NCBI RefSeq assembly: GCF_018612875.1
Contig: NZ_JAGGRI010000045.1
Coordinates: 1 to 64,000, forward strand
Direction of reading: 5' to 3'
DNA length: 64,000 bases
Source: Lysobacter sp. ISL-50
Lineage (GTDB): Bacteria > Pseudomonadota > Gammaproteobacteria > Xanthomonadales > Xanthomonadaceae
Shown piece after piece: positions 1 through 64,000 of this stretch (its first letter is position 1; each line of letters opens with the position of its first letter). The translations under genes and the position numbers were made by a program. The notes below the pieces were generated by a model, which was given only the letters and a program-made list of their open reading frames with translations, searched no databases and was not told the DNA's origin.

Positions 1-162
1 AAAGGTCTTTGGGCTGTTTCGAATCAAGAGCCACGAGTGCGGTGCTTGCGCAGGCAGGTCCCGCAGTGGGCATCCTGCCCACGGCGGGACCCGGCGCACG
101 TCCATGTGCGCCGCCCTTCGGGTGTCCCTGGTCTCGCGAGTTACTAGCTGCGCCCAGCAACG

Positions 163-210
163 GCAACTGCAACTGCAACTGCAACTGCAACTGCAACTGC
201 AATAGCAACA
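163..210. repeat. GCAACT hexanucleotide tandem repeat
   Basis: Six perfect copies of GCAACT (163-198) are followed by two degenerate copies (GCAATA, GCAACA). The array lies just beyond the stop codon of the minus-strand acetyltransferase gene. The unit length of six means copy-number change would not shift a reading frame. The remaining bases 1-162 show no gene I can support. Confidence 0.9.
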
Positions 211-213
211 GCT

Positions 214-765
214 TCAGCCTGCCTCCGCGCCCCTTCGCAAAATAAACTCATGATCGTGAGTACCACCCACGATGAACTCGTACTCACCCACCCGCTCAAA
301 CCCATAACGCGCATAAAACCGCTGCGCGCCGAAATTCTCCGACCACACCCCGATCCACAGCGTGCGCGGCCCATCGCGCAGCAACCATTCCAGCACCGTC
401 TCGAACAAGCGCGCGCCCCAGCCGCCGTTCTGCGCCTCGCGCAGCAGGTACAGGCGCTTCAGCTCGCCGTCGCCCGGCGCCACCTGCGGATGCGGCAGGC
501 CGCAGGGGCCCGCGGCGGCGTGGCCGACGACGACGCCGTCGCGCTCCAGCAGGAAGATCGCGTAGTCCGGATGCGACAGGATGATCGCCTGCTTCTCGAT
601 CGAATAACTGTCGCGCAGGAAAAACTCCAGATCCTCCGGCGGATACAGGGCACCGAAGGTCTCCACGAACGTGCGCGTGGCGATATCGGCCACGGTCGCG
701 GCGTCGGCGACGCCGGCGCGGCGGATCGAAAACTGCGGGGTTTCGCTGCTCATAAGGCCTCGCAT
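214..765 (-). CDS. GNAT family N-acetyltransferase
   Basis: A predicted acyl-CoA-dependent N-acetyltransferase of 183 residues; substrate unknown. The N-terminal part (FSIRRAGVADAATVADIA) is the usual GNAT first strand and helix. The middle holds LKRLYLLREAQNGGWGARLFE, a match to the acetyl-CoA-binding motif A, and the C-terminal NFGAQRFYARYGFERVGEYEF is the typical motif B end. The start could be the ATG at 765 or an in-frame ATG at 753 (MSSETPQF), which would remove four residues. It stands alone between a hexamer repeat and the aspS terminator. The family is clear; the specific function is not. Confidence 0.85.
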   Translation of the reverse strand: MRGLMSSETPQFSIRRAGVADAATVADIATRTFVETFGALYPPEDLEFFLRDSYSIEKQAIILSHPDYAIFLLERDGVVVGHAAAGPCGLPHPQVAPGDGELKRLYLLREAQNGGWGARLFETVLEWLLRDGPRTLWIGVWSENFGAQRFYARYGFERVGEYEFIVGGTHDHEFILRRGAEAG

Positions 766-820
766 GGAACGAAATTCATCGACATGCCAACGGATCGGAT
801 CGAAACCGATCCCCCCAAAT

Positions 821-851
821 GCATCGACCCGGCGCGAAGCCGGGTCGATGC
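821..851 (-). terminator. Hairpin terminator downstream of aspS
   Basis: A perfect 13-bp inverted repeat (821-833 and 839-851) encloses a 5-base loop. It lies 28 bases past the aspS stop. The U-tract on the minus strand is weak, so it is a probable rather than certain intrinsic terminator. It could also serve as a boundary hairpin. Confidence 0.6.
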
Positions 852-878
852 GCCGATCAAGCTCGGATCAAGCCTACC

Positions 879-2648
879 TCAGGCCGGATCTTTCTTCGGC
901 CGCACCATCACATGCACTTCCGCCAGCTGCGCGTCCGGGATCATTGAGGGCGCGCCGGTCATCAGGCACTGCGCGGTGGTGGTCTTCGGGAACGCGATCA
1001 CGTCGCGGATCGATTCGGTCCCGGCCATCAGCGCGGCGATGCGGTCGATGCCGAAGGCGATGCCGCCGTGCGGCGGCGCGCCGTACTTCAGCGCGTCGAG
1101 CAGGAAGCCGAACTTCGCCTCGGCCTCCTCCGCACCGATGCCGAGCAGATCGAACACTGCCGACTGCATCTGCGGACGATGGATGCGGATCGAACCGCCG
1201 CCGATCTCGTTACCGTTGAGCACCATGTCGTAGCCGCGCGACACCGCGGTCTTGGCGTTGGCGCGCAGGTCGGCGATGTCGTCCACCGCCGGCGCGGTGA
1301 AGGGGTGATGCAGGGCCACAAAGCGCTGCGCCTCTTCGTCCCATTCGAACATCGGGAAGTCGGTGACCCACAGCGGCTTCCAGCCGTCGCCGACCAAATT
1401 CAGATCCTTGCCCAACTTCAAGCGCAGCGCGCCCATGAAGTCGCTCGCGGTCTTGTAGTCGGCCGCGCCGAAGAAGATCGCATCGCCGCTCTGCGCGCCG
1501 GTGGCTTCGACGATCTTCGCCAGCGTCGCGTCGTCGAGGAACTTCGCGATCGGCGAGTTGATGCCGTCGCGGCCCTTGCCGGCGTCTTCGATCTTCATCC
1601 ACGCCAGGCCCTTGGCGCCGTACTTGGCCGCGTGCGCGCCGGCTTCGTCGATCTGCTTGCGCGAGAACGCGCCCGCGCCCGGCGCGCGCAGCGCGATCAC
1701 GCGGCCGTCGACATGGTTGGCCCAATCGGTGAAGACCTTGAATTCGCAGGTCTTGACCAGTTCGGCGATATCGACGAATTCCAGGTCGATGCGCAGGTCG
1801 GGCTTGTCCGAACCGTAGCGGCGCATCGCTTCGGCATAGGTCATGCGCGGGAACTGCGCGTCGAGTTCGACGTCGATGCTTTCCTTGAACACGACCCGGA
1901 TCATGTCCTCGACCGTGTCCTGCACGTCGCGCTCGGACACCCAGGCGAACTCCATGTCGAGCTGGGTGAATTCGAGCTGGCGGTCGGCGCGCAGCGCTTC
2001 GTCGCGGAAGCAGCGCGCGATCTGGTAGTAACGGTCGAAGCCGGCCACCATCAGGATCTGCTTGAACAACTGCGGCGACTGCGGCAGCGCGTAGAACTCG
2101 CCCGGATGCATGCGCGCCGGAACCAGGAAGTCGCGCGCACCTTCGGGCGTGGCCTTGGTCAGGATCGGGGTTTCGATGTCCTGGAAACCGCGCGCGTCGA
2201 GCCAGCGACGCAGCGACTGCACCAGACGGATGCGGGTGCGCATCATCTTCTGCATTTCCGGGCGACGCAGGTCGAGGTAGCGATAGGTCAGACGGGTTTC
2301 CTCGCCGGCGTTCTCGTGGGCATGGAACGGCAGCGGCTCGGCCTTGTTGAGCACTTCGATCGACGTCGGCAGCACTTCGACCTTGCCGCTGCGGATCTTG
2401 TCGTTGGCCGCGCCGCGCGCGCGCACGGTGCCGGTGACGCGCACGCAGCTTTCCACGCTCAGGTCGCTGGCGGTCTTGAACAGGTCGGCCATGTCCGAAT
2501 CGACCACGATCTGCACCACGCCTTCGTGATCTCGCAGATCGGTGAACACCACGTGGCTTTGGACGCGATTGGTGTTGACCCAGCCGCACAAGGTGACGGT
2601 CTGGCCGATCAGCGCCTCATCGACGAGGCCGCAGAAGTGGGTACGCAT
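879..2648 (-). CDS. aspS: Aspartyl-tRNA synthetase
   Basis: A class II aminoacyl-tRNA synthetase that charges tRNA-Asp with aspartate in the cytoplasm. The 589-residue length is normal for the bacterial type. Residues 1-110 form the anticodon-binding OB fold ([20 protein letters not shown]). The catalytic core carries motif 2 ([11 protein letters not shown]) and motif 3 ([16 protein letters not shown]). The region between them is the GAD-type insertion of bacterial AspRS. The start ATG at 2648 gives the conserved beginning MRTHFCG. It is transcribed alone; a hairpin follows the stop. The call is secure. Whether it is discriminating or non-discriminating cannot be told here. Confidence 0.97.
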
Positions 2649-3030
2649 GGAAGCTCCGATAGGTGGATCTGTGAATCGTGGGGGATGCAGCAGGCTGATG
2701 GACCGGGCCGCGGCGGGTGGCCGGGCCGGATCGCCTCACCGGCCGGGGGCCGGGACCGGACATTCTAGAGCACCGGCAGCGCACCGGGGGTTCGGCCGAT
2801 TTTGTAGGAGGGCCTTCAGGCCCGAGGCTTTCGGCTCCGATCGCCGCAGCGGATGGAAAAGCGTCGGGCCTGAAGGCCCTCCCACAAAAGACCTCGGCGG
2901 TCTCGCGGCCCTGGCGGCGTTTTGCGGAGAATGGCGGGAAACAAGGACCGGTCGCCCCAAAGCCGTCATTCCCGCGAACGACGAACTTGAAGGGATGTCG
3001 CTCAAAGGCAGGCCGAGCTGCCCCAAAACA
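2649..3030. other. Intergenic region with palindromic repeat, no gene seen
   Basis: This gap between aspS and the FmdB-type gene has no convincing coding frame. It holds the palindromic element at 2801-2890 and the fmdB terminator at its right end. The aspS promoter must lie in its left part, but no clear -35/-10 pair stands out. Confidence 0.6.
2801..2890. repeat. Palindromic intergenic repeat, family 1, copy 1
   Basis: An inverted repeat of about 25 bases per arm (2801-2825 and 2864-2889) has outer ends TTTGTAGGAGGG and CCCTCCCACAAA. Its internal spacer (GATCGCCGC...GGATGGAAAAGC) resembles the spacer of the element at 8212-8303. Both are followed by AGACCTCG. This identifies a repeat family rather than a simple terminator. 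Confidence 0.8.
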
Positions 3031-3031
3031 G

Positions 3032-3057
3032 AAAAGGCGCCTTCCGGCGCCCTTTTT
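3032..3057 (-). terminator. Terminator of the FmdB-type gene
   Basis: On the minus strand a GC-rich stem (GGGCGCC / GGCGCC, GGAA loop) is followed by TTTTCTGTTTT. It begins 30 bases after the stop codon of the gene at 3088. This is a canonical intrinsic terminator. Confidence 0.8.
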
Positions 3058-3087
3058 GAATCACATCGATGATTCAGCAGCGAAGGC

Positions 3088-3435
3088 TCAAGCCGCCCCG
3101 CCGCCCGCGGCCGGCTTGCTCGCCGGGGCCGATTCGGCCTTTTTCTCGGGCTTGCTGTCGGCCTTCTTCTCGGCCGGCTTGCTGTCGCCGCCGGAGGCCG
3201 CGGACGAACCGCCCGAGCTGCCCTCGCCAGCCAGATTGCGCTTCTTGTCGCCGTCCTTCTTGAAATCGGTCTCGTACCAGCCGCCGCCGGCCAGGCGGAA
3301 CTGCGGCGCGGTCAGCTGGCGGCCGACCTTCTCGGCGCCGCATTCGGGGCACAGGGTCGGGTCGGCGTCGGACAGCTTCTGCAGGCGGTCGAAGCTGTGG
3401 CCGCAGGCGCTGCACTGGAAGGCGTAGATGGGCAT
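3088..3435 (-). CDS. FmdB family zinc ribbon protein
   Basis: A small protein of 115 residues of the FmdB/CxxC zinc ribbon family, often annotated as a putative regulatory protein. The N-terminal 45 residues hold two CxxC knuckles (C8/C11 and near C33/C36) starting with MPIYAFQCSACG, which is diagnostic for the family. From about residue 70 the protein becomes a low-complexity tail rich in Gly, Ser, Lys, Pro and Ala. That tail is longer than in many family members and is probably disordered. It lies downstream of the ABC-F gene on the same strand, with a 174-base gap containing a short palindrome. The molecular role of this family is not established. Confidence 0.85.
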   Translation of the reverse strand: MPIYAFQCSACGHSFDRLQKLSDADPTLCPECGAEKVGRQLTAPQFRLAGGGWYETDFKKDGDKKRNLAGEGSSGGSSAASGGDSKPAEKKADSKPEKKAESAPASKPAAGGGAA

Positions 3436-3561
3436 GGCGATGGCTGTGTTCGGAACGACAGAGTGGGACAGTTTGGGGGCGGATCGGGCCGATGCAAGCG
3501 CTGTGGGGGCGTGGGCATCGCGGTTCGGGGGTTGCGCGCCCTCATCCGCCCCTTCGGGGCA

Positions 3562-3585
3562 CCTTCTCCCGCAAGCGGGAGAAGG
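3562..3585. repeat. Short palindrome CTCCCGCAAGCGGGAG
   Basis: A 24-base perfect palindrome with core CTCCCGCAAGCGGGAG sits between the FmdB-type gene and the ABC-F gene. The same core forms each arm of the larger nested element at 42548-42721, so this is a solo copy of that family. It may also act as a transcription terminator for the ABC-F gene. Confidence 0.75.
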
Positions 3586-3609
3586 GAACAGCGGGGCCTT
3601 TTTCGCTCA

Positions 3610-5481
3610 TCAAGCCGCGTCGTACAGCGCCATCCACTCCGCCTCGGCCTTGACCAGTTCGGCCGCGACCCGCTCGCGCTGCTTGGCCAGTTCGGCGGCG
3701 TTGTCGCCGCCGCCGGCGTACTTGGTCGGGTCGGCCAGATCCATGTCCAGCGTGTGCAGCCTGGATTCCAGCTCGGCCATGCGCTTTTCGGCTTCGGCCA
3801 GCTTGTGCGGATTGGCCTTGCGCGCGCCCTTGCCGGCCGGTGCCGCCTTGCCGGCGGCGGTGGCCTGCGCGGCGGCCTTGGCCGCGGCCGCGCCCTTGCC
3901 GTCGTTGCTGTTGTCGCGCGTGCGCAGCCACACCGCGTAGGCGTCGAGGTCGCCGTCGAACGGCTGCGCCACGCCATCGGCCACGCGCCAGAAGGTTTCG
4001 CAGACCAGGCCGATGAGGTGGCGGTCGTGCGAGACCAGCACGATCGCGCCGTCGAAATCCGACAACGCTTCGGCCAGCGCTTCGCGCACGTCCAGGTCCA
4101 AGTGGTTGGTCGGTTCGTCGAGCAACAGCACGTTCGGCTTGCGCCAGGCGATCATCGCCAGGGCCAGGCGCGCGCGTTCGCCGCCGGAGAAACCATCGAC
4201 CGATTCGAAGGCGCGGTCGCCGGGGAAATTCCACTTGCCGAGGAAGTCGCGCAGTTGCTGCGTCGACACGCCCGGCGCGATCTCGGCCAGATGGTCGATG
4301 GGGCTTACGCCCTCGTGCAGCGATTCGACCGTGTGCTGGGCGAAGTAGCCGATGCGCAGGTCCGGATGGCCGCCGCGCTCGCCGGTCAGCAGCTCCAGCT
4401 CGCCGACCAGCGATTTCACCAGCGTGGATTTACCCGCGCCGTTGGGACCGAGCAGGGCGATGCGGTCGCCGGCTTCGAGGATGAAGCTGACATCGTCGAG
4501 GACGACATGATCGCCGTAGCCGCAATCGGCGTGGATCAGGCGCAGCAGCGCGTGCGGCAGCTTGGCCGGGGCGGGGAATTCGATGCGCAGCGCGCGTTCC
4601 TGCCGCACCGCCTCGGTGCCGACCATCTTGGCCAGGCGCTTGACCCGCGACTGCGCCTGCTTGGCCTTGGCCGCGCTGGCGCTGAAGCGGTCGATGAAGC
4701 TCTGCAGATGGGCGCGCTCGGCCTGCTGCTTTTCGTGGGTGATCTGCTGCAGGCGCAGGTGTTCGGCGCGCTGGCGCTCGAAGGCGGTGTAGTCGCCGGT
4801 GTAGAGCTTGGCCTTGCCGTCGTGCAGATGCAGGGTGTGGGTGGTGACTTCGTCGAGGAACTCGCGGTCGTGCGAGATCAGCAGCAAGGTGCCCGGGTAT
4901 TTCAGCAGCCATTGCTCCAGCCACAGCACCGCGTCGAGGTCCAGGTGGTTGGTCGGTTCGTCGAGCAGCAGCAGGTCCGACGGCGTCATCAGCGCGCGCG
5001 CCAGGTTCAGGCGCACGCGCCAGCCGCCGGAGAATTCCTTGACCGCGCGCTCGTGGGTGTCGGCGCTGAAGCCCAGGCCGTGCAGCAGCTTGCCGGCGCG
5101 CGCGGTGGCGTCGTAGCCGCCCAGTTCCTCGAGCTGGTGGTGGGCCTCGGCGACCGCCTCCCAGTCCTCGCGCTCGACCGCTTCGCGCTCGGCGACGATG
5201 ACCTTGTAGACGTTGGCGTCGCCGGACAGGACGAAGTCCAGCGCCGCGTCGTCCAGGGCCGGGGTTTCCTGCGCCACGCTGGCGATGCGCACCCGGTTGG
5301 GCACGTCGATATCGCCGCGGTCGGCCTCGACTTCGCCCTGGATCGCCGCGAACAGCGAGGACTTGCCGGTGCCGTTACGGCCGATCACGCCCACCCGCCA
5401 GCCGGCGTGCAGGGTCAGGTCTACGTTGGACAGCAGCAGGCGTTCGCCGCGCCGCATGGCGAAATCACGGAAAGAAATCAT
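3610..5481 (-). CDS. ABC-F family ATP-binding protein (YheS-like)
   Basis: A cytoplasmic protein with two ABC ATPase domains and no membrane segments, 623 residues, of the ABC-F group that acts on the ribosome. Domain 1 has Walker A GRNGTGKSS near residue 36 and signature FSGGWRVRLNLA followed by LLLDEPTNHLD. Domain 2 has GPNGAGKST, signature FSGGERARLALA and again LLLDEPTNHLD. A linker of about 80 residues rich in Arg, Lys and Gln joins them, as in the P-site tRNA interaction motif. The C-terminal 90 residues are Ala/Lys-rich and coiled-coil-like. The opening MISFRDFAMRRGERLLL resembles E. coli YheS more than Uup or EttA. Which translational step it assists is not known from sequence. Confidence 0.9.
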   Translation of the reverse strand: MISFRDFAMRRGERLLLSNVDLTLHAGWRVGVIGRNGTGKSSLFAAIQGEVEADRGDIDVPNRVRIASVAQETPALDDAALDFVLSGDANVYKVIVAEREAVEREDWEAVAEAHHQLEELGGYDATARAGKLLHGLGFSADTHERAVKEFSGGWRVRLNLARALMTPSDLLLLDEPTNHLDLDAVLWLEQWLLKYPGTLLLISHDREFLDEVTTHTLHLHDGKAKLYTGDYTAFERQRAEHLRLQQITHEKQQAERAHLQSFIDRFSASAAKAKQAQSRVKRLAKMVGTEAVRQERALRIEFPAPAKLPHALLRLIHADCGYGDHVVLDDVSFILEAGDRIALLGPNGAGKSTLVKSLVGELELLTGERGGHPDLRIGYFAQHTVESLHEGVSPIDHLAEIAPGVSTQQLRDFLGKWNFPGDRAFESVDGFSGGERARLALAMIAWRKPNVLLLDEPTNHLDLDVREALAEALSDFDGAIVLVSHDRHLIGLVCETFWRVADGVAQPFDGDLDAYAVWLRTRDNSNDGKGAAAAKAAAQATAAGKAAPAGKGARKANPHKLAEAEKRMAELESRLHTLDMDLADPTKYAGGGDNAAELAKQRERVAAELVKAEAEWMALYDAA

Positions 5482-5679
5482 GCGGATATGGTCGCATGAC
5501 TGATCGGTATTTGCTCATGAGGACAAGTTCGGCCGCGGCCGGGGCGGCCGTCGAATAATCGGAACGTCGGCCTCAGACCGCCCCCACGCGTCAACGAGCT
5601 CGCCTCCCGCGGTAAAGCGCCCCTCGCGCCGGCCGCGGCGGCGGCGCTCGCCCTGACGTCCCCCGTTCGACCGCCCGGA

Positions 5680-8088
5680 GTGTCCATGTCCCGCCGCCTG
5701 TCCCTGCTCAGCACCGCCGTATCGATCGCCCTCGCCAGCTCGCCCGCCTGGGCCCAGGACGCCGCCGCCCCCGCGGCCCCGGCCTCGAATCCGACCAACC
5801 TCGACACCCTGATCGTCACCGGCACCCGCGTGTCCGACCGCACCGTGGCCGAGTCCACCGCGCCGATCGACATCATCACCCCGCAGACCCTGGAGTCCAC
5901 CGGCACGGTCGAGCTGGCCACCGCCCTGGCCCGCGCCCTGCCCTCGCTGAATTTCCCGCGCCCGGCCATCACCGACGCCACCGACGCGGTGCGCCCGGCG
6001 CAGCTGCGCGGATTGGCCCCGGACCAGGTGCTGGTGCTGGTCAACGGCAAGCGCCGCCACACCACGTCCCTGATCAACCTCAACGACAGCATCGGCCGCG
6101 GCTCCTCGCCGGTGGATCTCAACGCGATCCCCATCGCCGCGATCGAGCGCGTGGAAGTGCTGCGCGACGGCGCCTCGGCGCAGTACGGCTCCGATGCGAT
6201 CGCCGGCGTCATCAACATCGTGCTGAAAGGTTCCGGCGAAGGCGGCAGCATCGCCGCGCGCTACGGCCAATTCAGCGCCGGCGACGGCAAGCAGTACCAG
6301 TTGTCCGGCGACGCCGGCTTCAAGCTCGGCGAGAACGGCAGCGTGCATCTGTCGGCGCAGGGCGGGCATAGCGACAACACCGACCGCGCGCGGCCGTACC
6401 TGGGCCCGGTCACGCCGACCAGCAATCCGCCGGGCAAGGTCGTGCATCGTTACGGCGATCCGGAAATCGATCAGGCCGCGGTGGCCTATAACGCCCAGTA
6501 CAAGGCCGCCGAGGGCGTGGAGTTCTATTCCTTCGGCACCGCCAGCCGCCGCCGCGCGATTTCCAACGGCTATTTCCGCGCGCCCGGCAACGCGAACAAC
6601 ATCCTGTCGGTGTACCCCAACGGCTTCCTGCCGCAGATCGACAACCTCAGCAAGGACCGCGCCTTGGTGCTGGGCCTGCGCGGCCAGACCGGCGGCGGCT
6701 GGAATCTCGACCTGAGCTACAACTACGGCCAGAACCAGCTCGATTTCGACGTGCGCAACAGCTTGAATCGCACCCTGGGCGTCGCCTCGCCGCACGATTT
6801 CTATATCGGCGCGCTGGAAGTCACCCAGAACGTGCTCAACGCCGATTTCAACAAGGCCTTCGACGTGGGCTGGCTGAAGTACCCGCTGACCTTCGCCTTC
6901 GGCGCGGAATGGCGCGGCGAGAAATTCAACCAGAGCGCGGGCGAACTCGCCTCCTACGTGGCCGGCCCCGAACCCGGCGCGCCGGGCGCGCAGGTGTTTC
7001 CCGGCTTCACCCCGTCCGACGCCAGCCGCCGCGACCGCCACAGCTATTCGTTCTACGCCGACGTGGAAACCGACGTGACCGACAAGCTCTCGCTCGGCGC
7101 CGCCGCGCGTTACGAGAGCTACAGCGACTTCGGCGAAACCACCTCCGGCAAGCTGTCGGCGCGCTACGCCTTCAGCGACAAGGTCGCGTTGCGCGGCACG
7201 GTCTCGACCGGTTTCCGCGCGCCCTCGCTGCAGCAGCAGTTCTATCAGTCCACGCAGACGGTGATCGTGCTCGGCGATCCCAACCCGTTCCAGGTCCGCA
7301 CCTTCGCCGTGGACGATCCGGCCGCGATCGCGCTCGGCGCCGAGCCGCTCAAGGCCGAGGAATCCACCAACATCGGCCTGGGCCTGGTGCTGCAGCCGGT
7401 GGAAGGCCTGTACATCACCGTCGATGCCTATCAGGTGGACGTGGACGACCGCATCATCCTCTCGGAAAACCTGCGCGGCCCGGCGGTGGCGAGCTTCCTG
7501 GAAGCGCGCGGCTATCCGGGCATCAACGGCGGGCGTTACTTCACCAACGCGGTGGATACCCGCACGCGCGGCATCGACATCGTCGGCAGCTACAAGTGGA
7601 CGCTCGGCGACGGCACGCTGGATCTCACCGGCGGCTACAACCACAACAAGACCACGCTGGAACGCATCGCCGCCAATCCGCCGGAACTCACCGCCGGCGG
7701 CCTGAACCTGCAGCGCATCGGCCGGGTCGAACAAGGCCGCATCACCCAGGGCGCGCCGCGCGACAAGTTCTTCCTCGGCGGCAGCTGGAACACCGGGCCG
7801 TGGCGCTTCGACGCCACCGCGACGCGCTACGGCGAGTTCCACAGCTTCAACGACGATCCCAGCGGCGTGCGCGACCAGACCTACGCGGCGAAGTGGACGC
7901 TGGACCTGGCCGCCACCTACGCCATCGACGGTTGGGAGTTCACCGTCGGCGGCGACAACGTGCTCAACGAATACCCGGACGAATCCATTTACGCCAACAG
8001 CGAGAGCGGGCAGTTGCCGTACAGCGGCAATTCGCCGTTCGGGTTCAACGGTGCGTTCGCTTATGCGAAGGTCGGGTACAAGTGGTGA
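5680..8088 (+). CDS. TonB-dependent receptor, copy 1
   Basis: An outer-membrane gated porin of 802 residues, energised by TonB-ExbB-ExbD; ligand unknown. Residues 1-25 are a Sec signal peptide ending AWAQD. The plug domain follows, with VIVTGTRVSDRTVAES and the conserved VLVLVNGKRRHTT, IERVEVLRDGASAQYGSDAIAGVINIV. The rest is a 22-strand barrel, with TGFRAPSLQQQF and a C-terminal aromatic end (YAKVGYKW). No FecA-type N-terminal signalling domain and no adjacent sigma/anti-sigma pair is present. It is highly similar along its whole length to the receptor at 24769. A GGAG ribosome site precedes the ATG, and a strong terminator follows. Confidence 0.93.
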   Translation: MSMSRRLSLLSTAVSIALASSPAWAQDAAAPAAPASNPTNLDTLIVTGTRVSDRTVAESTAPIDIITPQTLESTGTVELATALARALPSLNFPRPAITDATDAVRPAQLRGLAPDQVLVLVNGKRRHTTSLINLNDSIGRGSSPVDLNAIPIAAIERVEVLRDGASAQYGSDAIAGVINIVLKGSGEGGSIAARYGQFSAGDGKQYQLSGDAGFKLGENGSVHLSAQGGHSDNTDRARPYLGPVTPTSNPPGKVVHRYGDPEIDQAAVAYNAQYKAAEGVEFYSFGTASRRRAISNGYFRAPGNANNILSVYPNGFLPQIDNLSKDRALVLGLRGQTGGGWNLDLSYNYGQNQLDFDVRNSLNRTLGVASPHDFYIGALEVTQNVLNADFNKAFDVGWLKYPLTFAFGAEWRGEKFNQSAGELASYVAGPEPGAPGAQVFPGFTPSDASRRDRHSYSFYADVETDVTDKLSLGAAARYESYSDFGETTSGKLSARYAFSDKVALRGTVSTGFRAPSLQQQFYQSTQTVIVLGDPNPFQVRTFAVDDPAAIALGAEPLKAEESTNIGLGLVLQPVEGLYITVDAYQVDVDDRIILSENLRGPAVASFLEARGYPGINGGRYFTNAVDTRTRGIDIVGSYKWTLGDGTLDLTGGYNHNKTTLERIAANPPELTAGGLNLQRIGRVEQGRITQGAPRDKFFLGGSWNTGPWRFDATATRYGEFHSFNDDPSGVRDQTYAAKWTLDLAATYAIDGWEFTVGGDNVLNEYPDESIYANSESGQLPYSGNSPFGFNGAFAYAKVGYKW

Positions 8089-8118
8089 GGGATCGCGGCT
8101 AAGCGATCGAAACGCGAA

Positions 8119-8156
8119 CGAATCAGGGCCGCCCAGTGCGGCCCTGATTCGTTTTT
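8119..8156 (+). terminator. Intrinsic terminator of TonB-dependent receptor 1
   Basis: A perfect 14-bp stem (8119-8132 and 8138-8151) with a 5-base loop is followed directly by five T residues. It lies 30 bases past the receptor stop. Confidence 0.93.
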
Positions 8157-8630
8157 GCATGGGCCGCATCGCTCCAACGCCCGGCCACGAGGTCTTGTGT
8201 GAGAGGGAGACTTTTGTGGGAGGGAGCTTTAGCCCCGATGCTTTTGTTTCAGATCACCGCGCCGGATCGAAAAGCATCGGGGCTAAAGCTCCCTCCCACA
8301 AAAGACCTCGTTGCGCCGTTCCCGCGCCCTGCACACCGCCGCGGCTAGGATTTCGCGCAAACCGGTCGCTGCGCGCGCGATCGACGATGCGGGACTGAAC
8401 CGGGATTCATCCAGACAGTGTCTGCCTGCAGTCCCCGCGGCCGGTCGCGGACGAAATGCGGCGCAGCCTGCCGGCCAGCATGAAGTCGTCGCACCAGGCC
8501 CGCGCCGGCCTCCGGATTTTCAACAAAAATCCCGCAGAAACAATCGCTTGCGATCGCCCGACAAACGAGAAAGACTTGCATCGGGCGCCCCCAGCACACA
8601 TTCTCTAAGGACCAGACCACAGGAGATCCG
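8157..8630. other. Intergenic region, repeat plus antiporter leader
   Basis: A non-coding gap between the receptor terminator and the antiporter gene. It contains the large palindrome at 8212-8303. The right half (8305-8630) should carry the antiporter promoter, but I see no distinctive regulatory motif. The AGGAG ribosome site lies at about 8620. Confidence 0.6.
8212..8303. repeat. Palindromic intergenic repeat, family 1, copy 2
   Basis: Arms 8212-8245 and 8270-8303 are perfect 34-base inverted repeats (outer end TTTTGTGGGAGGGAG) around a 24-base spacer. A partial outer extension (GAGGTCTTGTGT before, ACAAAAGACCTCG after) makes the palindrome longer. The spacer and outer ends match the copy at 2801-2890. 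Confidence 0.88.
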
Positions 8631-10322
8631 ATGCACCACACGTCCCTGATCGCGATCCTGGTAGCCGGCTTCGTCCTGGCCTTCATCTTCGGAATGATCG
8701 CGCAACGCCTGCGGCTGTCGCCGCTGGTGGGCTACCTCATCGCCGGCATCATCGCCGGTCCCTTCACGCCGGGTTTCGTCGGCGATCAAACCCTCGCGCC
8801 GCAGTTGGCCGAAATCGGCGTCATCTTGCTGATGTTCGGCGTCGGCCTGCATTTCTCGCTCGGCGATCTGCTCGAGGTCAAAGCCATCGCCTTGCCCGGC
8901 GCGATCCTGCAGATCGCGGTGGCCACCGCGTTGGGTTGGGGCATGGCGTGGTACCTGGGCTGGTCGCACGGGGCCGGACTGGTGTTCGGGTTGGCCTTGT
9001 CGGTCGCCAGTACCGTGGTGCTGTTGCGGGCGCTGGAAGAACGGCGGCTGGTGGAAACCGCCAAGGGCCGCATCGCGGTCGGCTGGCTGATCGTGGAAGA
9101 CCTGGCGATGGTGCTGGCGCTGGTGCTGCTGCCGGCGTTGTCGGGACTGCTCAAGGGCGAGGACACCGAAGGCTCGGCGATCTGGAGCCAGTTGTTCGTC
9201 ACCCTGGCCAAGGTCGGCGCCTTCGTCGCCTTCATGCTGATCGTCGGACGGCGGGTGATTCCGTGGATTCTCGAACGCGTCGCCGGCACCGGTTCGCGCG
9301 AGTTGTTCACCCTGTGCGTGCTGGCGATCGCGCTGGGCGTGGCGTTCGGCTCGGCCGAGCTGTTCGGGGTGTCGTTCGCGCTGGGCGCGTTCTTCGCCGG
9401 GATGATGCTCAACGAATCCGAATTCAGCCATCAGGCCGCCAACGAGACCCTGCCGCTGCGCGACGCGTTCGCGGTGCTGTTCTTCGTCTCGGTCGGCATG
9501 CTGTTCAATCCGATGATCCTGATCGAGGAGCCGCTGGAAGTGCTGGCGGTGTTCGCGATCATCGTCTTCGGCAAGTCGGCCGCCGCCTACGCGCTGGTGC
9601 GCGCGTTCGGCAAGCCCAATTCGACCGCGCTGATGATCTCGGCCAGCCTGGCGCAGATCGGCGAGTTCTCCTTCATCCTCGCCACCCTCGGCATCGAGCT
9701 GAAGATCCTGCCCAAGGAAGGCCAGGACCTGATCCTGGCCGGCGCGCTGATGTCGATCGTGGTCAATCCGCTGCTGTTCGCCTGGCTCGACCGCAAGCAG
9801 GCGCGCGACGCGGCCGCGCTGCAGGAAGCGCAGACCGATGCGGTGATCGCGCCGGTGCCGGCCGATATCGACAAGCACGTGATCCTGATCGGCTACGGCC
9901 GCGTCGGCAGCGAGCTGGCGCGCCTGCTGACCGAGCACAGCGTGCCGCTGGTGGTCATCGACGGCGAAGACAGCCTGATCGCCAAGGCGCGCGCGGCCGG
10001 CTTGCCGGCGATCCTGGGCAACGCGGTCAACGAGCGCGTGCTGCGCGAAGCCGTGCCCGAGCGCGCGACCACGGTGATGCTGGCGATCCCGCAGGCGCTG
10101 GAGGCCGGCGAGATCATCGCCAAGCTGCGCGAGATCAATCCGGCGCTGAGCATCGTCGCGCGCGCGCACAGCGACAACGAAGTGCGTCATCTCATCCAGC
10201 ACGGCGCCGACGGCGCGGTGATGGCCGAGCGCGAATTGGCGCACAGTCTGGCCGAGATGGTGCTGGCCGCGCCGGTGTACCGCGGCGACCGTCGTCTGCC
10301 GCCATCGACGGCCTTGGTCTGA
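8631..10322 (+). CDS. YbaL/Kef-type monovalent cation:proton antiporter
   Basis: An inner-membrane CPA2 family protein of 563 residues, predicted to exchange K+ or Na+ for H+. Residues 1-385 form about 12-13 membrane segments of the Na/H-exchanger fold, with LVGYLIAGIIAGPFTPG early and the family motif FGVSFALGAFFAGMMLNESEF near residue 245. From about residue 410 a TrkA-N/RCK nucleotide-binding domain follows (HVILIGYGRVGSELARLL, then VVIDGED), so gating by NAD(H) is likely. Fusion of exchanger and RCK in one chain is usual for YbaL/KefB-type proteins. It is a single gene, with the YceH-family gene 42 bases downstream. Confidence 0.92.
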   Translation: MHHTSLIAILVAGFVLAFIFGMIAQRLRLSPLVGYLIAGIIAGPFTPGFVGDQTLAPQLAEIGVILLMFGVGLHFSLGDLLEVKAIALPGAILQIAVATALGWGMAWYLGWSHGAGLVFGLALSVASTVVLLRALEERRLVETAKGRIAVGWLIVEDLAMVLALVLLPALSGLLKGEDTEGSAIWSQLFVTLAKVGAFVAFMLIVGRRVIPWILERVAGTGSRELFTLCVLAIALGVAFGSAELFGVSFALGAFFAGMMLNESEFSHQAANETLPLRDAFAVLFFVSVGMLFNPMILIEEPLEVLAVFAIIVFGKSAAAYALVRAFGKPNSTALMISASLAQIGEFSFILATLGIELKILPKEGQDLILAGALMSIVVNPLLFAWLDRKQARDAAALQEAQTDAVIAPVPADIDKHVILIGYGRVGSELARLLTEHSVPLVVIDGEDSLIAKARAAGLPAILGNAVNERVLREAVPERATTVMLAIPQALEAGEIIAKLREINPALSIVARAHSDNEVRHLIQHGADGAVMAERELAHSLAEMVLAAPVYRGDRRLPPSTALV

Positions 10323-10364
10323 GCGCGCTAGGCTGATCCCGTCTTTCTGGAAACCCGCACGGCC

Positions 10365-11072
10365 ATGAGCGCAATCGACACCTCCGAATCCGAATCCTCC
10401 GGCACCGAAAACACCGACGCCGACGCCGCACCGGAAAACCCCGCGCCGCAACTCAGCGCGACCGAGGCCCGCATCATCGGCAGCCTGATCGAAAAGGAAG
10501 CGACCACGCCGGACGCGTATCCACTGACCCTCAACGCCATCGTCACCGCGTGCAATCAAAAGACTTCGCGCGAGCCGATCACGGCGCTGGAACAAGGCGA
10601 GGTCGCCAACGCGCTGCGCCGGCTGGAACCGCGCGGCTGGGTGAAGTCGCAGCACGCCTCGCGCGCGGAGCGCTATTCGCACCGCGCCGGCGCGGTGCTG
10701 GACGTGACCCGTCCGCAGAGCATGCTGATCGCGCTGCTGATGCTGCGCGGCCCACAGACCACGCACGAGCTGCTGGTGCGCAGCGAGCGCATGGCCAAGT
10801 TCGAATCGGCCGGCGACGTGCAGTACGCGCTGGAGCGGCTGGCGCAGCATTCGCCGCCGCTGGTGCGGCTGCTCGGCCGCCAGCCCGGGCAACGCGAAGA
10901 TCGCTACGGCCATCTGCTGTGCGGCGAGCCGGTGTGGAACGGCAGCGTCTCGGGCGGTTCGGAGGACGGCGGCGCATCGCCGGCGGCGCAATCGGCGCTG
11001 ATCGGGCGCATCGAGGCGCTGGAGGCGAAGGTCGCCGAGCTGGAAGCGCGGTTGGAAGCGGCCGGGGCCTGA
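10365..11072 (+). CDS. YceH family (DUF480) protein
   Basis: A 235-residue protein of the YceH/DUF480 family, which folds as two winged helices; function not established. The N-terminal 25 residues are acidic, Ser/Glu-rich and probably disordered. The core starts at LSATEARIIGSLIEKEATTPDAYPL, and NQKTSREPI, GWVKSQHASRAERYSHR and LMLRGPQTTHELLVRSERM are characteristic for the family. The C-terminal 25 residues (IGRIEALEAKVAELEARLEA) are a short coiled coil. It may be co-transcribed with the antiporter upstream. Confidence 0.9.
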   Translation: MSAIDTSESESSGTENTDADAAPENPAPQLSATEARIIGSLIEKEATTPDAYPLTLNAIVTACNQKTSREPITALEQGEVANALRRLEPRGWVKSQHASRAERYSHRAGAVLDVTRPQSMLIALLMLRGPQTTHELLVRSERMAKFESAGDVQYALERLAQHSPPLVRLLGRQPGQREDRYGHLLCGEPVWNGSVSGGSEDGGASPAAQSALIGRIEALEAKVAELEARLEAAGA

Positions 11073-11102
11073 GTTTCGTCGCGAGGATGGGTGCGGTCGC
11101 GG

Positions 11103-11240
11103 TTACGAATTCGCCGCGTTGCGGGTGATGGGCTTGAACGCGCCCTTGGCGCGTTCGCGCGAGGCGTCGATGCCGGCGTCGTTATCGGCCTGCGCGGGCG
11201 GCGCAGTCGCGGCGGCGGGACGGTCCTTCACGGCGGGCAT
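11103..11240 (-). CDS. Possible small hypothetical protein, 45 residues
   Basis: A short frame starting MPAVKDRPAAAT and ending RNAANS lies in the 263-base gap between the YceH-family gene and cobS. Its third codon positions are almost all G or C, as in the neighbouring real genes, and a GAGG sequence lies about 10 bases before the ATG. The sequence is Ala/Pro-rich with no recognisable domain and no membrane segment. It could be an expressed small protein after cobS or a chance frame in GC-rich DNA. Confidence 0.35.
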   Translation of the reverse strand: MPAVKDRPAAATAPPAQADNDAGIDASRERAKGAFKPITRNAANS

Positions 11241-11335
11241 GGGCGGGCGCCTCGCGGCATGGGAGGGGATCGGTCGCCAGCGTCGCAGGCGCGGGCCCGG
11301 CCGGCGGTTCCTATCTTGCGCTTTCGCCGTCGGCC

Positions 11336-12076
11336 TTACTGCGCCAAGGCCCAGGCGACCAGCACGCCGGCTTCGGTCAACTCGGTCAAGGCGCCGCAGG
11401 TGTCGCCGGTCATGCCCTGCAGGCGGCGCATGCAGGCGCGGCGCCACAGCGCGAACAGCGCCAGCGCCACCAGCAACGCCAGACCGCCGCGCCAACCAGC
11501 GAGCGCGCACGCCGCGGCGCTGACCAACAAGGCGGCGATGCACGCCATGCGCGGCGCATCGACCAAGGCCTGCCCCAACCCGCCGCTGCGCACATAGGGC
11601 GTGGTCACGAACGCCAGAGTCAGCGCCGCGCGCGCCAGCATCGGCGCCAACAGCAGCGCCGCCCACGCCGGCGCCGGCAGGCTCGCCAGCGCGGCGAATT
11701 TCAGCAGCAGCGCCAGCACCACGGCGACCACGCCGATCGGGCCGCTGCGCGGGTCTTTCATGATCGTCAGAGTGCGCTCGCGCCGTTGCGCCTCGTCGCT
11801 GCCCATGCCGCCGACCCAGGCGTCGGCGCTGTCGGCCAGGCCGTCCAGGTGCAAGGCGCCGGTCAACAGCACCCACAGCGTCAGCGACAACGCCGCCGCC
11901 AACAGCGGCGGGCGGGTCTGCAGCAGCCAGGCCAGCGCGCACAGCAAGGCGCCGATCAACAACCCGGCCAGCGGATACCAGACCAGCGAACGCGTCTGCG
12001 CGCGCGGATCGGCGAACACCCGCGCCGGCACCGGAATCCGGGTGAGGAACCCGATCGCGGCCAGCAGCGCGCGCAT
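11336..12076 (-). CDS. cobS: Adenosylcobinamide-GDP ribazoletransferase (cobalamin synthase)
   Basis: An inner-membrane enzyme that joins adenosylcobinamide-GDP to alpha-ribazole (phosphate), completing the cobalamin nucleotide loop. It has 246 residues and about six to seven membrane segments. The conserved acidic motif HLDGLADSADAWVGG near residue 75 is the Mg-binding site of the CDP-alcohol-phosphotransferase-like fold. Its ATG overlaps the stop codon of the preceding cobC by one base (TGATG), so translation is probably coupled. It is the last recognisable gene of the B12 operon. Confidence 0.94.
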   Translation of the reverse strand: MRALLAAIGFLTRIPVPARVFADPRAQTRSLVWYPLAGLLIGALLCALAWLLQTRPPLLAAALSLTLWVLLTGALHLDGLADSADAWVGGMGSDEAQRRERTLTIMKDPRSGPIGVVAVVLALLLKFAALASLPAPAWAALLLAPMLARAALTLAFVTTPYVRSGGLGQALVDAPRMACIAALLVSAAACALAGWRGGLALLVALALFALWRRACMRRLQGMTGDTCGALTELTEAGVLVAWALAQ

Positions 12077-12684
12077 CAGCCGCCGACCGGATCGGCCTGA
12101 GCCAGCGCGGCCTCGCTTTCGCGCGCCGGCTTCGGCGGCCAGTTCAGCGCATGCAGCGAGGCATGCGCGACATCGATATTGAGCAGGTCGGTGTAACGCC
12201 GTCCCGCCGCCAGACAGCGCAGCAGCCGGATCGCCCCGCCGTGGGTCACCACCAGCACGCGCTGGCCGGGATAGCCGCGCACGATGTCATCCGCGGCCGC
12301 GGTCAGGCGCGCGGCGAAATCGGCGAAGCGTTCCGCGCCCGGCGGCGGATGCGCGACCGGATCGGCCCAGAACCGCGCCAGCGCGTCGCCCTCTTCTGCG
12401 GCGATCGCGTCCACCGGTTTGCCCTGCCATTGGCCGAAGTGATACTCGCGCAGACGCGGCTCCAGGCTCAGCGGCAGGCCGCGCACCTGCGACAGCTCCT
12501 GCGCGAACGCCGCGCAACGCTGCAGCGGCGAGCTGACGATGGCGTCCCAGTCGCGGCCGAGCACGGCGTCGCGCATCTGCCGCCAGCCCAGTTCCAGCAG
12601 GCTGTCGTCGAGTTGGCCGCGGTAGCTGCGATGGCCGGTGTCGCCGTGGCGCAGCAGATCGATGGGGGCGGCGCTTGAGCTCAT
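12076..12684 (-). CDS. cobC: Alpha-ribazole phosphatase-like histidine phosphatase
   Basis: A histidine phosphatase superfamily member of 202 residues, predicted to dephosphorylate alpha-ribazole-5'-phosphate (or adenosylcobalamin-5'-phosphate). The catalytic start is IDLLRHGDTGH (phospho-accepting His in RHG). The second conserved segment is VLVVTHGGAIRLL. I chose the ATG at 12684 (MSSSAAPIDLL) because the longer frame adds an Arg-rich stretch outside the family. The position between cobT and cobS supports the B12 role over a general phosphoglycerate-mutase role. A 133-base gap separates it from cobT, unlike the tight joins elsewhere in the operon. Confidence 0.85.
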   Translation of the reverse strand: MSSSAAPIDLLRHGDTGHRSYRGQLDDSLLELGWRQMRDAVLGRDWDAIVSSPLQRCAAFAQELSQVRGLPLSLEPRLREYHFGQWQGKPVDAIAAEEGDALARFWADPVAHPPPGAERFADFAARLTAAADDIVRGYPGQRVLVVTHGGAIRLLRCLAAGRRYTDLLNIDVAHASLHALNWPPKPARESEAALAQADPVGG

Positions 12685-12817
12685 CGCGGCATCGTTCCTT
12701 GTGCGCGGTCGGCGATCGTGGGCCACGATGATGCCTGCTCGGCGTCCGCTCGGGAATGGGACCGCGAGCGCACTTGCGCAGGTCCATACACTTGCCCTTC
12801 GCGGCGCCGCCGAGGGT

Positions 12818-13909
12818 TCACGCGCTCGCGCCGGCCGAGACGCCGGCCTGGGCGAAGGTCGCCATGCCGTTGTGCAGATCGCAGGCCAGCCGCAGCAGCG
12901 GCACCGCCACCGCCGCCCCGCTGGCTTCGCCCAGGCGAAGTTGCAGATCCAGCAGCGGCTGCGCCTGCAGAGCGTCGAGCACCGCGGCGTGGCCGCGCTC
13001 GTGCGAGCGGTGCGCGTACAGCAGCCAATCGCGGCAATCCGGATTGAGCCGCAGCGCGGTCAGCGCGGCGACCGAGGCGATGAAGCCATCGACCAGCACC
13101 GGCAACCCGGCCTGCGCCGCGGCCACATACGCGCCGGCCAGCGCGGCAATTTCGAAACCACCCAGGCGGCGCAGGCGTTCCCAGTCGTCGCCGGCGCCGG
13201 CGTGCAACGCCAGCGCGCGTTCGATCACCGTGACCTTATGCGCGATGCCGGCCGCATCCAGGCCGGTGCCGGCGCCGGCCAGGTCGGCCGGCGCGCGTTG
13301 CAGCAGCGCACAGGCCAGCGCCGCCGCCGAGGTGGTATTGGCGATGCCCATCTCGCCGCCGATGAACACCTGCGCGCCGGCGTCCAGCGCCGCGCGCACG
13401 CTGGCCGCGCCGGCCGCGAGCGCAGCCTGCAACTGCGCCTCGCTCATCGCCGGCCCTGCGCAGAAGTTGTCCGTGCTCGGCGCGATGATGGCGCGATGCA
13501 CGCCGGCCACCGGGCCCGGATCGTTGACCGTGCCCAGGTTGACCACGTCCAGATTCGCGCCGAGGCTGCGCGCGAGCACGCTGATCGCGGCGCCGCCGCT
13601 GGCGAAGTTGCGCACCATCTCGCCGGTGACCGCCTGCGGAAACGCCGACACGCCTTCGGCGGCGACACCGTGATCGGCGGCGAACACGCTGATCCACACC
13701 CGCTGCGCCGACGGCGTCGGCGTGCGCTGCAACCCTGCCAACCGCACCGCCAGCGCTTCCAGCGCGCCCAGCGATCCCGGCGGCTTGGTCAGCTGCTGCT
13801 GCCGCGCCAGCGCCTGCGCGCGGATGTCCGCGTCCGGGCGCATGCACTCGCCCCGCCACCACTTGCCTTGCTCGTTCAAATCCACGTCTCCTTCGATCGC
13901 CGTACTCAC
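12818..13909 (-). CDS. cobT: Nicotinate-nucleotide--dimethylbenzimidazole phosphoribosyltransferase
   Basis: Makes alpha-ribazole phosphate from dimethylbenzimidazole and nicotinate mononucleotide. Family marks are [20 protein letters not shown] near the N-terminus, [37 protein letters not shown], and [15 protein letters not shown] near the C-terminus. The start is not certain. A GTG at 13909 overlaps the cobU stop (GTGA) and gives 363 residues including a WW...C segment before the core. An ATG at 13843 gives 341 residues. I favour the GTG because nearly every junction in this operon overlaps in the same way. Confidence 0.93.
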
Positions 13910-14424
13910 AACGCGGGCCCTTTCAACACCAGCGGCAAACCCGCCGCGACGAAGACCACCCGCTCGCACACCTGCCCCAGCGCCTGATGCAGGCGCCCGG
14001 CTTCATCGACATAGCGCCGGGTCAACTCGCCCATCGGGATCACGCCCAGGCCGACTTCGTTGCTGACCAACAGCACCGTGCCGTCCAGCCCCGGCAAGGC
14101 CGACAACAAGGCGTAGCGTTCGCGCTCCCACACGCCTTCATCCGCCGCGCCAAGCAGATTGCTGAGCCACAGCGTCAGGCAGTCCACCAACAGGCAGCGC
14201 CCCGGCGCGGCTTGCGCGCGCAAAGTCTCGGCCAGGGCGAACGGCTCTTCGATGCAGGCCCAGTGCACCGGCCGGCGCGCGCGGTGATGGGCGATGCGTT
14301 CGCTCATCTCCCCGTCCAGCGCCTGCGCGGTGGCGATATAGACCACCTCATCGAACGACGACGCCAGCCGTTCGGCCAACGCGCTCTTGCCCGAACGCGC
14401 GCCGCCGATAATCAGACTGTGCAT
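13906..14424 (-). CDS. cobU: Bifunctional adenosylcobinamide kinase/guanylyltransferase
   Basis: Phosphorylates adenosylcobinamide and then transfers GMP to give adenosylcobinamide-GDP. It is a 172-residue soluble protein, normal for the family. The P-loop [13 protein letters not shown] begins at residue 5. The kinase/transferase motifs [16 protein letters not shown] and [14 protein letters not shown] follow, then [28 protein letters not shown]. The start ATG at 14424 lies 13 bases inside the end of cobQ. The stop overlaps the GTG of cobT. Confidence 0.95.
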
Positions 14425-15890
14425 GCGCCCGGCTCCAATCCGAACAACCTCGCCAATGCCTCGGTATCCAGATGCGCTTGCACCGCATCGGCCAGCCGTT
14501 CGATGCTGGCCTCGCGCAGACCGCGCAGATCCAGCGCCTGCGCCTGCTCCAACCCGGCCCAGCGCAACAACGCGGCCAGGGCCTGCGGTTCGTCGAACAC
14601 GCCATGCAGATAGGTGCCGAGGATCTGGCCGTCGGCCGAAATCGCGCCGTCGCGGCGGCCGTCTTCCAGATGCACCGCCGGCCGCTCCAGCGCGGCGCCG
14701 GTGCTGATGCCGCAATGGATTTCGTAACCGCCGACCGCCGCCTCGCCGAACGCGAGCCGGCCGCGCACGTTGCGCAGTTGCTTGTGCGCGTCCAGGGTGG
14801 TCTCCAGATCGAACCAGCCCAGGCCGGTGCTGGAACCGGCTTCGCCTTCGATGCCGAGCGGATCGTGCACGGCGCGGCCGAGCATCTGCCATCCGCCGCA
14901 GATGCCGATCAGCTTGCCGCCGTAGCGCAGATGACGGGAAATCGCCGAGGGCCAACCCTGCCGGCGCAGCCAGTCCAGATCGGCGCGGGTGGATTTCGAC
15001 CCGGGCAGCACGATCAGATCGCACACCGGCGGGGTTTCGCCCGGGCCGACGAACACGCACTCGACCTGCGGATGCGCGCGCAGCGCATCGAAGTCGTTGT
15101 GATTGCTGATCCGCGGCAAGGCCGGCACGGCCACGCGCAACCGCGCGCCCTGCTTGCTCTGGTCGGCGCGCGGCAAGGCGTCCTCGGCCTCCAGGTGCAG
15201 GCCGTGCAGATACGGCAATACGCCCAGCACCGCCTTGCCGGTTTCGCGCTGCAGCCAGTCCAGCCCGGGTTGCAGCAGGCCGATGTCGCCGCGAAAGCGG
15301 TTGATGACGAAGCCTTTCACGCGCGCGCGTTCGCTCTCGGACAACAGCGCCAGGGTGCCGACCAGATGCGCGAACACGCCGCCGCGGTCGATGTCGGCGA
15401 TCAGCAGCACCGGGCAATCCACCGCTTCGGCATAGCCCATGTTGGCGATGTCGTTGGCGCGCAGATTGATCTCGGCCGGGCTGCCGGCGCCTTCGACCAC
15501 CACCGCGTCGAACAGATCGGTGAGGCGCTGATGCGAGATCAACACCGCTTCCATCGCCACGCGCTTGTAGTCGTGGTAATCGCGCGCGTCCAGATTGGCC
15601 ACGGCGCGGCCGTGCACGATCACCTGCGCGCCGGTGTCGCTGTTGGGCTTGAGCAGGATCGGATTGAAATCGGTATGCGGCGCGAGCCCGGCCGCCTGCG
15701 CCTGCACCGCCTGGGCGCGGCCGATCTCGCCGCCGTCCTCGGTCACCGCCGAATTCAGCGCCATGTTCTGCGGCTTGAACGGCGCGACCGCGACGCCGCG
15801 GCGCCGCAGCCATCGGCACAGGGCCGTGACCAGCGCGCTCTTGCCCGCATCCGAGGTGCAGCCTTGCACCATCACTACCCGCGCCGTCAT
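14412..15890 (-). CDS. cobQ: Cobyric acid synthase (glutamine-hydrolysing)
   Basis: Amidates side chains b, d, e and g of adenosylcobyrinate a,c-diamide to give cobyric acid, using ATP and glutamine. The 492-residue protein starts [18 protein letters not shown], the dethiobiotin-synthetase-like ATP site, with [12 protein letters not shown] downstream. The C-terminal glutamine amidotransferase domain has the nucleophile Cys in [11 protein letters not shown] and a His in GTYLHGVFD. The ATG overlaps the stop of the preceding cobD by the ATGA arrangement. Confidence 0.96.
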
Positions 15891-16906
15891 GTATCGCTCC
15901 CGTCGTGATCGCGCATCGTCGCATCCGCGCGGATTTGCGCCAGCGCCTCGTCCAACCGCAGCCATTCGTGTTCCGCGCCCGGCAGACCGAAACGCAGGCT
16001 CGGCGGGTGTTCGAACAGGCGGGTCAGGATGCCGCGCTCGGCCAGGGCCTGATGCCATTGCGGCGCGCGGCGGTCGCGCCGCCACTGGAAGAACGCGCTG
16101 CCGCCGCTGGGCGCCAGCCCGTGCGCGCTCAGCAACCGCGCCAGTCGCGCGCCTTGCTCCAGCAGTTGCGCGCGCATCGACGCCTGCCAGTCGCGATCGG
16201 CCAGGGCATGACGCAGGGCGTACCGCGCCGGCCCGGTCAACGTCCACGGGCCGAGCCGATCGCGCAATGATTCGAGCAGGGCCGGCGCGGCGCAGACGAA
16301 GCCGGCGCGGGCGCCGGCCAGGCCGAAGAATTTTCCGACCGAGCGCAACACGATCAGGCCTTCGCGCGCGCTGTCCGCGCACAGGCTGCGCTCGGGCTTG
16401 GCGTCGATGAAGGCTTCGTCGATCAACAGCCAGCCGCCGCGCGCGGCCAGTCCGGCGTGCAAGGCCAGCAGCGCGTCGCGTTCGAAAGCATCGCCGCCGG
16501 GATTGTTCGGATGGATCAGCACGATGACTTCGAACGCATCGGCCTGCGCGAACAACTCCGCCGCCGAATGCGTCGTCACCCGATGCCCGGCGCGCCGCCA
16601 CGCATGCGCATGCTCGGCGTAGCCGGGCGCGAGCATGCCCACGCGCGAGGGCGCGCGCAGTTCGGGCAAGGCCTGGATCGCCGCCTGCGAACCGGCGACC
16701 GCGAGCAGATCGCCGGCGCCGTAGTAATCGCGCGCGACATCGAGCAAGCCGTCGTCGTCTTCCGGCAAGCGATGCCAGGCGCGCGCGGGAATCGCCGGCA
16801 CCGGCCAGGCGCTCGGATTGATGCCGGTGGACAGGTCCAGCCAATCCTGCGCGGGAATGCCGTAGCGCTGCGCCGCGCGCAGCAGGCGGCCGCCGTGTTC
16901 AAGCAT
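15887..16906 (-). CDS. cobD: Threonine-phosphate decarboxylase
   Basis: A PLP-dependent class I/II aminotransferase-fold enzyme, predicted to make (R)-1-amino-2-propanol O-2-phosphate, the linker of the nucleotide loop. It has 339 residues. The start MLEHGGRLL and then [15 protein letters not shown] are typical for this family. The asparagine region is [10 protein letters not shown], the Asp site is LLIDEAFID, and the PLP lysine lies in [18 protein letters not shown] chose the ATG at 16906, 56 bases after the cbiB stop. In some naming systems this gene is called cobC. Confidence 0.93.
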
Positions 16907-16962
16907 GAAGGTCGCCTCCGCGTGCGAACCGTTGCAGTCGTGTGGTGCCGACGCGGCCGGCC

Positions 16963-17901
16963 TCATGCATCCGCATACAGCCACCAGCCGAAGGCGAGCA
17001 ATAGAAATCCGCACAGCCAGTACGCGGTGCCGCGCACCACCAGACTCAGCGCGCGCATGATCGAATCCGCATCCGGCGCCGCGCCCTCGCCCAACAGCGG
17101 CCGCGATTCCCACACGCCGTGATACGGCGCATCGCCGCCCAGCCGCACCCGCAGCGCGCCCGCGCCGGCGGCCATCACCGGGCCCGCGTTCGGGCTGTCC
17201 CAGGCGCGCGCCTGGGTGCGCCAGCAACGCAGCGCGCTGCCGGTGTGGCCGAGCGCGGCGTAGGTCATCGCGGTCAAACGCGCGGGAATCCAGTTGAGCG
17301 CGTCGTCGATGCGCGCCGCCGCCCAGCCGAAGCGTCGATAGCGCGCGGTGCGATAACCCCACATCGCATCCAAAGTGTTCGCCAGCCGATACAGCACCGC
17401 GCCGGCCGGGCCGAGCACGGCGAACCAGAACAACGCCGCGAACACCGCGTCGCTGCCGTTCTCCAGCACCGATTCGGTCGCCGCCGCGGCCACGCGCTCG
17501 GCGTCGAGCGCTTGCGTATCGCGGCTGACGATGCGCCCGACCGCTGCGCGCGCGGCCGCCAGATCGCCGGCGGCCAGCGCGGCGGCGACCGGCGTGGCGT
17601 GCTCGCTCAGGCTGCGCAGGCCGATGGCGAAATACAGGGCCGCGGCGGCACAGGCGCAACCGGCCCACGGCGACCATTCAAGCAATTGCCGCTGCAACCA
17701 CCACACCGCGGCGCTGAGCGGCACCACCGCGAGCAACCAGGCCATCACGCCGCGCACGTGGCTGTCGCGATGCAGGATCGATTCGATCGCCCGCGCCAGC
17801 CGTCCGAACGCCACCAGCGGATGCGCGCGCCGCGGCTCGCCCAGCAGCGCATCCAGCAGCACGCCGGCCAGCATCGCCAGGGCCAGCGGCATGAGATTCA
17901 T
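16963..17901 (-). CDS. cbiB: Adenosylcobinamide-phosphate synthase
   Basis: An inner-membrane protein of 312 residues that attaches aminopropanol (phosphate) to cobyric acid. It has about five membrane helices. Family motifs are [16 protein letters not shown] near residue 22, [29 protein letters not shown], and [17 protein letters not shown]. The start ATG at 17901 overlaps the cobB stop (ATGA). It acts with the cobD product encoded next. Confidence 0.95.
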
Positions 17902-19277
17902 GGCAGAAACAGTGACAGGGCCGCGGCAGGGTTGGACGGAAAATAGAAGTGAACGAAGCTCGCGGTCAGGCGCTTGCGCCGATACACTGCTTCGCGGCTG
18001 GGGCCGCCGTTGGGGTTGCTCGAATCGGCGATCGCCTCGGCCTGGATTTCGGCGCGCGCGTAGTGGAAGGTATGTCCGCGCAGTTCGCCTTCGGCCAGCG
18101 TCACCGCCTGCAAGCCCAGCGCCGCCAGACGCGGCTGGATCGTCGCGCTGCCGCGCAGCAGACCGGCCATCGCGGCGCTGGCGCCGTCGCGGTCCTGCAA
18201 AGTGTCGAGCGCGTACAACAGGCCGCCGCATTCGGCCAGCACGGGCTTGCCGGCATCGACGTGCGCGTGCAGTGCGTCGCGCAGGCCGTGATTGGCCGAC
18301 AGCGCCGCCAGATGCAGTTCCGGATAACCACCGGGCAACCAGACCGCATCGCATTCGGGCAGGCCGTCGCCGGCGATCGGCGAGAAGAACGTCAGCTCGG
18401 CGCCGGCGGCGCGCAGCAGCTCAAGATTCGCCGGGTACAAAAAACACATGGCCGCGTCGCGCGCGATCGCGATGCGGCGGCCGGCGAGCGCGCGTTCCAC
18501 CGCGGCTTGCGCGGCCGGCGCGAACGTCACCGGCGGCGGCAATTCGATATCGGCATGCTCGGCCCAGGCATCGGCGAGCGCGTCCAGGCGCGCGTCGATA
18601 TCGCCCAGTTCGCCGACCGCGACCAGACCCAGGTGACGCTCCGGCAACGCCAGCGCGGGATCGCGCGGCAACGCGCCGAGCCAGCGCAGATCGGCGGGCA
18701 GACTCTCGCGCAGCAGTTGCGCGTGATAAGCGCTGCCGATGCGGTTGGCGGCGACACCGTACACGCGCACGCCGTCGCGATAACGCGCCAGGCCGGTGGC
18801 GAGCGCGCCGAAGGTCTGCGCCATCGCCGAACCGTCGATCACCGCCAGCACCGGCACGCCGAGTCGCTCGGCCAGATCGGCGCTGGACGGCGTGCCGTCG
18901 AACAAACCCATCACCCCTTCGATCAGGATCAGATCGGCCTCGCCCGCGGCCGCGTGCAGACGCGCGCGCACGTCGGCTTCGCCGCACATCCACAGATCCA
19001 GTTGCTGCACGCGATGGCCGCTGGCGCGTTCGAGCACCATCGGATCGAGAAAATCCGGCCCGGTCTTGAACACCCGCACGCGCCGGCCCTGGCGCGCATG
19101 CCAGCGCGCGATCGCGGCGGTGACGCTGGTCTTGCCTTGGCCGGAGGCCGGGGCGGAGACGAGCAGCGCGGGGCAATCTACGGGAATCGGGAATGGGGAA
19201 TCGGGAATCGGAACGGCAAAAGCCTGCGTCGTCTTGGCTGTTGCGATTCCCGATTCCCCATTCCCGATTCCCGCCAT
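17898..19277 (-). CDS. cobB: Cobyrinic acid a,c-diamide synthase with repeat-encoded N-terminus
   Basis: Amidates carboxylates a and c of cobyrinic (or hydrogenobyrinic) acid with ATP and glutamine. The P-loop [15 protein letters not shown] would normally begin within the first dozen residues but starts only near residue 38. The C-terminal amidotransferase domain has its Cys in [12 protein letters not shown] and a His pair in GHTFHYAR. The first 35 residues ([12 protein letters not shown]..., then IPDSPFPIP) are translated from an inverted array of a 7-bp repeat. No start codon exists between that array and the P-loop. The ATG at 19277 shares one base with the cobO stop (a GTG at 19280 is also possible), so the repeat must be translated. 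Confidence 0.93.
19182..19272. repeat. Inverted array of heptamer GGGAATC inside cobB
   Basis: Four tandem heptamers (GGGAATC, GGGAATG, GGGAATC, GGGAATC) at 19182-19209 face four reverse copies (GATTCCC, GATTCCC, CATTCCC, GATTCCC) at 19245-19272 across a 35-base spacer. The arms are a perfect inverted repeat. The whole element lies in the 5' coding end of cobB and keeps the frame open. The element at 24481-24640 has the same architecture with a GGGACTC unit. Confidence 0.93.
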
Positions 19278-19924
19278 CACAACTCAATCCCCTGCTGCGC
19301 CTTGATCCCGGCCTTGAACGCATGCTTGATCACGCGCATCTCGGTGACGGTGTCGGCCGCTTCGATCAAGGCATCGGGCGCGCCGCGGCCGGTGATGACC
19401 ACGTGCTGGCGCGGCGGCCGCGCCGCGACCGCGGCCAGCACGTCGTCGAGGGCGACATAGCGGTGGGCCAGGGCGATGTTGAGTTCGTCCAGCAGGACGA
19501 AGTCGTAGGCTTCGTCGCTCATCATCCTGGCCGAGATCGCCCACGCCGCCTGCGCCGCGGCGATGTCGCGCTGCTTGTCCTGGGTCTCCCAGGTGAAACC
19601 CTCGCCCATCACGTGGTAATCGAGTTCCTCGAAACGGCGGAAGAAGGCTTCTTCCCCGGTCGAAAAACTGCCCTTGATGAACTGCACCACGCCGCACTTG
19701 AAGCCGTGGCCGAGCGAACGGGCGAGCATGCCGAAACCGGAGGAACTCTTGCCCTTGCCGTTACCGGTGTTGACCACCAGCACGCCGCGCTCGATGGTCG
19801 CCTTGGCGATCTTGCGATCGATCAGCTCCTTCTTGCGCTGCATGCGCTCGCGGTGTTTTTCCTCGCTCAGGCCGGCATAGCCGGCGCGGTCCGCGGCCTG
19901 CGCGTCGTCGCCGGGCGCGCTCAT
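19277..19924 (-). CDS. cobO: Cob(I)yrinic acid a,c-diamide adenosyltransferase
   Basis: Transfers the 5'-deoxyadenosyl group of ATP to the reduced cobalt of corrinoids (BtuR/CobA/CobO type). It is a 215-residue cytoplasmic protein. The P-loop VVNTGNGKGKSSSGFGMLAR starts near residue 50. GVVQFIKGSFSTGEE and FVLLDELNIALAH are family motifs, as is the end KHAFKAGIKAQQGIEL. The N-terminal 30 residues contain the charged helix HRERMQRKKELIDRK. The ATG overlaps the stop of the preceding membrane-protein gene (ATGA). Confidence 0.95.
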   Translation of the reverse strand: MSAPGDDAQAADRAGYAGLSEEKHRERMQRKKELIDRKIAKATIERGVLVVNTGNGKGKSSSGFGMLARSLGHGFKCGVVQFIKGSFSTGEEAFFRRFEELDYHVMGEGFTWETQDKQRDIAAAQAAWAISARMMSDEAYDFVLLDELNIALAHRYVALDDVLAAVAARPPRQHVVITGRGAPDALIEAADTVTEMRVIKHAFKAGIKAQQGIEL

Positions 19925-20529
19925 GCCGCCGCTCCGAAGCGATCGCGGGCATCGACCAGACGCGCGACCGCGTAGACCGCGAAACCCACGCCGACATAAC
20001 CGGCCAACGTGCCCAGAGTGCGCGGGTAGTACTGCGGGATGCGATCGATGAAGCCGGCCAGCGAGGCGTCCGGATAGCGTCCGGAGAGGAAATAGAAACC
20101 GCCCTTGGAGATCAGGTACGCCACCACCGAAGTCGCCAGCAGCACCAGCACCAGTCGCGGCACGCTGCGCCAATGATCGTGATGCATGCGCGCATAGAAG
20201 CGTCCGCCCATCCACAGCGCGCCGTAGGCCAACGCCAGCGCCCAGTACGCCGGCGACAGGCACCAGTCGGTGACCCGGCCCAGCGCCAGGCTGGCCAGGT
20301 CCAGCAGCGAGGACAACACGAACAAGGCCGGAAACACCCAGCCCGGCCGCAGCATCGCCCCGGCCAGGAAGAACACCGTCCACGACGCGCTGGGCAGGGC
20401 GTCCACGGTGGCGAAATGCTGGCCGCGCGTGCAGATCATCAACACGGCCAACAGCGCGGCGGTGGCGATCTGCGCGTTGCGCGAGCGCAAGGGCAGGACC
20501 GCATCGCTGGGGGCAAGCAGGATCGACAT
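19921..20529 (-). CDS. BtuM-like putative corrinoid transporter, copy 2
   Basis: A polytopic inner-membrane protein of 202 residues with five to six helices. It is a paralogue of the next gene upstream. Shared features are a Gln/His-His-Phe after helix 1, a DAS/SAS..VFFL.G..LR helix, a Cys before SPAYW (C90), AYGALW.GGRFYA, and LISKGGFYFLSGRYP. The position of the Cys and the gene context resemble BtuM, a solitary S-component-like vitamin B12 transporter whose Cys ligates cobalt (Thiobacillus denitrificans BtuM). The call is inference from layout and motifs. DUF6580-type proteins look similar. I chose the ATG at 20529. Confidence 0.6.
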   Translation of the reverse strand: MSILLAPSDAVLPLRSRNAQIATAALLAVLMICTRGQHFATVDALPSASWTVFFLAGAMLRPGWVFPALFVLSSLLDLASLALGRVTDWCLSPAYWALALAYGALWMGGRFYARMHHDHWRSVPRLVLVLLATSVVAYLISKGGFYFLSGRYPDASLAGFIDRIPQYYPRTLGTLAGYVGVGFAVYAVARLVDARDRFGAAA

Positions 20530-20580
20530 GTTCGAACTCCCGAATCGACTGGCAAAACCGATAAGCGTCACCGCGGGCGG

Positions 20581-21171
20581 TCAGACCCGGGTGCGCGACT
20601 GCGCCGCGTGCGCCGGCGCGAAGCGCGCGATCAGCGCATGCACCAGGAACCCGCTGGCGATGTAGATCATGGTGGTGCGCACGAACAGCGGCCCCCATCG
20701 CCACAGGCGCGCCAGATATTCATCGAGGTTCGGATGCGGATAACGGCCGCCGAACCAGTAGAAGGCGCCGTTGGAAATCAGGAACGACACGGTCGCCGCG
20801 ACCAGCGCCAGGCCCAGCCCGATCGCCACCGCGCGCCCGTTCGCGGCCATGCGCGGCGCGTACATCCGCCCGGCGTACCACAGCACCGCGTAGGCCAGCA
20901 GCAAGGACGCGTACGACGGCGTCACGCAGTAGTGCTGGTAGAAGCTCAGGCCGCGGCCGGTGATGGCGACGTAGTCGATCGCCACCGCCAACAGCATGAA
21001 ACCGGCGAACAGCGCATGCCGGCGCAGATATACGCCGCCGAGGAAGAACACCGCCATCGACGCGTCGGGCAGGTGCAGCGCGCTGCCGAAGTGATGGAAG
21101 CGCGTGGCGATCATCAGCGTCAGCAAGATCGCGACGATGCTGGTTTTCACGGGCACGGACAGGTCGTTCAT
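20581..21171 (-). CDS. BtuM-like putative corrinoid transporter, copy 1
   Basis: A 196-residue integral membrane protein encoded 56 bases after btuB. It aligns by eye with the following gene: RFHHF after helix 1, DASMAVFFLGGVYLRR, Cys82 in HYCVTPSYASLLLAYAVLW, and FLISNGAFYWFGGRYPHPN. The central Cys matches the cobalt-ligating Cys80 described for T. denitrificans BtuM in approximate position. Together with BtuB in the outer membrane it would give an uptake route without BtuCDF, none of which is encoded here. The start at 21171 (MNDLSVP) is chosen over an upstream ATG at 21228 that would overlap btuB. Confidence 0.6.
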   Translation of the reverse strand: MNDLSVPVKTSIVAILLTLMIATRFHHFGSALHLPDASMAVFFLGGVYLRRHALFAGFMLLAVAIDYVAITGRGLSFYQHYCVTPSYASLLLAYAVLWYAGRMYAPRMAANGRAVAIGLGLALVAATVSFLISNGAFYWFGGRYPHPNLDEYLARLWRWGPLFVRTTMIYIASGFLVHALIARFAPAHAAQSRTRV

Positions 21172-21227
21172 CTCAGGCTCTCGGTCGAAGCCGGCCGCGC
21201 GGACGCGGCCGGGGTGGCGCGGTGGCA

Positions 21228-23132
21228 TCAGCGAAGGGGACGGTAACGCAGCGTCAGCAGATAGTTGCGGCCGGGCTGATTGTAGAAGGCCGCGGTTTCG
21301 TAGTGCCGGTCGAACAGGTTATTGGCCGAAAACTGCAAGCTCCAGGCCGCGTCGAAGGCATAGCTCAGGCGCAGGTCGGTCAGAGCATAGCCGCCCAGGC
21401 TGCGGGCGTTGGCCAGGTCGTCGTAGCGCTGGCCGGCGGCGTAGACGCTGGCGCCGAACGATACGGCGCGGGCGGCGCCCAGCTCGAAGCGGCGGTCCAG
21501 GTCGATGCGCGCGCTGCGGCGCGCGCGGCGCGGCAGGTAGTGGTCGTTGTAGCTGCTGCGGCTGTCGTTGCGCGGGTCCAGCCAAGTCGCGCTGGCGCGC
21601 AGGTCCCACTCGGCCAGGCGCGTGTCGAGCGCCGCTTCCAGGCCGCGGATGCGCGCGCGATCAACGTTGCCGGGCACGCCGCGCGATGCGTCGTAGGCGA
21701 TCAGATCGTCGATCCGGGTCTGGTAGGCGTTGAGCGACCACACCTGCCGGCGCTCCCCGCCGAAGCTGCCGCGCAGCCCGAGCTCGAAACTGCGCGAGGT
21801 TTCCGGCGAAAGCTCCGGATTGCCGTAACCGGGGAAGTACAGCTCGTTGAAGGTCGGCGCCTTGAACGCGGTGCCGTAGCTGGCGGTCAGGCGCAGCGAT
21901 TCGGCGAAATCCCAGCCCCACAGCACGCTGCCGGTGGTTTCCCCGCCGAACTGGCTGTCGTCGTCGCGGCGCAGGCTGGCCTGCAGCGCATGCGCGCCGA
22001 AGTCGCGCTGCCATTGGCCGAAGGCGCCGCGCAGGATGCGATGGTCGCGCGCATAGCGAGTGTTGCTTTCGATCTCGTCGCGCTGCCAGTCGAAGCCGGC
22101 GCTCAGCAGATTCTGTCCGAGGCTGAAATCGCCCTGCACCGAACCCAGTTGGCGACGCGTATCGAAGGTGCTCGAATACTTGCCGTTCTTGTAGTTGTCG
22201 CTCAGATCCGCGCTGCGCCCGGCGTTGAGGGCGATGCTGACGCGGTCGCTGGGCGTGTAGCGCAGCTTGGCGCCGGCCACTTGCTGCACCGCGTCGGTCT
22301 GATTGTTCTGGCTGCCGTCGTAGAGGTTGTTGCTCTGGGCGCGGAACACGCGCGCCTCGGCGTCCCACTGTTCGTTGAAGCGGTAGCCGCCCTGCACGGT
22401 CAGCGAACTGTTGCGGTAACCATCGCGATCGGGCGAATAGGTGAAGCAGCCCGCGCCGCCCGGCGAGGGCTTGCCGCGGCAGGCGTTGATGCCGTCGGTG
22501 TCTTCGTGCGCGGCGTTGATCGAATACCAGCCGCGCTCGCCCTTGCCGGCGACGCCGGCGGAGCCGCGATGGGTCTGGTTGCTGCCCAGCGACAGGCTGA
22601 AGTTCGGCGCGAACGCGCCTTGTGGGCGGCGGGTGAAAATCTGCACGACGCCGCCGATGGCTTCGGAGCCGTACAGGCTGGAGAACGGCCCGCGCACGAT
22701 TTCCACGCGTTCGATCTGCTCGACCGGAATGTCCTGCAGCGAAGCCCCGCCGCTGGTGGCCGAGCCGAGCTTGATGCCGTCTATCAGCACCAGCACGTGA
22801 TCGGATTCGGTGCCGCGCAGGAACAGCGAGGTGGATTTGCCCGCGCCGCCGTGATTGGCCAGCGATGCGCCCGGCGTGCCGCGCAGCAGGTCCGGCAGCG
22901 AGGCCGGCTGCAGGCGTTCGATGTCGGCGCGATCGATCACCGTCACCGCGGCCAGGGTCGCGTCCTGGGTCTGGGCGGTGCGGCTGGCGGTGACCACGAC
23001 CTGATCGATATCGACGGCGGTATCGGCGCTGGCGCCGAAGGCGGCGCCGGCCAGGGCGGCGCACAAAGCGGGATTGAGGACAAGCCGCGCGGGGCGCGAC
23101 GCAAATGCAACGGCAACTACAGACGCAATCAC
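21228..23132 (-). CDS. btuB: TonB-dependent vitamin B12 receptor
   Basis: An outer-membrane receptor predicted to import cobalamin and other corrinoids. From a GTG at 23132, preceded by GTGGAG at good spacing, it has 634 residues. The N-terminal signal peptide ends near AAFGASADT. The plug starts with VDIDQVVVTASRTAQTQD and carries VLVLIDGIKLGSATSGG and IERVEIVRGPFSSLYGSEAIGGVVQIF, all typical for BtuB. The barrel ends YLLTLRYRPLR. An in-frame ATG at 23201 would give a longer product with no better signal sequence. The riboswitch directly upstream and the cob genes downstream make the ligand assignment strong. Confidence 0.94.
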   Translation of the reverse strand: MIASVVAVAFASRPARLVLNPALCAALAGAAFGASADTAVDIDQVVVTASRTAQTQDATLAAVTVIDRADIERLQPASLPDLLRGTPGASLANHGGAGKSTSLFLRGTESDHVLVLIDGIKLGSATSGGASLQDIPVEQIERVEIVRGPFSSLYGSEAIGGVVQIFTRRPQGAFAPNFSLSLGSNQTHRGSAGVAGKGERGWYSINAAHEDTDGINACRGKPSPGGAGCFTYSPDRDGYRNSSLTVQGGYRFNEQWDAEARVFRAQSNNLYDGSQNNQTDAVQQVAGAKLRYTPSDRVSIALNAGRSADLSDNYKNGKYSSTFDTRRQLGSVQGDFSLGQNLLSAGFDWQRDEIESNTRYARDHRILRGAFGQWQRDFGAHALQASLRRDDDSQFGGETTGSVLWGWDFAESLRLTASYGTAFKAPTFNELYFPGYGNPELSPETSRSFELGLRGSFGGERRQVWSLNAYQTRIDDLIAYDASRGVPGNVDRARIRGLEAALDTRLAEWDLRASATWLDPRNDSRSSYNDHYLPRRARRSARIDLDRRFELGAARAVSFGASVYAAGQRYDDLANARSLGGYALTDLRLSYAFDAAWSLQFSANNLFDRHYETAAFYNQPGRNYLLTLRYRPLR

Positions 23133-23254
23133 TGGCAGGTCTCCACGGCCGCGCCTCACCCGCGCGGTCCAGACTAGGTCGAGACACACGAAGAGCGGCA
23201 AGGGAGGCAGGCGCGAGCGCAGGATTCCCCAGACACGGCCCTCCGCCTGTCGGT

Positions 23255-23450
23255 TCGCGCTCCGGGCCGGTCTCCGGGCTCGCGAGCGGAAGCGATCGGC
23301 ACGAACACCGACCGCGGTTCCCGCAACGCGCCTTCCCGTGCATCAGCACAGTGGCCAAGAGCGTTGCGTTGACTCGCCTACCGTTGCGGGGGCAGCTCCG
23401 GCTTGAGCGTTCGGCATGAGCCGCGCGCCACCGGATTCCCGTTTCAATCG
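23255..23450 (-). ncRNA. Cobalamin (AdoCbl) riboswitch
   Basis: Read on the minus strand, the leader contains in order ACGGGAATCCGGTG, the core GCTGCCCCCGCAACGGTA (about 23379-23396), GCCACTG, CGGGAAGGCGCG, and the B12 box GAGCCCGGAGACCGGCC (about 23266-23282). These are the conserved blocks of the class I cobalamin riboswitch. It lies about 120 bases before the btuB GTG. By family knowledge it should reduce expression of btuB and the operon when adenosylcobalamin is abundant. The ends given are approximate. Confidence 0.95.
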
Positions 23451-23634
23451 CCCGACTGTGTCGGCGATCACCTTGAGCGCGGGCATCTTAACAGTGCCGG
23501 CCGGTGGCGGCGCCAGGGCATGGGCCGCTCAGGGGCGCATGCCCGGCCCCTCAGGCACATTTCAGACGCGTCTGATTCATTCGCGGGCGCGGTCCGTGGA
23601 GCATGCACTCATCCGCCGCGACCCAATCCCGCCC

Positions 23635-24390
23635 ATGAACGCCACCGACTTGCGCCTGAGCCCCGCCCCGAGCGTCCGCAGCCTGATCCTCGGCGCGCAG
23701 TCGGGTATCGGCCGCGCCCTGTCGGCACGCCTGTCGCGCCGCCGCGGCCAGCTGACCCTGGCCTGCGCCGATCTGCGGCAGCTGGACGCCACCGCCGACA
23801 CGCTGCGTCCGCTGGCCAAGTCCAGCATCGACACCTATCAGGCGCAGTTGGACGACGCCGACAGCTTGCGCCGCCTGTTCGAACGCGCCGGCCAGATCGA
23901 CCACCTGATCATCGCCGCCAGCGCCCCGGCGCCGGCCGGCCCCCTGGCCGAACTGGACCTCGATCAGGCGCGGCAAGCGTTCGAACGCAAACTGTGGGGT
24001 TCGATCCAGGCCGTGCAGCTGGCCCTGCCCTATCTCAGCGGCCACGGCAGCGTGACCCTGACCAGCGGCATCGTCGCGCGCAAGGCCACGCCCGGCGCGC
24101 TCGCCCGCACCGTGATCAACGCCGCGCTGGAAGCCAGCGTCAAAGTGCTGGCGCGCGAACTGGCGCCGCTGCGCGTCAACGCCATCAGCCCGGGCCTGAC
24201 CGACAGCGACGGCTACCACGGCATGGAATCGTTCGCGCGCATGTCGGCGCTGGCGCGCGCCGGCGAGAAACTGCCGGTCGGCCGCATCGGCCGCACGGAC
24301 GAAATCGCTTCGGCCTATCTGTTCGCGATCGACAACGCCTACGTCACCGGCACGGTGATCGACGTCGATGGGGGCGCGTTGATCGCCTGA
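23635..24390 (+). CDS. SDR family protein lacking the catalytic Tyr-x-x-x-Lys
   Basis: A 251-residue Rossmann-fold protein of the short-chain dehydrogenase/reductase superfamily. The nucleotide motif is LILGAQSGIGRALSARL. The C-terminal part has LRVNAISPGLTDS and VTGTVIDVDGGALIA, which fit classical SDRs. At the position of the usual YxxxK the sequence is RTVINAALEA, so both Tyr and Lys are replaced (by Arg and Asn). Redox activity is therefore doubtful; substrate unknown. I chose the ATG at 23635 because the longer frame runs back through the riboswitch region. It is transcribed away from btuB. Confidence 0.85.
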   Translation: MNATDLRLSPAPSVRSLILGAQSGIGRALSARLSRRRGQLTLACADLRQLDATADTLRPLAKSSIDTYQAQLDDADSLRRLFERAGQIDHLIIAASAPAPAGPLAELDLDQARQAFERKLWGSIQAVQLALPYLSGHGSVTLTSGIVARKATPGALARTVINAALEASVKVLARELAPLRVNAISPGLTDSDGYHGMESFARMSALARAGEKLPVGRIGRTDEIASAYLFAIDNAYVTGTVIDVDGGALIA

Positions 24391-24428
24391 GCCGCCCCGC
24401 GGCGCATGTCGCCGCACCCTCTTCCGGA

Positions 24429-24466
24429 CGCCGGGATCGCGATTGATGCGACCCGGCGTTTTTTTT
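24429..24466 (+). terminator. Intrinsic terminator of the SDR gene
   Basis: A stem CGCCGGG(A)TCGC / GCGACCCGGCG with one bulged base is followed by eight T residues. It lies 39 bases past the SDR stop. Confidence 0.85.
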
Positions 24467-24480
24467 GGGTCGGGATATTG

Positions 24481-24640
24481 GGGACTCGGGACTCGGGACT
24501 CGGGACTCGCGAAAAGCGTAGCGCGGCGATCGGGTTCCCTCGCGGCGGATCTGTCTGAGGCTCGACGGTCGCGGTGAGGTCGTCCACTCCAAGTCTCGGC
24601 CGAGTCCCGAGTCCCGAGTCCCGAGTCCCGAGTCCCGAGA
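24481..24640. repeat. Inverted array of heptamer GGGACTC
   Basis: Four copies of GGGACTC at 24481-24508 face at least five reverse copies (GAGTCCC) at 24602-24638, separated by about 93 bases. The unit differs from the cobB element by one base (GGGAATC), and the architecture is the same. Here the element is intergenic, between the SDR gene and TonB-dependent receptor 2. Confidence 0.9.
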
Positions 24641-24768
24641 GCCAAAAGTGCGGCGTTTACCACTTTTTGGCTACTTGCGTTAGGCACAGCTTGGCCGCTT
24701 TATTGACCCGCTTGTTATAAGCGTGTTAAACCCGATTGCCATCGATGTCACCCCCACCAGGAGTCTTC

Positions 24769-27153
24769 ATGCACGCCAGTCGCAAGCTCACCGGACCCCT
24801 TCACCCACTGGCCCTGGGCCTGCTGATCGCATTCGCCGCGCCCGCCGCCTTCGCTCAGGACGCCGCGGCTCCGCAAGGCGATCCCAAGACGCTGGATCAG
24901 GTCATCGTGACCGGCACCCGCGTGTCCGACCGCACCGTCGCCGAATCGACCGCGCCGATCGACATCATCACGCCGGAAACGCTCGAAGCCAGCGGCACGG
25001 TCGAACTGGCCACCGCGCTGGCGCGTGCCCTGCCCTCGCTGAACTTCCCGCGCCCGGCCATCACCGACGGCACCGACGCGGTGCGCCCGGCGCAGTTGCG
25101 CGGGCTCGCGCCCGATCAAGTGCTGGTGCTGGTCAACGGCAAGCGCCGTCACACCACCGCGCTGATCAACCTCAACGGCAGCCAGGGCCGCGGCTCCTCG
25201 CCGGTGGACCTCAACGCCATTCCGATCGCCTCGATCGAGCGCGTGGAAGTGCTGCGCGACGGCGCCTCGGCGCAGTACGGCTCCGACGCCATCGCCGGTG
25301 TGGTCAACATCGTGCTCAAGGGCAGCGATTCGGGCGGCAGCATCGCCGCGCGCTACGGCCAGTACAGCGCCGGCGACGGCGAGCAGTACCAGTTGTCGGG
25401 CGATGTCGGCCTCAAGCTCGGCGAAAACGGCAAGGTGCATCTGGCCGCGCAAGGCGGACATCAGGACCAGACCAACCGCGCGCGCCCGTTCCAGGGCGTG
25501 GTCGAACAGCGCTACGGCGATCCCGAGATCGACAGCGGCGCGGTGTCGTACAACGGCGAATACAAGCCGACCGACTACCTGACCTTCTATTCCTTCGGCA
25601 GCTACAGCAAGCGCGACGTGCTTTCCAACGGCTATTTCCGCTTCGCCGGCGATGCGCGCAACATCCCGTCGATCTATCCGAACGGTTTCCTGCCGCAGAT
25701 CCACAACATCAGCAAGGACCGCGCCGCGGTGGTCGGCCTGCGCACCGAGACCGCCGGCGGCACCCAGATCGACTTCAGCTACAACTACGGCCACAACGGC
25801 CTGACCTTCGACATCGAGCACACCCTCAACCGCAGCCTGGGCCCGACCTCGCCGACGCAGTTCTACGCCGGCGCGCTGGAAGTGACCCAGCATGTGTTGA
25901 ACCTGGACTTCACCCGGCCGGTGGATTTCGGCTGGCAGTACCCGGTGACTTTTGCCTGGGGTGCGGAATGGCGCGGCGAGGAATTCAGCCAGCGCGCCGG
26001 CGAACCGCTGTCCTACGCCAACGGCGGCGTGCCCGCCTCCAACGGCCAGATCATCCCCGGCGCGCAGGTGTTCTCCGGTTTCCGCGCCAGCGATGCCGGC
26101 GAGTTCGACCGCCACAGCTATTCGCTTTACGCCGATGTCGAAGCCGACCTGACCGACAAGTTCTCCGCCGGCCTCGCTGCGCGCTACGAGAGCTACAGCG
26201 ATTTCGGCGACACCACCTCGGGCAAGCTGTCGGCGCGCTACGCCTTCACCGACAAGGTCGCGCTGCGCGCCACCGCCTCCACCGGCTTCCGCGCGCCGTC
26301 GCTGCAACAGCAGTATTTCCAGTCGATCGCGACCAATTTCATCAGCGGCATTCCGTATGAAATCGGCACCTTCCGCGTCGATAACCCGGCCGCGGTCGCG
26401 CTGGGCTCCGAGGCGCTGAAGGCCGAGGAATCGACCAACTACAGCCTGGGCCTGGTGCTGCAGCCGTCGGACGGCTTGTACATCACCATCGACGCGTACC
26501 ACATCACCGTGGACGACCGCATCCTGCTGTCGGAAAACCTGACCAGCGCCGCGGTGCGCAATTACCTGCAGGCCAACGGCTATCCGGGCATCGGCGGCGG
26601 GCGTTACTTCACCAACGCGGTCGACACCAAGACGCAGGGCGTGGACATCGTCGCGACCCAGGCCTGGGATTGGGCGTCGGGCAAGTTCAACCTGACCCTG
26701 GGCTACAACTACTCCAAGACCGAGATCGAGAAGATCGCGCCCAACCCGGCCCGCCTGGCGGCGATCGATCCGAGCGCGGTACGCATCGGCCGCACCGAGA
26801 TCGGCCGCATCACCAAGGGCGCGCCGAAGGACAAGTTCTTCCTCGCCGGCGACTGGAAAACCGGCAACTGGAGCTTCAACGCCACCGCCACGCGCTACGG
26901 CGAATTCACCGAACTGCATGCGATCGATCCGCTGCAGGACCAGACCTACGGCGCGAAGTGGACGCTGGATCTGGCCGCGACGTATCGCTTGAACAACTGG
27001 GACTTCACCGTGGGCGGCGACAACGTGCTCAACGAATATCCCGACGAGCAGAAGCTGGTCCTGGGCACCCGCAACTACCTGCCGTACAACACCGCCTCGC
27101 CGTTCGGCTTCAACGGCGCCTTCGCTTACTTGAAGGTCGGCTACAAGTGGTGA
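24769..27153 (+). CDS. TonB-dependent receptor, copy 2
   Basis: An outer-membrane receptor of 794 residues, closely related to the one at 5680. The signal peptide ends PAAFAQD. The plug has VIVTGTRVSDRTVAESTAPID, VLVLVNGKRRHTTALINLNG and VLRDGASAQYGSDAIAGVVNIV. The barrel ends AYLKVGYKW. Differences from copy 1 concentrate in putative extracellular loops (for example around residues 405-440 and 520-540), which suggests different ligands. The ATG at 24769 follows an AGGAG site. It precedes a secreted amidohydrolase on the same strand, but a terminator separates the two. Confidence 0.93.
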   Translation: MHASRKLTGPLHPLALGLLIAFAAPAAFAQDAAAPQGDPKTLDQVIVTGTRVSDRTVAESTAPIDIITPETLEASGTVELATALARALPSLNFPRPAITDGTDAVRPAQLRGLAPDQVLVLVNGKRRHTTALINLNGSQGRGSSPVDLNAIPIASIERVEVLRDGASAQYGSDAIAGVVNIVLKGSDSGGSIAARYGQYSAGDGEQYQLSGDVGLKLGENGKVHLAAQGGHQDQTNRARPFQGVVEQRYGDPEIDSGAVSYNGEYKPTDYLTFYSFGSYSKRDVLSNGYFRFAGDARNIPSIYPNGFLPQIHNISKDRAAVVGLRTETAGGTQIDFSYNYGHNGLTFDIEHTLNRSLGPTSPTQFYAGALEVTQHVLNLDFTRPVDFGWQYPVTFAWGAEWRGEEFSQRAGEPLSYANGGVPASNGQIIPGAQVFSGFRASDAGEFDRHSYSLYADVEADLTDKFSAGLAARYESYSDFGDTTSGKLSARYAFTDKVALRATASTGFRAPSLQQQYFQSIATNFISGIPYEIGTFRVDNPAAVALGSEALKAEESTNYSLGLVLQPSDGLYITIDAYHITVDDRILLSENLTSAAVRNYLQANGYPGIGGGRYFTNAVDTKTQGVDIVATQAWDWASGKFNLTLGYNYSKTEIEKIAPNPARLAAIDPSAVRIGRTEIGRITKGAPKDKFFLAGDWKTGNWSFNATATRYGEFTELHAIDPLQDQTYGAKWTLDLAATYRLNNWDFTVGGDNVLNEYPDEQKLVLGTRNYLPYNTASPFGFNGAFAYLKVGYKW

Positions 27154-27180
27154 GTTGAGACGCAGGCAACCGGCACGACC

Positions 27181-27212
27181 CGACGGCCCGGACTTCCGGG
27201 CCGTCGTTTTTT
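27181..27212 (+). terminator. Intrinsic terminator of TonB-dependent receptor 2
   Basis: A perfect stem CGACGGCCCGG / CCGGGCCGTCG with a short ACTT loop is followed by six T residues, 28 bases after the stop codon. Confidence 0.93.
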
Positions 27213-27359
27213 GCGGGATTTTGCATTCTTCCGGCACATACCCGGGCGGCCCGGATCGGCTATATACCAAGCCTGCCGCCGCACGCACCGGCCGTCGCCG
27301 GGCCCGGGCAAAGTGCGCGGCTCCGCACATCGCCCCTACGCAAAGCCGAGGCCCACGCC

Positions 27360-29402
27360 ATGCGCATGACCGCTCCGCTGTTGCTGTCGCTCGTCCCGAT
27401 GATGCTCGCCCTGGCCGTGTCCGACGCCCTCGCCGCGCCGGGCAAGCGCGAACAGACCGTGCTGATGCAAGGCAAGCCCGCCGGCCAGCAGAGCGTGGAC
27501 ACCGCCGCCGACGGCAGCGCCCAGGCCGAATTCCAGTACCACGATCGCGGCCGCGGCGATCACATCAAGAGCCGCTGGACCCTGGACGCCGCCGGCATCC
27601 CGACCCAGTACGACGCCGAAGGCAACAACTACCTGAAAGTGCCGATACGCGAGCATTTCAGCGCGCAAGGCGATAAGGCCAGCTGGAAGAACGACAGCGA
27701 ACAGGGCGAGAAAACCCTGAGCGCGCCGGCCTTCTTCCTGCCGCTCAACGCGACGCCGGAAATGCAGGCCGTGCTGGTGCGCGCCCTGCTCAAGGCGCCG
27801 GGCCGCAAGTTGGCGCTGTTGCCGGCCGGCGAGGCGCGGCTGGAAGACGCCGGCACGTTCGACATCGCGAGCAAGAGCGGGCCGCGGCGCTTGTCGCTGT
27901 ACCGCGTCGCCGGCATGAACTACACGCCCGACTCGGTGTGGCTGGACGCGAACGGCGACACCGCGGCGGTGATCTTCTCCTCCGGCTGGGTATCGGTGAT
28001 CGCGCCGGAGTTGGCCGATTCGCTGCCCAAGCTGATCGAATTGCAGGACAACGCCGGCGCGCAGTGGTCGTTGCGCATGGCGCGCGAACTCACCCACGCG
28101 CCCAAGGGCCCGCTGCTGATCCGCAACGCGCGCCTGTACGATCCGCGCGACCTCACGGTGACGCCGAACACCAGCGTGCTGGTCGAAGGCGAACGCGTCA
28201 TCCGCGTCGCTGCGGACGCGGCGATGAAAGCGCCCGCGAACGCGGAGATCTTCGACGTCGGCAATCGCTTCCTGATGCCGGGACTGTGGGACGTACACAA
28301 GCATTACTCCGATTCCGACGGCGCCATGGACATCGCCAACGGCATCACCAGCAGCCGCGATCTGGCCAACAACACCGACGCGTTCCTGGAAAAGATCAAG
28401 CGCTTCGACGCCGGCACCGAGATCGGCCCGCGCGTGCTCGCCGCCGGTTTCATCGACGGCCCCGGCCCGTATGCGGGGCCGACCAAGATGCTGGTCGCCA
28501 CGCCGGAAGAAGCGATCAAGGCGGTGGACTGGTACGCCGACCACGGCTACATGCAGATCAAGAGTTACTCGTCGCTCAAACCCGAGTTGGTGCCGGTGAT
28601 CGCCGACCGCGCCCACGCCCGCGGCCTGCGCTACAGCGGCCACGTGCCGGCGTTCATGTCGGCGAAGCAGTTCATCGAAGGCGGCGCCGACGAGTTGCAG
28701 CACATGCTGTTCGTCGAACTCAACTTCATGTACCCGCGCGTGCAGGACACCCACACCATGGCGCGCCTGACCGAAGTCGGCGCGCACGCGGCCGAGTTCC
28801 CGCCGGACAAGCCGGAAGTGCGCGAGTTCATCGAGTTCCTCAAGCGCCACCACACCGTGATCGACCCGACCATGGGCATCGAAGAGGATCTGTTCGCCGG
28901 CAATCCGCAGGACAAGACGCCGCCTGGCCTGAAGACCGTGGCCTCGCGCCTGCCGCCGCAGGCGCAGCGCAATCTGAGCTGGGGCGCGCTGAAGGCGCCG
29001 AAGGGCGAGGAAGAGGCTTACGCGAAATCGTTCCCGGCGATGATGCGCCTGCTCAAGGCGCTGTACGACGCCGGCGTGACCATCATGCCCGGCACCGACG
29101 CGCTGGCCGGCTACATGCTGCATTCCGAACTGGTGTCGTACTCGCGCGCCGGCATTCCCAACGCCGAGGTGCTGCGGCTGGCGACCTTGACGCCGTCGCA
29201 GGTGCTGGGCGTGGACAAGGACCGCGGCGTGATCGCGCCGGGCAAGTTCGCCGACCTGGTGCTGATCGACGGCGACCCGATCAAGAACATGGAAGACATC
29301 CGCAAGGTCGAGGCGGTGTTCAAGGGCGGCAAGCGCTTCGATCCGGCGCAGATCGAGAAGGCCTTGGGGATCGTGCCGCGCAAGGAGGCTGGCGGGAAGT
29401 AG
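27360..29402 (+). CDS. Secreted amidohydrolase family protein
   Basis: A 680-residue exported enzyme of the amidohydrolase superfamily; substrate unknown (members include prolidases, dipeptidases and imidazolonepropionase-like hydrolases). Residues 1-25 are a signal peptide ending SDALAAP. The first 230 residues are a non-catalytic beta-rich region. The barrel starts near residue 255 (GPLLIRNARLYDP), with the metal pair H-K-H in LWDVHKHYSDSD. Other likely ligands are in LRYSGHVPAF, ADELQHML and the Asp in MPGTDALAG. The C-terminal GVIAPGKFADLVLIDGDP is the conserved end. Paired ATGs at 27360 and 27366 leave the exact start open. Confidence 0.88.
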   Translation: MRMTAPLLLSLVPMMLALAVSDALAAPGKREQTVLMQGKPAGQQSVDTAADGSAQAEFQYHDRGRGDHIKSRWTLDAAGIPTQYDAEGNNYLKVPIREHFSAQGDKASWKNDSEQGEKTLSAPAFFLPLNATPEMQAVLVRALLKAPGRKLALLPAGEARLEDAGTFDIASKSGPRRLSLYRVAGMNYTPDSVWLDANGDTAAVIFSSGWVSVIAPELADSLPKLIELQDNAGAQWSLRMARELTHAPKGPLLIRNARLYDPRDLTVTPNTSVLVEGERVIRVAADAAMKAPANAEIFDVGNRFLMPGLWDVHKHYSDSDGAMDIANGITSSRDLANNTDAFLEKIKRFDAGTEIGPRVLAAGFIDGPGPYAGPTKMLVATPEEAIKAVDWYADHGYMQIKSYSSLKPELVPVIADRAHARGLRYSGHVPAFMSAKQFIEGGADELQHMLFVELNFMYPRVQDTHTMARLTEVGAHAAEFPPDKPEVREFIEFLKRHHTVIDPTMGIEEDLFAGNPQDKTPPGLKTVASRLPPQAQRNLSWGALKAPKGEEEAYAKSFPAMMRLLKALYDAGVTIMPGTDALAGYMLHSELVSYSRAGIPNAEVLRLATLTPSQVLGVDKDRGVIAPGKFADLVLIDGDPIKNMEDIRKVEAVFKGGKRFDPAQIEKALGIVPRKEAGGK

Positions 29403-29554
29403 CGCCGGCGCATGAGGTTCGATTCGCCTGCTACGCAACCGCGCAAACCACCACAGCGCATACGCACGGCCGGTCGAGCAACCACGGTCGCAAGTTCGCT
29501 CACGATCGCGCATCCTGCATCTGCATCCGTACCACGACGATCCAAGGCGATGGG

Positions 29555-29956
29555 ATGAGCTACGACTTGATGCTGTTCGACCCAAGCGCCGCGCCCAGGG
29601 ACCGAGCCGAGTTCCTGCGCTGGTACCGGGCCCAGGTACAGTGGTCCGAGCCGCACGACTATCGCGACCCCGCGACGACCTGTGCCCCGCTGGCCGCCGT
29701 GTATTTCGACCTGCTGCATGAATTCCCGAACCTGCACGCCATCGATTCCGACGGCCTGGACGAGGGCAACCTGAAGATCGCGGAATACTCGTTCGGATAC
29801 GCGATCGTCTACATCGCGTTCCGCTGGCCGGTCGCCGACGCGGCGTACTCGACAGTGTCCGCGCTCGCCGAGAAACACGGGGTCGGCTTCTTCGACGTGA
29901 CCGCGGACTATTACCCGCTGATATGGTTTCCGCCAGCGGCGCAGGACGCCCCATAA
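29555..29956 (+). CDS. Hypothetical protein, 133 residues
   Basis: I do not recognise a named domain. The protein is acidic and aromatic-rich, starts MSYDLMLFDPSAAPRDRAEF, and has no signal peptide or membrane helix. Its opening recalls a widespread set of small hypothetical proteins that are often scattered as singletons, some of which sit beside polymorphic toxins; no toxin gene is present here. Codon use matches the neighbours. The start at 29555 has GGCGATGG before it and is preferred to frames running back through the gap. Confidence 0.65.
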   Translation: MSYDLMLFDPSAAPRDRAEFLRWYRAQVQWSEPHDYRDPATTCAPLAAVYFDLLHEFPNLHAIDSDGLDEGNLKIAEYSFGYAIVYIAFRWPVADAAYSTVSALAEKHGVGFFDVTADYYPLIWFPPAAQDAP

Positions 29957-30016
29957 CGACCGAGCCATACTGAGGCGCAAGTACGGCGGATGCGGCAATG
30001 ACAGCCGCGTATAGCA

Positions 30017-30046
30017 GAACGACCCGCAAGCGCGGGCCGTTCTCGT
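30017..30046. terminator. Hairpin between hypothetical gene and clpB
   Basis: An inverted repeat GAACGACCCGC / GCGGGCCGTTC with an AAGC loop is followed on the plus strand by TCGTTT. It lies between two convergent genes and may end transcription from either side. Confidence 0.6.
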
Positions 30047-30066
30047 TTCATCCGATCGCGATCGGA

Positions 30067-32652
<2,586 letters not shown>

Positions 32653-32862
32653 GGAGGTTTCTCCGAAAGGTGTGGCGGCCGGGCGCGAGTGTCGCGCAGG
32701 GGCCGCGAATGACCTGTTAATGCGGGTCGGGGCGCAATCTTTCAAGCGAGCGCGGGCTGTGGCCGCCTTTGCAAAGGGGCGGCGCGCGGGGCTGGTGGAG
32801 GATGGGACGGTGCTTGGAGCGCGGGGGATTGGGGGCGGGTCGCGGTGATGCGGCTTTTGGAG

Positions 32863-32912
32863 CAACGGCAAAAGCGAATCCCCCCTATCCCCCCTTTTTC
32901 AAAGGGGGGAAC
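32863..32912. repeat. CAAAGGGGGG element, partial copy A
   Basis: A partial copy comprising AAAAGCGAATCCCCCCTA followed by CCCCCCTTTTTCAAAGGGGGGAACG. The same right end is found in the full copies at 32950-33090 and 40205-40372. Confidence 0.8.
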
Positions 32913-32949
32913 GCTGGCGCGGCGGCTGGAAACACCCACGCACGCTAAC

Positions 32950-33090
32950 TGTCGCCCACTTTGAAAAAGGGGGCGAGCGCCCGGCGTGGGTTCGAGGTTT
33001 GATCGACTCGATAGCGCGGGGGATTTGCTGTTGAGCGCAGAAGCAAAAGCGAATCCCCCCTACCCCCCCTTTTTCAAAGGGGGGAACGGC
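32950..33090. repeat. CAAAGGGGGG MITE-like element, copy B
   Basis: The left end is GTCGCCCACTTTGAAAAAGG with GCGCCCGGCG behind it. The middle is GCGCGGGGGATTTGCT. The right end is AGCAAAAGCGAATCCCCCC followed by CTTTTTCAAAGGGGGG. Ends and internal blocks are mutually inverted, so the transcript can fold into one long hairpin. No coding frame is inside. Confidence 0.85.
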
Positions 33091-33102
33091 TCGCGGGGTG
33101 AA

Positions 33103-33633
33103 TCAGGCCAGATCGGTTGGCTGCAGAATCTCGACCCAATACCCGTCCGGGTCCTTGATGAAAGCGATGTGCTTCATGCGCCCATCGCTCAAACGCTTCT
33201 GAAACTCGGCCCCCAACCGCTCGAAACGCGCGCAAGCCGCCTGCACATCCGGCACCGATACGCAGATATGCCCGAAGCCGCGCGGTTCGCTGTTGCCATG
33301 GTGATACGCGAACGCCGCATCGTCCTCGGTGCCATGGTTATGCGTAAGTTCCAGCACCCCGCGCTGACTCAACAACCATTCGCCGCGCGCCGGCTCTTCC
33401 GCGGGAATCTGCGCGGGATCGTTCACCAGCACCAGGAAGAACAGGCTGAACTGGGCCTCGGGAAAATCGCGCTTGCGCACCAGGGTGAAACCAAGCACGC
33501 GGGTATAGAAATCCAGCGACTTAATCGGATCCTTGATCCGCAGCATGGTGTGGTTGAACACGAAGTCGCGCGTGGCGGCTTCCGGTTGCGCGGTCACGCC
33601 GGGCACTGCGTTGAGTTCGTTCTGCAAGGACAT
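33103..33633 (-). CDS. gloA: Lactoylglutathione lyase (glyoxalase I)
   Basis: Isomerises the hemithioacetal of methylglyoxal and glutathione to S-lactoylglutathione. The 176-residue length and single vicinal-oxygen-chelate domain fit the GloA dimer type. The first metal ligand lies in FNHTMLRIKDP, followed by SLDFYTRVLGFTLVRK. The second part has LELTHNHGTE and GFGHICVSVPDV, and IAFIKDPDGYWVEIL provides the final Glu ligand. It has a plant/eukaryote-like insertion (FLVLVNDPAQIPAEEPARGEWL) seen in the longer GloA type. It lies 55 bases downstream of the permease gene on the same strand. Confidence 0.93.
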   Translation of the reverse strand: MSLQNELNAVPGVTAQPEAATRDFVFNHTMLRIKDPIKSLDFYTRVLGFTLVRKRDFPEAQFSLFFLVLVNDPAQIPAEEPARGEWLLSQRGVLELTHNHGTEDDAAFAYHHGNSEPRGFGHICVSVPDVQAACARFERLGAEFQKRLSDGRMKHIAFIKDPDGYWVEILQPTDLA

Positions 33634-33688
33634 GGCGTGGGGCCGTTCGAAAAGGGAATGGTGGATTTGAGGCCGCGGCGGCGCAGTC

Positions 33689-35296
33689 TCAAGCCGGCGG
33701 CGGCGCCGGCACCGGGTCGCGCTGGAAAGACAGCAGAACCAGCAAGACAGCCAGGCCGATATACGCGCCGATGAACTGCCAGGCGATGGTGCGCGACAAC
33801 CCGTCCAACGCCCACGGCAGATACACGCCGCCGCGCGGATCGACCGAATGGATGATGCCGAACAAGGCCAGTCCCGCGCCCGCGAGCAGGAACGCCGCGG
33901 CGCGGCGCAGGCGGCCGTCGACCATCGCCGCGACCGCCGAGGTCCAGATCATCGAGGTCATGATGAAACCGTTGCCCAACGTCACGATCACCGCCAATTC
34001 CGGCAGGCCGTGGCCGTCGAGCGCGCTCATCAGCTGGGCGTGGTGATCCGGCGCGATCCAGCCCGGGTTGCCGGTCTTGATCGCGAGCATGTACGCCACC
34101 GACGGCAGGAAGCCGAACACCATCGCGGTGGCGTGCTTGCCCGGCGTCGCCTGAAACGCCTGGGTGGTGATGTCGAGCGCGACGTAGACGATGATCGGCG
34201 CCAGCACCGCCAGCGGCAGCCACTGCACCAGGCCCGAGACGATGCCGAGCATGCCGCCCAGGCCGATGAACAAACCCGTCAGCAATGTGTAGCCGCTGCG
34301 CGCGCCCATGTGCTTGTACGCGGGCTGGCCGATGTAAGGCGTGGTCTGGGCGACGCCGCCGACCAGGCCGGCGACCAAGGTCGAGAACGCCTCGGCCAGC
34401 AGGATATCGCGCGTGCGGTAATCGTCGCCGGCCGCGCGCGCGCTTTCGCTGACGTTGATGCCGCCGACCACCATCAGCAGGCCGAACGGCAGCAACAGCG
34501 GCAGATACGGCACGGTGTACGGCAGACCGTCGATGAAGCCCAGCGTCGGCAGCGGCAGGACGAAGTTCAGCGGCTGCGGCGTGGGGAAGGTGAAGCCGGG
34601 CGCGCCCAGGCCCAGCGCGCCGAAGCCGTAGAACAACACGGTGCCGAACACGAAGGCGACGAATACGCCCGGCAATTTGATCGGCAAGCGCCCCTTGGCG
34701 ATCAACACGTACAGCAACAGCCCGAGCGTCATGAACCCGACCATCGGCGAGCGCAGGGTTTCGATCAGCGGCAGAAAGCCCATCAGCACCAGCGCCACGC
34801 CGGCGATCGAGCCCAGCAGGCCGGCGCGCGGAATCAACCGCGTCACCGCGTCGCCGAAGAACGACAGCACGAACTTGAGCAGGCCCATCACGATCAGCGA
34901 GGCCATGCCGAGCTGCCAGGTCGCGGTCGCCGCGGCGGTTTCGTCCATGCCCGCCTGCTTGAAGCCGACGAAGGCCGGGCCGAGCACCAGCAAGGCCATG
35001 CCGATGCTGGTCGGCGCGTCCAGGCCCAGCGGCATCGCGGTGACATCGTCGCGGCCGGCCTTGGCGGCGAGGCGCCGCGCCATCCAGGTGTAGATCAGAT
35101 TGCCCACCAGCACGCCGAACGCGGTGCCGGGGAACATGCGCGTGTAGATGACTTCGGCCGGAAACCCGAAGATGCCGATCAGCGCGGCCGAGATGAAGCC
35201 CAGGATCGACAGGTTATCGACGACCAGGCCGAAGAAGCCGTTGAGATCGCCGGCGACGAACCACGAGCGCTGTTTGGTTGCGGTCCCGACGTTCAC
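33689..35296 (-). CDS. NCS2-like permease
   Basis: A polytopic inner-membrane protein of 535 residues with about 12-14 helices, resembling the nucleobase/ascorbate (NCS2) transporters. Recognisable blocks are FGVLVGNLIYTWMARRLAAK, VTAMPLGLDAPTSIGMALLV and a conserved AQTTPYIGQPAYKHMGARSGYTL stretch. The substrate cannot be read from sequence; purines, uracil or an organic anion are possible. It could be translated as the first gene of a short unit with gloA. Confidence 0.8.
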   Translation of the reverse strand: MNVGTATKQRSWFVAGDLNGFFGLVVDNLSILGFISAALIGIFGFPAEVIYTRMFPGTAFGVLVGNLIYTWMARRLAAKAGRDDVTAMPLGLDAPTSIGMALLVLGPAFVGFKQAGMDETAAATATWQLGMASLIVMGLLKFVLSFFGDAVTRLIPRAGLLGSIAGVALVLMGFLPLIETLRSPMVGFMTLGLLLYVLIAKGRLPIKLPGVFVAFVFGTVLFYGFGALGLGAPGFTFPTPQPLNFVLPLPTLGFIDGLPYTVPYLPLLLPFGLLMVVGGINVSESARAAGDDYRTRDILLAEAFSTLVAGLVGGVAQTTPYIGQPAYKHMGARSGYTLLTGLFIGLGGMLGIVSGLVQWLPLAVLAPIIVYVALDITTQAFQATPGKHATAMVFGFLPSVAYMLAIKTGNPGWIAPDHHAQLMSALDGHGLPELAVIVTLGNGFIMTSMIWTSAVAAMVDGRLRRAAAFLLAGAGLALFGIIHSVDPRGGVYLPWALDGLSRTIAWQFIGAYIGLAVLLVLLSFQRDPVPAPPPA

Positions 35297-35732
35297 CAGC
35301 CGCGTCCCCCGTCCATAGCGCCGCCCGCCGACTCAGCCTGACGAAGAAACACAAGAACCGACAGCGGCGCGACCACGAAGTCGGAACACAGGGCTGAAGG
35401 AAACAAACTCACGACACTCATGGGCGGCACTCGGAATGCGGGAAGGGACGCCTCCTTGCTGATGGAGCCCGCGTTCCTTGTGCGGGGACGTGCCGGAGGA
35501 ACGGGAATTCGGACCTCAGCAGAACGAGGTTCGCGGCCACTTGCAATTCGTGGTCGCCACCCAAGTCGCGAAGCCGCCGCGCTGCGAATGAAATCCGCGG
35601 AAATCCGCCGATTTCGCCGCTCCCGACACCGTCGCCACGCAGCATAGAACGTTGCAAGCCCGCCGCGCACCCGCGATGCGGAAACGCAGCGGCCCAAAAC
35701 CCGCGCCGGAACGCCGCCGCGGCCCGCCTCGC
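35297..35732. other. Intergenic region, no gene seen
   Basis: Neither strand has a frame I would call coding. It should contain the promoter of the permease gene on the minus strand. Several short inverted sequences are present (for example GGGACGCCTCC...GGAGCCCGC near 35445-35475), but no recognised riboswitch or operator. Confidence 0.5.
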
Positions 35733-36434
35733 TCAGCCCTCGACGTCCAGCCAGCCCTGGTAATGCACCAGCAGGCCGATGCCCGGCAGCGCCGCGCGCA
35801 CGTCGAAGCGGTAACGGCCGTCGCGCTCGAACTCGCGCGCGCGCACGCCGCCGAACCAGCCCAGCGGCAAGGGCAGGCCGAGCGCGCGCACGCGCACCAG
35901 CCGCCAGGTCAGGCCGGGCTCGTTCGCGCCGTCGTCGGCGCCTTCGCTCATCGACAGGTGGCCCATGCCGGCCGACATCGGCAAGTGGTTCAACGCGGAC
36001 GACACCGTCACCGCCGCGCCGGTCTGCAACGACAGCACGCCCGAGGCCGCCGCTTCCGGCAGCTCGCCGCTGAGTTCCAGCGCGAACGCGAAACGCATCG
36101 GCCCCAGGCGTTCGAACACTAAACCGTCGCGTTCGAGCAGGCGCGAGCGCATCGCCGATTTGCCGAAACGCCGCGTCCAGGTTTCGCCGCGCGGGCCGGC
36201 GTCGATCTCCACTTCGATCGGCCCGGCATGCGCCTTCGGCAAGCCGGCGATGCGCGCGAACAAGCGCGAGCACAGGCCCGGGCCGCGTTCGACCTCGGCT
36301 TCGCCGCGATAGCGCTGGCGCCCGCCGCGCCCGTGCAGCAGGCGCAGGGTTCGCGGCAGCAATACGAAACGCACGCCCAGCACGCGCGGATACAGTCCCT
36401 CGCGCGTTTTCAGGCGCTCCGGCGCGTTCTTCAT
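35733..36434 (-). CDS. DUF4166 domain-containing protein
   Basis: A 233-residue soluble protein matching the DUF4166 pattern: VLGVRFVLLPRTLRLLHG at the start, TWTRRFGKSAMRSRLLERDGLV and ERLGPMRFAF in the middle. Elsewhere DUF4166 is often fused to saccharopine dehydrogenase-like or other domains; here it stands alone. A short insertion (GMGHLSMSEGADDGANE) near residue 160 contains an imperfect duplication of the preceding LPMSAGMGHL. Function unknown. It starts 18 bases after the stop of the secreted-protein gene upstream, so the two are probably one unit with pgeF and rluD. Confidence 0.78.
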   Translation of the reverse strand: MKNAPERLKTREGLYPRVLGVRFVLLPRTLRLLHGRGGRQRYRGEAEVERGPGLCSRLFARIAGLPKAHAGPIEVEIDAGPRGETWTRRFGKSAMRSRLLERDGLVFERLGPMRFAFALELSGELPEAAASGVLSLQTGAAVTVSSALNHLPMSAGMGHLSMSEGADDGANEPGLTWRLVRVRALGLPLPLGWFGGVRAREFERDGRYRFDVRAALPGIGLLVHYQGWLDVEG

Positions 36435-36452
36435 GATCCGTGCTCCAAAAAC

Positions 36453-37271
36453 TTACAGGCCGCGCAGGTCGGCCGGCACGGTGTATTCGCGGCCGTCGAA
36501 GGCCAGACGCGCGACGCGCTGGTGCTTGGACACCGGCAGATCGGCGCAGTCCTCGCCCTTGGCCACGTTGCGCCGGGCTTCTTCGACGCTGGCGACGCGC
36601 AAGCCGGCATAGCCGCGATCGCGCTTGGCGTCGATGGCGACGGTGCGCTTGACGGTCTCGAACTCGCCGGCGCAGTTGGTGTCCCATTCGCCGCGGTCCA
36701 GCGCCACTTCCAGCTTGCGCAACACCGGCCGCAGCGTGTCGCCGTCGGCGACATACAGATTCAACTGGGTGCTGCCGTAAGGATTGGCGCGCGAGGAACC
36801 GCTGTATTCGACCCGCACGCCGAACGCGGTGGTGGTTTCGTTGAGGCGGTAGCGCGCGGTGTCCAGCGTCAGCGCGCTGATGCGGATCGCGTCGGACTGC
36901 AGCGCCTCGTCTTCGCGATAACGCTGCAAGATGCGCGGCTGCTTCGAGTCGGCGACCAGCACTTCGAGATCGGCGGTCTCCGTATCGTTATCGGCGGCTT
37001 CATGACGCAACCTCACCGCGAGCAAGGTCTTGTCGGGCGAAGCCGGCCAGACCCTGCAGGCCACCTCGTCGGCCTTGATCCAGCGCGCGTTCTTTCCGGC
37101 GGTGCGCAGGAACTCGCCGTTGTCGCCGGTCTCGTCCGCGGCGCCGGGATAGGCGGCCTTGAGCAGGTCGTACACGCGCTCGTCGCAATCGGCCGCGGCC
37201 GCCTGCGCGCTGAAGACGGCGGCGAGGGAAAGCGAAAGCGACAGGACCGTCCGTTGGGCCTTGAGCGTCAT
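36453..37271 (-). CDS. Hypothetical exported protein, 272 residues
   Basis: I do not recognise a family. The ATG at 37271 overlaps the pgeF stop (ATGA) and opens a clear signal peptide ([20 protein letters not shown], cleavage after AQAAA). The mature part is about 245 residues, beta-rich in appearance, with four Cys that could form disulfides in the periplasm (CDERVYD, VACRVW, NCAGEF, DCADLP). Placement after rluD and pgeF looks like an operon of convenience. Confidence 0.75.
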   Translation of the reverse strand: MTLKAQRTVLSLSLSLAAVFSAQAAAADCDERVYDLLKAAYPGAADETGDNGEFLRTAGKNARWIKADEVACRVWPASPDKTLLAVRLRHEAADNDTETADLEVLVADSKQPRILQRYREDEALQSDAIRISALTLDTARYRLNETTTAFGVRVEYSGSSRANPYGSTQLNLYVADGDTLRPVLRKLEVALDRGEWDTNCAGEFETVKRTVAIDAKRDRGYAGLRVASVEEARRNVAKGEDCADLPVSKHQRVARLAFDGREYTVPADLRGL

Positions 37272-38059
37272 GGTTGCATCCATATCAGAGTCGCCATGCG
37301 GCCGGTGCGGCGGTCGCGGCGGTGGGAATAGAAACGGTCGGGTTCGGCGATCGTGCACAAGCCGCCGCCATGCATATGATCGGCGGGCAGACCGGCCTGC
37401 GCCAGACGCATTCGCGCCAACGCGTACAAATCCACCAGCCAGTGCCCCGGCCGCGTCGCGACGAAGGCCGCGTCCGCGCCCGGATCGCGGGCGAGGAAGG
37501 CACCGCGCACTTCCGCACCGATCTCATAACGCTGCGGCCCCGCCGCCGGTCCGAGCCAGGCACGCAGGCGCTGCGGTGAGGTGCGCATCGCCGCGACCGT
37601 GGCTTCAAGCACGCCGTCGGCCAGACCGCGCCAGCCCGCGTGGGCCGCGCCGATCTCGCTGCCGTCTTCGGCCGCGAACAGCACCGGCAGGCAATCGGCG
37701 GTGAGGATGGCGAGGACGACGCCGGGCACCGATGTCGCCGACGCGTCGGCTTCGGGTTCGTGCGACTGCGGCTGGCGATCGGCGGCGCTGTCGTCGAAAC
37801 GCAGCACGCCGGCGCCATGCACCTGATGCAGCCAGCGCGGCGCCGATGGCAATGTCGCGCGTTGCGCCAGCAGTTCGCGATTGCGCGTCACCGCGGCCGG
37901 ATCGTCGCGATCGTTGCCGTAGCGCGTGCCGAGGTTGAAGCGATCGAACGGCGGCTGCGATACGCCCAGGCCGCCGCGCTCGGTGGTGAAGCCGTGCACG
38001 CGGGCCGGCAGCGGCCAGTCCGCGGCGAGCCACGGCGCCTGCCCGGCCGCCGCGCTCAT
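37268..38059 (-). CDS. pgeF: PgeF/YfiH family polyphenol oxidoreductase
   Basis: A 263-residue protein of the laccase-domain family (DUF152). By family knowledge it acts as a purine nucleoside phosphorylase or peptidoglycan-editing factor that prevents L-Ser incorporation. Metal ligands and active-site residues lie in [22 protein letters not shown] and [29 protein letters not shown] and [15 protein letters not shown] are conserved near the end. The start at 38059 overlaps the rluD stop (ATGA). The longer frame adds Arg-rich residues not found in the family. Confidence 0.93.
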
Positions 38060-39030
38060 CGGCCGGCGTCCACCGCCGCGCGCGTGTCGGCGCGCAGTTC
38101 GGCGAGCAGATGCAGCATGTCGGCCGGCACCGCGGCGCTGCAACGCACCGGTTCGCCGCTGACCGGATGCACGAACTCCAGGGTTTCCGCGTGCAAGGCC
38201 TGGCGCTTGAATCCGCGCAGCGCCTCGACCAGACCGTCGGTCGCGCTCTTAGGCAGCTTGAGCGGGCCGCCGTACAGCGGGTCGCCGATGATCGGGTGCT
38301 TGAGGTGCTGCATGTGCACGCGGATCTGGTGGGTGCGCCCGGTTTCGAGCCGGCATTCCAGCAAGGTGTGGGCGCGGAAGCGTTCGCGCAGGCGGTAATG
38401 GGTGACCGCGTCCTTGCCGTCGTCGCGCACGCCCATGCGCAGGCGGTCGCGCGGGTGGCGGTCGATCGGGGCGTTGGCGGTGCCGCCGGAGACCAGCGCG
38501 CCGACCACCACCGCCAGATACTGGCGATGGACTTCGCGTTCGGACAGCTGATCGACCAGCGAGGTGTGCGCCGGCAGGGTGCGGGCCACGACCATGACGC
38601 CGGAGGTGTCCTTGTCCAGGCGGTGGACGATGCCGGCGCGCGGCAGCGAGGCCAGCGAGGGGTCGTGGTGCAGCAGCGCATTGACCAGGGTTCCGGCCGG
38701 ATTGCCGGCGCCGGGGTGCACGACCAGCCCGGCCGGCTTGTCGATGACGATGACTTCGGCGTCCTCGTAGAGCACGTTCAGGGCGATGTCCTCGGCCTCG
38801 GCGTGGGTCTGGGTGTCCAGGACCACGTTCAATTCCACGCTCTCCCCGCCCCGGACCGGGTCGCGCGGGCGGACCTCCTGGCCGTTCAGGCGGGCATCGC
38901 CGCTTTTGATCCAGGCCGCGAGCCGCGAGCGCGAATAATCGGGGAACAGCTCGGCGAGCACGGCGTCGAAGCGGCGGCCGGCCGCGCTGTCGGGCACGGT
39001 CGCGGTCAGGGTCTGGCGGGGTTCGCTCAT
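38056..39030 (-). CDS. rluD: Ribosomal large subunit pseudouridine synthase D
   Basis: Modifies U1911, U1915 and U1917 (E. coli numbering) in helix 69 of 23S rRNA. It has 324 residues: an S4 RNA-binding domain ([37 protein letters not shown]) followed by the RluA-type catalytic domain. The catalytic Asp lies in [30 protein letters not shown] and [14 protein letters not shown] are also family motifs. The start at 39030 is the ATG preceding MSEPRQTL. It is divergent from bamD, a gene order common in gammaproteobacteria. Confidence 0.95.
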
Positions 39031-39187
39031 CGGGTCGGGTCTGCGCAATCTATGAAAAAGGGGCCGCAAGCAGGAGCTGCGGGGGGCCGGTCGGCGCGGG
39101 GGCGACCGGCGAGGAGGTACGGGATCGGTTAAGGGGCTCGACCCGCGGACTGCTATTATCGGCTCTTCGTGCCTCCGGCGCCCGTCG

Positions 39188-40093
39188 ATGCCTGCCATGA
39201 CTGTACGTTCTGCCCCGTCCCGCATTGTTCGCCTGTTTTGCCTGCTGTTGCTTGTCGCCGTCGCCGCCACCGGCTGCAAGAGCGTCGGCAAGATGTTCAA
39301 GAAGGACAAGGACGCGGATGAAGGCCAGCCGGTCGAGGCCATCTACGAGAAGGCCCACAAGTCGATGACCAACGGCAACTGGGCCTCGGCCGAGGTCAGC
39401 TTCAAGCGCCTGGTCGCCCAGTACCCGTATGGTCCGTACACCGAGCAGGCGCTGATCGAGACCGCCTACGCCCAGTACAAGTCGGGCAAGCACGACGACG
39501 CGATCAGCAGCATCGACCGCTTCATCCGCACCTACCCGACCCATCGCAACATCGCGTATCTGTACTTCCTGCGTGGTCTGGTCAACTCCAGCCGCGACAC
39601 GGTGTTCCTGCAGAAGGTCTGGCGCCTGGACGTCAGCCGCCGCGATCTGGCCACGCCGATGCAGGCCTACAACGATTTCCTGATCGTGGTCGAGCGCTAC
39701 CCGAACAGCCGTTACGCCGAGGATTCGCGCAAGCGCATGATGGCGCTGCGCGACACCTTCTCGCGCCATGAGCTGGACGTGTCGCTGTATTACCTGCGCC
39801 GCACCGCCTACGTGGCCGCGGCCGACCGCGCCAAGTACCTGCTGGAAACCTACCCGCAGAGCCGTTACCAGAACGACGCGGTGGCGGTGCTGGTGAAGTC
39901 CTATGAGGGCCTGGGCAACGACAAGCTCGCCGCCGACGCCAAGCGCGTGCTGCAGCAGAACGACGCCGGCCACCCGGCGCTGTCGGGCGACTGGCCGGAC
40001 TACCCGAGCAACCTGCGCAAGCTCAACCCGTTCGCGGGCGAGAAGTCGGCGGTGGATAATCGCGACAAGGAAGAAGCCAAGCGCAAGAACTGA
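39188..40093 (+). CDS. bamD: Outer membrane protein assembly factor BamD
   Basis: An outer-membrane lipoprotein of the BAM complex, essential for beta-barrel insertion, 301 residues. The lipobox places the acylated Cys at residue 30 (VAATGC). The remainder is TPR-like helical repeats: [69 protein letters not shown], and [19 protein letters not shown] second ATG three codons in is possible. A strong terminator follows. Confidence 0.95.
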
Positions 40094-40119
40094 GCGCCTG
40101 GGTTCGGCCTGCTGCATTG

Positions 40120-40151
40120 AAAACGCCGCCTTCGGGCGGCGTTTTTGTTTT
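40120..40151 (+). terminator. Intrinsic terminator of bamD
   Basis: Stem AACGCCGCC / GGCGGCGTT with a TTCG loop is followed by a run of T residues (TTTTTGTTTT), 27 bases after the stop. Confidence 0.93.
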
Positions 40152-40204
40152 GGAGCGGGTGGTGTGGAATCCGCGGCAATGATCGAACGTCCGCTTCCTC
40201 GAAC

Positions 40205-40372
40205 AGGCACGTCAATTCGCCCCCTTTGAAACAGGGGGCCGGCGCCCGGCGCTTGCGCGAAGGCGGATCGGGCTGACCTGCGCGGGGGATTTGCTTTGCT
40301 TGTGGTACGCGGCGATTGGACGGTTAAGAGCAAATCCCCCCTAGCCCCCCTTTTTCAAAGGGGGGAACAGTT
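40205..40372. repeat. CAAAGGGGGG MITE-like element, copy C
   Basis: A full copy. The left end is CGCCCCCTTTGAAACAGGGGG plus GCGCCCGGCG, the middle is GCGCGGGGGATTTGCT, and the right end is AGCAAATCCCCCCTAG with CCCCCCTTTTTCAAAGGGGGGAAC. It shares ends and internal blocks with copy B at 32950, but the spacers differ in sequence and length. It lies between bamD and nadE, which converge. Confidence 0.85.
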
Positions 40373-40447
40373 ACGTGGGGCGCGGGAAGTTGCGCGGCTT
40401 GCTGTGACGCAGCGCATCCAGGCGAACGATATCCGCCCGACGCGCGC

Positions 40448-42103
40448 TCAGGCCGAGTAGCCGTTGGTGATCGGGTACCGCCGCTCGCGCCCGAACGCGC
40501 GGTGCGAGACCTTCGGTCCCGGCGCGGCCTGATGCCGCTTCCATTCGCTGATCCGCACTAGGCGCAGCACCCGGTCCACCGTCGCCGGCTCGAAACCGGC
40601 GGCGACGATCTCGTCGCGCGACTGCTCCTGATCGACATGCCGCAGCAAGATCGCGTCGAGCACGTCGTAGGGCGGCAGCGAATCCTGGTCTTTCTGGTTT
40701 TCGCGCAATTCGGCCGAGGGCGGACGGTCGATCACCGCCCACGGGATGACCGGAGCGCCGGCGATCGCGTTGCGCCAGCGCGCGAGCGCGAACACTTCGG
40801 TCTTGTACAGGTCCTTGATCGGCGCGTATCCGCCGCACATGTCGCCGTAGATGGTGGCGTAGCCGACCGCGTATTCGCTCTTGTTGCCGGTGGTCAGCAG
40901 CAGGCCGCCGAATTTGTTGCTCATCGCCATCAGCAACGCGCCGCGGGTGCGCGATTGCAGGTTCTCCTCGGTCACGTCCACCGCCTTACCGGCGAAGGTT
41001 TCCGCCAAGGTGTCCAGATAGCCCTGGAACGGTTTTTCGATCGGCAGCGCGAGCAGGCGCACGCCCTGGGTCTGGCATTGCTCGGCGGCCAGATCGTTGG
41101 ACATGTCGGCGGTGTAGCGCGACGGCATGCGCACCGCGATCACGTTCTCGGCGCCGAGCGCATCGACCGCGATGGCCATGACCAGGGACGAGTCGATACC
41201 GCCCGACAATCCGAGCCAGACCTTTTCGAAACCGTTCTTGCGGCAGTAATCGCGGGTGCCGCGCACCACGGCGCGCCAGGCCAGCGCATCGCGGCCTTCG
41301 TCGGCTTCGTTCGGCCACGACACCGGGGTGAAGCTGCGGGTTTCGTCGTGGTAGTCGGCGGTGAGCCAATGATCTTCGAACGCGGTCGCGGCCGGATGCA
41401 CGGTGCCGTCGCCGTCGGCCAGCACCGAGGCGCCGTCGAATACCAGCGCATCCTGGCCGCCGACCACGTTGAGATAGGCCAGGGCCACGCCGGTCTCCTG
41501 CACGCGCGTTTCCAGCAAGGCATCGCGCTGGGCGTGCTTGTCGCGTTCGAACGGCGAGGCGTTGGGGACCAGCACCAGGCTGGCGCCGGCCTTCGCGGTC
41601 GCCGCCAGCGGCTCGGCGAACCACAGGTCTTCGCAGATCACCACGCCGACCTGCACGCTGGCCTGCGACTGGCGGCCGCGGACTTCGAACACGCAGGCCT
41701 CGCCGTCGGGATCGACGTCGAAGTAGCGGCGTTCGTCGAACACCGCGTAGTTGGGCAGTTCGCGCTTGCGATAGGTGGCTTCGACCTGGCCGTCGCGCAA
41801 TACGCTGGCGGCGTTGTAGACGACAGCGCCGGCCGCCTGCGGCCAGCCGACCACCGCAACGATGCCGCGCGCCGCGCCGGCGATGCGCAGCAGCGCGGCT
41901 TCGCAATCGGCGAGGAAGCTCGGCCGCAGCAGCAGGTCTTCCGGCGGATAGCCGCTGACCGCCAGTTCCGGGAACAGCACCACGTCGGCGCCGTGCTCGT
42001 CGCGCGCCTGCGCGATCATCGCCGCGATGCGCTCGGCGTTTTTTTCGACCGCGCCGACGGGGAAGTCGAATTGGGCCAGGGCGATGCGCAGGGTATTGGG
42101 CAT
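40448..42103 (-). CDS. nadE: Glutamine-dependent NAD+ synthetase
   Basis: Converts nicotinate adenine dinucleotide to NAD+ with ATP and glutamine-derived ammonia. The 551-residue protein has an N-terminal nitrilase-fold glutaminase with the Glu-Lys-Cys triad in LFPELAVSGYPPEDLL, YRKRELPNYAVFDE and VVICEDLWFAEP. The C-terminal synthetase domain has the PP-loop VWLGLSGGIDSSLVMAIAVDALG near residue 300 and LLTTGNKSEYAVGY. The end SHRAFGRERRYPITNGY is the family terminus. Confidence 0.96.
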   Translation of the reverse strand: MPNTLRIALAQFDFPVGAVEKNAERIAAMIAQARDEHGADVVLFPELAVSGYPPEDLLLRPSFLADCEAALLRIAGAARGIVAVVGWPQAAGAVVYNAASVLRDGQVEATYRKRELPNYAVFDERRYFDVDPDGEACVFEVRGRQSQASVQVGVVICEDLWFAEPLAATAKAGASLVLVPNASPFERDKHAQRDALLETRVQETGVALAYLNVVGGQDALVFDGASVLADGDGTVHPAATAFEDHWLTADYHDETRSFTPVSWPNEADEGRDALAWRAVVRGTRDYCRKNGFEKVWLGLSGGIDSSLVMAIAVDALGAENVIAVRMPSRYTADMSNDLAAEQCQTQGVRLLALPIEKPFQGYLDTLAETFAGKAVDVTEENLQSRTRGALLMAMSNKFGGLLLTTGNKSEYAVGYATIYGDMCGGYAPIKDLYKTEVFALARWRNAIAGAPVIPWAVIDRPPSAELRENQKDQDSLPPYDVLDAILLRHVDQEQSRDEIVAAGFEPATVDRVLRLVRISEWKRHQAAPGPKVSHRAFGRERRYPITNGYSA

Positions 42104-42123
42104 GGGGGCAGTCAGTAGATGAG

Positions 42124-42480
42124 TCAGTCCGGGCCGACGACGCCGCGGGCCAGGGTGGCGTGGATCTGCTCCAGCACCGCCTCGGTCCGCGTCAGGACGT
42201 CATTGTTCCAGAATCTGAGGATGCGGTAGCCGTGGGATCGTAAATAGCAGGTTCGACATTCATCGGCCCGGACGTCGGAATGTTGCCCGCCGTCGGCCTC
42301 GACGATCAGGCCGCGCTCGAAGCAGACGAAATCGGCCACGTAGGGGCCGATGGGTTGCTGTCGGCGGAATTTGCAGCCCATCAAGGCTCGGTTTCTGAGG
42401 TGGAACCAGAGTTTGCGCTCGGCGTCGGTCAGGTTCCGGCGCAGTCGGCGGGCGAAGTCGCGTTTTTGGCCTGGACGCAT
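42124..42480 (-). CDS. DUF559 domain protein (Vsr-like endonuclease fold)
   Basis: A 118-residue single-domain protein of the DUF559 family, related to very-short-patch-repair endonucleases. The opening ARRLRRNLTDAERKLWFHLRNR is diagnostic, followed by FRRQQPIGPYVADFVCFERGLIVEADGGQH with the acidic D...E-D nuclease residues and RILRFWNNDVL. Its role is not established; such genes are common solitary accessory genes. It lies 20 bases downstream of the nadE start on the same strand and is flanked by repeats. Confidence 0.88.
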   Translation of the reverse strand: MRPGQKRDFARRLRRNLTDAERKLWFHLRNRALMGCKFRRQQPIGPYVADFVCFERGLIVEADGGQHSDVRADECRTCYLRSHGYRILRFWNNDVLTRTEAVLEQIHATLARGVVGPD

Positions 42481-42547
42481 CCTTGCGTTCCTTTTGTTGG
42501 AGATGCTCAGTGTCCATGCGAGCGCTTCAATGCCGTGTAGGGAAAGC

Positions 42548-42721
42548 GGCCCTCACCCCAACCCCTCTCCCGCAAGCGGGAGAGGGGCTTTTCCTCAACT
42601 GTGAGTAAGGGGTTCGGCAGTTGTCGCCAACGAGGTTTCGAAAAGCAAAAAACCGCGGCATCCCCTCCCTGGCGCATCGAGCCCCTCTCCCGCTTGCGGG
42701 AGAGGGGTTGGGGTGAGGGCC
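42548..42721. repeat. Nested inverted repeat built of CTCCCGCAAGCGGGAG palindromes
   Basis: Two arms of 42-43 bases (about 42548-42590 and 42680-42721) are perfect reverse complements. Each arm also contains its own 26-base palindrome CCCCTCTCCCGCAAGCGGGAGAGGGG. The outer part is GGCCCTCACCCCAA. About 88 bases separate the arms. The structure resembles paired REP sequences (BIME-like). A solo palindrome of the same core lies at 3562-3585. Confidence 0.9.
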
Positions 42722-42741
42722 GCGACAAGCCCCAGAAAGCA

Positions 42742-42767
42742 GAAAGGCCGCCCGAAGGCGGCCTTTC
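42742..42767 (-). terminator. Intrinsic terminator of sucCD
   Basis: Stem AAAGGCCGCC / GGCGGCCTTT with a short loop, 23 bases past the sucD stop on the minus strand, then TCTGCTTTCT. The U-tract is interrupted but the stem is strong. Confidence 0.8.
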
Positions 42768-42789
42768 CGGCAAGCATCGCGAACGAAGC

Positions 42790-43665
42790 TTACTTAGCCA
42801 ACCGCTTGGCGATCGCCGCGCCCAGATCGCCCGGCGACTTCACCGTGGTGACGCCGGCCTTTTCCATCGCCGCGAACTTGCCTTCGGCCGTGCCCGAACC
42901 GCCCGAGGCGATCGCGCCGGCGTGGCCCATGCGCTTGCCCTTCGGCGCCGAGGCGCCGGCGATGAAGCCGACGACCGGCTTGGTCACGTACTGGCTGATG
43001 AACTCGGCCGCTTCTTCCTCGGCCGAACCGCCGATCTCGCCGACCATGATGATGCCTTCGGTCTGCGGATCGTCCTGGAACCACTTCAGCGCGTCGATGA
43101 AGTTGGTGCCGTTGATCGGATCGCCGCCGATGCCGATGCAGGTCGATTGGCCCAGGCCCACGTCGGTGGTCTGCTTGACCGCTTCATAGGTCAGCGTGCC
43201 CGAACGCGAGACGATGCCGATCTTGCCCGGCTTGTGGATGTGGCCCGGCATGATGCCGATCTTGCACTCGCCCGGGGTGATGACGCCGGGGCAGTTCGGA
43301 CCGACCAGGACCACGTCGTCGTAACCGTTGAGGGTGTTCTTGACGCGCAGCATGTCCAGCACCGGAATGCCTTCGGTGATGCACACGATGACCTTGATGC
43401 CGGCAGCGGCGGCTTCCAGGATCGCGTCGGCCGCGAACGGCGGCGGCACGTAGATCACCGACGCGTCGGCGCCGGTTTCATCGACCGCGTCGCGCACGGT
43501 GTTGAAGACCGGCAGGCCCAGGTGCTGGGTGCCGCCCTTGCCCGGGGTCACGCCGCCGACGACCTTGGTGCCGTACTCGAGCATCTGTTCGGCGTGGAAG
43601 GTGCCCTGCGAGCCGGTGAAGCCCTGCACGATCACCTTGGTGTTCTTATTGATCAAAACGGACAT
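42790..43665 (-). CDS. sucD: Succinyl-CoA synthetase alpha subunit
   Basis: The alpha subunit of the TCA-cycle enzyme that forms ATP or GTP from succinyl-CoA. It has 291 residues. The CoA-binding Rossmann domain starts [20 protein letters not shown]. The phosphorylated His lies in [20 protein letters not shown]. Other conserved blocks are GVVTPGKGG-like [16 protein letters not shown] and [20 protein letters not shown]. It starts 12 bases after sucC, so the pair is one transcript. Confidence 0.97.
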
Positions 43666-43677
43666 GTCATCAGCCCC

Positions 43678-44844
<1,167 letters not shown>

Positions 44845-45234
44845 GCGTCACCGAGGGGAGTGAAAGACGTCCCGCGCGTGTACCCGGCCAAGGGCCGGCG
44901 AACGCGCGAGGGGGCCGCATTGTCGCCGATCGCAGCGGGCCGAGCAAAACCCGATTGCAGCCGGCCCGGCCGCCGGCCCCAGCCTGGACCGGCTCTGTGG
45001 CCGGCCGATGCCAGCCCCGGCCGCCTTCGGCCCGGGTCCGGCAGCGCCGGCGCGCCCCGCGGCCGCCGTCTACCGGCAAGCCGCGGATGGCCTCAGGCCC
45101 GATCCGGCAAGCCCGCGCCGGCCCCGCGGGACGGCCCGGGAGCGCGCCGACGCGCGTCGCGAATGCGTCCGGGCAGCGGTCGCGCCGGTTCGCGGCGGTC
45201 AGCCGCCCTATACTGGCCGACACTCCGCCCGCGC
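44845..45234. other. Divergent intergenic region between sucC and pilS
   Basis: Very GC-rich (about 75% by eye) with no gene that I can support. It must carry promoters for both genes. TTCGCGGCGG...TATACTGG near 45188-45215 could be part of the pilS promoter. Confidence 0.45.
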
Positions 45235-46872
45235 ATGGAAACCCGTTTGCCGCCAGGTCTCGCTCCCGTCAGTCCAGCCGATGCGGACCTCGCGCTGCGC
45301 CGCGAACTGTATTTCTTCACCCTCTACCGCCTGCTCGAAGCCGCGTTACTGGTGCTGTTCCTGTTCGGGCCGATCGAGAACATGATCGTCGCGCCGCGCC
45401 ACGACCTGTTCGCGCGCTCGCTGTCGCTGTCTTATCTGTTCATCGCCACCTTGCTGTTCGTGTTCGGCCGCCGCGGCGAACTGCGCAGCCAGGTCCTGGC
45501 CGGCATCGCCTGCGACCTGTTCTTCGGCATCCTGGCCATCCACGCCCTGCCCGGCGCCGGCACCGGCATCGCGCTGATGCTGATGTTCAACGTCGGCGCC
45601 GCGGCCTTGCTGCTGCGCGCGCGCTACGGCATCGGCGCGGCCGTCGTCGCCTGCCTGGGGCTGATCGGCGAATGGCTGTGGACCGAGCTGGGCAACGAAA
45701 GCACCGGCCGCACCATCGCCGAGCCGATCATGTTCGCGCTGGGCTATGTGTCGATCGCGCTGCTGACCAACATGCTCGGCCGGCAGATGCGCGAGAGCCA
45801 GGAACTGGCCGAGCGCCGCGGCGCCGAGGCCGCCAACTACGCCGAGATCAACGAACTGATCATCCGCCGCATGCGCACCGGCGTGCTGCTGGTCGATGGC
45901 GAAGGCCGCCTGCGCCTGGCCAACGAAGCGGCGATGCTGCTGCTCGGCGACAGCGGCGAGTACGACGGCACCCGCCACGGCCACCGCATCCTCGCCATCG
46001 CTTCGCCCGAGCTCGCGCGCCGCCTGAGCCGCTGGCGGGTCGAAGGCCGCCCCGACGAAAGCCCGCTGCAACTCGCGCCGGACTTGCCCGAAGTGGTGCC
46101 GCGCTTCACCCGCCTGCTCGCCGGCAGCGACCAGACCCTGATCTTCCTCGACGACACCTCGCTGGTCTCGCGCCGCGCCGAATCGATCACCCTGGCCGCG
46201 CTCGGCCGCTTCTCCGCCAGCCTCGCCCACGAGATCCGCAATCCGCTCGCGGCCATCAACTACGCGGTGCAGTTGCTGGAAGAGTCGCGCGACATCGCCA
46301 TCTCCGACCGGCGCCTGCTGGAAATCGTGCGCCAGCAGGGTTCGCGCATGAACGGCATCGTCGAGAACGTGCTCGGCATGGCCCGGCGCGAGCCGGCCAA
46401 GCCCGAGCACGTGGAGCTGATGGGCTTCGTGCGCCAGTTCGTGGACGAATACCGCGTCAGCCACCCGATCGAACAAGACACGCTGCGCGCGACCGGCTCG
46501 CACAGCCAGGCCTCGGCGCTGGTCGATCCGCGCCAGCTGCACCAGGCCCTGACCGTGCTGGTGCACAACGCGCTGACCTACGGCCGCATCCCCGGCGAAC
46601 CGGCGCGCGTGACCGTGCACGTGTACTTCGACGAAGTCGGCCTGCCGGCGATCGATGTGCTCGATCGCGGCCCGGGCATTCCCGACTCCGTCGCCGAACG
46701 CCTGTTCCGCCCGTTCTTCACCACCTCCAGCCACGGCACCGGCCTGGGCCTGTACATCGCGCGCGAGCTGTGCCGGGCCAATCAGGCCGCGCTGGATTAC
46801 GTGCCGGTCCCCGGCGGCGGCGGCTGTTTCCGCATCCGCCTGGCCGGCGCAAGCGCGTTGTCCTCGCCCTGA
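45235..46872 (+). CDS. pilS: Type IV pilus sensor histidine kinase PilS
   Basis: A membrane histidine kinase of 545 residues that, with PilR, sets pilin transcription. Six N-terminal helices span about residues 25-185 (FYFFTLYRLLEAALLVLFLF onwards). A cytoplasmic PAS-like linker follows (MRTGVLLVDGEGRLRLANEA). The HisKA domain has the phospho-acceptor His332 in ASLAHEIRNPLAAINYAV. The HATPase domain has DRGPGIPDSVAERLF and GTGLGLYIARELC. The start at 45235 fits the family (METRLPPG); the frame happens to stay open far upstream but overlaps sucCD in antisense. Confidence 0.95.
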   Translation: METRLPPGLAPVSPADADLALRRELYFFTLYRLLEAALLVLFLFGPIENMIVAPRHDLFARSLSLSYLFIATLLFVFGRRGELRSQVLAGIACDLFFGILAIHALPGAGTGIALMLMFNVGAAALLLRARYGIGAAVVACLGLIGEWLWTELGNESTGRTIAEPIMFALGYVSIALLTNMLGRQMRESQELAERRGAEAANYAEINELIIRRMRTGVLLVDGEGRLRLANEAAMLLLGDSGEYDGTRHGHRILAIASPELARRLSRWRVEGRPDESPLQLAPDLPEVVPRFTRLLAGSDQTLIFLDDTSLVSRRAESITLAALGRFSASLAHEIRNPLAAINYAVQLLEESRDIAISDRRLLEIVRQQGSRMNGIVENVLGMARREPAKPEHVELMGFVRQFVDEYRVSHPIEQDTLRATGSHSQASALVDPRQLHQALTVLVHNALTYGRIPGEPARVTVHVYFDEVGLPAIDVLDRGPGIPDSVAERLFRPFFTTSSHGTGLGLYIARELCRANQAALDYVPVPGGGGCFRIRLAGASALSSP

Positions 46873-46969
46873 ACGACGGCATCGCAATCGACGTCATAAG
46901 CAGAATCTGTGCCACAAGCGTCTTGGCCGCGGCAGGTTCGTTAAGCTATCGTGGGCGGTGGAGGGCGTA

Positions 46970-48379
46970 ATGGCTGAAACCCGTAGTGCATTGGTAGTCG
47001 ATGACGAGCGCGATATTCGCGAGCTGCTGGTCATGACCTTGGGCCGGATGGGCCTGCGTTGCGACACCGCGTCGGGCCTCGGCGAGGCTCGCAGCCAGCT
47101 GCTGCGCAACAGTTACGACTTGTGCCTGACCGACATGCGCCTGCCGGACGGCTCGGGCATGGACCTGATCGCCGAGATCAGCCAGAAGTACCCGAACACC
47201 CCGGTCGCGATGATCACCGCCTTCGGCAATGTCGAAGCCGCGGTCGATGCGCTCAAGGCCGGCGCCTTCGATTTCGTCGCCAAGCCGGTCGATCTGGCGG
47301 TGCTGCGCGATCTGGTGCGGCACGCGCTGGAACTCAACGACACCCGCCGCAGCGCCAGCGAGGCCGTGGGCTCGCGCCTGTACGGCGAATCGCCGGCGAT
47401 GATCAAACTGCGCCAGACCATCGGCAAGGTCGCGCGCAGCCAGGCGCCGGTGTACATCGCCGGCGAGTCCGGCGTGGGCAAGGAGCTGGTCGCGCGCACC
47501 ATCCATTCCGAAGGCGGCCGCGCCGACGGCCCGTTCGTGCCGGTCAACTGCGGCGCGATTCCGGCCGAGCTGATGGAAAGCGAATTCTTCGGCCATAAGA
47601 AAGGCAGCTTCACCGGCGCCCATGCCGACAAGCCCGGCCTGTTCCAGGCCGCCGACGGCGGCACCTTGTTCCTGGACGAAGTGGCCGAACTGCCGCTGCC
47701 GATGCAGGTCAAGCTGCTGCGCGCGATCCAGGAAAAGTCGATCCGCCCGGTCGGCGCGCAGGCCGAACTGGTGGTCGATGTGCGCATCCTGTCGGCGACC
47801 CACAAGGACCTGGCCGCGCTGGTGGCCGATGGCCGATTCCGCCAAGACCTTTATTACCGCATCAACGTCATCGAGCTGCGCGTGCCGCCGCTGCGCGAGC
47901 GCCTCGACGACCTGCCCGGCCTGGCCGGCAAGATCCTGCACCGCCTGGCCGGCAACCAGGGCCGTCCGGTCCCACGCCTGGGCGAGGACGCCCTCGACGC
48001 GCTGCGCGCCTACGGCTTCCCCGGCAACGTGCGCGAACTGGAGAACATCCTCGAACGCGCCCTGGCCCTGGCCGAAGGCGAAGTGCTCAACGCCACCGAC
48101 CTGCGCCTGCCGCGCCTGTCCACGCAACCGCCGCCGCTGCCGGCCAACCTCGCCCAGACCGGCAACCCGCCGCCGCAAGCCGGCGCCGTCGATCCGCGCA
48201 CGCTCAACCCGCGCGACACCGCGACCAGCGCCCTGCCCTCGTACATCGAGGAAATAGAACGCGCCGCGATCCAGCAGGCGCTGCAGGAAAACCGCTACAA
48301 CAAGACCCGCACCGCGGCGGCGCTGGGGATTACGTTTCGTGCGCTGCGGTACAAGCTCAAGAAGCTTGGGATTGATTGA
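46970..48379 (+). CDS. pilR: Type IV pilus sigma-54 response regulator PilR
   Basis: An NtrC-family activator of 469 residues. The receiver domain has the phospho-acceptor Asp55 (LCLTDMRLPDGSG). The AAA+ domain has Walker A GESGVGKELVART and the sigma-54-contacting GSFTGA in HKKGSFTGAHADKPG, plus GTLFLDEVAELPLPMQ. After a Pro-rich linker (QPPPLPANLAQTGNPPP) the C-terminal Fis-type helix-turn-helix is NKTRTAAALGITFRALRYKL. It follows pilS by 97 bases with a GGAGGG site. The sigma-54 sequences at pilA1 and pilA2 are its expected targets. Confidence 0.96.
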   Translation: MAETRSALVVDDERDIRELLVMTLGRMGLRCDTASGLGEARSQLLRNSYDLCLTDMRLPDGSGMDLIAEISQKYPNTPVAMITAFGNVEAAVDALKAGAFDFVAKPVDLAVLRDLVRHALELNDTRRSASEAVGSRLYGESPAMIKLRQTIGKVARSQAPVYIAGESGVGKELVARTIHSEGGRADGPFVPVNCGAIPAELMESEFFGHKKGSFTGAHADKPGLFQAADGGTLFLDEVAELPLPMQVKLLRAIQEKSIRPVGAQAELVVDVRILSATHKDLAALVADGRFRQDLYYRINVIELRVPPLRERLDDLPGLAGKILHRLAGNQGRPVPRLGEDALDALRAYGFPGNVRELENILERALALAEGEVLNATDLRLPRLSTQPPPLPANLAQTGNPPPQAGAVDPRTLNPRDTATSALPSYIEEIERAAIQQALQENRYNKTRTAAALGITFRALRYKLKKLGID

Positions 48380-48419
48380 TCGCGGCGCTTGCGGCGCTGC
48401 GCTGAACTAACCGATAAGG

Positions 48420-48451
48420 ACGCCGGCTCGACAGAGCCGGCGTTTTCGTTT
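48420..48451 (+). terminator. Intrinsic terminator of pilSR
   Basis: Stem ACGCCGGCTC / GAGCCGGCGT with a GACA loop is followed by TTTCGTTT, 40 bases past the pilR stop. Confidence 0.9.
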
Positions 48452-48984
48452 GCGCGAGCGAAACGGGAAACCTCGCGGCACAACCGCGTAGTAACCGATC
48501 TTGGCGCTAAGCGCGCACCACACTGACGCCGGCTGACGCGCGTTCTGGCGGATCGGGTCGCGCGCGCGCCGAACTCTGCCGGGGTAATAGTCACAATGGC
48601 CGCACCGCCCCGATCAACGTCCGCGCTTGAGTACGAGGTAAGCGGCGCTTAGCCATCGCCGTCGAATGCGATCTATCGCCACATCGTTTTGCGGCGGGTC
48701 GCACGCACGGCTCTTCAAGAGCTTCCTGAATCCGCATTTGCCTGAGCCACCATCGCGCGGGACGCGGCAGGCGAGCGCTTCGGGCGAAAATCCGATGCAA
48801 ACACCGTAATGCACCCAACAGTTAGTTTATATGCACTTTTTCATCAAACTTTAAATGCTTCCTATCAGTATTTTTGGCACGCATTCTTCCTGACTAACCC
48901 GAGAGCTGGCGCGCTCAAATCACTGGCACATTAAATACTCATATATTCAATTATTTCTCCACAGAAAAACCACTTACTATCATA

Positions 48985-49001
48985 TTGGCACGGGTCATGC
49001 G
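48985..49001 (+). promoter_or_regulatory. Sigma-54 promoter of pilA1
   Basis: TTGGCACGGGTCATGCG has the -24 GG (48987-48988) and -12 GC (48999-49000) exactly ten bases apart. It lies 97 bases before the pilA1 ATG and just downstream of pilSR. This is the expected RpoN/PilR-dependent pilin promoter. Confidence 0.85.
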
Positions 49002-49097
49002 TGATTCCGGGAGCGTCTGCAACTCGCACGACCGCCGAACGTTCGGCGATCGCTGCCTGCCAACGCGAGAAACAACCGACTCTCCTAGGGGAACACC

Positions 49098-49520
49098 ATG
49101 AAAAAGCAGAAAGGCTTCACCCTCATCGAACTGATGATCGTCATCGCTATCCTGGGCATCCTGATCGCCATCGCTCTGCCGGCGTACCAGGACTACACCG
49201 TCCGCGCCAAGAACGCTGAGTGCCTGAATATCGCCGCCGCAGCCAAGCTGGCCGTGTCGGAAACCGCTCAGGATCGTGGGAACTTAAACAAAATCACCGC
49301 TCAGTCGATCACCGGTTATAAGTTCGAGCCAAGCAAGTACTGCAAGGACGTGAAGATTGTCGCTGACGGCATCATCCAGACCGAAGCGCAAGACACCGGC
49401 GCCACCAAGGAAGCCAAGTTCCAATTGGAGCCGACCTACACTAGCGGCCGCATCGATTGGGAATGCACCGAAACCAACGGCGCGAAGAAGTCGCAGCTTC
49501 CGGCCGAGTGCCGCAAGTAA
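49098..49520 (+). CDS. pilA: Type IV major pilin-like protein, copy 1
   Basis: A prepilin of 140 residues. The leader is MKKQKG; PilD should cleave after G6 and methylate F7. The conserved Glu at mature position 5 is in [20 protein letters not shown], which is the N-terminal assembly helix. The globular part has Cys pairs (AECLNI, KYCKD, WECTE, AECRK) suited to a disulfide-bonded D-region. It shares nearly all of its first 60 residues with copies 2 and 3. A CTAGGGGA ribosome site and a sigma-54 promoter precede it, and a strong terminator follows. Confidence 0.93.
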
Positions 49521-49602
49521 TCAGGCTCGCGGGATGCTAATTACGATCTCTATAGTCTGCTGAGCCTAAGCGCCGAATTGACGCACGCGCTCATCTGCAT
49601 CG

Positions 49603-49634
49603 AAAAAGCCGGCTCCAGGAGCCGGCTTTTTTTC
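49603..49634 (+). terminator. Intrinsic terminator of pilA1
   Basis: AAAAAGCCGGCTCC / GGAGCCGGCTTTTTTT with a short loop; ideal stem and U-tract, 83 bases after the pilA1 stop. Confidence 0.95.
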
Positions 49635-50311
49635 GTCGATACAATACCTGGGCCTTTAACCACGCTATCGATTCGGCCCGGCGGCGCTCGTACCCGGTGT
49701 TGACAGTCTTCATGCATCGCCGATAGCCGCTGACGCGCGCACGGCGACTGAGCGCGAGCTTCACTACGTCGCTGACTCCAGGCGGGCGCTTCCGACGTCC
49801 TCCAGCTCCAGCGGACTGCGCGACACGCGTTGCTCGCCCCGGCTTCCGCGCGGCCGAACTCCATAGCTGCCCCAGCCGCGTCACCGGGCGATCGCTTCGC
49901 CGTACGACTCTATATATGTCGCCGCTGGGCATCGATCGCTTGCCCAGTTGTAGCGCACGATCCCTTACTGATCTCGTGGCGCCACTGCCGACCACGCCCA
50001 AGAAGGCGGCGACCTATACCGCCCGCACCCCGGCAGTCGCCGCCACCGCTCGCTCAATGACGACACCCGATCGGCATCGGCCGCACCCGATCGCCAAACT
50101 CGGGCGACCTCATCGCGACAAACACCCCCAAAAATGCCTCGTCGAGATTTTGATGAATCTCACGCTTTCGCACTCGCGCCATTCAACCTGACACTTTTGG
50201 TCACCAGTCCCGCCCGCGGACTGCCGCTCAGCGTCACCCCACGCCCTCCCTAAAGGCCCGGATGCGTGACTGCATTTGCAGTTTCGCTCCCCCCTCCTGC
50301 GCGGCACATAC

Positions 50312-50328
50312 TTGGCACGTGTTGTGCG
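50312..50328 (+). promoter_or_regulatory. Sigma-54 promoter of pilA2
   Basis: TTGGCACGTGTTGTGCG has GG (50314-50315) and GC (50326-50327) separated by ten bases, the same form as the pilA1 promoter, 102 bases before the pilA2 ATG. Confidence 0.85.
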
Positions 50329-50429
50329 TACTTCTTACGTGCACGTGCAGCACGCACGGCATGCCGAAGGATCGAATTCCGATGCCTGTTGGCACGTGAA
50401 GCAACTCAATCACTCCTAGGGGATACATC

Positions 50430-50852
50430 ATGAAGAAGCAGCAAGGTTTCACCCTCATCGAACTGATGATCGTCATCGCGATCCTGGGCATCCTGATCGC
50501 CATCGCTCTGCCGGCGTACCAGGACTACACCGTCCGCACCAAGAACGCCGAGTGCCTGAACATCGCCGCCGCCGCCAAGCTGGCCGTGTCGGAAACCGCT
50601 CAGGACCGTGGCAGCCTGGCCGCGATCACCAACCAATCGATCACCGGCTACACGTTCACGTCCAGCGACTACTGCAAGACCGTCGCCATCGCCGCGAACG
50701 GCATCATCAATACCGAAGCTTCCGGCACCGGCGGCACCCCGCTCGCCAAGTTCAAGCTTGAGCCGAACTTCAGCGCTGGCCGCATCGACTGGAAGTGCAC
50801 CGACACCGCTGGCGCCAAGAAGTCGCAGCTGCCGGCCGAGTGCCGCAGCTAA
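50430..50852 (+). CDS. pilA: Type IV major pilin-like protein, copy 2
   Basis: A 140-residue prepilin with leader MKKQQG and the same assembly helix as copy 1. From residue 66 on it diverges ([20 protein letters not shown]), with more Ser/Thr than copy 1. It ends PAECRS, so the last residue is Ser, whereas copies 1 and 3 end in Lys and His. The shared leader CTCCTAGGGGA before both ATGs points to a recent duplication including the ribosome site. It has its own sigma-54 promoter and terminator and is an equal candidate for the main pilus subunit. Confidence 0.93.
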
Positions 50853-50882
50853 TAGCTTCGCGTAACGGCTAGTGCAGTAACA

Positions 50883-50910
50883 GAAACCCCGGTCCGCCGG
50901 GGTTTCTTCT
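50883..50910 (+). terminator. Intrinsic terminator of pilA2
   Basis: GAAACCCCGG / CCGGGGTTTC with a TCCG loop, then TTCT; 30 bases past the pilA2 stop. Confidence 0.85.
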
Positions 50911-51014
50911 AAGTCGGCGGCGCGCCCCGTCGCCGAGCTTTTATCGGATCACCCCCCTGACGATCCATTCGATGTAACGTTCCGAATACTGCTAGGTTCT
51001 ACAGGGGCACCATC

Positions 51015-51431
51015 ATGAAATCGCAATCGGGCTTTACCCTAATCGAGCTGATGATTGTGATCGCGATCCTCGGCTTGCTGATCGCAATCGCGCTGCCGGC
51101 ATATCAGGACTACACCATTCGCACTAAAAATGCGGAATGTTTGTCCGTATCGGCAGGCGCGAAACTTTCCGTAACAGAAGCGGCCCAGGACTTGGGCCAG
51201 CTCGCGCTCGTTACATCTTCCAGTACGGCTTATAAGTTCGCCCCGAGCAAGTACTGCGCCTCGGTGGATATCGGGCAAGGAGGGGTGATCACCATGCTCA
51301 CCAGGGATACCGGCGGAGAAATCGCCAAGATCCAGCTCGACCCCGGAGAGGGGCAGGGCCGCGTGGAATGGGGATGCAAAGAACTCAATGGAATTCCGAA
51401 GAGCCAGCTTCCTGCCGAATGCAGGCACTGA
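51015..51431 (+). CDS. Type IV pilin-like protein, copy 3
   Basis: A 138-residue prepilin with leader MKSQSG and helix [20 protein letters not shown]. It is the most divergent of the three: codon use is less GC-biased near the start, and the globular domain has fewer Ser/Thr, more Gly ([22 protein letters not shown]) and ends PAECRH. The four Cys are kept. It lacks a visible sigma-54 promoter, lies behind the pilA2 terminator, and has an AGGGGC ribosome site. It may be a minor or silent pilin. Confidence 0.88.
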
Positions 51432-51460
51432 CTCCGAAGCAAGGCTCATGGATGCTATAA

Positions 51461-51489
51461 GAACCCCGGCCCGCCGGGGTTCTTCTTTT
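51461..51489 (+). terminator. Intrinsic terminator of pilA3
   Basis: GAACCCCGG / CCGGGGTTC with a CCCG loop followed by TTCTTTTC, 30 bases after the pilA3 stop. It resembles the pilA2 terminator, suggesting it was copied with the gene. Confidence 0.85.
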
Positions 51490-51526
51490 CTGCAGCGGCC
51501 GCTTCCTCCCTTCAGTACGGCAGATC

Positions 51527-53470
51527 ATGTCCCGCCTCAGCTCACGACTGTTCTTCTACGCCGCCGCGCTCGTCACCATTGGATTGTATTGGTCCGGCCT
51601 CAAGGGGCCGTTTATCCTCGACGACGCCTTCAACATCGATCCCTTGCAGAACTGGATCAGCGGCCAGGCCAGTGTGGCCGAAGTCATCTTCGGCAACGCC
51701 TCCGGGGTGCTGGGCCGCCCGGTCTCGATGGCTACGCTGTGGCTGAGCGCGGCCACCGGCGGCATCCATCCTTTTCCGTTCAAATTCGGCAATCTGCTGA
51801 TTCACCTGGTGTGCGGCGCCCTCGCCTGGCAGGTCGTCCGGCGCATGCTGGCGCGGGATCGGCTGCTCGCGCCGCATGCGGAAAAGATCGGGGTCCTGGT
51901 CGCGGCGATCTGGCTGATCCATCCGATAAACGTGAGCACCGTGCTCTACGCCGTGCAACGCATGGCACAACTGAGCAGCCTGTTTACGCTGGTCGCGATC
52001 TGGATTTACCTATCGGGCCGGACAAAACTCGAAGCAGGCGAACTGCGCGGGGGAGCCGCGCGTTTGTTCCTGGCGTTCCCGGTCGCGCTCTTGCTCGGCG
52101 TGTTGAGTAAAGAAAACGCCGCGGTAGCGCCCGCGCTATGCCTCATCCTGGAAATCGCGTACTTCCGCAGTTGGCGCCAGAGTTCAAGAGTCCTGACGGG
52201 TTTTTATCTCGCGTTCCTGGCCCTGCCCGCGCTCGCTGCATTCGCCATGATTCTGCGCTCGCCCGACCACTTCCTGGTCGGATACGCTTCGCGCGATTTC
52301 ACCTTGTTCGAGCGGCTGCTGAGCCAACCGCGAGCCCTCATGGAGTACATCGGCCTGATCGCGTGGCCGCGAGGCGGACTCATGGGCGTCTTCGTGGACG
52401 ACTTCAGAGCCTCGCATGGCCTGTGGTCGCCGCCCTCGACTTTCTTCGCATTGCTCGCCTTGCTTTCGATCAGCATCGCGGCAATCGCCCTGCGCCGGCG
52501 CGCGCCCAGCGTGTTCGCCGGCTGGTTCTTCTACCTGGTCGCGCAAGGCGTGGAGTCCAGCATTCTGCCGCTTGAACTGTATTTCGAGCACCGCAACTAC
52601 CTGCCCAGCATCGGCCTGTTGGTGGCGCTGGTCGGGCTGCGCGATCTGCTGCCTGAATCCTGGTCGTTCGCTCGCCCATCGAAAACGCGAGCGCTCTATC
52701 TGGCATTCGCGCTGGCCGCGGCGGCCCTGTCCTGGATCACCTGGAACCAAGTCCAGGTATGGCGCAGCGAAGCGAGCCTGATAGAGCAGACGCTGGCGAA
52801 CCGTCCCGGCTCGACCCGGGCGATGATCGTCAAGGCAGCGGTCGCCCTGCGCGAAAGCAGATATCAGGAAGCGCGCGCGACGACGATGAAAATCGCGCTG
52901 GACAAGGATCAGCCGGCGCGCCTGCAAGGCTACTTCAGCACCATCATCGTGGATTGCTGGTGGTCCACGGGCGGCGAGGCCAAGTACCTGCAAGAAGGTG
53001 CGACCAGTTTCAAGCCGCCGATCCACCTGTCCGATGCACTCACCTCCAACAACTTGCTCGATGCCATCGATCAAAAGCGCTGCGGGCCTGAAATCACCTA
53101 TGCCCGCGTAGCCGATGCCTTGGACAAGATCCTTGCCGCGGCGCCGACTCAACCGGAAACCAGCCGCGCCAAATGGATGCTCAGGACGATGGCCGCGACC
53201 GCGAACCTGCGCGCCGACCGCTGGCAGCAAGCTCAAGCGCACGCGGAAAAGGCATGGAACCCTTCCGCCGATCCCGCCGTCGGCGGCCTGCTCGCGCGCA
53301 TTTACATCCACAACGGACGAAAAGCCGAAGCGCAGCGCACGTTGGACGAAGTGACTGCGCGAGTCAGGAGCTTCGAACGGATCGCAAACAGTGAACTGAG
53401 CGGGCTGCGCGAGGCGATCCAAAAAATGCCGTCCCCAGGCACCACCGACAAGGCGACGAAGACACCATGA
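51527..53470 (+). CDS. GT-C fold membrane glycosyltransferase, candidate pilin glycosyltransferase
   Basis: A polytopic protein of 647 residues: about 11 helices in the first 410 residues and a soluble, helical TPR-like C-terminal 220 residues. The first periplasmic loop has LDDAFNID, a GT-C acidic motif. Also seen are GNLLIHLVCGAL, AIWLIHPINVSTVLYAVQRMA and LYFEHRNYLPSIGLLVAL, the pattern of TMTC/PglL-like lipid-donor glycosyltransferases. It lies 96 bases after pilA3, as TfpO or TfpW genes follow pilA in Pseudomonas. Transfer of a lipid-linked sugar to pilin in the periplasm is inferred from fold and position, not shown. Confidence 0.7.
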   Translation: MSRLSSRLFFYAAALVTIGLYWSGLKGPFILDDAFNIDPLQNWISGQASVAEVIFGNASGVLGRPVSMATLWLSAATGGIHPFPFKFGNLLIHLVCGALAWQVVRRMLARDRLLAPHAEKIGVLVAAIWLIHPINVSTVLYAVQRMAQLSSLFTLVAIWIYLSGRTKLEAGELRGGAARLFLAFPVALLLGVLSKENAAVAPALCLILEIAYFRSWRQSSRVLTGFYLAFLALPALAAFAMILRSPDHFLVGYASRDFTLFERLLSQPRALMEYIGLIAWPRGGLMGVFVDDFRASHGLWSPPSTFFALLALLSISIAAIALRRRAPSVFAGWFFYLVAQGVESSILPLELYFEHRNYLPSIGLLVALVGLRDLLPESWSFARPSKTRALYLAFALAAAALSWITWNQVQVWRSEASLIEQTLANRPGSTRAMIVKAAVALRESRYQEARATTMKIALDKDQPARLQGYFSTIIVDCWWSTGGEAKYLQEGATSFKPPIHLSDALTSNNLLDAIDQKRCGPEITYARVADALDKILAAAPTQPETSRAKWMLRTMAATANLRADRWQQAQAHAEKAWNPSADPAVGGLLARIYIHNGRKAEAQRTLDEVTARVRSFERIANSELSGLREAIQKMPSPGTTDKATKTP

Positions 53471-53479
53471 CCCGGCTGA

Positions 53480-53513
53480 AAAAGCGCGACGGCAAGAGGA
53501 TGCCGTCGCGCTT
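53480..53513 (+). terminator. Probable terminator after the GT-C gene
   Basis: A 12-bp stem AAGCGCGACGGC / GCCGTCGCGCTT with an 8-base loop lies 10 bases after the stop. It has no clear T-run, so it may attenuate rather than stop transcription. Confidence 0.55.
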
Positions 53514-53596
53514 CGGGAGCTGACTCAAACCGCCCAAAACGACAGCGGGCACCGGGCCATACACAAGCCATTGCCAGCTCCAGCGCATATCGAACG

Positions 53597-55645
53597 ATGC
53601 CGACCCATGATGATCCGGCCGTAAAACGTTCGACAGGCCTACTATCAACCGCAAGCAGCGCTAATACCTATCTCGACATGCAGACACCATCCGGCCCGAG
53701 CACGCCAGCAAACAAGAACGCCGTATCCAAGGTCACCTGGTCCGGCTTGACGCTCTTCGTCAGCACGTTGCTGGTGTTCTTGCTCGGATTCCGTTTCGAT
53801 GGCGGTCCGGCCAGCTACGACATCGACCCATCCTGGGCCGCGGTCGTCACGTGGGGAGCCGAACACGGCGCGCATTGGGGACGCGATATCGTTTTCACCT
53901 ATGGCCCGCTTGGACTGCTGAGCCCTCAATTCAGTTACACCGCATCGATGCTGCTCGCCGCTGCGGTTGGCCAAGTAGCGTTCTCCGCGCTTTACGCGGT
54001 GCTTTTTTTGATCGCGTGCTCAGCGCTCGCTTTCTCTTCGCGCCTGACGACATTGCTGATCGTGGTTTGGTTTGGAACCGTATGGGCTGGCGACGTCCTG
54101 TGGCTCACGATCTATCCTGTCGCCCTGATGGCGCTCTGGCGAATCCGGGAGAGCGAAGGAAAGTATCTGGACCTTCTGATTGCAATCGCGGCGGGAGTCG
54201 CCTGCGCCGTGCCATGGCTGATCAAGTTCAGCCTATTTCCACTTTGGATCGTCTGGCTGATCTGTGCGCCCATCGCGCTGGCGCGATACGGTCGACAGGG
54301 CCTGCTGGCCTCGGGCTCAAGCGTCGTCGCCGCATTAGTGTTGTGGTGCGTCACCGGGCAGGATTTCGCCGATATCGGTCTTCATATCAACAAAGGCTTT
54401 CAGGTCGCGATCGGCTACAGCCACGCGATGCAGCGCCCCGGCCCCGAACGGACCGACACGATCGGATTCATCGCGCTGGCGCTCGCCGTCGCGGCGATGG
54501 CCTCGGTTTTCCTGCGATCGCGCTTGCGCGTCACCGAGCGCGCCGCATTGATCGCGCTCGCGCTGGCCACGACGGCCTTGTCGTTCAAGGCCGCATTCAC
54601 GAGAGTCGATGCCGTCCATTTGCTGATTTTCTTCCCGACCGCCGGAGCCGTTGTCGCTCTGGCCGGCACGTTGGCCGAGAGCGTCTCGATCCGTCGGCTG
54701 ACCGCATTCGCAGCGGTGGCCTGCGCGGCGATCGCCTTCGCATTACCTTCCATACCTGCGGATCGAAAACTGTTTCTAGCCACAGGCTTCCCCGCCCTCG
54801 ATACATCGACACAGCGCGCACTCGATCTGATCCTGTTCCGCGCGCGGGCCGAACAGCTCAACAACGCCGATCGCACCGTGCGAGCCAACGCGTCGATGCC
54901 TCAAACCAGGCAACTGGTCGGCCGTGACCCGATAGACATCATCTCGGTTGGGCAGGGCGTCCTTTTTCTCAACCAACTCAATTATCGGCCGCGCCCGATC
55001 TTCCAGGGCTACTCGGCCTATACGCCCGAGCTGGCGGCGATGAATCGCGATTTCATCGTTTCATCGCGCGGCCCGCGGTGGGTCATGTTGGACCTCAGGG
55101 CAATCGACGGTCGCCTGCCGATGAGCGAGGACCCGCTGGCGATGCTGCAGGTCGTCCAGACCTACCGTCCGCGCCTGAGCGAACGCGGCCTGCTGCTCAT
55201 GCAGCGCAATGCCAGTGCCCGAACGACCACGAAGCCGCTGGCAGAAGCGCAAGGCCGCCTCGATGAGTTCCTCGTGGTTCCTTCCAGGCCCGGTCAGGCG
55301 CTCGCTTTAAGCATCGACATCGAACCCACCGCCTGGGGCCGGGCCGCCGGGACGCTGCACAGATCGCCTCGCTTGTACATCGACCTGGAACTCGGCGATG
55401 GAACGCAACGCAGCTATCGCATCGTTCCGGGCGCGGCGCGAGCGGGATTCCTGCTGTCGCCGCTTGTCGAAAATACTCAGTCGCTCTGGAGCTGGCTCGC
55501 CACCGACAAAAGCGAGCGCGTAACCCGGTTGCGCCTGCGCGGTGAATCCTGGCTTGGGCATCCCGGGTTCCAGCAAGACTATCGGCTGAGCTACAGCGAA
55601 CTGACGGTACCGTCGTCGCCTCATGATCCGGCGCCGGCGCCCTAG
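53597..55645 (+). CDS. Large polytopic membrane protein, GT-C-like, function unknown
   Basis: A 682-residue integral membrane protein with about 11 helices between residues 45 and 390 and a periplasmic-looking C-terminal region of 280 residues. The first loop has SYDIDPSWAAVVTWGAEHGAHWGRDIVFTYGPLG-type content with Asp-rich ends, reminiscent of GT-C enzymes, but I cannot name the family. Position after the pilins and the first GT-C gene suggests a role in pilin or surface glycan modification. The start is uncertain: an ATG at 53678 (MQTPSGPS) would remove 27 residues, and neither has a strong ribosome site. Confidence 0.6.
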   Translation: MPTHDDPAVKRSTGLLSTASSANTYLDMQTPSGPSTPANKNAVSKVTWSGLTLFVSTLLVFLLGFRFDGGPASYDIDPSWAAVVTWGAEHGAHWGRDIVFTYGPLGLLSPQFSYTASMLLAAAVGQVAFSALYAVLFLIACSALAFSSRLTTLLIVVWFGTVWAGDVLWLTIYPVALMALWRIRESEGKYLDLLIAIAAGVACAVPWLIKFSLFPLWIVWLICAPIALARYGRQGLLASGSSVVAALVLWCVTGQDFADIGLHINKGFQVAIGYSHAMQRPGPERTDTIGFIALALAVAAMASVFLRSRLRVTERAALIALALATTALSFKAAFTRVDAVHLLIFFPTAGAVVALAGTLAESVSIRRLTAFAAVACAAIAFALPSIPADRKLFLATGFPALDTSTQRALDLILFRARAEQLNNADRTVRANASMPQTRQLVGRDPIDIISVGQGVLFLNQLNYRPRPIFQGYSAYTPELAAMNRDFIVSSRGPRWVMLDLRAIDGRLPMSEDPLAMLQVVQTYRPRLSERGLLLMQRNASARTTTKPLAEAQGRLDEFLVVPSRPGQALALSIDIEPTAWGRAAGTLHRSPRLYIDLELGDGTQRSYRIVPGAARAGFLLSPLVENTQSLWSWLATDKSERVTRLRLRGESWLGHPGFQQDYRLSYSELTVPSSPHDPAPAP

Positions 55646-55703
55646 CGGAACTGGGATGCCCGAGGAACGGCCAAGGCTTTCACGAACGCCGCCAACGCCG
55701 GGC

Positions 55704-56111
55704 TTATTCGCTCCTGCCCGGCGCGAAAGAAAGGTACTTGTGTCCGAAGTAGCTCGTGACGACGGGAACCGCGATGCCGATGGCGTGCGCGATCGTTTCC
55801 GTGTGAGCGTGAACCCCGACCGCCGGCAGCACCACGCGAACCAGTAGCAAACTGATCGCGATCGTCTGCAGCACCGCGGCGATGTTGACCGCGACGAACC
55901 AGCCGATCTGACGATGCAGCCGCGCCGCGCCGTCGGCCTGGAAAACGAAGACCTTGTTGAGGATGAACGCCGTCGCCATGCCCAGGCAATACGCGACCGT
56001 TATGGCGGGGACATAGTCCATCCAAGTGCTCAGCGCGATCCGCGAGCAGAAGTTGACGGCGGCCGCGGCCCCGCCCGCCAGAACAAAAAGAATGAAGCGG
56101 CGCGAAATCAA
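55704..56111 (-). CDS. GtrA family membrane protein
   Basis: A small protein of 135 residues with four membrane helices of the GtrA family. Members are thought to flip or help move polyprenyl-phosphate-linked sugars. The opening RRFILFVLAGGAAAAVNF and the later VAYCLGMATAFILNKVFVF are family hallmarks. In mycobacteria a GtrA protein (Rv3789) is encoded beside dprE1/dprE2, so its place at the end of this operon supports handling of a decaprenyl-type arabinose donor. It starts 10 bases after the FAD-protein gene. Confidence 0.88.
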   Translation of the reverse strand: MISRRFILFVLAGGAAAAVNFCSRIALSTWMDYVPAITVAYCLGMATAFILNKVFVFQADGAARLHRQIGWFVAVNIAAVLQTIAISLLLVRVVLPAVGVHAHTETIAHAIGIAVPVVTSYFGHKYLSFAPGRSE

Positions 56112-56121
56112 GGTGCTTGCC

Positions 56122-57429
56122 TCATCCGACGGCGGCGACGAGGGCGAGTGTGCGTCCCACCACGATGCTCTCGTTGATCGATCGATCCTCGGGGTAGTAA
56201 TACGAAGTATCTGCCATGTAAAAACCTTCCACCGGCGTCTTCATCGGCGGCAGCATGGCCTGGAAGCCCGGCGGGCAAATGGTCTGGGCGAAGTCGTAGC
56301 GATGGCAATAACGGGCGACAATCCAGTCGGGCCGGAACGCGGGATTGATCTTCGACAGATAGCTCACGACTTCGTCGATCAACTGCTCGTTGCTCCGGGA
56401 CCACTTGGGATGGGTCTTGGGCATGTAGAACGGCGCGTACACGATGCGTTCGCCCTCGCCCGTGCCGGGATTGAGGTTGGAGTACTCGATGACACCGGGG
56501 ATTTCGATATCCGGATCGCTGATGTTCATCCAGAAGTTCGCGCTCAGCGCATGGCGCAACTTGAGAATGACGCAGGCCACCGGGATGTTCTCGATCCGGC
56601 GTATGCGATCGGCGAATTCGCGCGGCAGCGCCGGAACCATGTCCGGCACGTACTGGATCGGAGCGGTCGACAGCACGGCGTCGCAGGCGCGGTCGTCGCC
56701 GGCGACGCGCACGCCAGTGACCCGGCTTCGATCGACGTTGACTTGATCGATGCCCTGCTTGAGATGGATCTTGCCGCCGCGTTCGAGGATGAAGCGCTCC
56801 ATCGCTTCCAGCACGGTCTCCGAGCCGCCTTCGATATAACCCAGGCTCTCGCTCAGCAGACTGCGCCGGGACAGGGCGATGCGCTTGATCCGGGTGCCGA
56901 TCCACGAGGCCGACAGGTTGTCGGTGTATTCGAAGAATTTGAGATGGAAGGTGCGGCGCCAAAGCACGTCGTAACCCCGCTCGCCCAGCCAACGACGCAG
57001 CCATGCGGTAGCGTTGACTCGATCCAGCGCGGTCCAGTCCTTGACGCCCTTGGTCACCATCACATGCAGGGCGTAACGAAACTTGCTGATGAGCCCGAGC
57101 TTCGGGAACGCCAGCAACGCGAAGGGCGTGCCCCACTTGTACAGCTTGCCGTCGTAGTAGTAACCCATCTTGGTGTCGGTCCACTTTAGCCGGTTCGACA
57201 AACCCAGCGAATCCAGCAGTTCGAACAAGGCGTGGTCGGTCTTGCAGATGAAGTGATAGTAGCGTTCGATCTTGAGGCCATCGAAATCGAAGCTGGCCGA
57301 CATGCCGCCGACGCGATCGTCGCGCTCGTAGATATCGACCTGGTGACCCTGCTTGAGCAGTTCCATGGCCGCCATCAATCCCATCGGGCCAGAGCCGACG
57401 ATCGCGAAACGTTTCGGTACGGTGGTCAT
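56122..57429 (-). CDS. FAD-dependent oxidoreductase/mutase-like protein
   Basis: A 435-residue flavoprotein. The dinucleotide motif FAIVGSGPMGLMAAMELLKQGHQVDIYERDDRVGG opens the chain (motif GxGxxG at residues 12-17). The middle part (YYHFICKTDHALFELLDSLGL, KFFEYTDNLSASWIG) and the end GFYMADTSYYYPEDRSINESIV match the amine-oxidase/protoporphyrinogen-oxidase/UDP-galactopyranose-mutase superfamily. A role as sugar mutase or desaturase in the same glycan pathway is inferred from context. It is followed closely by the gtrA-type gene. Confidence 0.8.
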   Translation of the reverse strand: MTTVPKRFAIVGSGPMGLMAAMELLKQGHQVDIYERDDRVGGMSASFDFDGLKIERYYHFICKTDHALFELLDSLGLSNRLKWTDTKMGYYYDGKLYKWGTPFALLAFPKLGLISKFRYALHVMVTKGVKDWTALDRVNATAWLRRWLGERGYDVLWRRTFHLKFFEYTDNLSASWIGTRIKRIALSRRSLLSESLGYIEGGSETVLEAMERFILERGGKIHLKQGIDQVNVDRSRVTGVRVAGDDRACDAVLSTAPIQYVPDMVPALPREFADRIRRIENIPVACVILKLRHALSANFWMNISDPDIEIPGVIEYSNLNPGTGEGERIVYAPFYMPKTHPKWSRSNEQLIDEVVSYLSKINPAFRPDWIVARYCHRYDFAQTICPPGFQAMLPPMKTPVEGFYMADTSYYYPEDRSINESIVVGRTLALVAAVG

Positions 57430-57495
57430 CGAGGCTCGGCGTATTCGGGGTTAGAGTGATCGGCCCTCGGGTGCGAACCGAAGGGAACGGACGCT

Positions 57496-58449
57496 TTAGC
57501 GCTTGAGAACGATTTTAGAGTAGGTCGGATCGCAGTAGCTCTCGCGTACCGCGTCGTCGAAGGCGTGCTGGGCGACTCCGAACACCGCCTGAGTGTCCAC
57601 GCCCTTGAAGTCGTCGCCGGCCGACAGAGCTTTGAGCTGATCCGCGGTAAACGGCGGTTTGCGACTGAACACGGCATAGGTCCGCAGCAGGAAAGCGAAC
57701 CAGGCCATGGGGATATGCACGATCCAGGTGCGCAAGCCCTTGGCGGCCTTGATGGTCTTGATAATGTCGATATAGGTGATGCGAGTGTCGCCGACGATGT
57801 CGTAGATCGCGCCTTGCGGCTCGCGCTCGATGCACTTCACGATGCAACGGCAGAAGTCGCGTTCGTACAGCGGTTGGCGCATGAACTTGCCGTCGCCCGG
57901 GATCGGGAATATCGGCGTACGCGCCATGAAGCGCGACAGCCAGCCCAGGTGCTTGGGATCGAACCAGCCGAACATCAAGGTTGGACGCAGTACGCAGTGG
58001 CGCAAGCCGCTCTGCACGACCATGACCTCCTGCTGCTTCTTCGTGTTGGTGTAATCGTCGTTGGCGACCGAATTAACCACCGATGAGCTTATGTGCACCA
58101 GATATGGCATCCGCAGGCGCTTGCACGCCTCCAGCACGATACGGGTGGCGTCGATGTTATTGCGGATGAACAACTCGCCGTGCTTGCCGGTGATCTGCGC
58201 ATGCAGTTGGATCAGGCAGCGCGCGTCGCGCAGAGCCGGTTCCCACTTCGCCGTTTCGGCGGGGACCGCCAGATCGGCGTGAATGGCTTCGACGTCGGGA
58301 TGCAGCGACTTGAGGATGTCGAGGTTGTAGGCGTGTTTGTCGATCGCGACCAGCCGGGTATAGCCCTGCGCCTTCAATTCGACGATCAGATTCTGGCCGA
58401 CGAGTCCGGCGGCGCCGGTCAGTACGATCTTGGCGTGCTTGTCGTTCAT
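57496..58449 (-). CDS. NAD-dependent epimerase/dehydratase family protein
   Basis: An extended SDR of 317 residues. The NAD site is IVLTGAAGLVGQNLIVEL, and LIQLHAQITG and LVHISSSVVNSV are the following strands. The usual catalytic YxxxK is represented by YTNTKKQQEVMV. A hydrophobic segment near residue 255 (IPMAWFAFLLRTYAVF) suggests membrane association, as in polyprenyl-linked sugar or sterol-type reductases. The substrate is unknown. It starts 11 bases after the dprE2-like gene. Confidence 0.82.
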   Translation of the reverse strand: MNDKHAKIVLTGAAGLVGQNLIVELKAQGYTRLVAIDKHAYNLDILKSLHPDVEAIHADLAVPAETAKWEPALRDARCLIQLHAQITGKHGELFIRNNIDATRIVLEACKRLRMPYLVHISSSVVNSVANDDYTNTKKQQEVMVVQSGLRHCVLRPTLMFGWFDPKHLGWLSRFMARTPIFPIPGDGKFMRQPLYERDFCRCIVKCIEREPQGAIYDIVGDTRITYIDIIKTIKAAKGLRTWIVHIPMAWFAFLLRTYAVFSRKPPFTADQLKALSAGDDFKGVDTQAVFGVAQHAFDDAVRESYCDPTYSKIVLKR

Positions 58450-58460
58450 CGAAGTCCGGC

Positions 58461-59198
58461 TTACAGCTTGATACGGCGAAAGACGAACTCGGGGATATTC
58501 TTGATCACCTGCATGATTCCCCACCAGAACCATGGCAGGTAGACGACGCCACGACGCTTGTCGATCGCATCGACGATGCCGCGCGCGATGCGATCGGGTG
58601 TGGCCCACAACGCGCCTTTCTTGAACGACCGGGTCATCGGCGTATCGACGAAGCCCGGCTTGATCGTCAGCACATTGATCCCATCAGCGTTGAGACGTTG
58701 GCGCAGGCCGCTGAAGAAGGTACTGACCGCGGCTTTGGCGCTGCCGTACAGATAGTTGCTGGCGCGGCCGCGATCGCCGGCGACGGAAGAGATCGCCGCC
58801 AGGGTGGCACCGGACTTGAGTCGCGGCGCGATCGCCGTGGCCAACGCGATAATGGACAAGCCATTGGTGGAAAACTCGCGCAGCGCCAATTCCGCCGACG
58901 CCTCGCAAGCCGCCTGGTCGGGCAAGGTACCGTGCGCGATCAGAACCAGATCGATCTGACCAAACTCGGCCCAGGCCGCGTCGAGCATGTCCTGATGCCG
59001 CTCGTAAGCATTGACGTCGAGCGCGCTCACCGCGGTCTTGCCGGCGCCGCGCACGGCCAGATCGGCGGCGATCGCGCTCAGTCGGTCCAGGTCGCGGCCG
59101 ACCAGATACAGCGCAGCGCCGCGGGCGGCGTAAACACGGGCGGTGGCCTCGGCGATGGCCGATGTGGCGCCGATGATCAGGACTGCGTACATGCTCAC
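58461..59198 (-). CDS. DprE2-like decaprenylphosphoryl-2-keto-erythropentose reductase
   Basis: A classical SDR of 245 residues. The cofactor motif is LIIGATSAIAEATARVYAARG, catalytic residues are in SSVAGDRGRASNYLYGSAKAAV (Ser and Tyr-x-x-x-Lys), and IKPGFVDTPMT follows. The C-terminus has a hydrophobic stretch (GVVYLPWFWWGIMQVI), also typical of DprE2. With DprE1 it would reduce the 2-keto intermediate to give polyprenylphosphoryl-D-arabinose. The GTG at 59198 overlaps the stop of the DprE1-like gene (GTGA); an ATG at 59192 is the alternative. The order E1-E2 matches mycobacteria. Confidence 0.85.
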   Translation of the reverse strand: MSMYAVLIIGATSAIAEATARVYAARGAALYLVGRDLDRLSAIAADLAVRGAGKTAVSALDVNAYERHQDMLDAAWAEFGQIDLVLIAHGTLPDQAACEASAELALREFSTNGLSIIALATAIAPRLKSGATLAAISSVAGDRGRASNYLYGSAKAAVSTFFSGLRQRLNADGINVLTIKPGFVDTPMTRSFKKGALWATPDRIARGIVDAIDKRRGVVYLPWFWWGIMQVIKNIPEFVFRRIKL

Positions 59199-60493
59199 TC
59201 CATCACCCGGCGCCAAAAACCGGACGAGAACTTCGGATCGATATGGGTCTGAAAGCGCCGCCATTGCGGGTACGCGCTACGGAACAGGCGGCCGGACATG
59301 CGTGCATCCTTGGCCGGATACACCGCGCCGCCGGCCTCGGCGACGATGGCGTCGAGGCGATCGAGCAACGCGAAGGTCGCCGGCCCGCCATTAGGAAAAT
59401 CCAACGCCAGGGTCGTGCCGGGACGAGGAAACGAGAGCAGGCCGAGCGAGGGAATCTCGCCGAATTCTTTCAGCACCGCCAGGAACGAACCGCTGCCGCC
59501 GCGCGAGATTTCACCGAGCAGCGCGGCGATGCCGTCGCGCGCGCTGGCCGGCGGCAACACGCATTGGTGCTGGAGGAAACCGCGCGGGCCGTACATGCGG
59601 TTCCAGTCGCCGATGCCGTCGAGCGGATAGAAGTAATTCGCGTAATGAACGCTGTCGCGTCGGCGCGGCGCACGCTGGCGGTGGTAGTACAACGCATTGA
59701 GCGGACGCAGGCTGAGCCGGTTGACCAACGACAGGGGCGGTGTGAACGGCATCGCCATACGTGACTGTGACGCGGGCGAATTCCGCTCGGCGTCGCCGGG
59801 CGCATGATCGGCGCGCAGGAAATGGCCGCGCCCCAGCGAGCGGCCGCGAGCCATGCAGTCTATCCAGGCGACGGTGTATTCGTGGCTGCGCGCCGATTGC
59901 GCCGACAAAGCGAAAAAGTCGTCGAGTTGGCCGAAGCGTATCGACTCGACCTCCATCCACGGACCGGGCACGCGCCGCAGTTGCAATTCCGCCCAGACGA
60001 TCGCGCCGGTCAACCCCAGGCCGCCGACGCTGGCCGCGAATAAATCGTCCCCGGGCACGCACACCTGGCGGCTGCCGTCGCTGCGCAGCAATTCGAAGCA
60101 GCGCAGGTGATGGCCGAAATTGCCCGCGCCGTGATGGTTCTTGCCGTGCACGTCGTTGGCGATCGCGCCGCCCACGGTGACGTAACGGGTGCCCGGCGTC
60201 ACCGGCAAGAACCAGCCCTGCGGCAAGACGATGGCGATGATGTCCGCCAGAGTCACTCCGGCCTCGCAACGCAACACACCGCTGGCGGGATCGAACGCGA
60301 TGAAACGGTCGAGGCCGCGCAGGTGCAGCAAGGTGCCGTCCGGGTTAAGGCAACTGTCGCCGTAGCTGCGTCCGTTGCCGTAGGGCAGAACACTGCCATC
60401 GACCTGCGGCAATGGCTGGCGGCGATCGGTCAGCGGCACGATCCGCTGGCGCGCCTGCGGATAACGTCCCCAGGACTGGCCCGGCCGGGTCAT
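59195..60493 (-). CDS. DprE1-like decaprenylphosphoryl-ribose 2'-oxidase
   Basis: An FAD-linked oxidase of the VAO/PCMH family, 432 residues. The N-terminal FAD domain has LPYGNGRSYGDSCLN and TPGTRYVTVGGAIANDVHGKNHH, the same as in DprE1, including the His that in some relatives binds FAD. The C-terminal substrate domain has FLAVLKEFGEIPSLGLLSFPRPG and YPAKDARMSG with the catalytic Lys. At the place of Mtb Cys387 (in NICVDFP) the sequence is TLALDFP, with Ala363. The ATG at 60493 overlaps the stop of the HAD-UbiA gene (ATGA). Confidence 0.87.
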   Translation of the reverse strand: MTRPGQSWGRYPQARQRIVPLTDRRQPLPQVDGSVLPYGNGRSYGDSCLNPDGTLLHLRGLDRFIAFDPASGVLRCEAGVTLADIIAIVLPQGWFLPVTPGTRYVTVGGAIANDVHGKNHHGAGNFGHHLRCFELLRSDGSRQVCVPGDDLFAASVGGLGLTGAIVWAELQLRRVPGPWMEVESIRFGQLDDFFALSAQSARSHEYTVAWIDCMARGRSLGRGHFLRADHAPGDAERNSPASQSRMAMPFTPPLSLVNRLSLRPLNALYYHRQRAPRRRDSVHYANYFYPLDGIGDWNRMYGPRGFLQHQCVLPPASARDGIAALLGEISRGGSGSFLAVLKEFGEIPSLGLLSFPRPGTTLALDFPNGGPATFALLDRLDAIVAEAGGAVYPAKDARMSGRLFRSAYPQWRRFQTHIDPKFSSGFWRRVME

Positions 60494-61932
60494 CCGATGG
60501 CGCCCAGGGCCAGCAATCCGCACAGGACGATGACGATCTGGCTGGCGCGGTCGGTGGCCGCGAACACCACCGGATCGTCGTCCATGCTGCCGCGATGGGA
60601 GGTCATCCACAGATGGCTGATCCAGTACAGCAGCAACGGGCAGATCAGCCACAGCACCTGCGGACGCGCGTACAGCGCCAGACTTTCCGGGCTGTTGATG
60701 TAGAGCGCGAACACCAGCACGGCCAGATAGCCGGCGCTGCCGCCCAGGGACTGGATCAGCGGCAGATCTTCGACCGCATAACCTCGGCCGCTGGCCTTGC
60801 GCTGGCCGTTGCCGAGAATCGCCGACAACTCGGTGTAACGCTTGAGCATCGCCAGACTGAGGAAGATGAACATCGAGAACGCGAGCAGCCAGAACGACAG
60901 CGTGGCGCCGATCGCGACCGCGCCGCCGATGATGCGCAAGGTGTACAAGCTCGCCAGCACGATCACATCGACCATGACGATGCGCTTGAGCCGCAGCGAA
61001 TAAGCCAGGGTCGTCGCGTAGTAACCCATCAGCACCAATGCGAACCAGGGGTTGGCGATGAGCGCCAGGGTGAAACCGGCAAGCGCCAGCAGCGGCGCCA
61101 CGAACAGGCCGTGCAGCAACGGCAGGCCCCCGGCGGCGAACGGCCGCAGCCGCTTGCGCGGATGCTGCCGGTCTGCGGGCAAGTCGAGCAGATCGTTAAG
61201 GACGTAGACGCCCGAAGCGCTCAGATTGAAAGCGATGAAGGCGAGCACCGAGACGATCACGGCCTCGACATCGAAGAACCGGTGCGAGGCCAGCAGCGGC
61301 AGGAATACCAGAAGGTTCTTCAACCACTGGTGGATACGCAGCGCCTTGATCCAGGTCTTGATCCCGCCGCCCTGCGCCGGCAGTTGGCCGGCGACATCGA
61401 CGACCTGCGCCGCGCGCGCGGCCAAGCCAGGCGAGCCATTGACGACCCAGGCATTGCGCGCACGCGCCCATACCGGCAGATCGATGGCGGCGTTGCCCAT
61501 GTAGTCGAAACCGCGCTCACCGAAACGCTCGGCCAGCGCTCGCGCTTTGTTCGCGCCCGACAGATTGACGCCGTCGTCGCTGGCCAGCACCAGATCGAAT
61601 ACGCCCAGATGGGTCGCCACTTGTTGCGCGAACTTGGTGTGGCTCGCGGTACACAATACGCGCGGCCGTGCCTGGGTCTCGCGCAATGCGTCCACCACGC
61701 GTTCGTCGTACGGCAGGGTAGCCACGTCCAGCTCGACTCGCGAGGCGATTTCGTGCTTGAGCGCGGCTTTTCCCCGCAGCAGCCAGAACGGCAGCAGGAA
61801 CAGCAGCAGCGGACGCCGGCTGAGCATGGCCAGCACCGACTCGTACAGCAGATCGGATTTCAGCAAGGTGCCGTCGAGATCGACACACAGGGCGACGGTG
61901 CTCCGCTCGGTTTGGGGCGTATGTTCCGTCAC
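60490..61932 (-). CDS. HAD phosphatase-UbiA fusion (5-phosphoribosyl polyprenyl-phosphate synthase type)
   Basis: A 480-residue two-domain protein. Residues 1-190 are a HAD phosphatase (ALCVDLDGTLLKSD, then CTASHTKFAQQV and NAAIDLPVWARA). Residues 195-480 are a UbiA membrane prenyltransferase with about eight helices and the motif VYVLNDLLDLPADRQHPRKRLRPFAAG, which matches the DPPR synthase Rv3806c type and binds phosphoribosyl pyrophosphate. The fusion can supply both the transfer of 5-phosphoribose to a polyprenyl phosphate and removal of the 5-phosphate. It starts with GTG at 61932 because no ATG is nearby. It is first of three overlapping genes. Confidence 0.87.
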   Translation of the reverse strand: MTEHTPQTERSTVALCVDLDGTLLKSDLLYESVLAMLSRRPLLLFLLPFWLLRGKAALKHEIASRVELDVATLPYDERVVDALRETQARPRVLCTASHTKFAQQVATHLGVFDLVLASDDGVNLSGANKARALAERFGERGFDYMGNAAIDLPVWARARNAWVVNGSPGLAARAAQVVDVAGQLPAQGGGIKTWIKALRIHQWLKNLLVFLPLLASHRFFDVEAVIVSVLAFIAFNLSASGVYVLNDLLDLPADRQHPRKRLRPFAAGGLPLLHGLFVAPLLALAGFTLALIANPWFALVLMGYYATTLAYSLRLKRIVMVDVIVLASLYTLRIIGGAVAIGATLSFWLLAFSMFIFLSLAMLKRYTELSAILGNGQRKASGRGYAVEDLPLIQSLGGSAGYLAVLVFALYINSPESLALYARPQVLWLICPLLLYWISHLWMTSHRGSMDDDPVVFAATDRASQIVIVLCGLLALGAIG

Positions 61933-62039
61933 CGCTCGCGGTCCTGGGTGGTTGAGGTGAGTCGAACGCGAACAAGCGCGATCGCCGCGGCCGTGCCCTT
62001 CGAAATAGAATCAAAGCCAGATCGGCAACCGGACATGGG

Positions 62040-63206
62040 TTACTCCCGCTGCAGGATCGAACGCCATGCGCAAACCACCCGCGCCCCCGCCAGATGCTCG
62101 GTGAAATAACCGCGCGCCTGTCTGGCCAGAGAATACCTGCGACTCGAATCCTCGGCGAGCGACGCCAGGGCCCGTGCCAGATCGCTCGCATCGGCGGTCT
62201 CGACCGCCAACAGCGGCGGAGCCGGAACCGCGTGCGGCAGGGACATTTTGCCCTGGCTGACGATGGCCCGTCCGGCGGCCAGATACATGTAGAGCTTGAA
62301 CGGCAACACCCGCGCGGCCTTGCCTTCGCCGCCGAATACGCCCAGGCAGATATCGGCCTCGGCGATCTCCGCCGCCAGCGTCTCCAGCGATTGCCATTGA
62401 CGGACCCAGCTCGCTTGAGCGGCATCGTGTTCGGCGATGAACTCGCTCAACGCCGGCCCCAGCTGTCCGTCGCCGATGAAACGGAAGTGGAAACGTCCGG
62501 CATGCCGCTCATCGTTCAACAACAGCTGTATCGCCGACAGGATCGTCGGCACGCCGTGCAACGGAATCAGCGTACCCACGAACAGGACACGCAAGGGCTC
62601 GTGCGAGTCTTCCGCGCCGGACGGCATGGCCAGAAACGGCGCTTCGTCGATCGCCAGGGGCAAGGATCGCACTTGCCGCGGCTGCAGACCGAAGTCGTCG
62701 ATCATGCTGAGCCGGTTGGCTTCGGTATCGACCAGGACCATGGACGCGGCGCGCAAGGCGCGGGCTTCGAAGCGCTTGATCCATCGCGAGGCCACGGAGC
62801 CGCCGCTGCTGCGGTCGCGATCGCGGAACATCGAGTCCCATACCGAGATATACGCATCGACGATGCAATAAGGGCGGATGCCGCGCGGCAGCCACGACGC
62901 CAGCCACATGAAGAAGACGCTGGGATAAGGCACGTAGACCGGGACGCTTTCGCCGCCGCGCGCGGCCCACAACACTCGCAATAAACTGCGCAGATTGCCC
63001 AAGCCCAGGCCCGCCAACGCACGCAATTGCTTCAAGGGCGAAAGATGCCGCAGCGTCCACAAATGCAGATGCGGCGGCAATTCCCGGCCGAGATCGCGAA
63101 TGCGCACTACTTCGTGCGCCCGCAGCAATTTCAGAGTCTGCTCGGCGTTGGGATAACCCGACCCGGATGTGCGCAGCCCGGCGACAATCAAGGTCTGCGC
63201 GATCAT
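62040..63206 (-). CDS. GT4-type glycosyltransferase
   Basis: A cytoplasmic GT-B fold glycosyltransferase of 388 residues. The N-terminal half has SGSGYPNAEQTLKLL and CIVDAYISVWDS. The C-terminal Rossmann half has LRVLFVGTLIPLHGVPTILSAI, FRFIGDGQLGPAL and LPFKLYMYLAAGRAIV, the nucleotide-sugar site of family GT4. The donor and acceptor are unknown. The ATG at 63206 overlaps the stop of the preceding membrane protein (ATGA). A 107-base gap separates it from the HAD-UbiA gene. Confidence 0.85.
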   Translation of the reverse strand: MIAQTLIVAGLRTSGSGYPNAEQTLKLLRAHEVVRIRDLGRELPPHLHLWTLRHLSPLKQLRALAGLGLGNLRSLLRVLWAARGGESVPVYVPYPSVFFMWLASWLPRGIRPYCIVDAYISVWDSMFRDRDRSSGGSVASRWIKRFEARALRAASMVLVDTEANRLSMIDDFGLQPRQVRSLPLAIDEAPFLAMPSGAEDSHEPLRVLFVGTLIPLHGVPTILSAIQLLLNDERHAGRFHFRFIGDGQLGPALSEFIAEHDAAQASWVRQWQSLETLAAEIAEADICLGVFGGEGKAARVLPFKLYMYLAAGRAIVSQGKMSLPHAVPAPPLLAVETADASDLARALASLAEDSSRRYSLARQARGYFTEHLAGARVVCAWRSILQRE

Positions 63207-64000
63207 CGCCCTGCCCCGCTACGACGCAGCCAGGCATGTCCGGCCAAGGTGCCGACGCACTCGCTGGCCAGGATCAAAGCGCGTGCGGCGACCACTCCGG
63301 CCAACACGGTGCTCGCCTGGGCCGTGCTGGACATCGAAGCGATCACCGATTCGCGCACGCCCAAGCCACCCGGCACCAGAATCGCAAGCACCCCGGCAAC
63401 CGTGCCGGCGAACAGCGCCTGGATGAAACCCAGGGTGTCGGCGGGCTCGACCAGCAACAGATAGGCGCCCGCATAAGGCAGCATCGCCAGGCCATAGCCG
63501 AATAACGACGCCGCCAGCGGCACGACTTTCACGGTGCTGCGCTTACCGATCAGCAAGGCCGCCGCGATCAGAACGACGACGGCCAAAAGCGCGGCCGCGC
63601 CGATCCACAAGGCGCAGTCCGGCCGATAGATCAACGCGGACGCGGCAAGCGCGATCGCGGCGCAGATCGACAACGAGAACCCCTGTTCCAACACACCGAC
63701 GACCACTGTCGTTCGCGACGAAACGCCGAACCCGGACAGCATCAATCCGCGGCCGAGAACATGGCCGATGCCGACCGGCACATACTTGGCGAGCAAGGTC
63801 GCCAGCCATACCGCGCTCAACCGCGGGCCGGTCACGCCGACGCCGAAGGCTCGGTTCGCCGATGCGAACGCGGCCGCGTTGAAAACCAGCGACAACGCGA
63901 ACAGCGCGAACGCCAGCAACAAGCGACTTGGGTCGATGGCGGCGATCGCTTTCAGAAACTGCGGCCCCTGCACGCCCAGATAGCGGGCCGCGAACACCAG
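63203..64000 (-). CDS. Flippase-like integral membrane protein (LPG synthase TM/UPF0104 type), partial
   Basis: The gene runs off the right edge; at least 265 residues are visible and the true start is missing. There are about seven helices. KYVPVGIGHVLGRGLMLSGFG near the start, and GVLAILVPGGLGVRESVI near the end, are hallmarks of the lysylphosphatidylglycerol-synthase transmembrane family (AglD-type), many members of which move or modify polyprenyl-linked glycans. A link to lipid-linked sugar translocation is inferred from the operon. Confidence 0.8.
   Translation of the reverse strand: MVFAARYLGVQGPQFLKAIAAIDPSRLLLAFALFALSLVFNAAAFASANRAFGVGVTGPRLSAVWLATLLAKYVPVGIGHVLGRGLMLSGFGVSSRTTVVVGVLEQGFSLSICAAIALAASALIYRPDCALWIGAAALLAVVVLIAAALLIGKRSTVKVVPLAASLFGYGLAMLPYAGAYLLLVEPADTLGFIQALFAGTVAGVLAILVPGGLGVRESVIASMSSTAQASTVLAGVVAARALILASECVGTLAGHAWLRRSGAGR

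Follow-up and report, generated by a model that had tools for sequence, protein, structure and literature searches.

A pentose donor operon and a candidate arabinosyltransferase gene within a type IV pilus locus of Lysobacter

Genes at the pilus locus

The window analysed here is a 64,000-nucleotide stretch of Lysobacter sp. ISL-50 (NZ_JAGGRI010000045.1, positions 1 to 64,000). It holds, contiguously, three type IVa pilin genes, a gene for a polytopic membrane protein (51527; genes without names are called by their first coordinate), a second membrane protein gene (53597) and an operon of pentose genes (Table 1). Both 51527 and 53597 lie downstream of pilA3 on the same strand. The operon faces the pilins from the minus strand and is packed in a single direction together with the genes for a GT2 glycosyltransferase, a methyltransferase, an LPG-synthase-TM-type protein and a GT4 glycosyltransferase. 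It extends beyond the window with the remainder of the LPG-TM gene, the methyltransferase and the GT2 gene, which ends at 65638. Beyond GT2 come pilB (TIGR02538, 834.8 bits, above cut-off), pilC (matches to PilC models below cut-off) and a pilD-like gene. The identity of sucC was confirmed and the labels of the genes in the slot were confirmed in part; the labels pilS, pilR, pilD and coaE were assigned by eye. The donor genes and pilins are thus enclosed by pil genes. That donor genes and a candidate transferase lie inside a type IV pilus locus suggests that the pili carry a rare arabinose-type sugar.

A sequence-only reading of this DNA had placed the pilins, 51527 and the donor operon side by side, and the Pfam and NCBIfam matches and the gene order bear this out. 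The extra operon genes that it listed were also recovered, as an epimerase, a PRK07233-type FAD protein, a GT4 enzyme and a GtrA protein. Gene 53597-55645 had no mention there.

Table 1. Features of the pilin and pentose region, in window coordinates
Feature	Position	Strand	Basis
Sigma-54-like site ~100 bp upstream of pilA1	48986..49000	+	One mismatch
pilA1, type IVa pilin	49098..49520	+	PF07963 4.6e-12, PF00114 1.4e-10
Sigma-54-like site ~100 bp upstream of pilA2	50313..50327	+	Aligned in four Lysobacter genomes
pilA2, type IVa pilin	50430..50852	+	N_methyl and PF00114 above Pfam cut-offs
pilA3, type IVa pilin	51015..51431	+	N_methyl and PF00114 above Pfam cut-offs
Terminator-like hairpin between pilA3 and 51527	51459..51484	+	11 pairs, T-rich tail
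51527 (GTC), polytopic protein with C-terminal TPR, GT-C-like by eye	51527..53470	+	Pfam TPR, hydrophobicity
53597 (GT53), polytopic, long C-terminal soluble part; proposed pentofuranosyltransferase using the facing operon's donor	53597..55645	+	No Pfam or NCBIfam match
GtrA-type small membrane protein, candidate donor flippase	55704..56111	-	PF04138 5.1e-18
FAD-dependent oxidoreductase, PRK07233 type	56122..57429	-	NF005560 533.6 bits (cut-off 252)
NAD-dependent epimerase/dehydratase	57496..58449	-	PF01370 3.3e-16; start set by eye
DprE2-like SDR reductase	58461..59192	-	NF005489 322.7 bits (cut-off 267)
DprE1-like oxidase	59195..60493	-	250.7 bits to solved mycobacterial DprE1
HAD phosphatase and UbiA phosphoribosyltransferase fusion	60490..61932	-	PRK08238 670.6 bits (cut-off 351)
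GT4-type glycosyltransferase	62040..63206	-	Pfam
LPG-synthase-TM-type membrane protein	63203..64000, on to 64063 outside the window	-	Pfam 27.3 bits, below cut-off 33.4

All three pilins have the N-methyl motif and PF00114, and pilA1 shares 79% and 64% identity with the two others. The sites upstream of pilA1 and pilA2 resemble the sigma-54 consensus. The window has no excess of such matches (57 against 82 expected), so the pilA1 site rests on its position. An attenuator has been described downstream of pilins that have accessory genes (PMC11841053, available excerpt), and the hairpin behind pilA3 sits where that excerpt places it.

The HAD and UbiA pair (PRP-PPPRS) that marks three-component pentofuranose systems is present as a fusion. 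Its UbiA part scored 72.5 bits (cut-off 34.2) and its HAD part 25.4 bits, just below Pfam's 27; the UbiA part also matched the solved decaprenyl-phosphate phosphoribosyltransferase at 110.6 bits. Judged by alignment score, the DprE1-like oxidase is clearly homologous to the solved mycobacterial DprE1. It reached 351.7 bits against NF053785 (cut-off 500), and the DprE2-like reductase 170.6 bits against NF053786 (DprE2; cut-off 250). Both fall under the NCBIfam equivalog cut-offs and are therefore called relatives ("-like") rather than certified equivalogs. The genome thus holds homologues of UbiA, DprE1 and DprE2, the set that marks TfpW-type pilin arabinosylation.

The 51527 protein has nine hydrophobic segments. 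The 53597 protein has ten, all within residues 46-386, and none in its last 296 residues. Asp77, Arg336, Asp338 and His341 of 53597 are invariant. A Pfam search of 12 family members, 53597 and its 11 aligned relatives, brought up no glycosyltransferase model, and PDB sequence searches with 53597 matched no solved protein. Comparison of the profiles of the 53597 and 51527 families gave an hhalign probability of 1%. Further PDB sequence searches yielded one chance match and TPR-type matches (the best 60 of 88), and an Rfam search gave no lead.

Distribution of the membrane proteins and of the donor module

To compare both membrane proteins with the donor genes we used DprE1 thresholds of our own choosing (1e-100 in the family, 1e-60 in the order and genus) and Fisher tests that treat genomes without regard to phylogeny. 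The 51527 gene was present in 76 of 149 family genomes and 18 of 20 genus genomes, and DprE1 in 15 and 4, respectively. We found no association between the two: 51527 occurred in 7/15 DprE1-positive and 69/134 other family genomes (p=0.79). It was instead very strongly associated with the GT2 gene adjoining pilB (71 of 76 genomes). The presence of 51527 is thus independent of DprE1, and we rejected it as the donor-linked enzyme. The sequence-only reading had cast 51527 as a TfpW-like D-Araf enzyme, and that role was not borne out; its wider proposal of a pilin arabinosylation locus stands in so far as the donor genes adjoin the pilins and both lie among pil genes.

Homologues of 53597 (E<=0.001) were found in 12 of 299 order genomes, and all 12 were DprE1-positive, as were 50 of the 299 overall (E<=1e-60; Fisher 1.4e-10, phylogeny ignored). 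The homologue lay within ~16 kb of DprE1 in 11 of the 12 carriers; 38 of the 50 DprE1-positive genomes gave no 53597 match. Within the genus, 53597 was found in exactly the four of 20 genomes that have DprE1, and in all four it is located in the pil locus. One of these (G405) carries 53597 between the GTC genes and pilB with the donor module ~108 kb away. A homologue also lies ~3-4 kb from pilA in another genus (G347) and in another family (G315). In Erwinia sp. OLFS4, Methylovulum and Chlorobiaceae, homologues are within or adjoin UbiA-DprE1-DprE2 genes. Many homologues nevertheless have no DprE1 match in their vicinity: among 53 named loci of more than 15 kb, 12 had one. By its co-occurrence in the order and genus, 53597, rather than 51527, is the membrane protein that tracks the pentose donor genes. 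Given this distribution and its membrane topology, 53597 is probably the enzyme that attaches the arabinose-type sugar.

The donor module lies in the pil locus of 3 of the 20 genus genomes, including G400 and G397; the latter is in all likelihood the type strain of L. enzymogenes. From sucC through GT2, the genes of L. enzymogenes ATCC 29487 follow the order seen here. The slot as a whole varies strongly among genus genomes, and the GT4 gene also occupies it in a sister genome (G138) that is without DprE1. A comparison of L. enzymogenes with that sister (GTC 61% versus 45%) had first suggested that the pilin/GTC type and the pentose module travel together. We rejected the idea that they always do: G400 has nearly identical flanks and keeps 53597 and the module, but its GTC genes differ (43-44%), and the closest GTC in the genus (64%) is that of G404, a genome without DprE1 and 53597.

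Two other lineages (G060 and G289) carry DprE1 within ~12 kb of pilB. Among 55 DprE1-positive genomes the distance was at most ~12 kb in three and at least 98 kb on the same contig in 19; in 33 the two genes were on different contigs, where an assembly gap could hide adjacency. DprE1 was thus mostly not seen near pilB, suggesting that the module often serves something else. In Methylovulum the module adjoins sucC-pilS-pilR; the 20 kb read there held no pilin and we rejected it as a further clear pil-linked case. Literature searches on pilin glycosylation in Lysobacter and Xanthomonas and on L. enzymogenes pilA returned no report of a glycosylated Lysobacter pilin among the matches listed.

Proposed pathway and alternatives

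We consider it probable that the locus is a three-component glycosylation system for a pentofuranose of D-Araf type, captured in a variable slot of the pilus locus, with 53597 as the transferase. The HAD-UbiA protein would load ribofuranose from PRPP onto undecaprenyl phosphate and then strip the 5-phosphate. DprE1 and DprE2 would invert C2 to give undP-D-arabinofuranose, which the epimerase and the FAD protein may alter further. Flipping of the lipid-linked sugar would fall to GtrA, perhaps assisted by the LPG-TM protein. A GT-C-like 53597 would then act in the periplasm, attaching the sugar to pilin itself or, with greater likelihood, to a glycan placed on pilin by 51527, which would make both membrane proteins glycosyltransferases.

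The same mechanism may act on a pentofuranose other than D-Araf (D-Xylf, D-Lyxf or a modified sugar), an alternative that we hold to be somewhat unlikely and that arises because the module has an extra epimerase and FAD enzyme. Homologues of both occur in 27 of 33 DprE1 neighbourhoods of other genomes (10/14 and 17/19), and a published account links an SDR epimerase with Xylf and DprE1/E2 with Araf and mentions Xanthomonas systems in which several epimerases or GT-Cs are candidates (PMC11127046, available excerpt). However, DprE1/E2 alone predict Araf, and the pil-linked stretch of G060 contained no homologue of the epimerase or of the FAD protein, although it has a protein that is GalE-like by eye.

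We regard it as unlikely that a different envelope glycan, such as LPS O-antigen or exopolysaccharide, is the target of the operon and 53597, and that these genes lie among pil genes by chance or at a recombination hot spot. The strong variation of the slot fits a hot spot, the general scarcity of DprE1 beside pilB points the same way, and the characterised GT136 system acts on O antigen (PMC11127046, available excerpt). Against this, 53597 stays in the pil slot of G405 even though the module is elsewhere, its homologues are beside pilA in G347 and G315, it follows 51527 on the same strand, the module is packed with GT2-MTase-LPG_TM-GT4, and proximity of DprE1 to pilB recurs in two other lineages.

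It is likewise unlikely that 51527 is the TfpW counterpart that moves D-Araf directly onto pilin, with 53597 as an elongating or accessory enzyme: 51527 does occupy the position in which tfpW or a similar accessory gene is found, directly behind the pilins after a terminator-like hairpin, and GT-C enzymes can accept several lipid-linked donors (ORF12 takes Ribf and Xylf; PMC11127046, available excerpt), but its indifference to DprE1, its partnership with the pilB-side GT2 and the gene sets of G400 and G404 argue against it.

If the captured-system reading is true, pilin arabinosylation reaches beyond Pseudomonas into a predatory biocontrol genus, and 53597 points to an undescribed arabinosyltransferase family. 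More tentatively, the Xanthomonadaceae pil locus could be a plug-in glycosylation island in which a constant TPR GT-C and the pilB-side GT2 prime the pilin and swappable cassettes between them set its decoration. Here the pentofuranose module, with its 53597-family GT-C arabinosyltransferase, would cap the pilin glycan, and pilin, primer and capping sugar would be exchangeable separately. Pilin glycans aid Pseudomonas in evading pilus-specific phages (PMC11841053, available excerpt), so a slot in which glycans can be exchanged could plausibly be the site of an arms race. The candidate genes for making the donor, for its transfer and for the pilin acceptor lie in one contiguous locus in the non-pathogenic, cultivated L. 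enzymogenes ATCC 29487, where they are open to simple deletions.

Comparison with known systems

The Lysobacter DprE1 and UbiA proteins are homologous to solved enzymes of the mycobacterial decaprenyl-phosphoryl-arabinose pathway (Rv3806c, DprE1, DprE2). The fused phosphatase is unlike that pathway, and 53597 matches no solved protein in sequence. DprE1/E2 homologues also belong to the donor pathway of the Pseudomonas TfpW system. 51527 is a member of a family of TPR-bearing membrane proteins encoded beside pilA in Xanthomonadaceae, which occurs with or without pentose genes; our literature searches on pilin glycosylation in Lysobacter and Xanthomonas found no published function for it.

The locus is best read as a variant of two kinds of system already known, Pseudomonas pilin arabinosylation and the GT136 type, for which we draw on the available excerpts of PMC11841053, PMC11127046 and PMC12369383. 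The TfpW system of Pseudomonas paraeruginosa PA7/Pa5196 shares with Lysobacter the T4a pilins, a membrane glycosyltransferase gene behind the pilin (in Lysobacter a putative one, 51527 or 53597) and a pentose pathway on polyprenyl phosphate that includes a UbiA-type enzyme. PA7 carries its pathway genes (PSPA7_6245-6251, island RGP80) apart from pilA-tfpW-tfpX (PSPA7_5161-5159) and has a separate phosphatase, whereas in Lysobacter the pathway is inside the pil locus and the phosphatase is fused to UbiA. Unlike in the TfpW system, the donor link in Lysobacter falls on the second membrane protein, 53597, rather than on the product of the family-wide gene that immediately follows the pilins.

The GT136 pathway of Citrobacter youngae O1/O2 (Kelly 2024, PMC11127046) likewise has a HAD phosphatase fused N-terminally to UbiA and a lipid-linked pentofuranose, with DprE1/E2 marking the Araf versions. 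Its flippase candidate is a MATE protein rather than a GtrA-type protein, and its acceptor is O polysaccharide, whereas the Lysobacter genes lie in a pil locus. The pentofuranosyltransferase ORF12/GT136 has a large membrane domain and a C-terminal extramembrane domain, a plan shared with 53597. The membrane part of ORF12 runs to ~502 of 652 residues, while that of 53597 is shorter (to ~386) and its tail longer.

Layout of the pilin and pentose genes

The source genome is 5.9 Mb, and the window covers positions 1-64000 of its contig. On the plus side, sucC, pilS and pilR are followed by three type IVa pilin genes and by genes for two polytopic proteins, the TPR-bearing GTC and GT53, a proposed pentofuranosyltransferase. 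The convergent run has spacings, computed with starts placed by eye, of -11 to +11 bp, with two exceptions: GT4 and UbiA are 107 bp apart, and 66 bp precede the FAD gene. Beyond its 65638 end lie pilB, pilC, pilD-like and coaE-like genes. NCBIfam matches were above cut-off for sucC and pilB. PilC models matched pilC, and histidine-kinase and sigma-54-regulator models matched the candidate pilS and pilR, all under cut-off; these names, like the coaE-like label, were given by eye. The pilD-like gene had no model match at 1e-30. DprE1-like and UbiA are clear homologues of solved mycobacterial enzymes, and the DprE1-like and DprE2-like scores lie under the NCBIfam equivalog cut-offs. DprE1-like carries an alanine at the position of the gwnvCvDFP cysteine in the solved mycobacterial enzyme, the residue that benzothiazinones target.

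Features of the pilin-pentose locus
Feature	Coordinates	Strand
Type IVa pilin, pilA1	49098-49520	plus
pilA1-pilA2 gap	49521-50429	
Type IVa pilin, pilA2	50430-50852	plus
Type IVa pilin, pilA3	51015-51431	plus
GTC	51527-53470	plus
GT53	53597-55645	plus
Run GT2, methyltransferase, LPG-TM protein, GT4, HAD-UbiA, DprE1-like, DprE2-like, epimerase, FAD protein, GtrA	65638 down to 55704	minus
DprE1-like	59195-60493	minus

Sigma-54-like sites lie ~100 bp upstream of both pilA1 and pilA2, and the latter site aligns in four genomes. Such matches show no enrichment across the window (57 found against 82 expected), which leaves position and conservation as their sole support. Between pilA3 and GTC the sequence can form a hairpin followed by a T-rich tail (terminator-like sites: 19 in the scanned stretch, 7.3 in shuffles); an attenuator has been described at the same position for pilin accessory genes of other bacteria (PMC11841053). 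Three other Lysobacter genomes retain the 0.9-kb pilA1-pilA2 gap, with good conservation limited to its 3' portion (pilA2 promoter region and leader); the gap had no Rfam match.

GT53, not GTC, is the candidate donor-linked enzyme

The sequence-only reading took GTC for a TfpW-like D-Araf enzyme. GTC matches occurred in 76/149 family genomes (in G060 at E=2.6e-4 only) and DprE1 (E below 1e-100) in 15. GTC was found in 7/15 DprE1-positive genomes and 69/134 others (p=0.79), and on this missing association it was rejected as the donor-linked enzyme. GTC goes instead with the GT2 next to pilB, present in 73/149 family genomes: the two co-occur in 71 (p=1e-33), with GTC alone in five (G015, G060, G062, G064, G121) and GT2 alone in two (G014, G024). 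The order pilR-pilA-GTC-[variable]-GT2-pilB is repeated in many, not all, of the neighbourhoods read, several of which hold two or three GTC copies.

GT53 was found in 12/299 order genomes, all among the 50 that are DprE1-positive (p=1.4e-10), and in 4/20 genus genomes, exactly the four with DprE1 (G000, the source genome; G397, very likely L. enzymogenes ATCC 29487; G400; G405; p=2e-4), both p values ignoring phylogeny. It lies within ~16 kb of DprE1 in 11 of the 12 order carriers; the other 38 DprE1-positive order genomes had no GT53 match. The telling case is G405, with GT53 in the slot between the pilin/GTC side and pilB and the donor module (HAD-UbiA to GtrA) ~108 kb off. In another family, two genomes of a single genus (G347, G315) also have a homologue, ~3-4 kb away from pilA. 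Other homologues lie within or beside UbiA-DprE1-DprE2 genes, for instance those of Erwinia sp. OLFS4, Methylovulum miyakonense, Chlorobiaceae and Paraburkholderia. In a survey of named genomes (79 loci kept of 200 relatives), 53 loci exceeded 15 kb and DprE1 was seen at 12 of these, so the family also occurs outside DprE1 operons. A class sample gave matches in 6/369 genomes at 1e-10, four of them new. GT53 had no Pfam or NCBIfam match at 0.001, and 11 aligned homologues had no family match better than 0.07.

In M. miyakonense (L202, L243), a UbiA-DprE1-DprE2-GT53 homologue-epimerase-FAD-GtrA run ends adjoining sucC-pilS-pilR, with no pilin within the 20 kb read. Planctomycete, Opitutaceae and Omnitrophica records (L162, L169, L193, L152) carry at least two neighbouring homologue copies, with no DprE1 match in the available flank.

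Slot exchange within Lysobacter and pil linkage elsewhere

Among the 55 family and order genomes that are DprE1-positive, three have DprE1 within ~12 kb of pilB (G000, G060, G289), 19 have it at least 98 kb away on the same contig, and 33 have it on a separate contig, some of these being draft assemblies. G060 reads pilB, ~9 kb of other genes, DprE2, DprE1, UbiA, GT2 and others, two membrane proteins, pilA, pilC, pilD; G289 reads coaE-pilD-pilC-pilB, then UbiA-GtrA-DprE1 at the contig end. The pilB of G073 (L083:66-1792) matched as two overlapping pieces, which reflects either a disrupted gene or an error in sequencing.

Genus slots (window 53470-65650; L086-L090, L226-L241) vary strongly. We clustered the slots of 16 GTC-positive genus genomes, read those of G000 and G400 directly in addition, and counted at least five configurations; in the Pfam check of slot labels (G116 and G090), 4/10 proteins had no match.

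Slot types among Lysobacter genomes
Slot type	Genomes	Pfam check
Empty, ~140 bp	G015, G062, G401, G402, G403	
UDP-GlcNAc-2-epimerase	G116, G399, G396	G116 only
FAD/acetyltransferase/GT4	G090, G394, G395, G398	G090 only
GT4-LPG_TM-MTase	alone G138; with GT53 G405; with GT53 and module G000, G397, G400	
Short slot	G404	

L. enzymogenes ATCC 29487 keeps the source genome's order from sucC to GT2 (identities: GTC 61%, GT53 63%, DprE1 74%). The sister genome G138 reads GTC-GT4-LPG_TM-MTase-GT2-pilB and has neither DprE1 nor GT53. G400, with near-identical flanks (pilR and pilB 99%), retains module and GT53 and carries two other-type pilins; its two GTC genes are at 43-44%. The most similar GTC (64%) is that of G404, which lacks both module and GT53. 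Hence the pentose end is exchanged independently of the pilin/GTC end. The G400 GT53 (L226:12179-14203) is 58-67% identical to that of the window over residues 181-420 and 88-97% over 421-660, a mosaic that suggests a recombination point.

Proposed route and known systems

Most likely, by analogy, HAD-UbiA would convert PRPP to undP-Rib-5-P and on to undP-Ribf, DprE1/DprE2 would yield undP-Araf, GtrA would flip it, and GT53 would transfer the pentose from the flipped donor. Because GT53 tracks the donor genes and GTC does not, we propose that GTC places a first sugar on the pilin and GT53 adds the pentose to it; alternatively, GT53 may transfer directly to pilin. Given the extra epimerase and FAD enzyme, the final pentose may be Araf or another pentofuranose.

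D-Araf on pilin is known in P. paraeruginosa, with pathway genes apart from the pilin genes (PMC12369383). Similar systems are mentioned for P. syringae (PMC11127046, PMC12369383), and the systems of unknown glycan include some from Xanthomonas that have several candidate epimerases or several candidate GT-Cs (PMC11127046). The literature searched, which included few subscription papers, contained no paper on arabinosylated Lysobacter pilin; of two papers on type IV pili with DprE1, neither concerned Lysobacter, judged by title. The proposed route is modelled on the C. youngae pathway (PMC11127046). The transferase there, ORF12 (GT136), has a GT-C fold of 11 helices and, at its C terminus, a carbohydrate-binding domain. 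GT53 is similar to it just in outline: its ten hydrophobic segments extend to residue 386, and the 296 residues that follow contain none.
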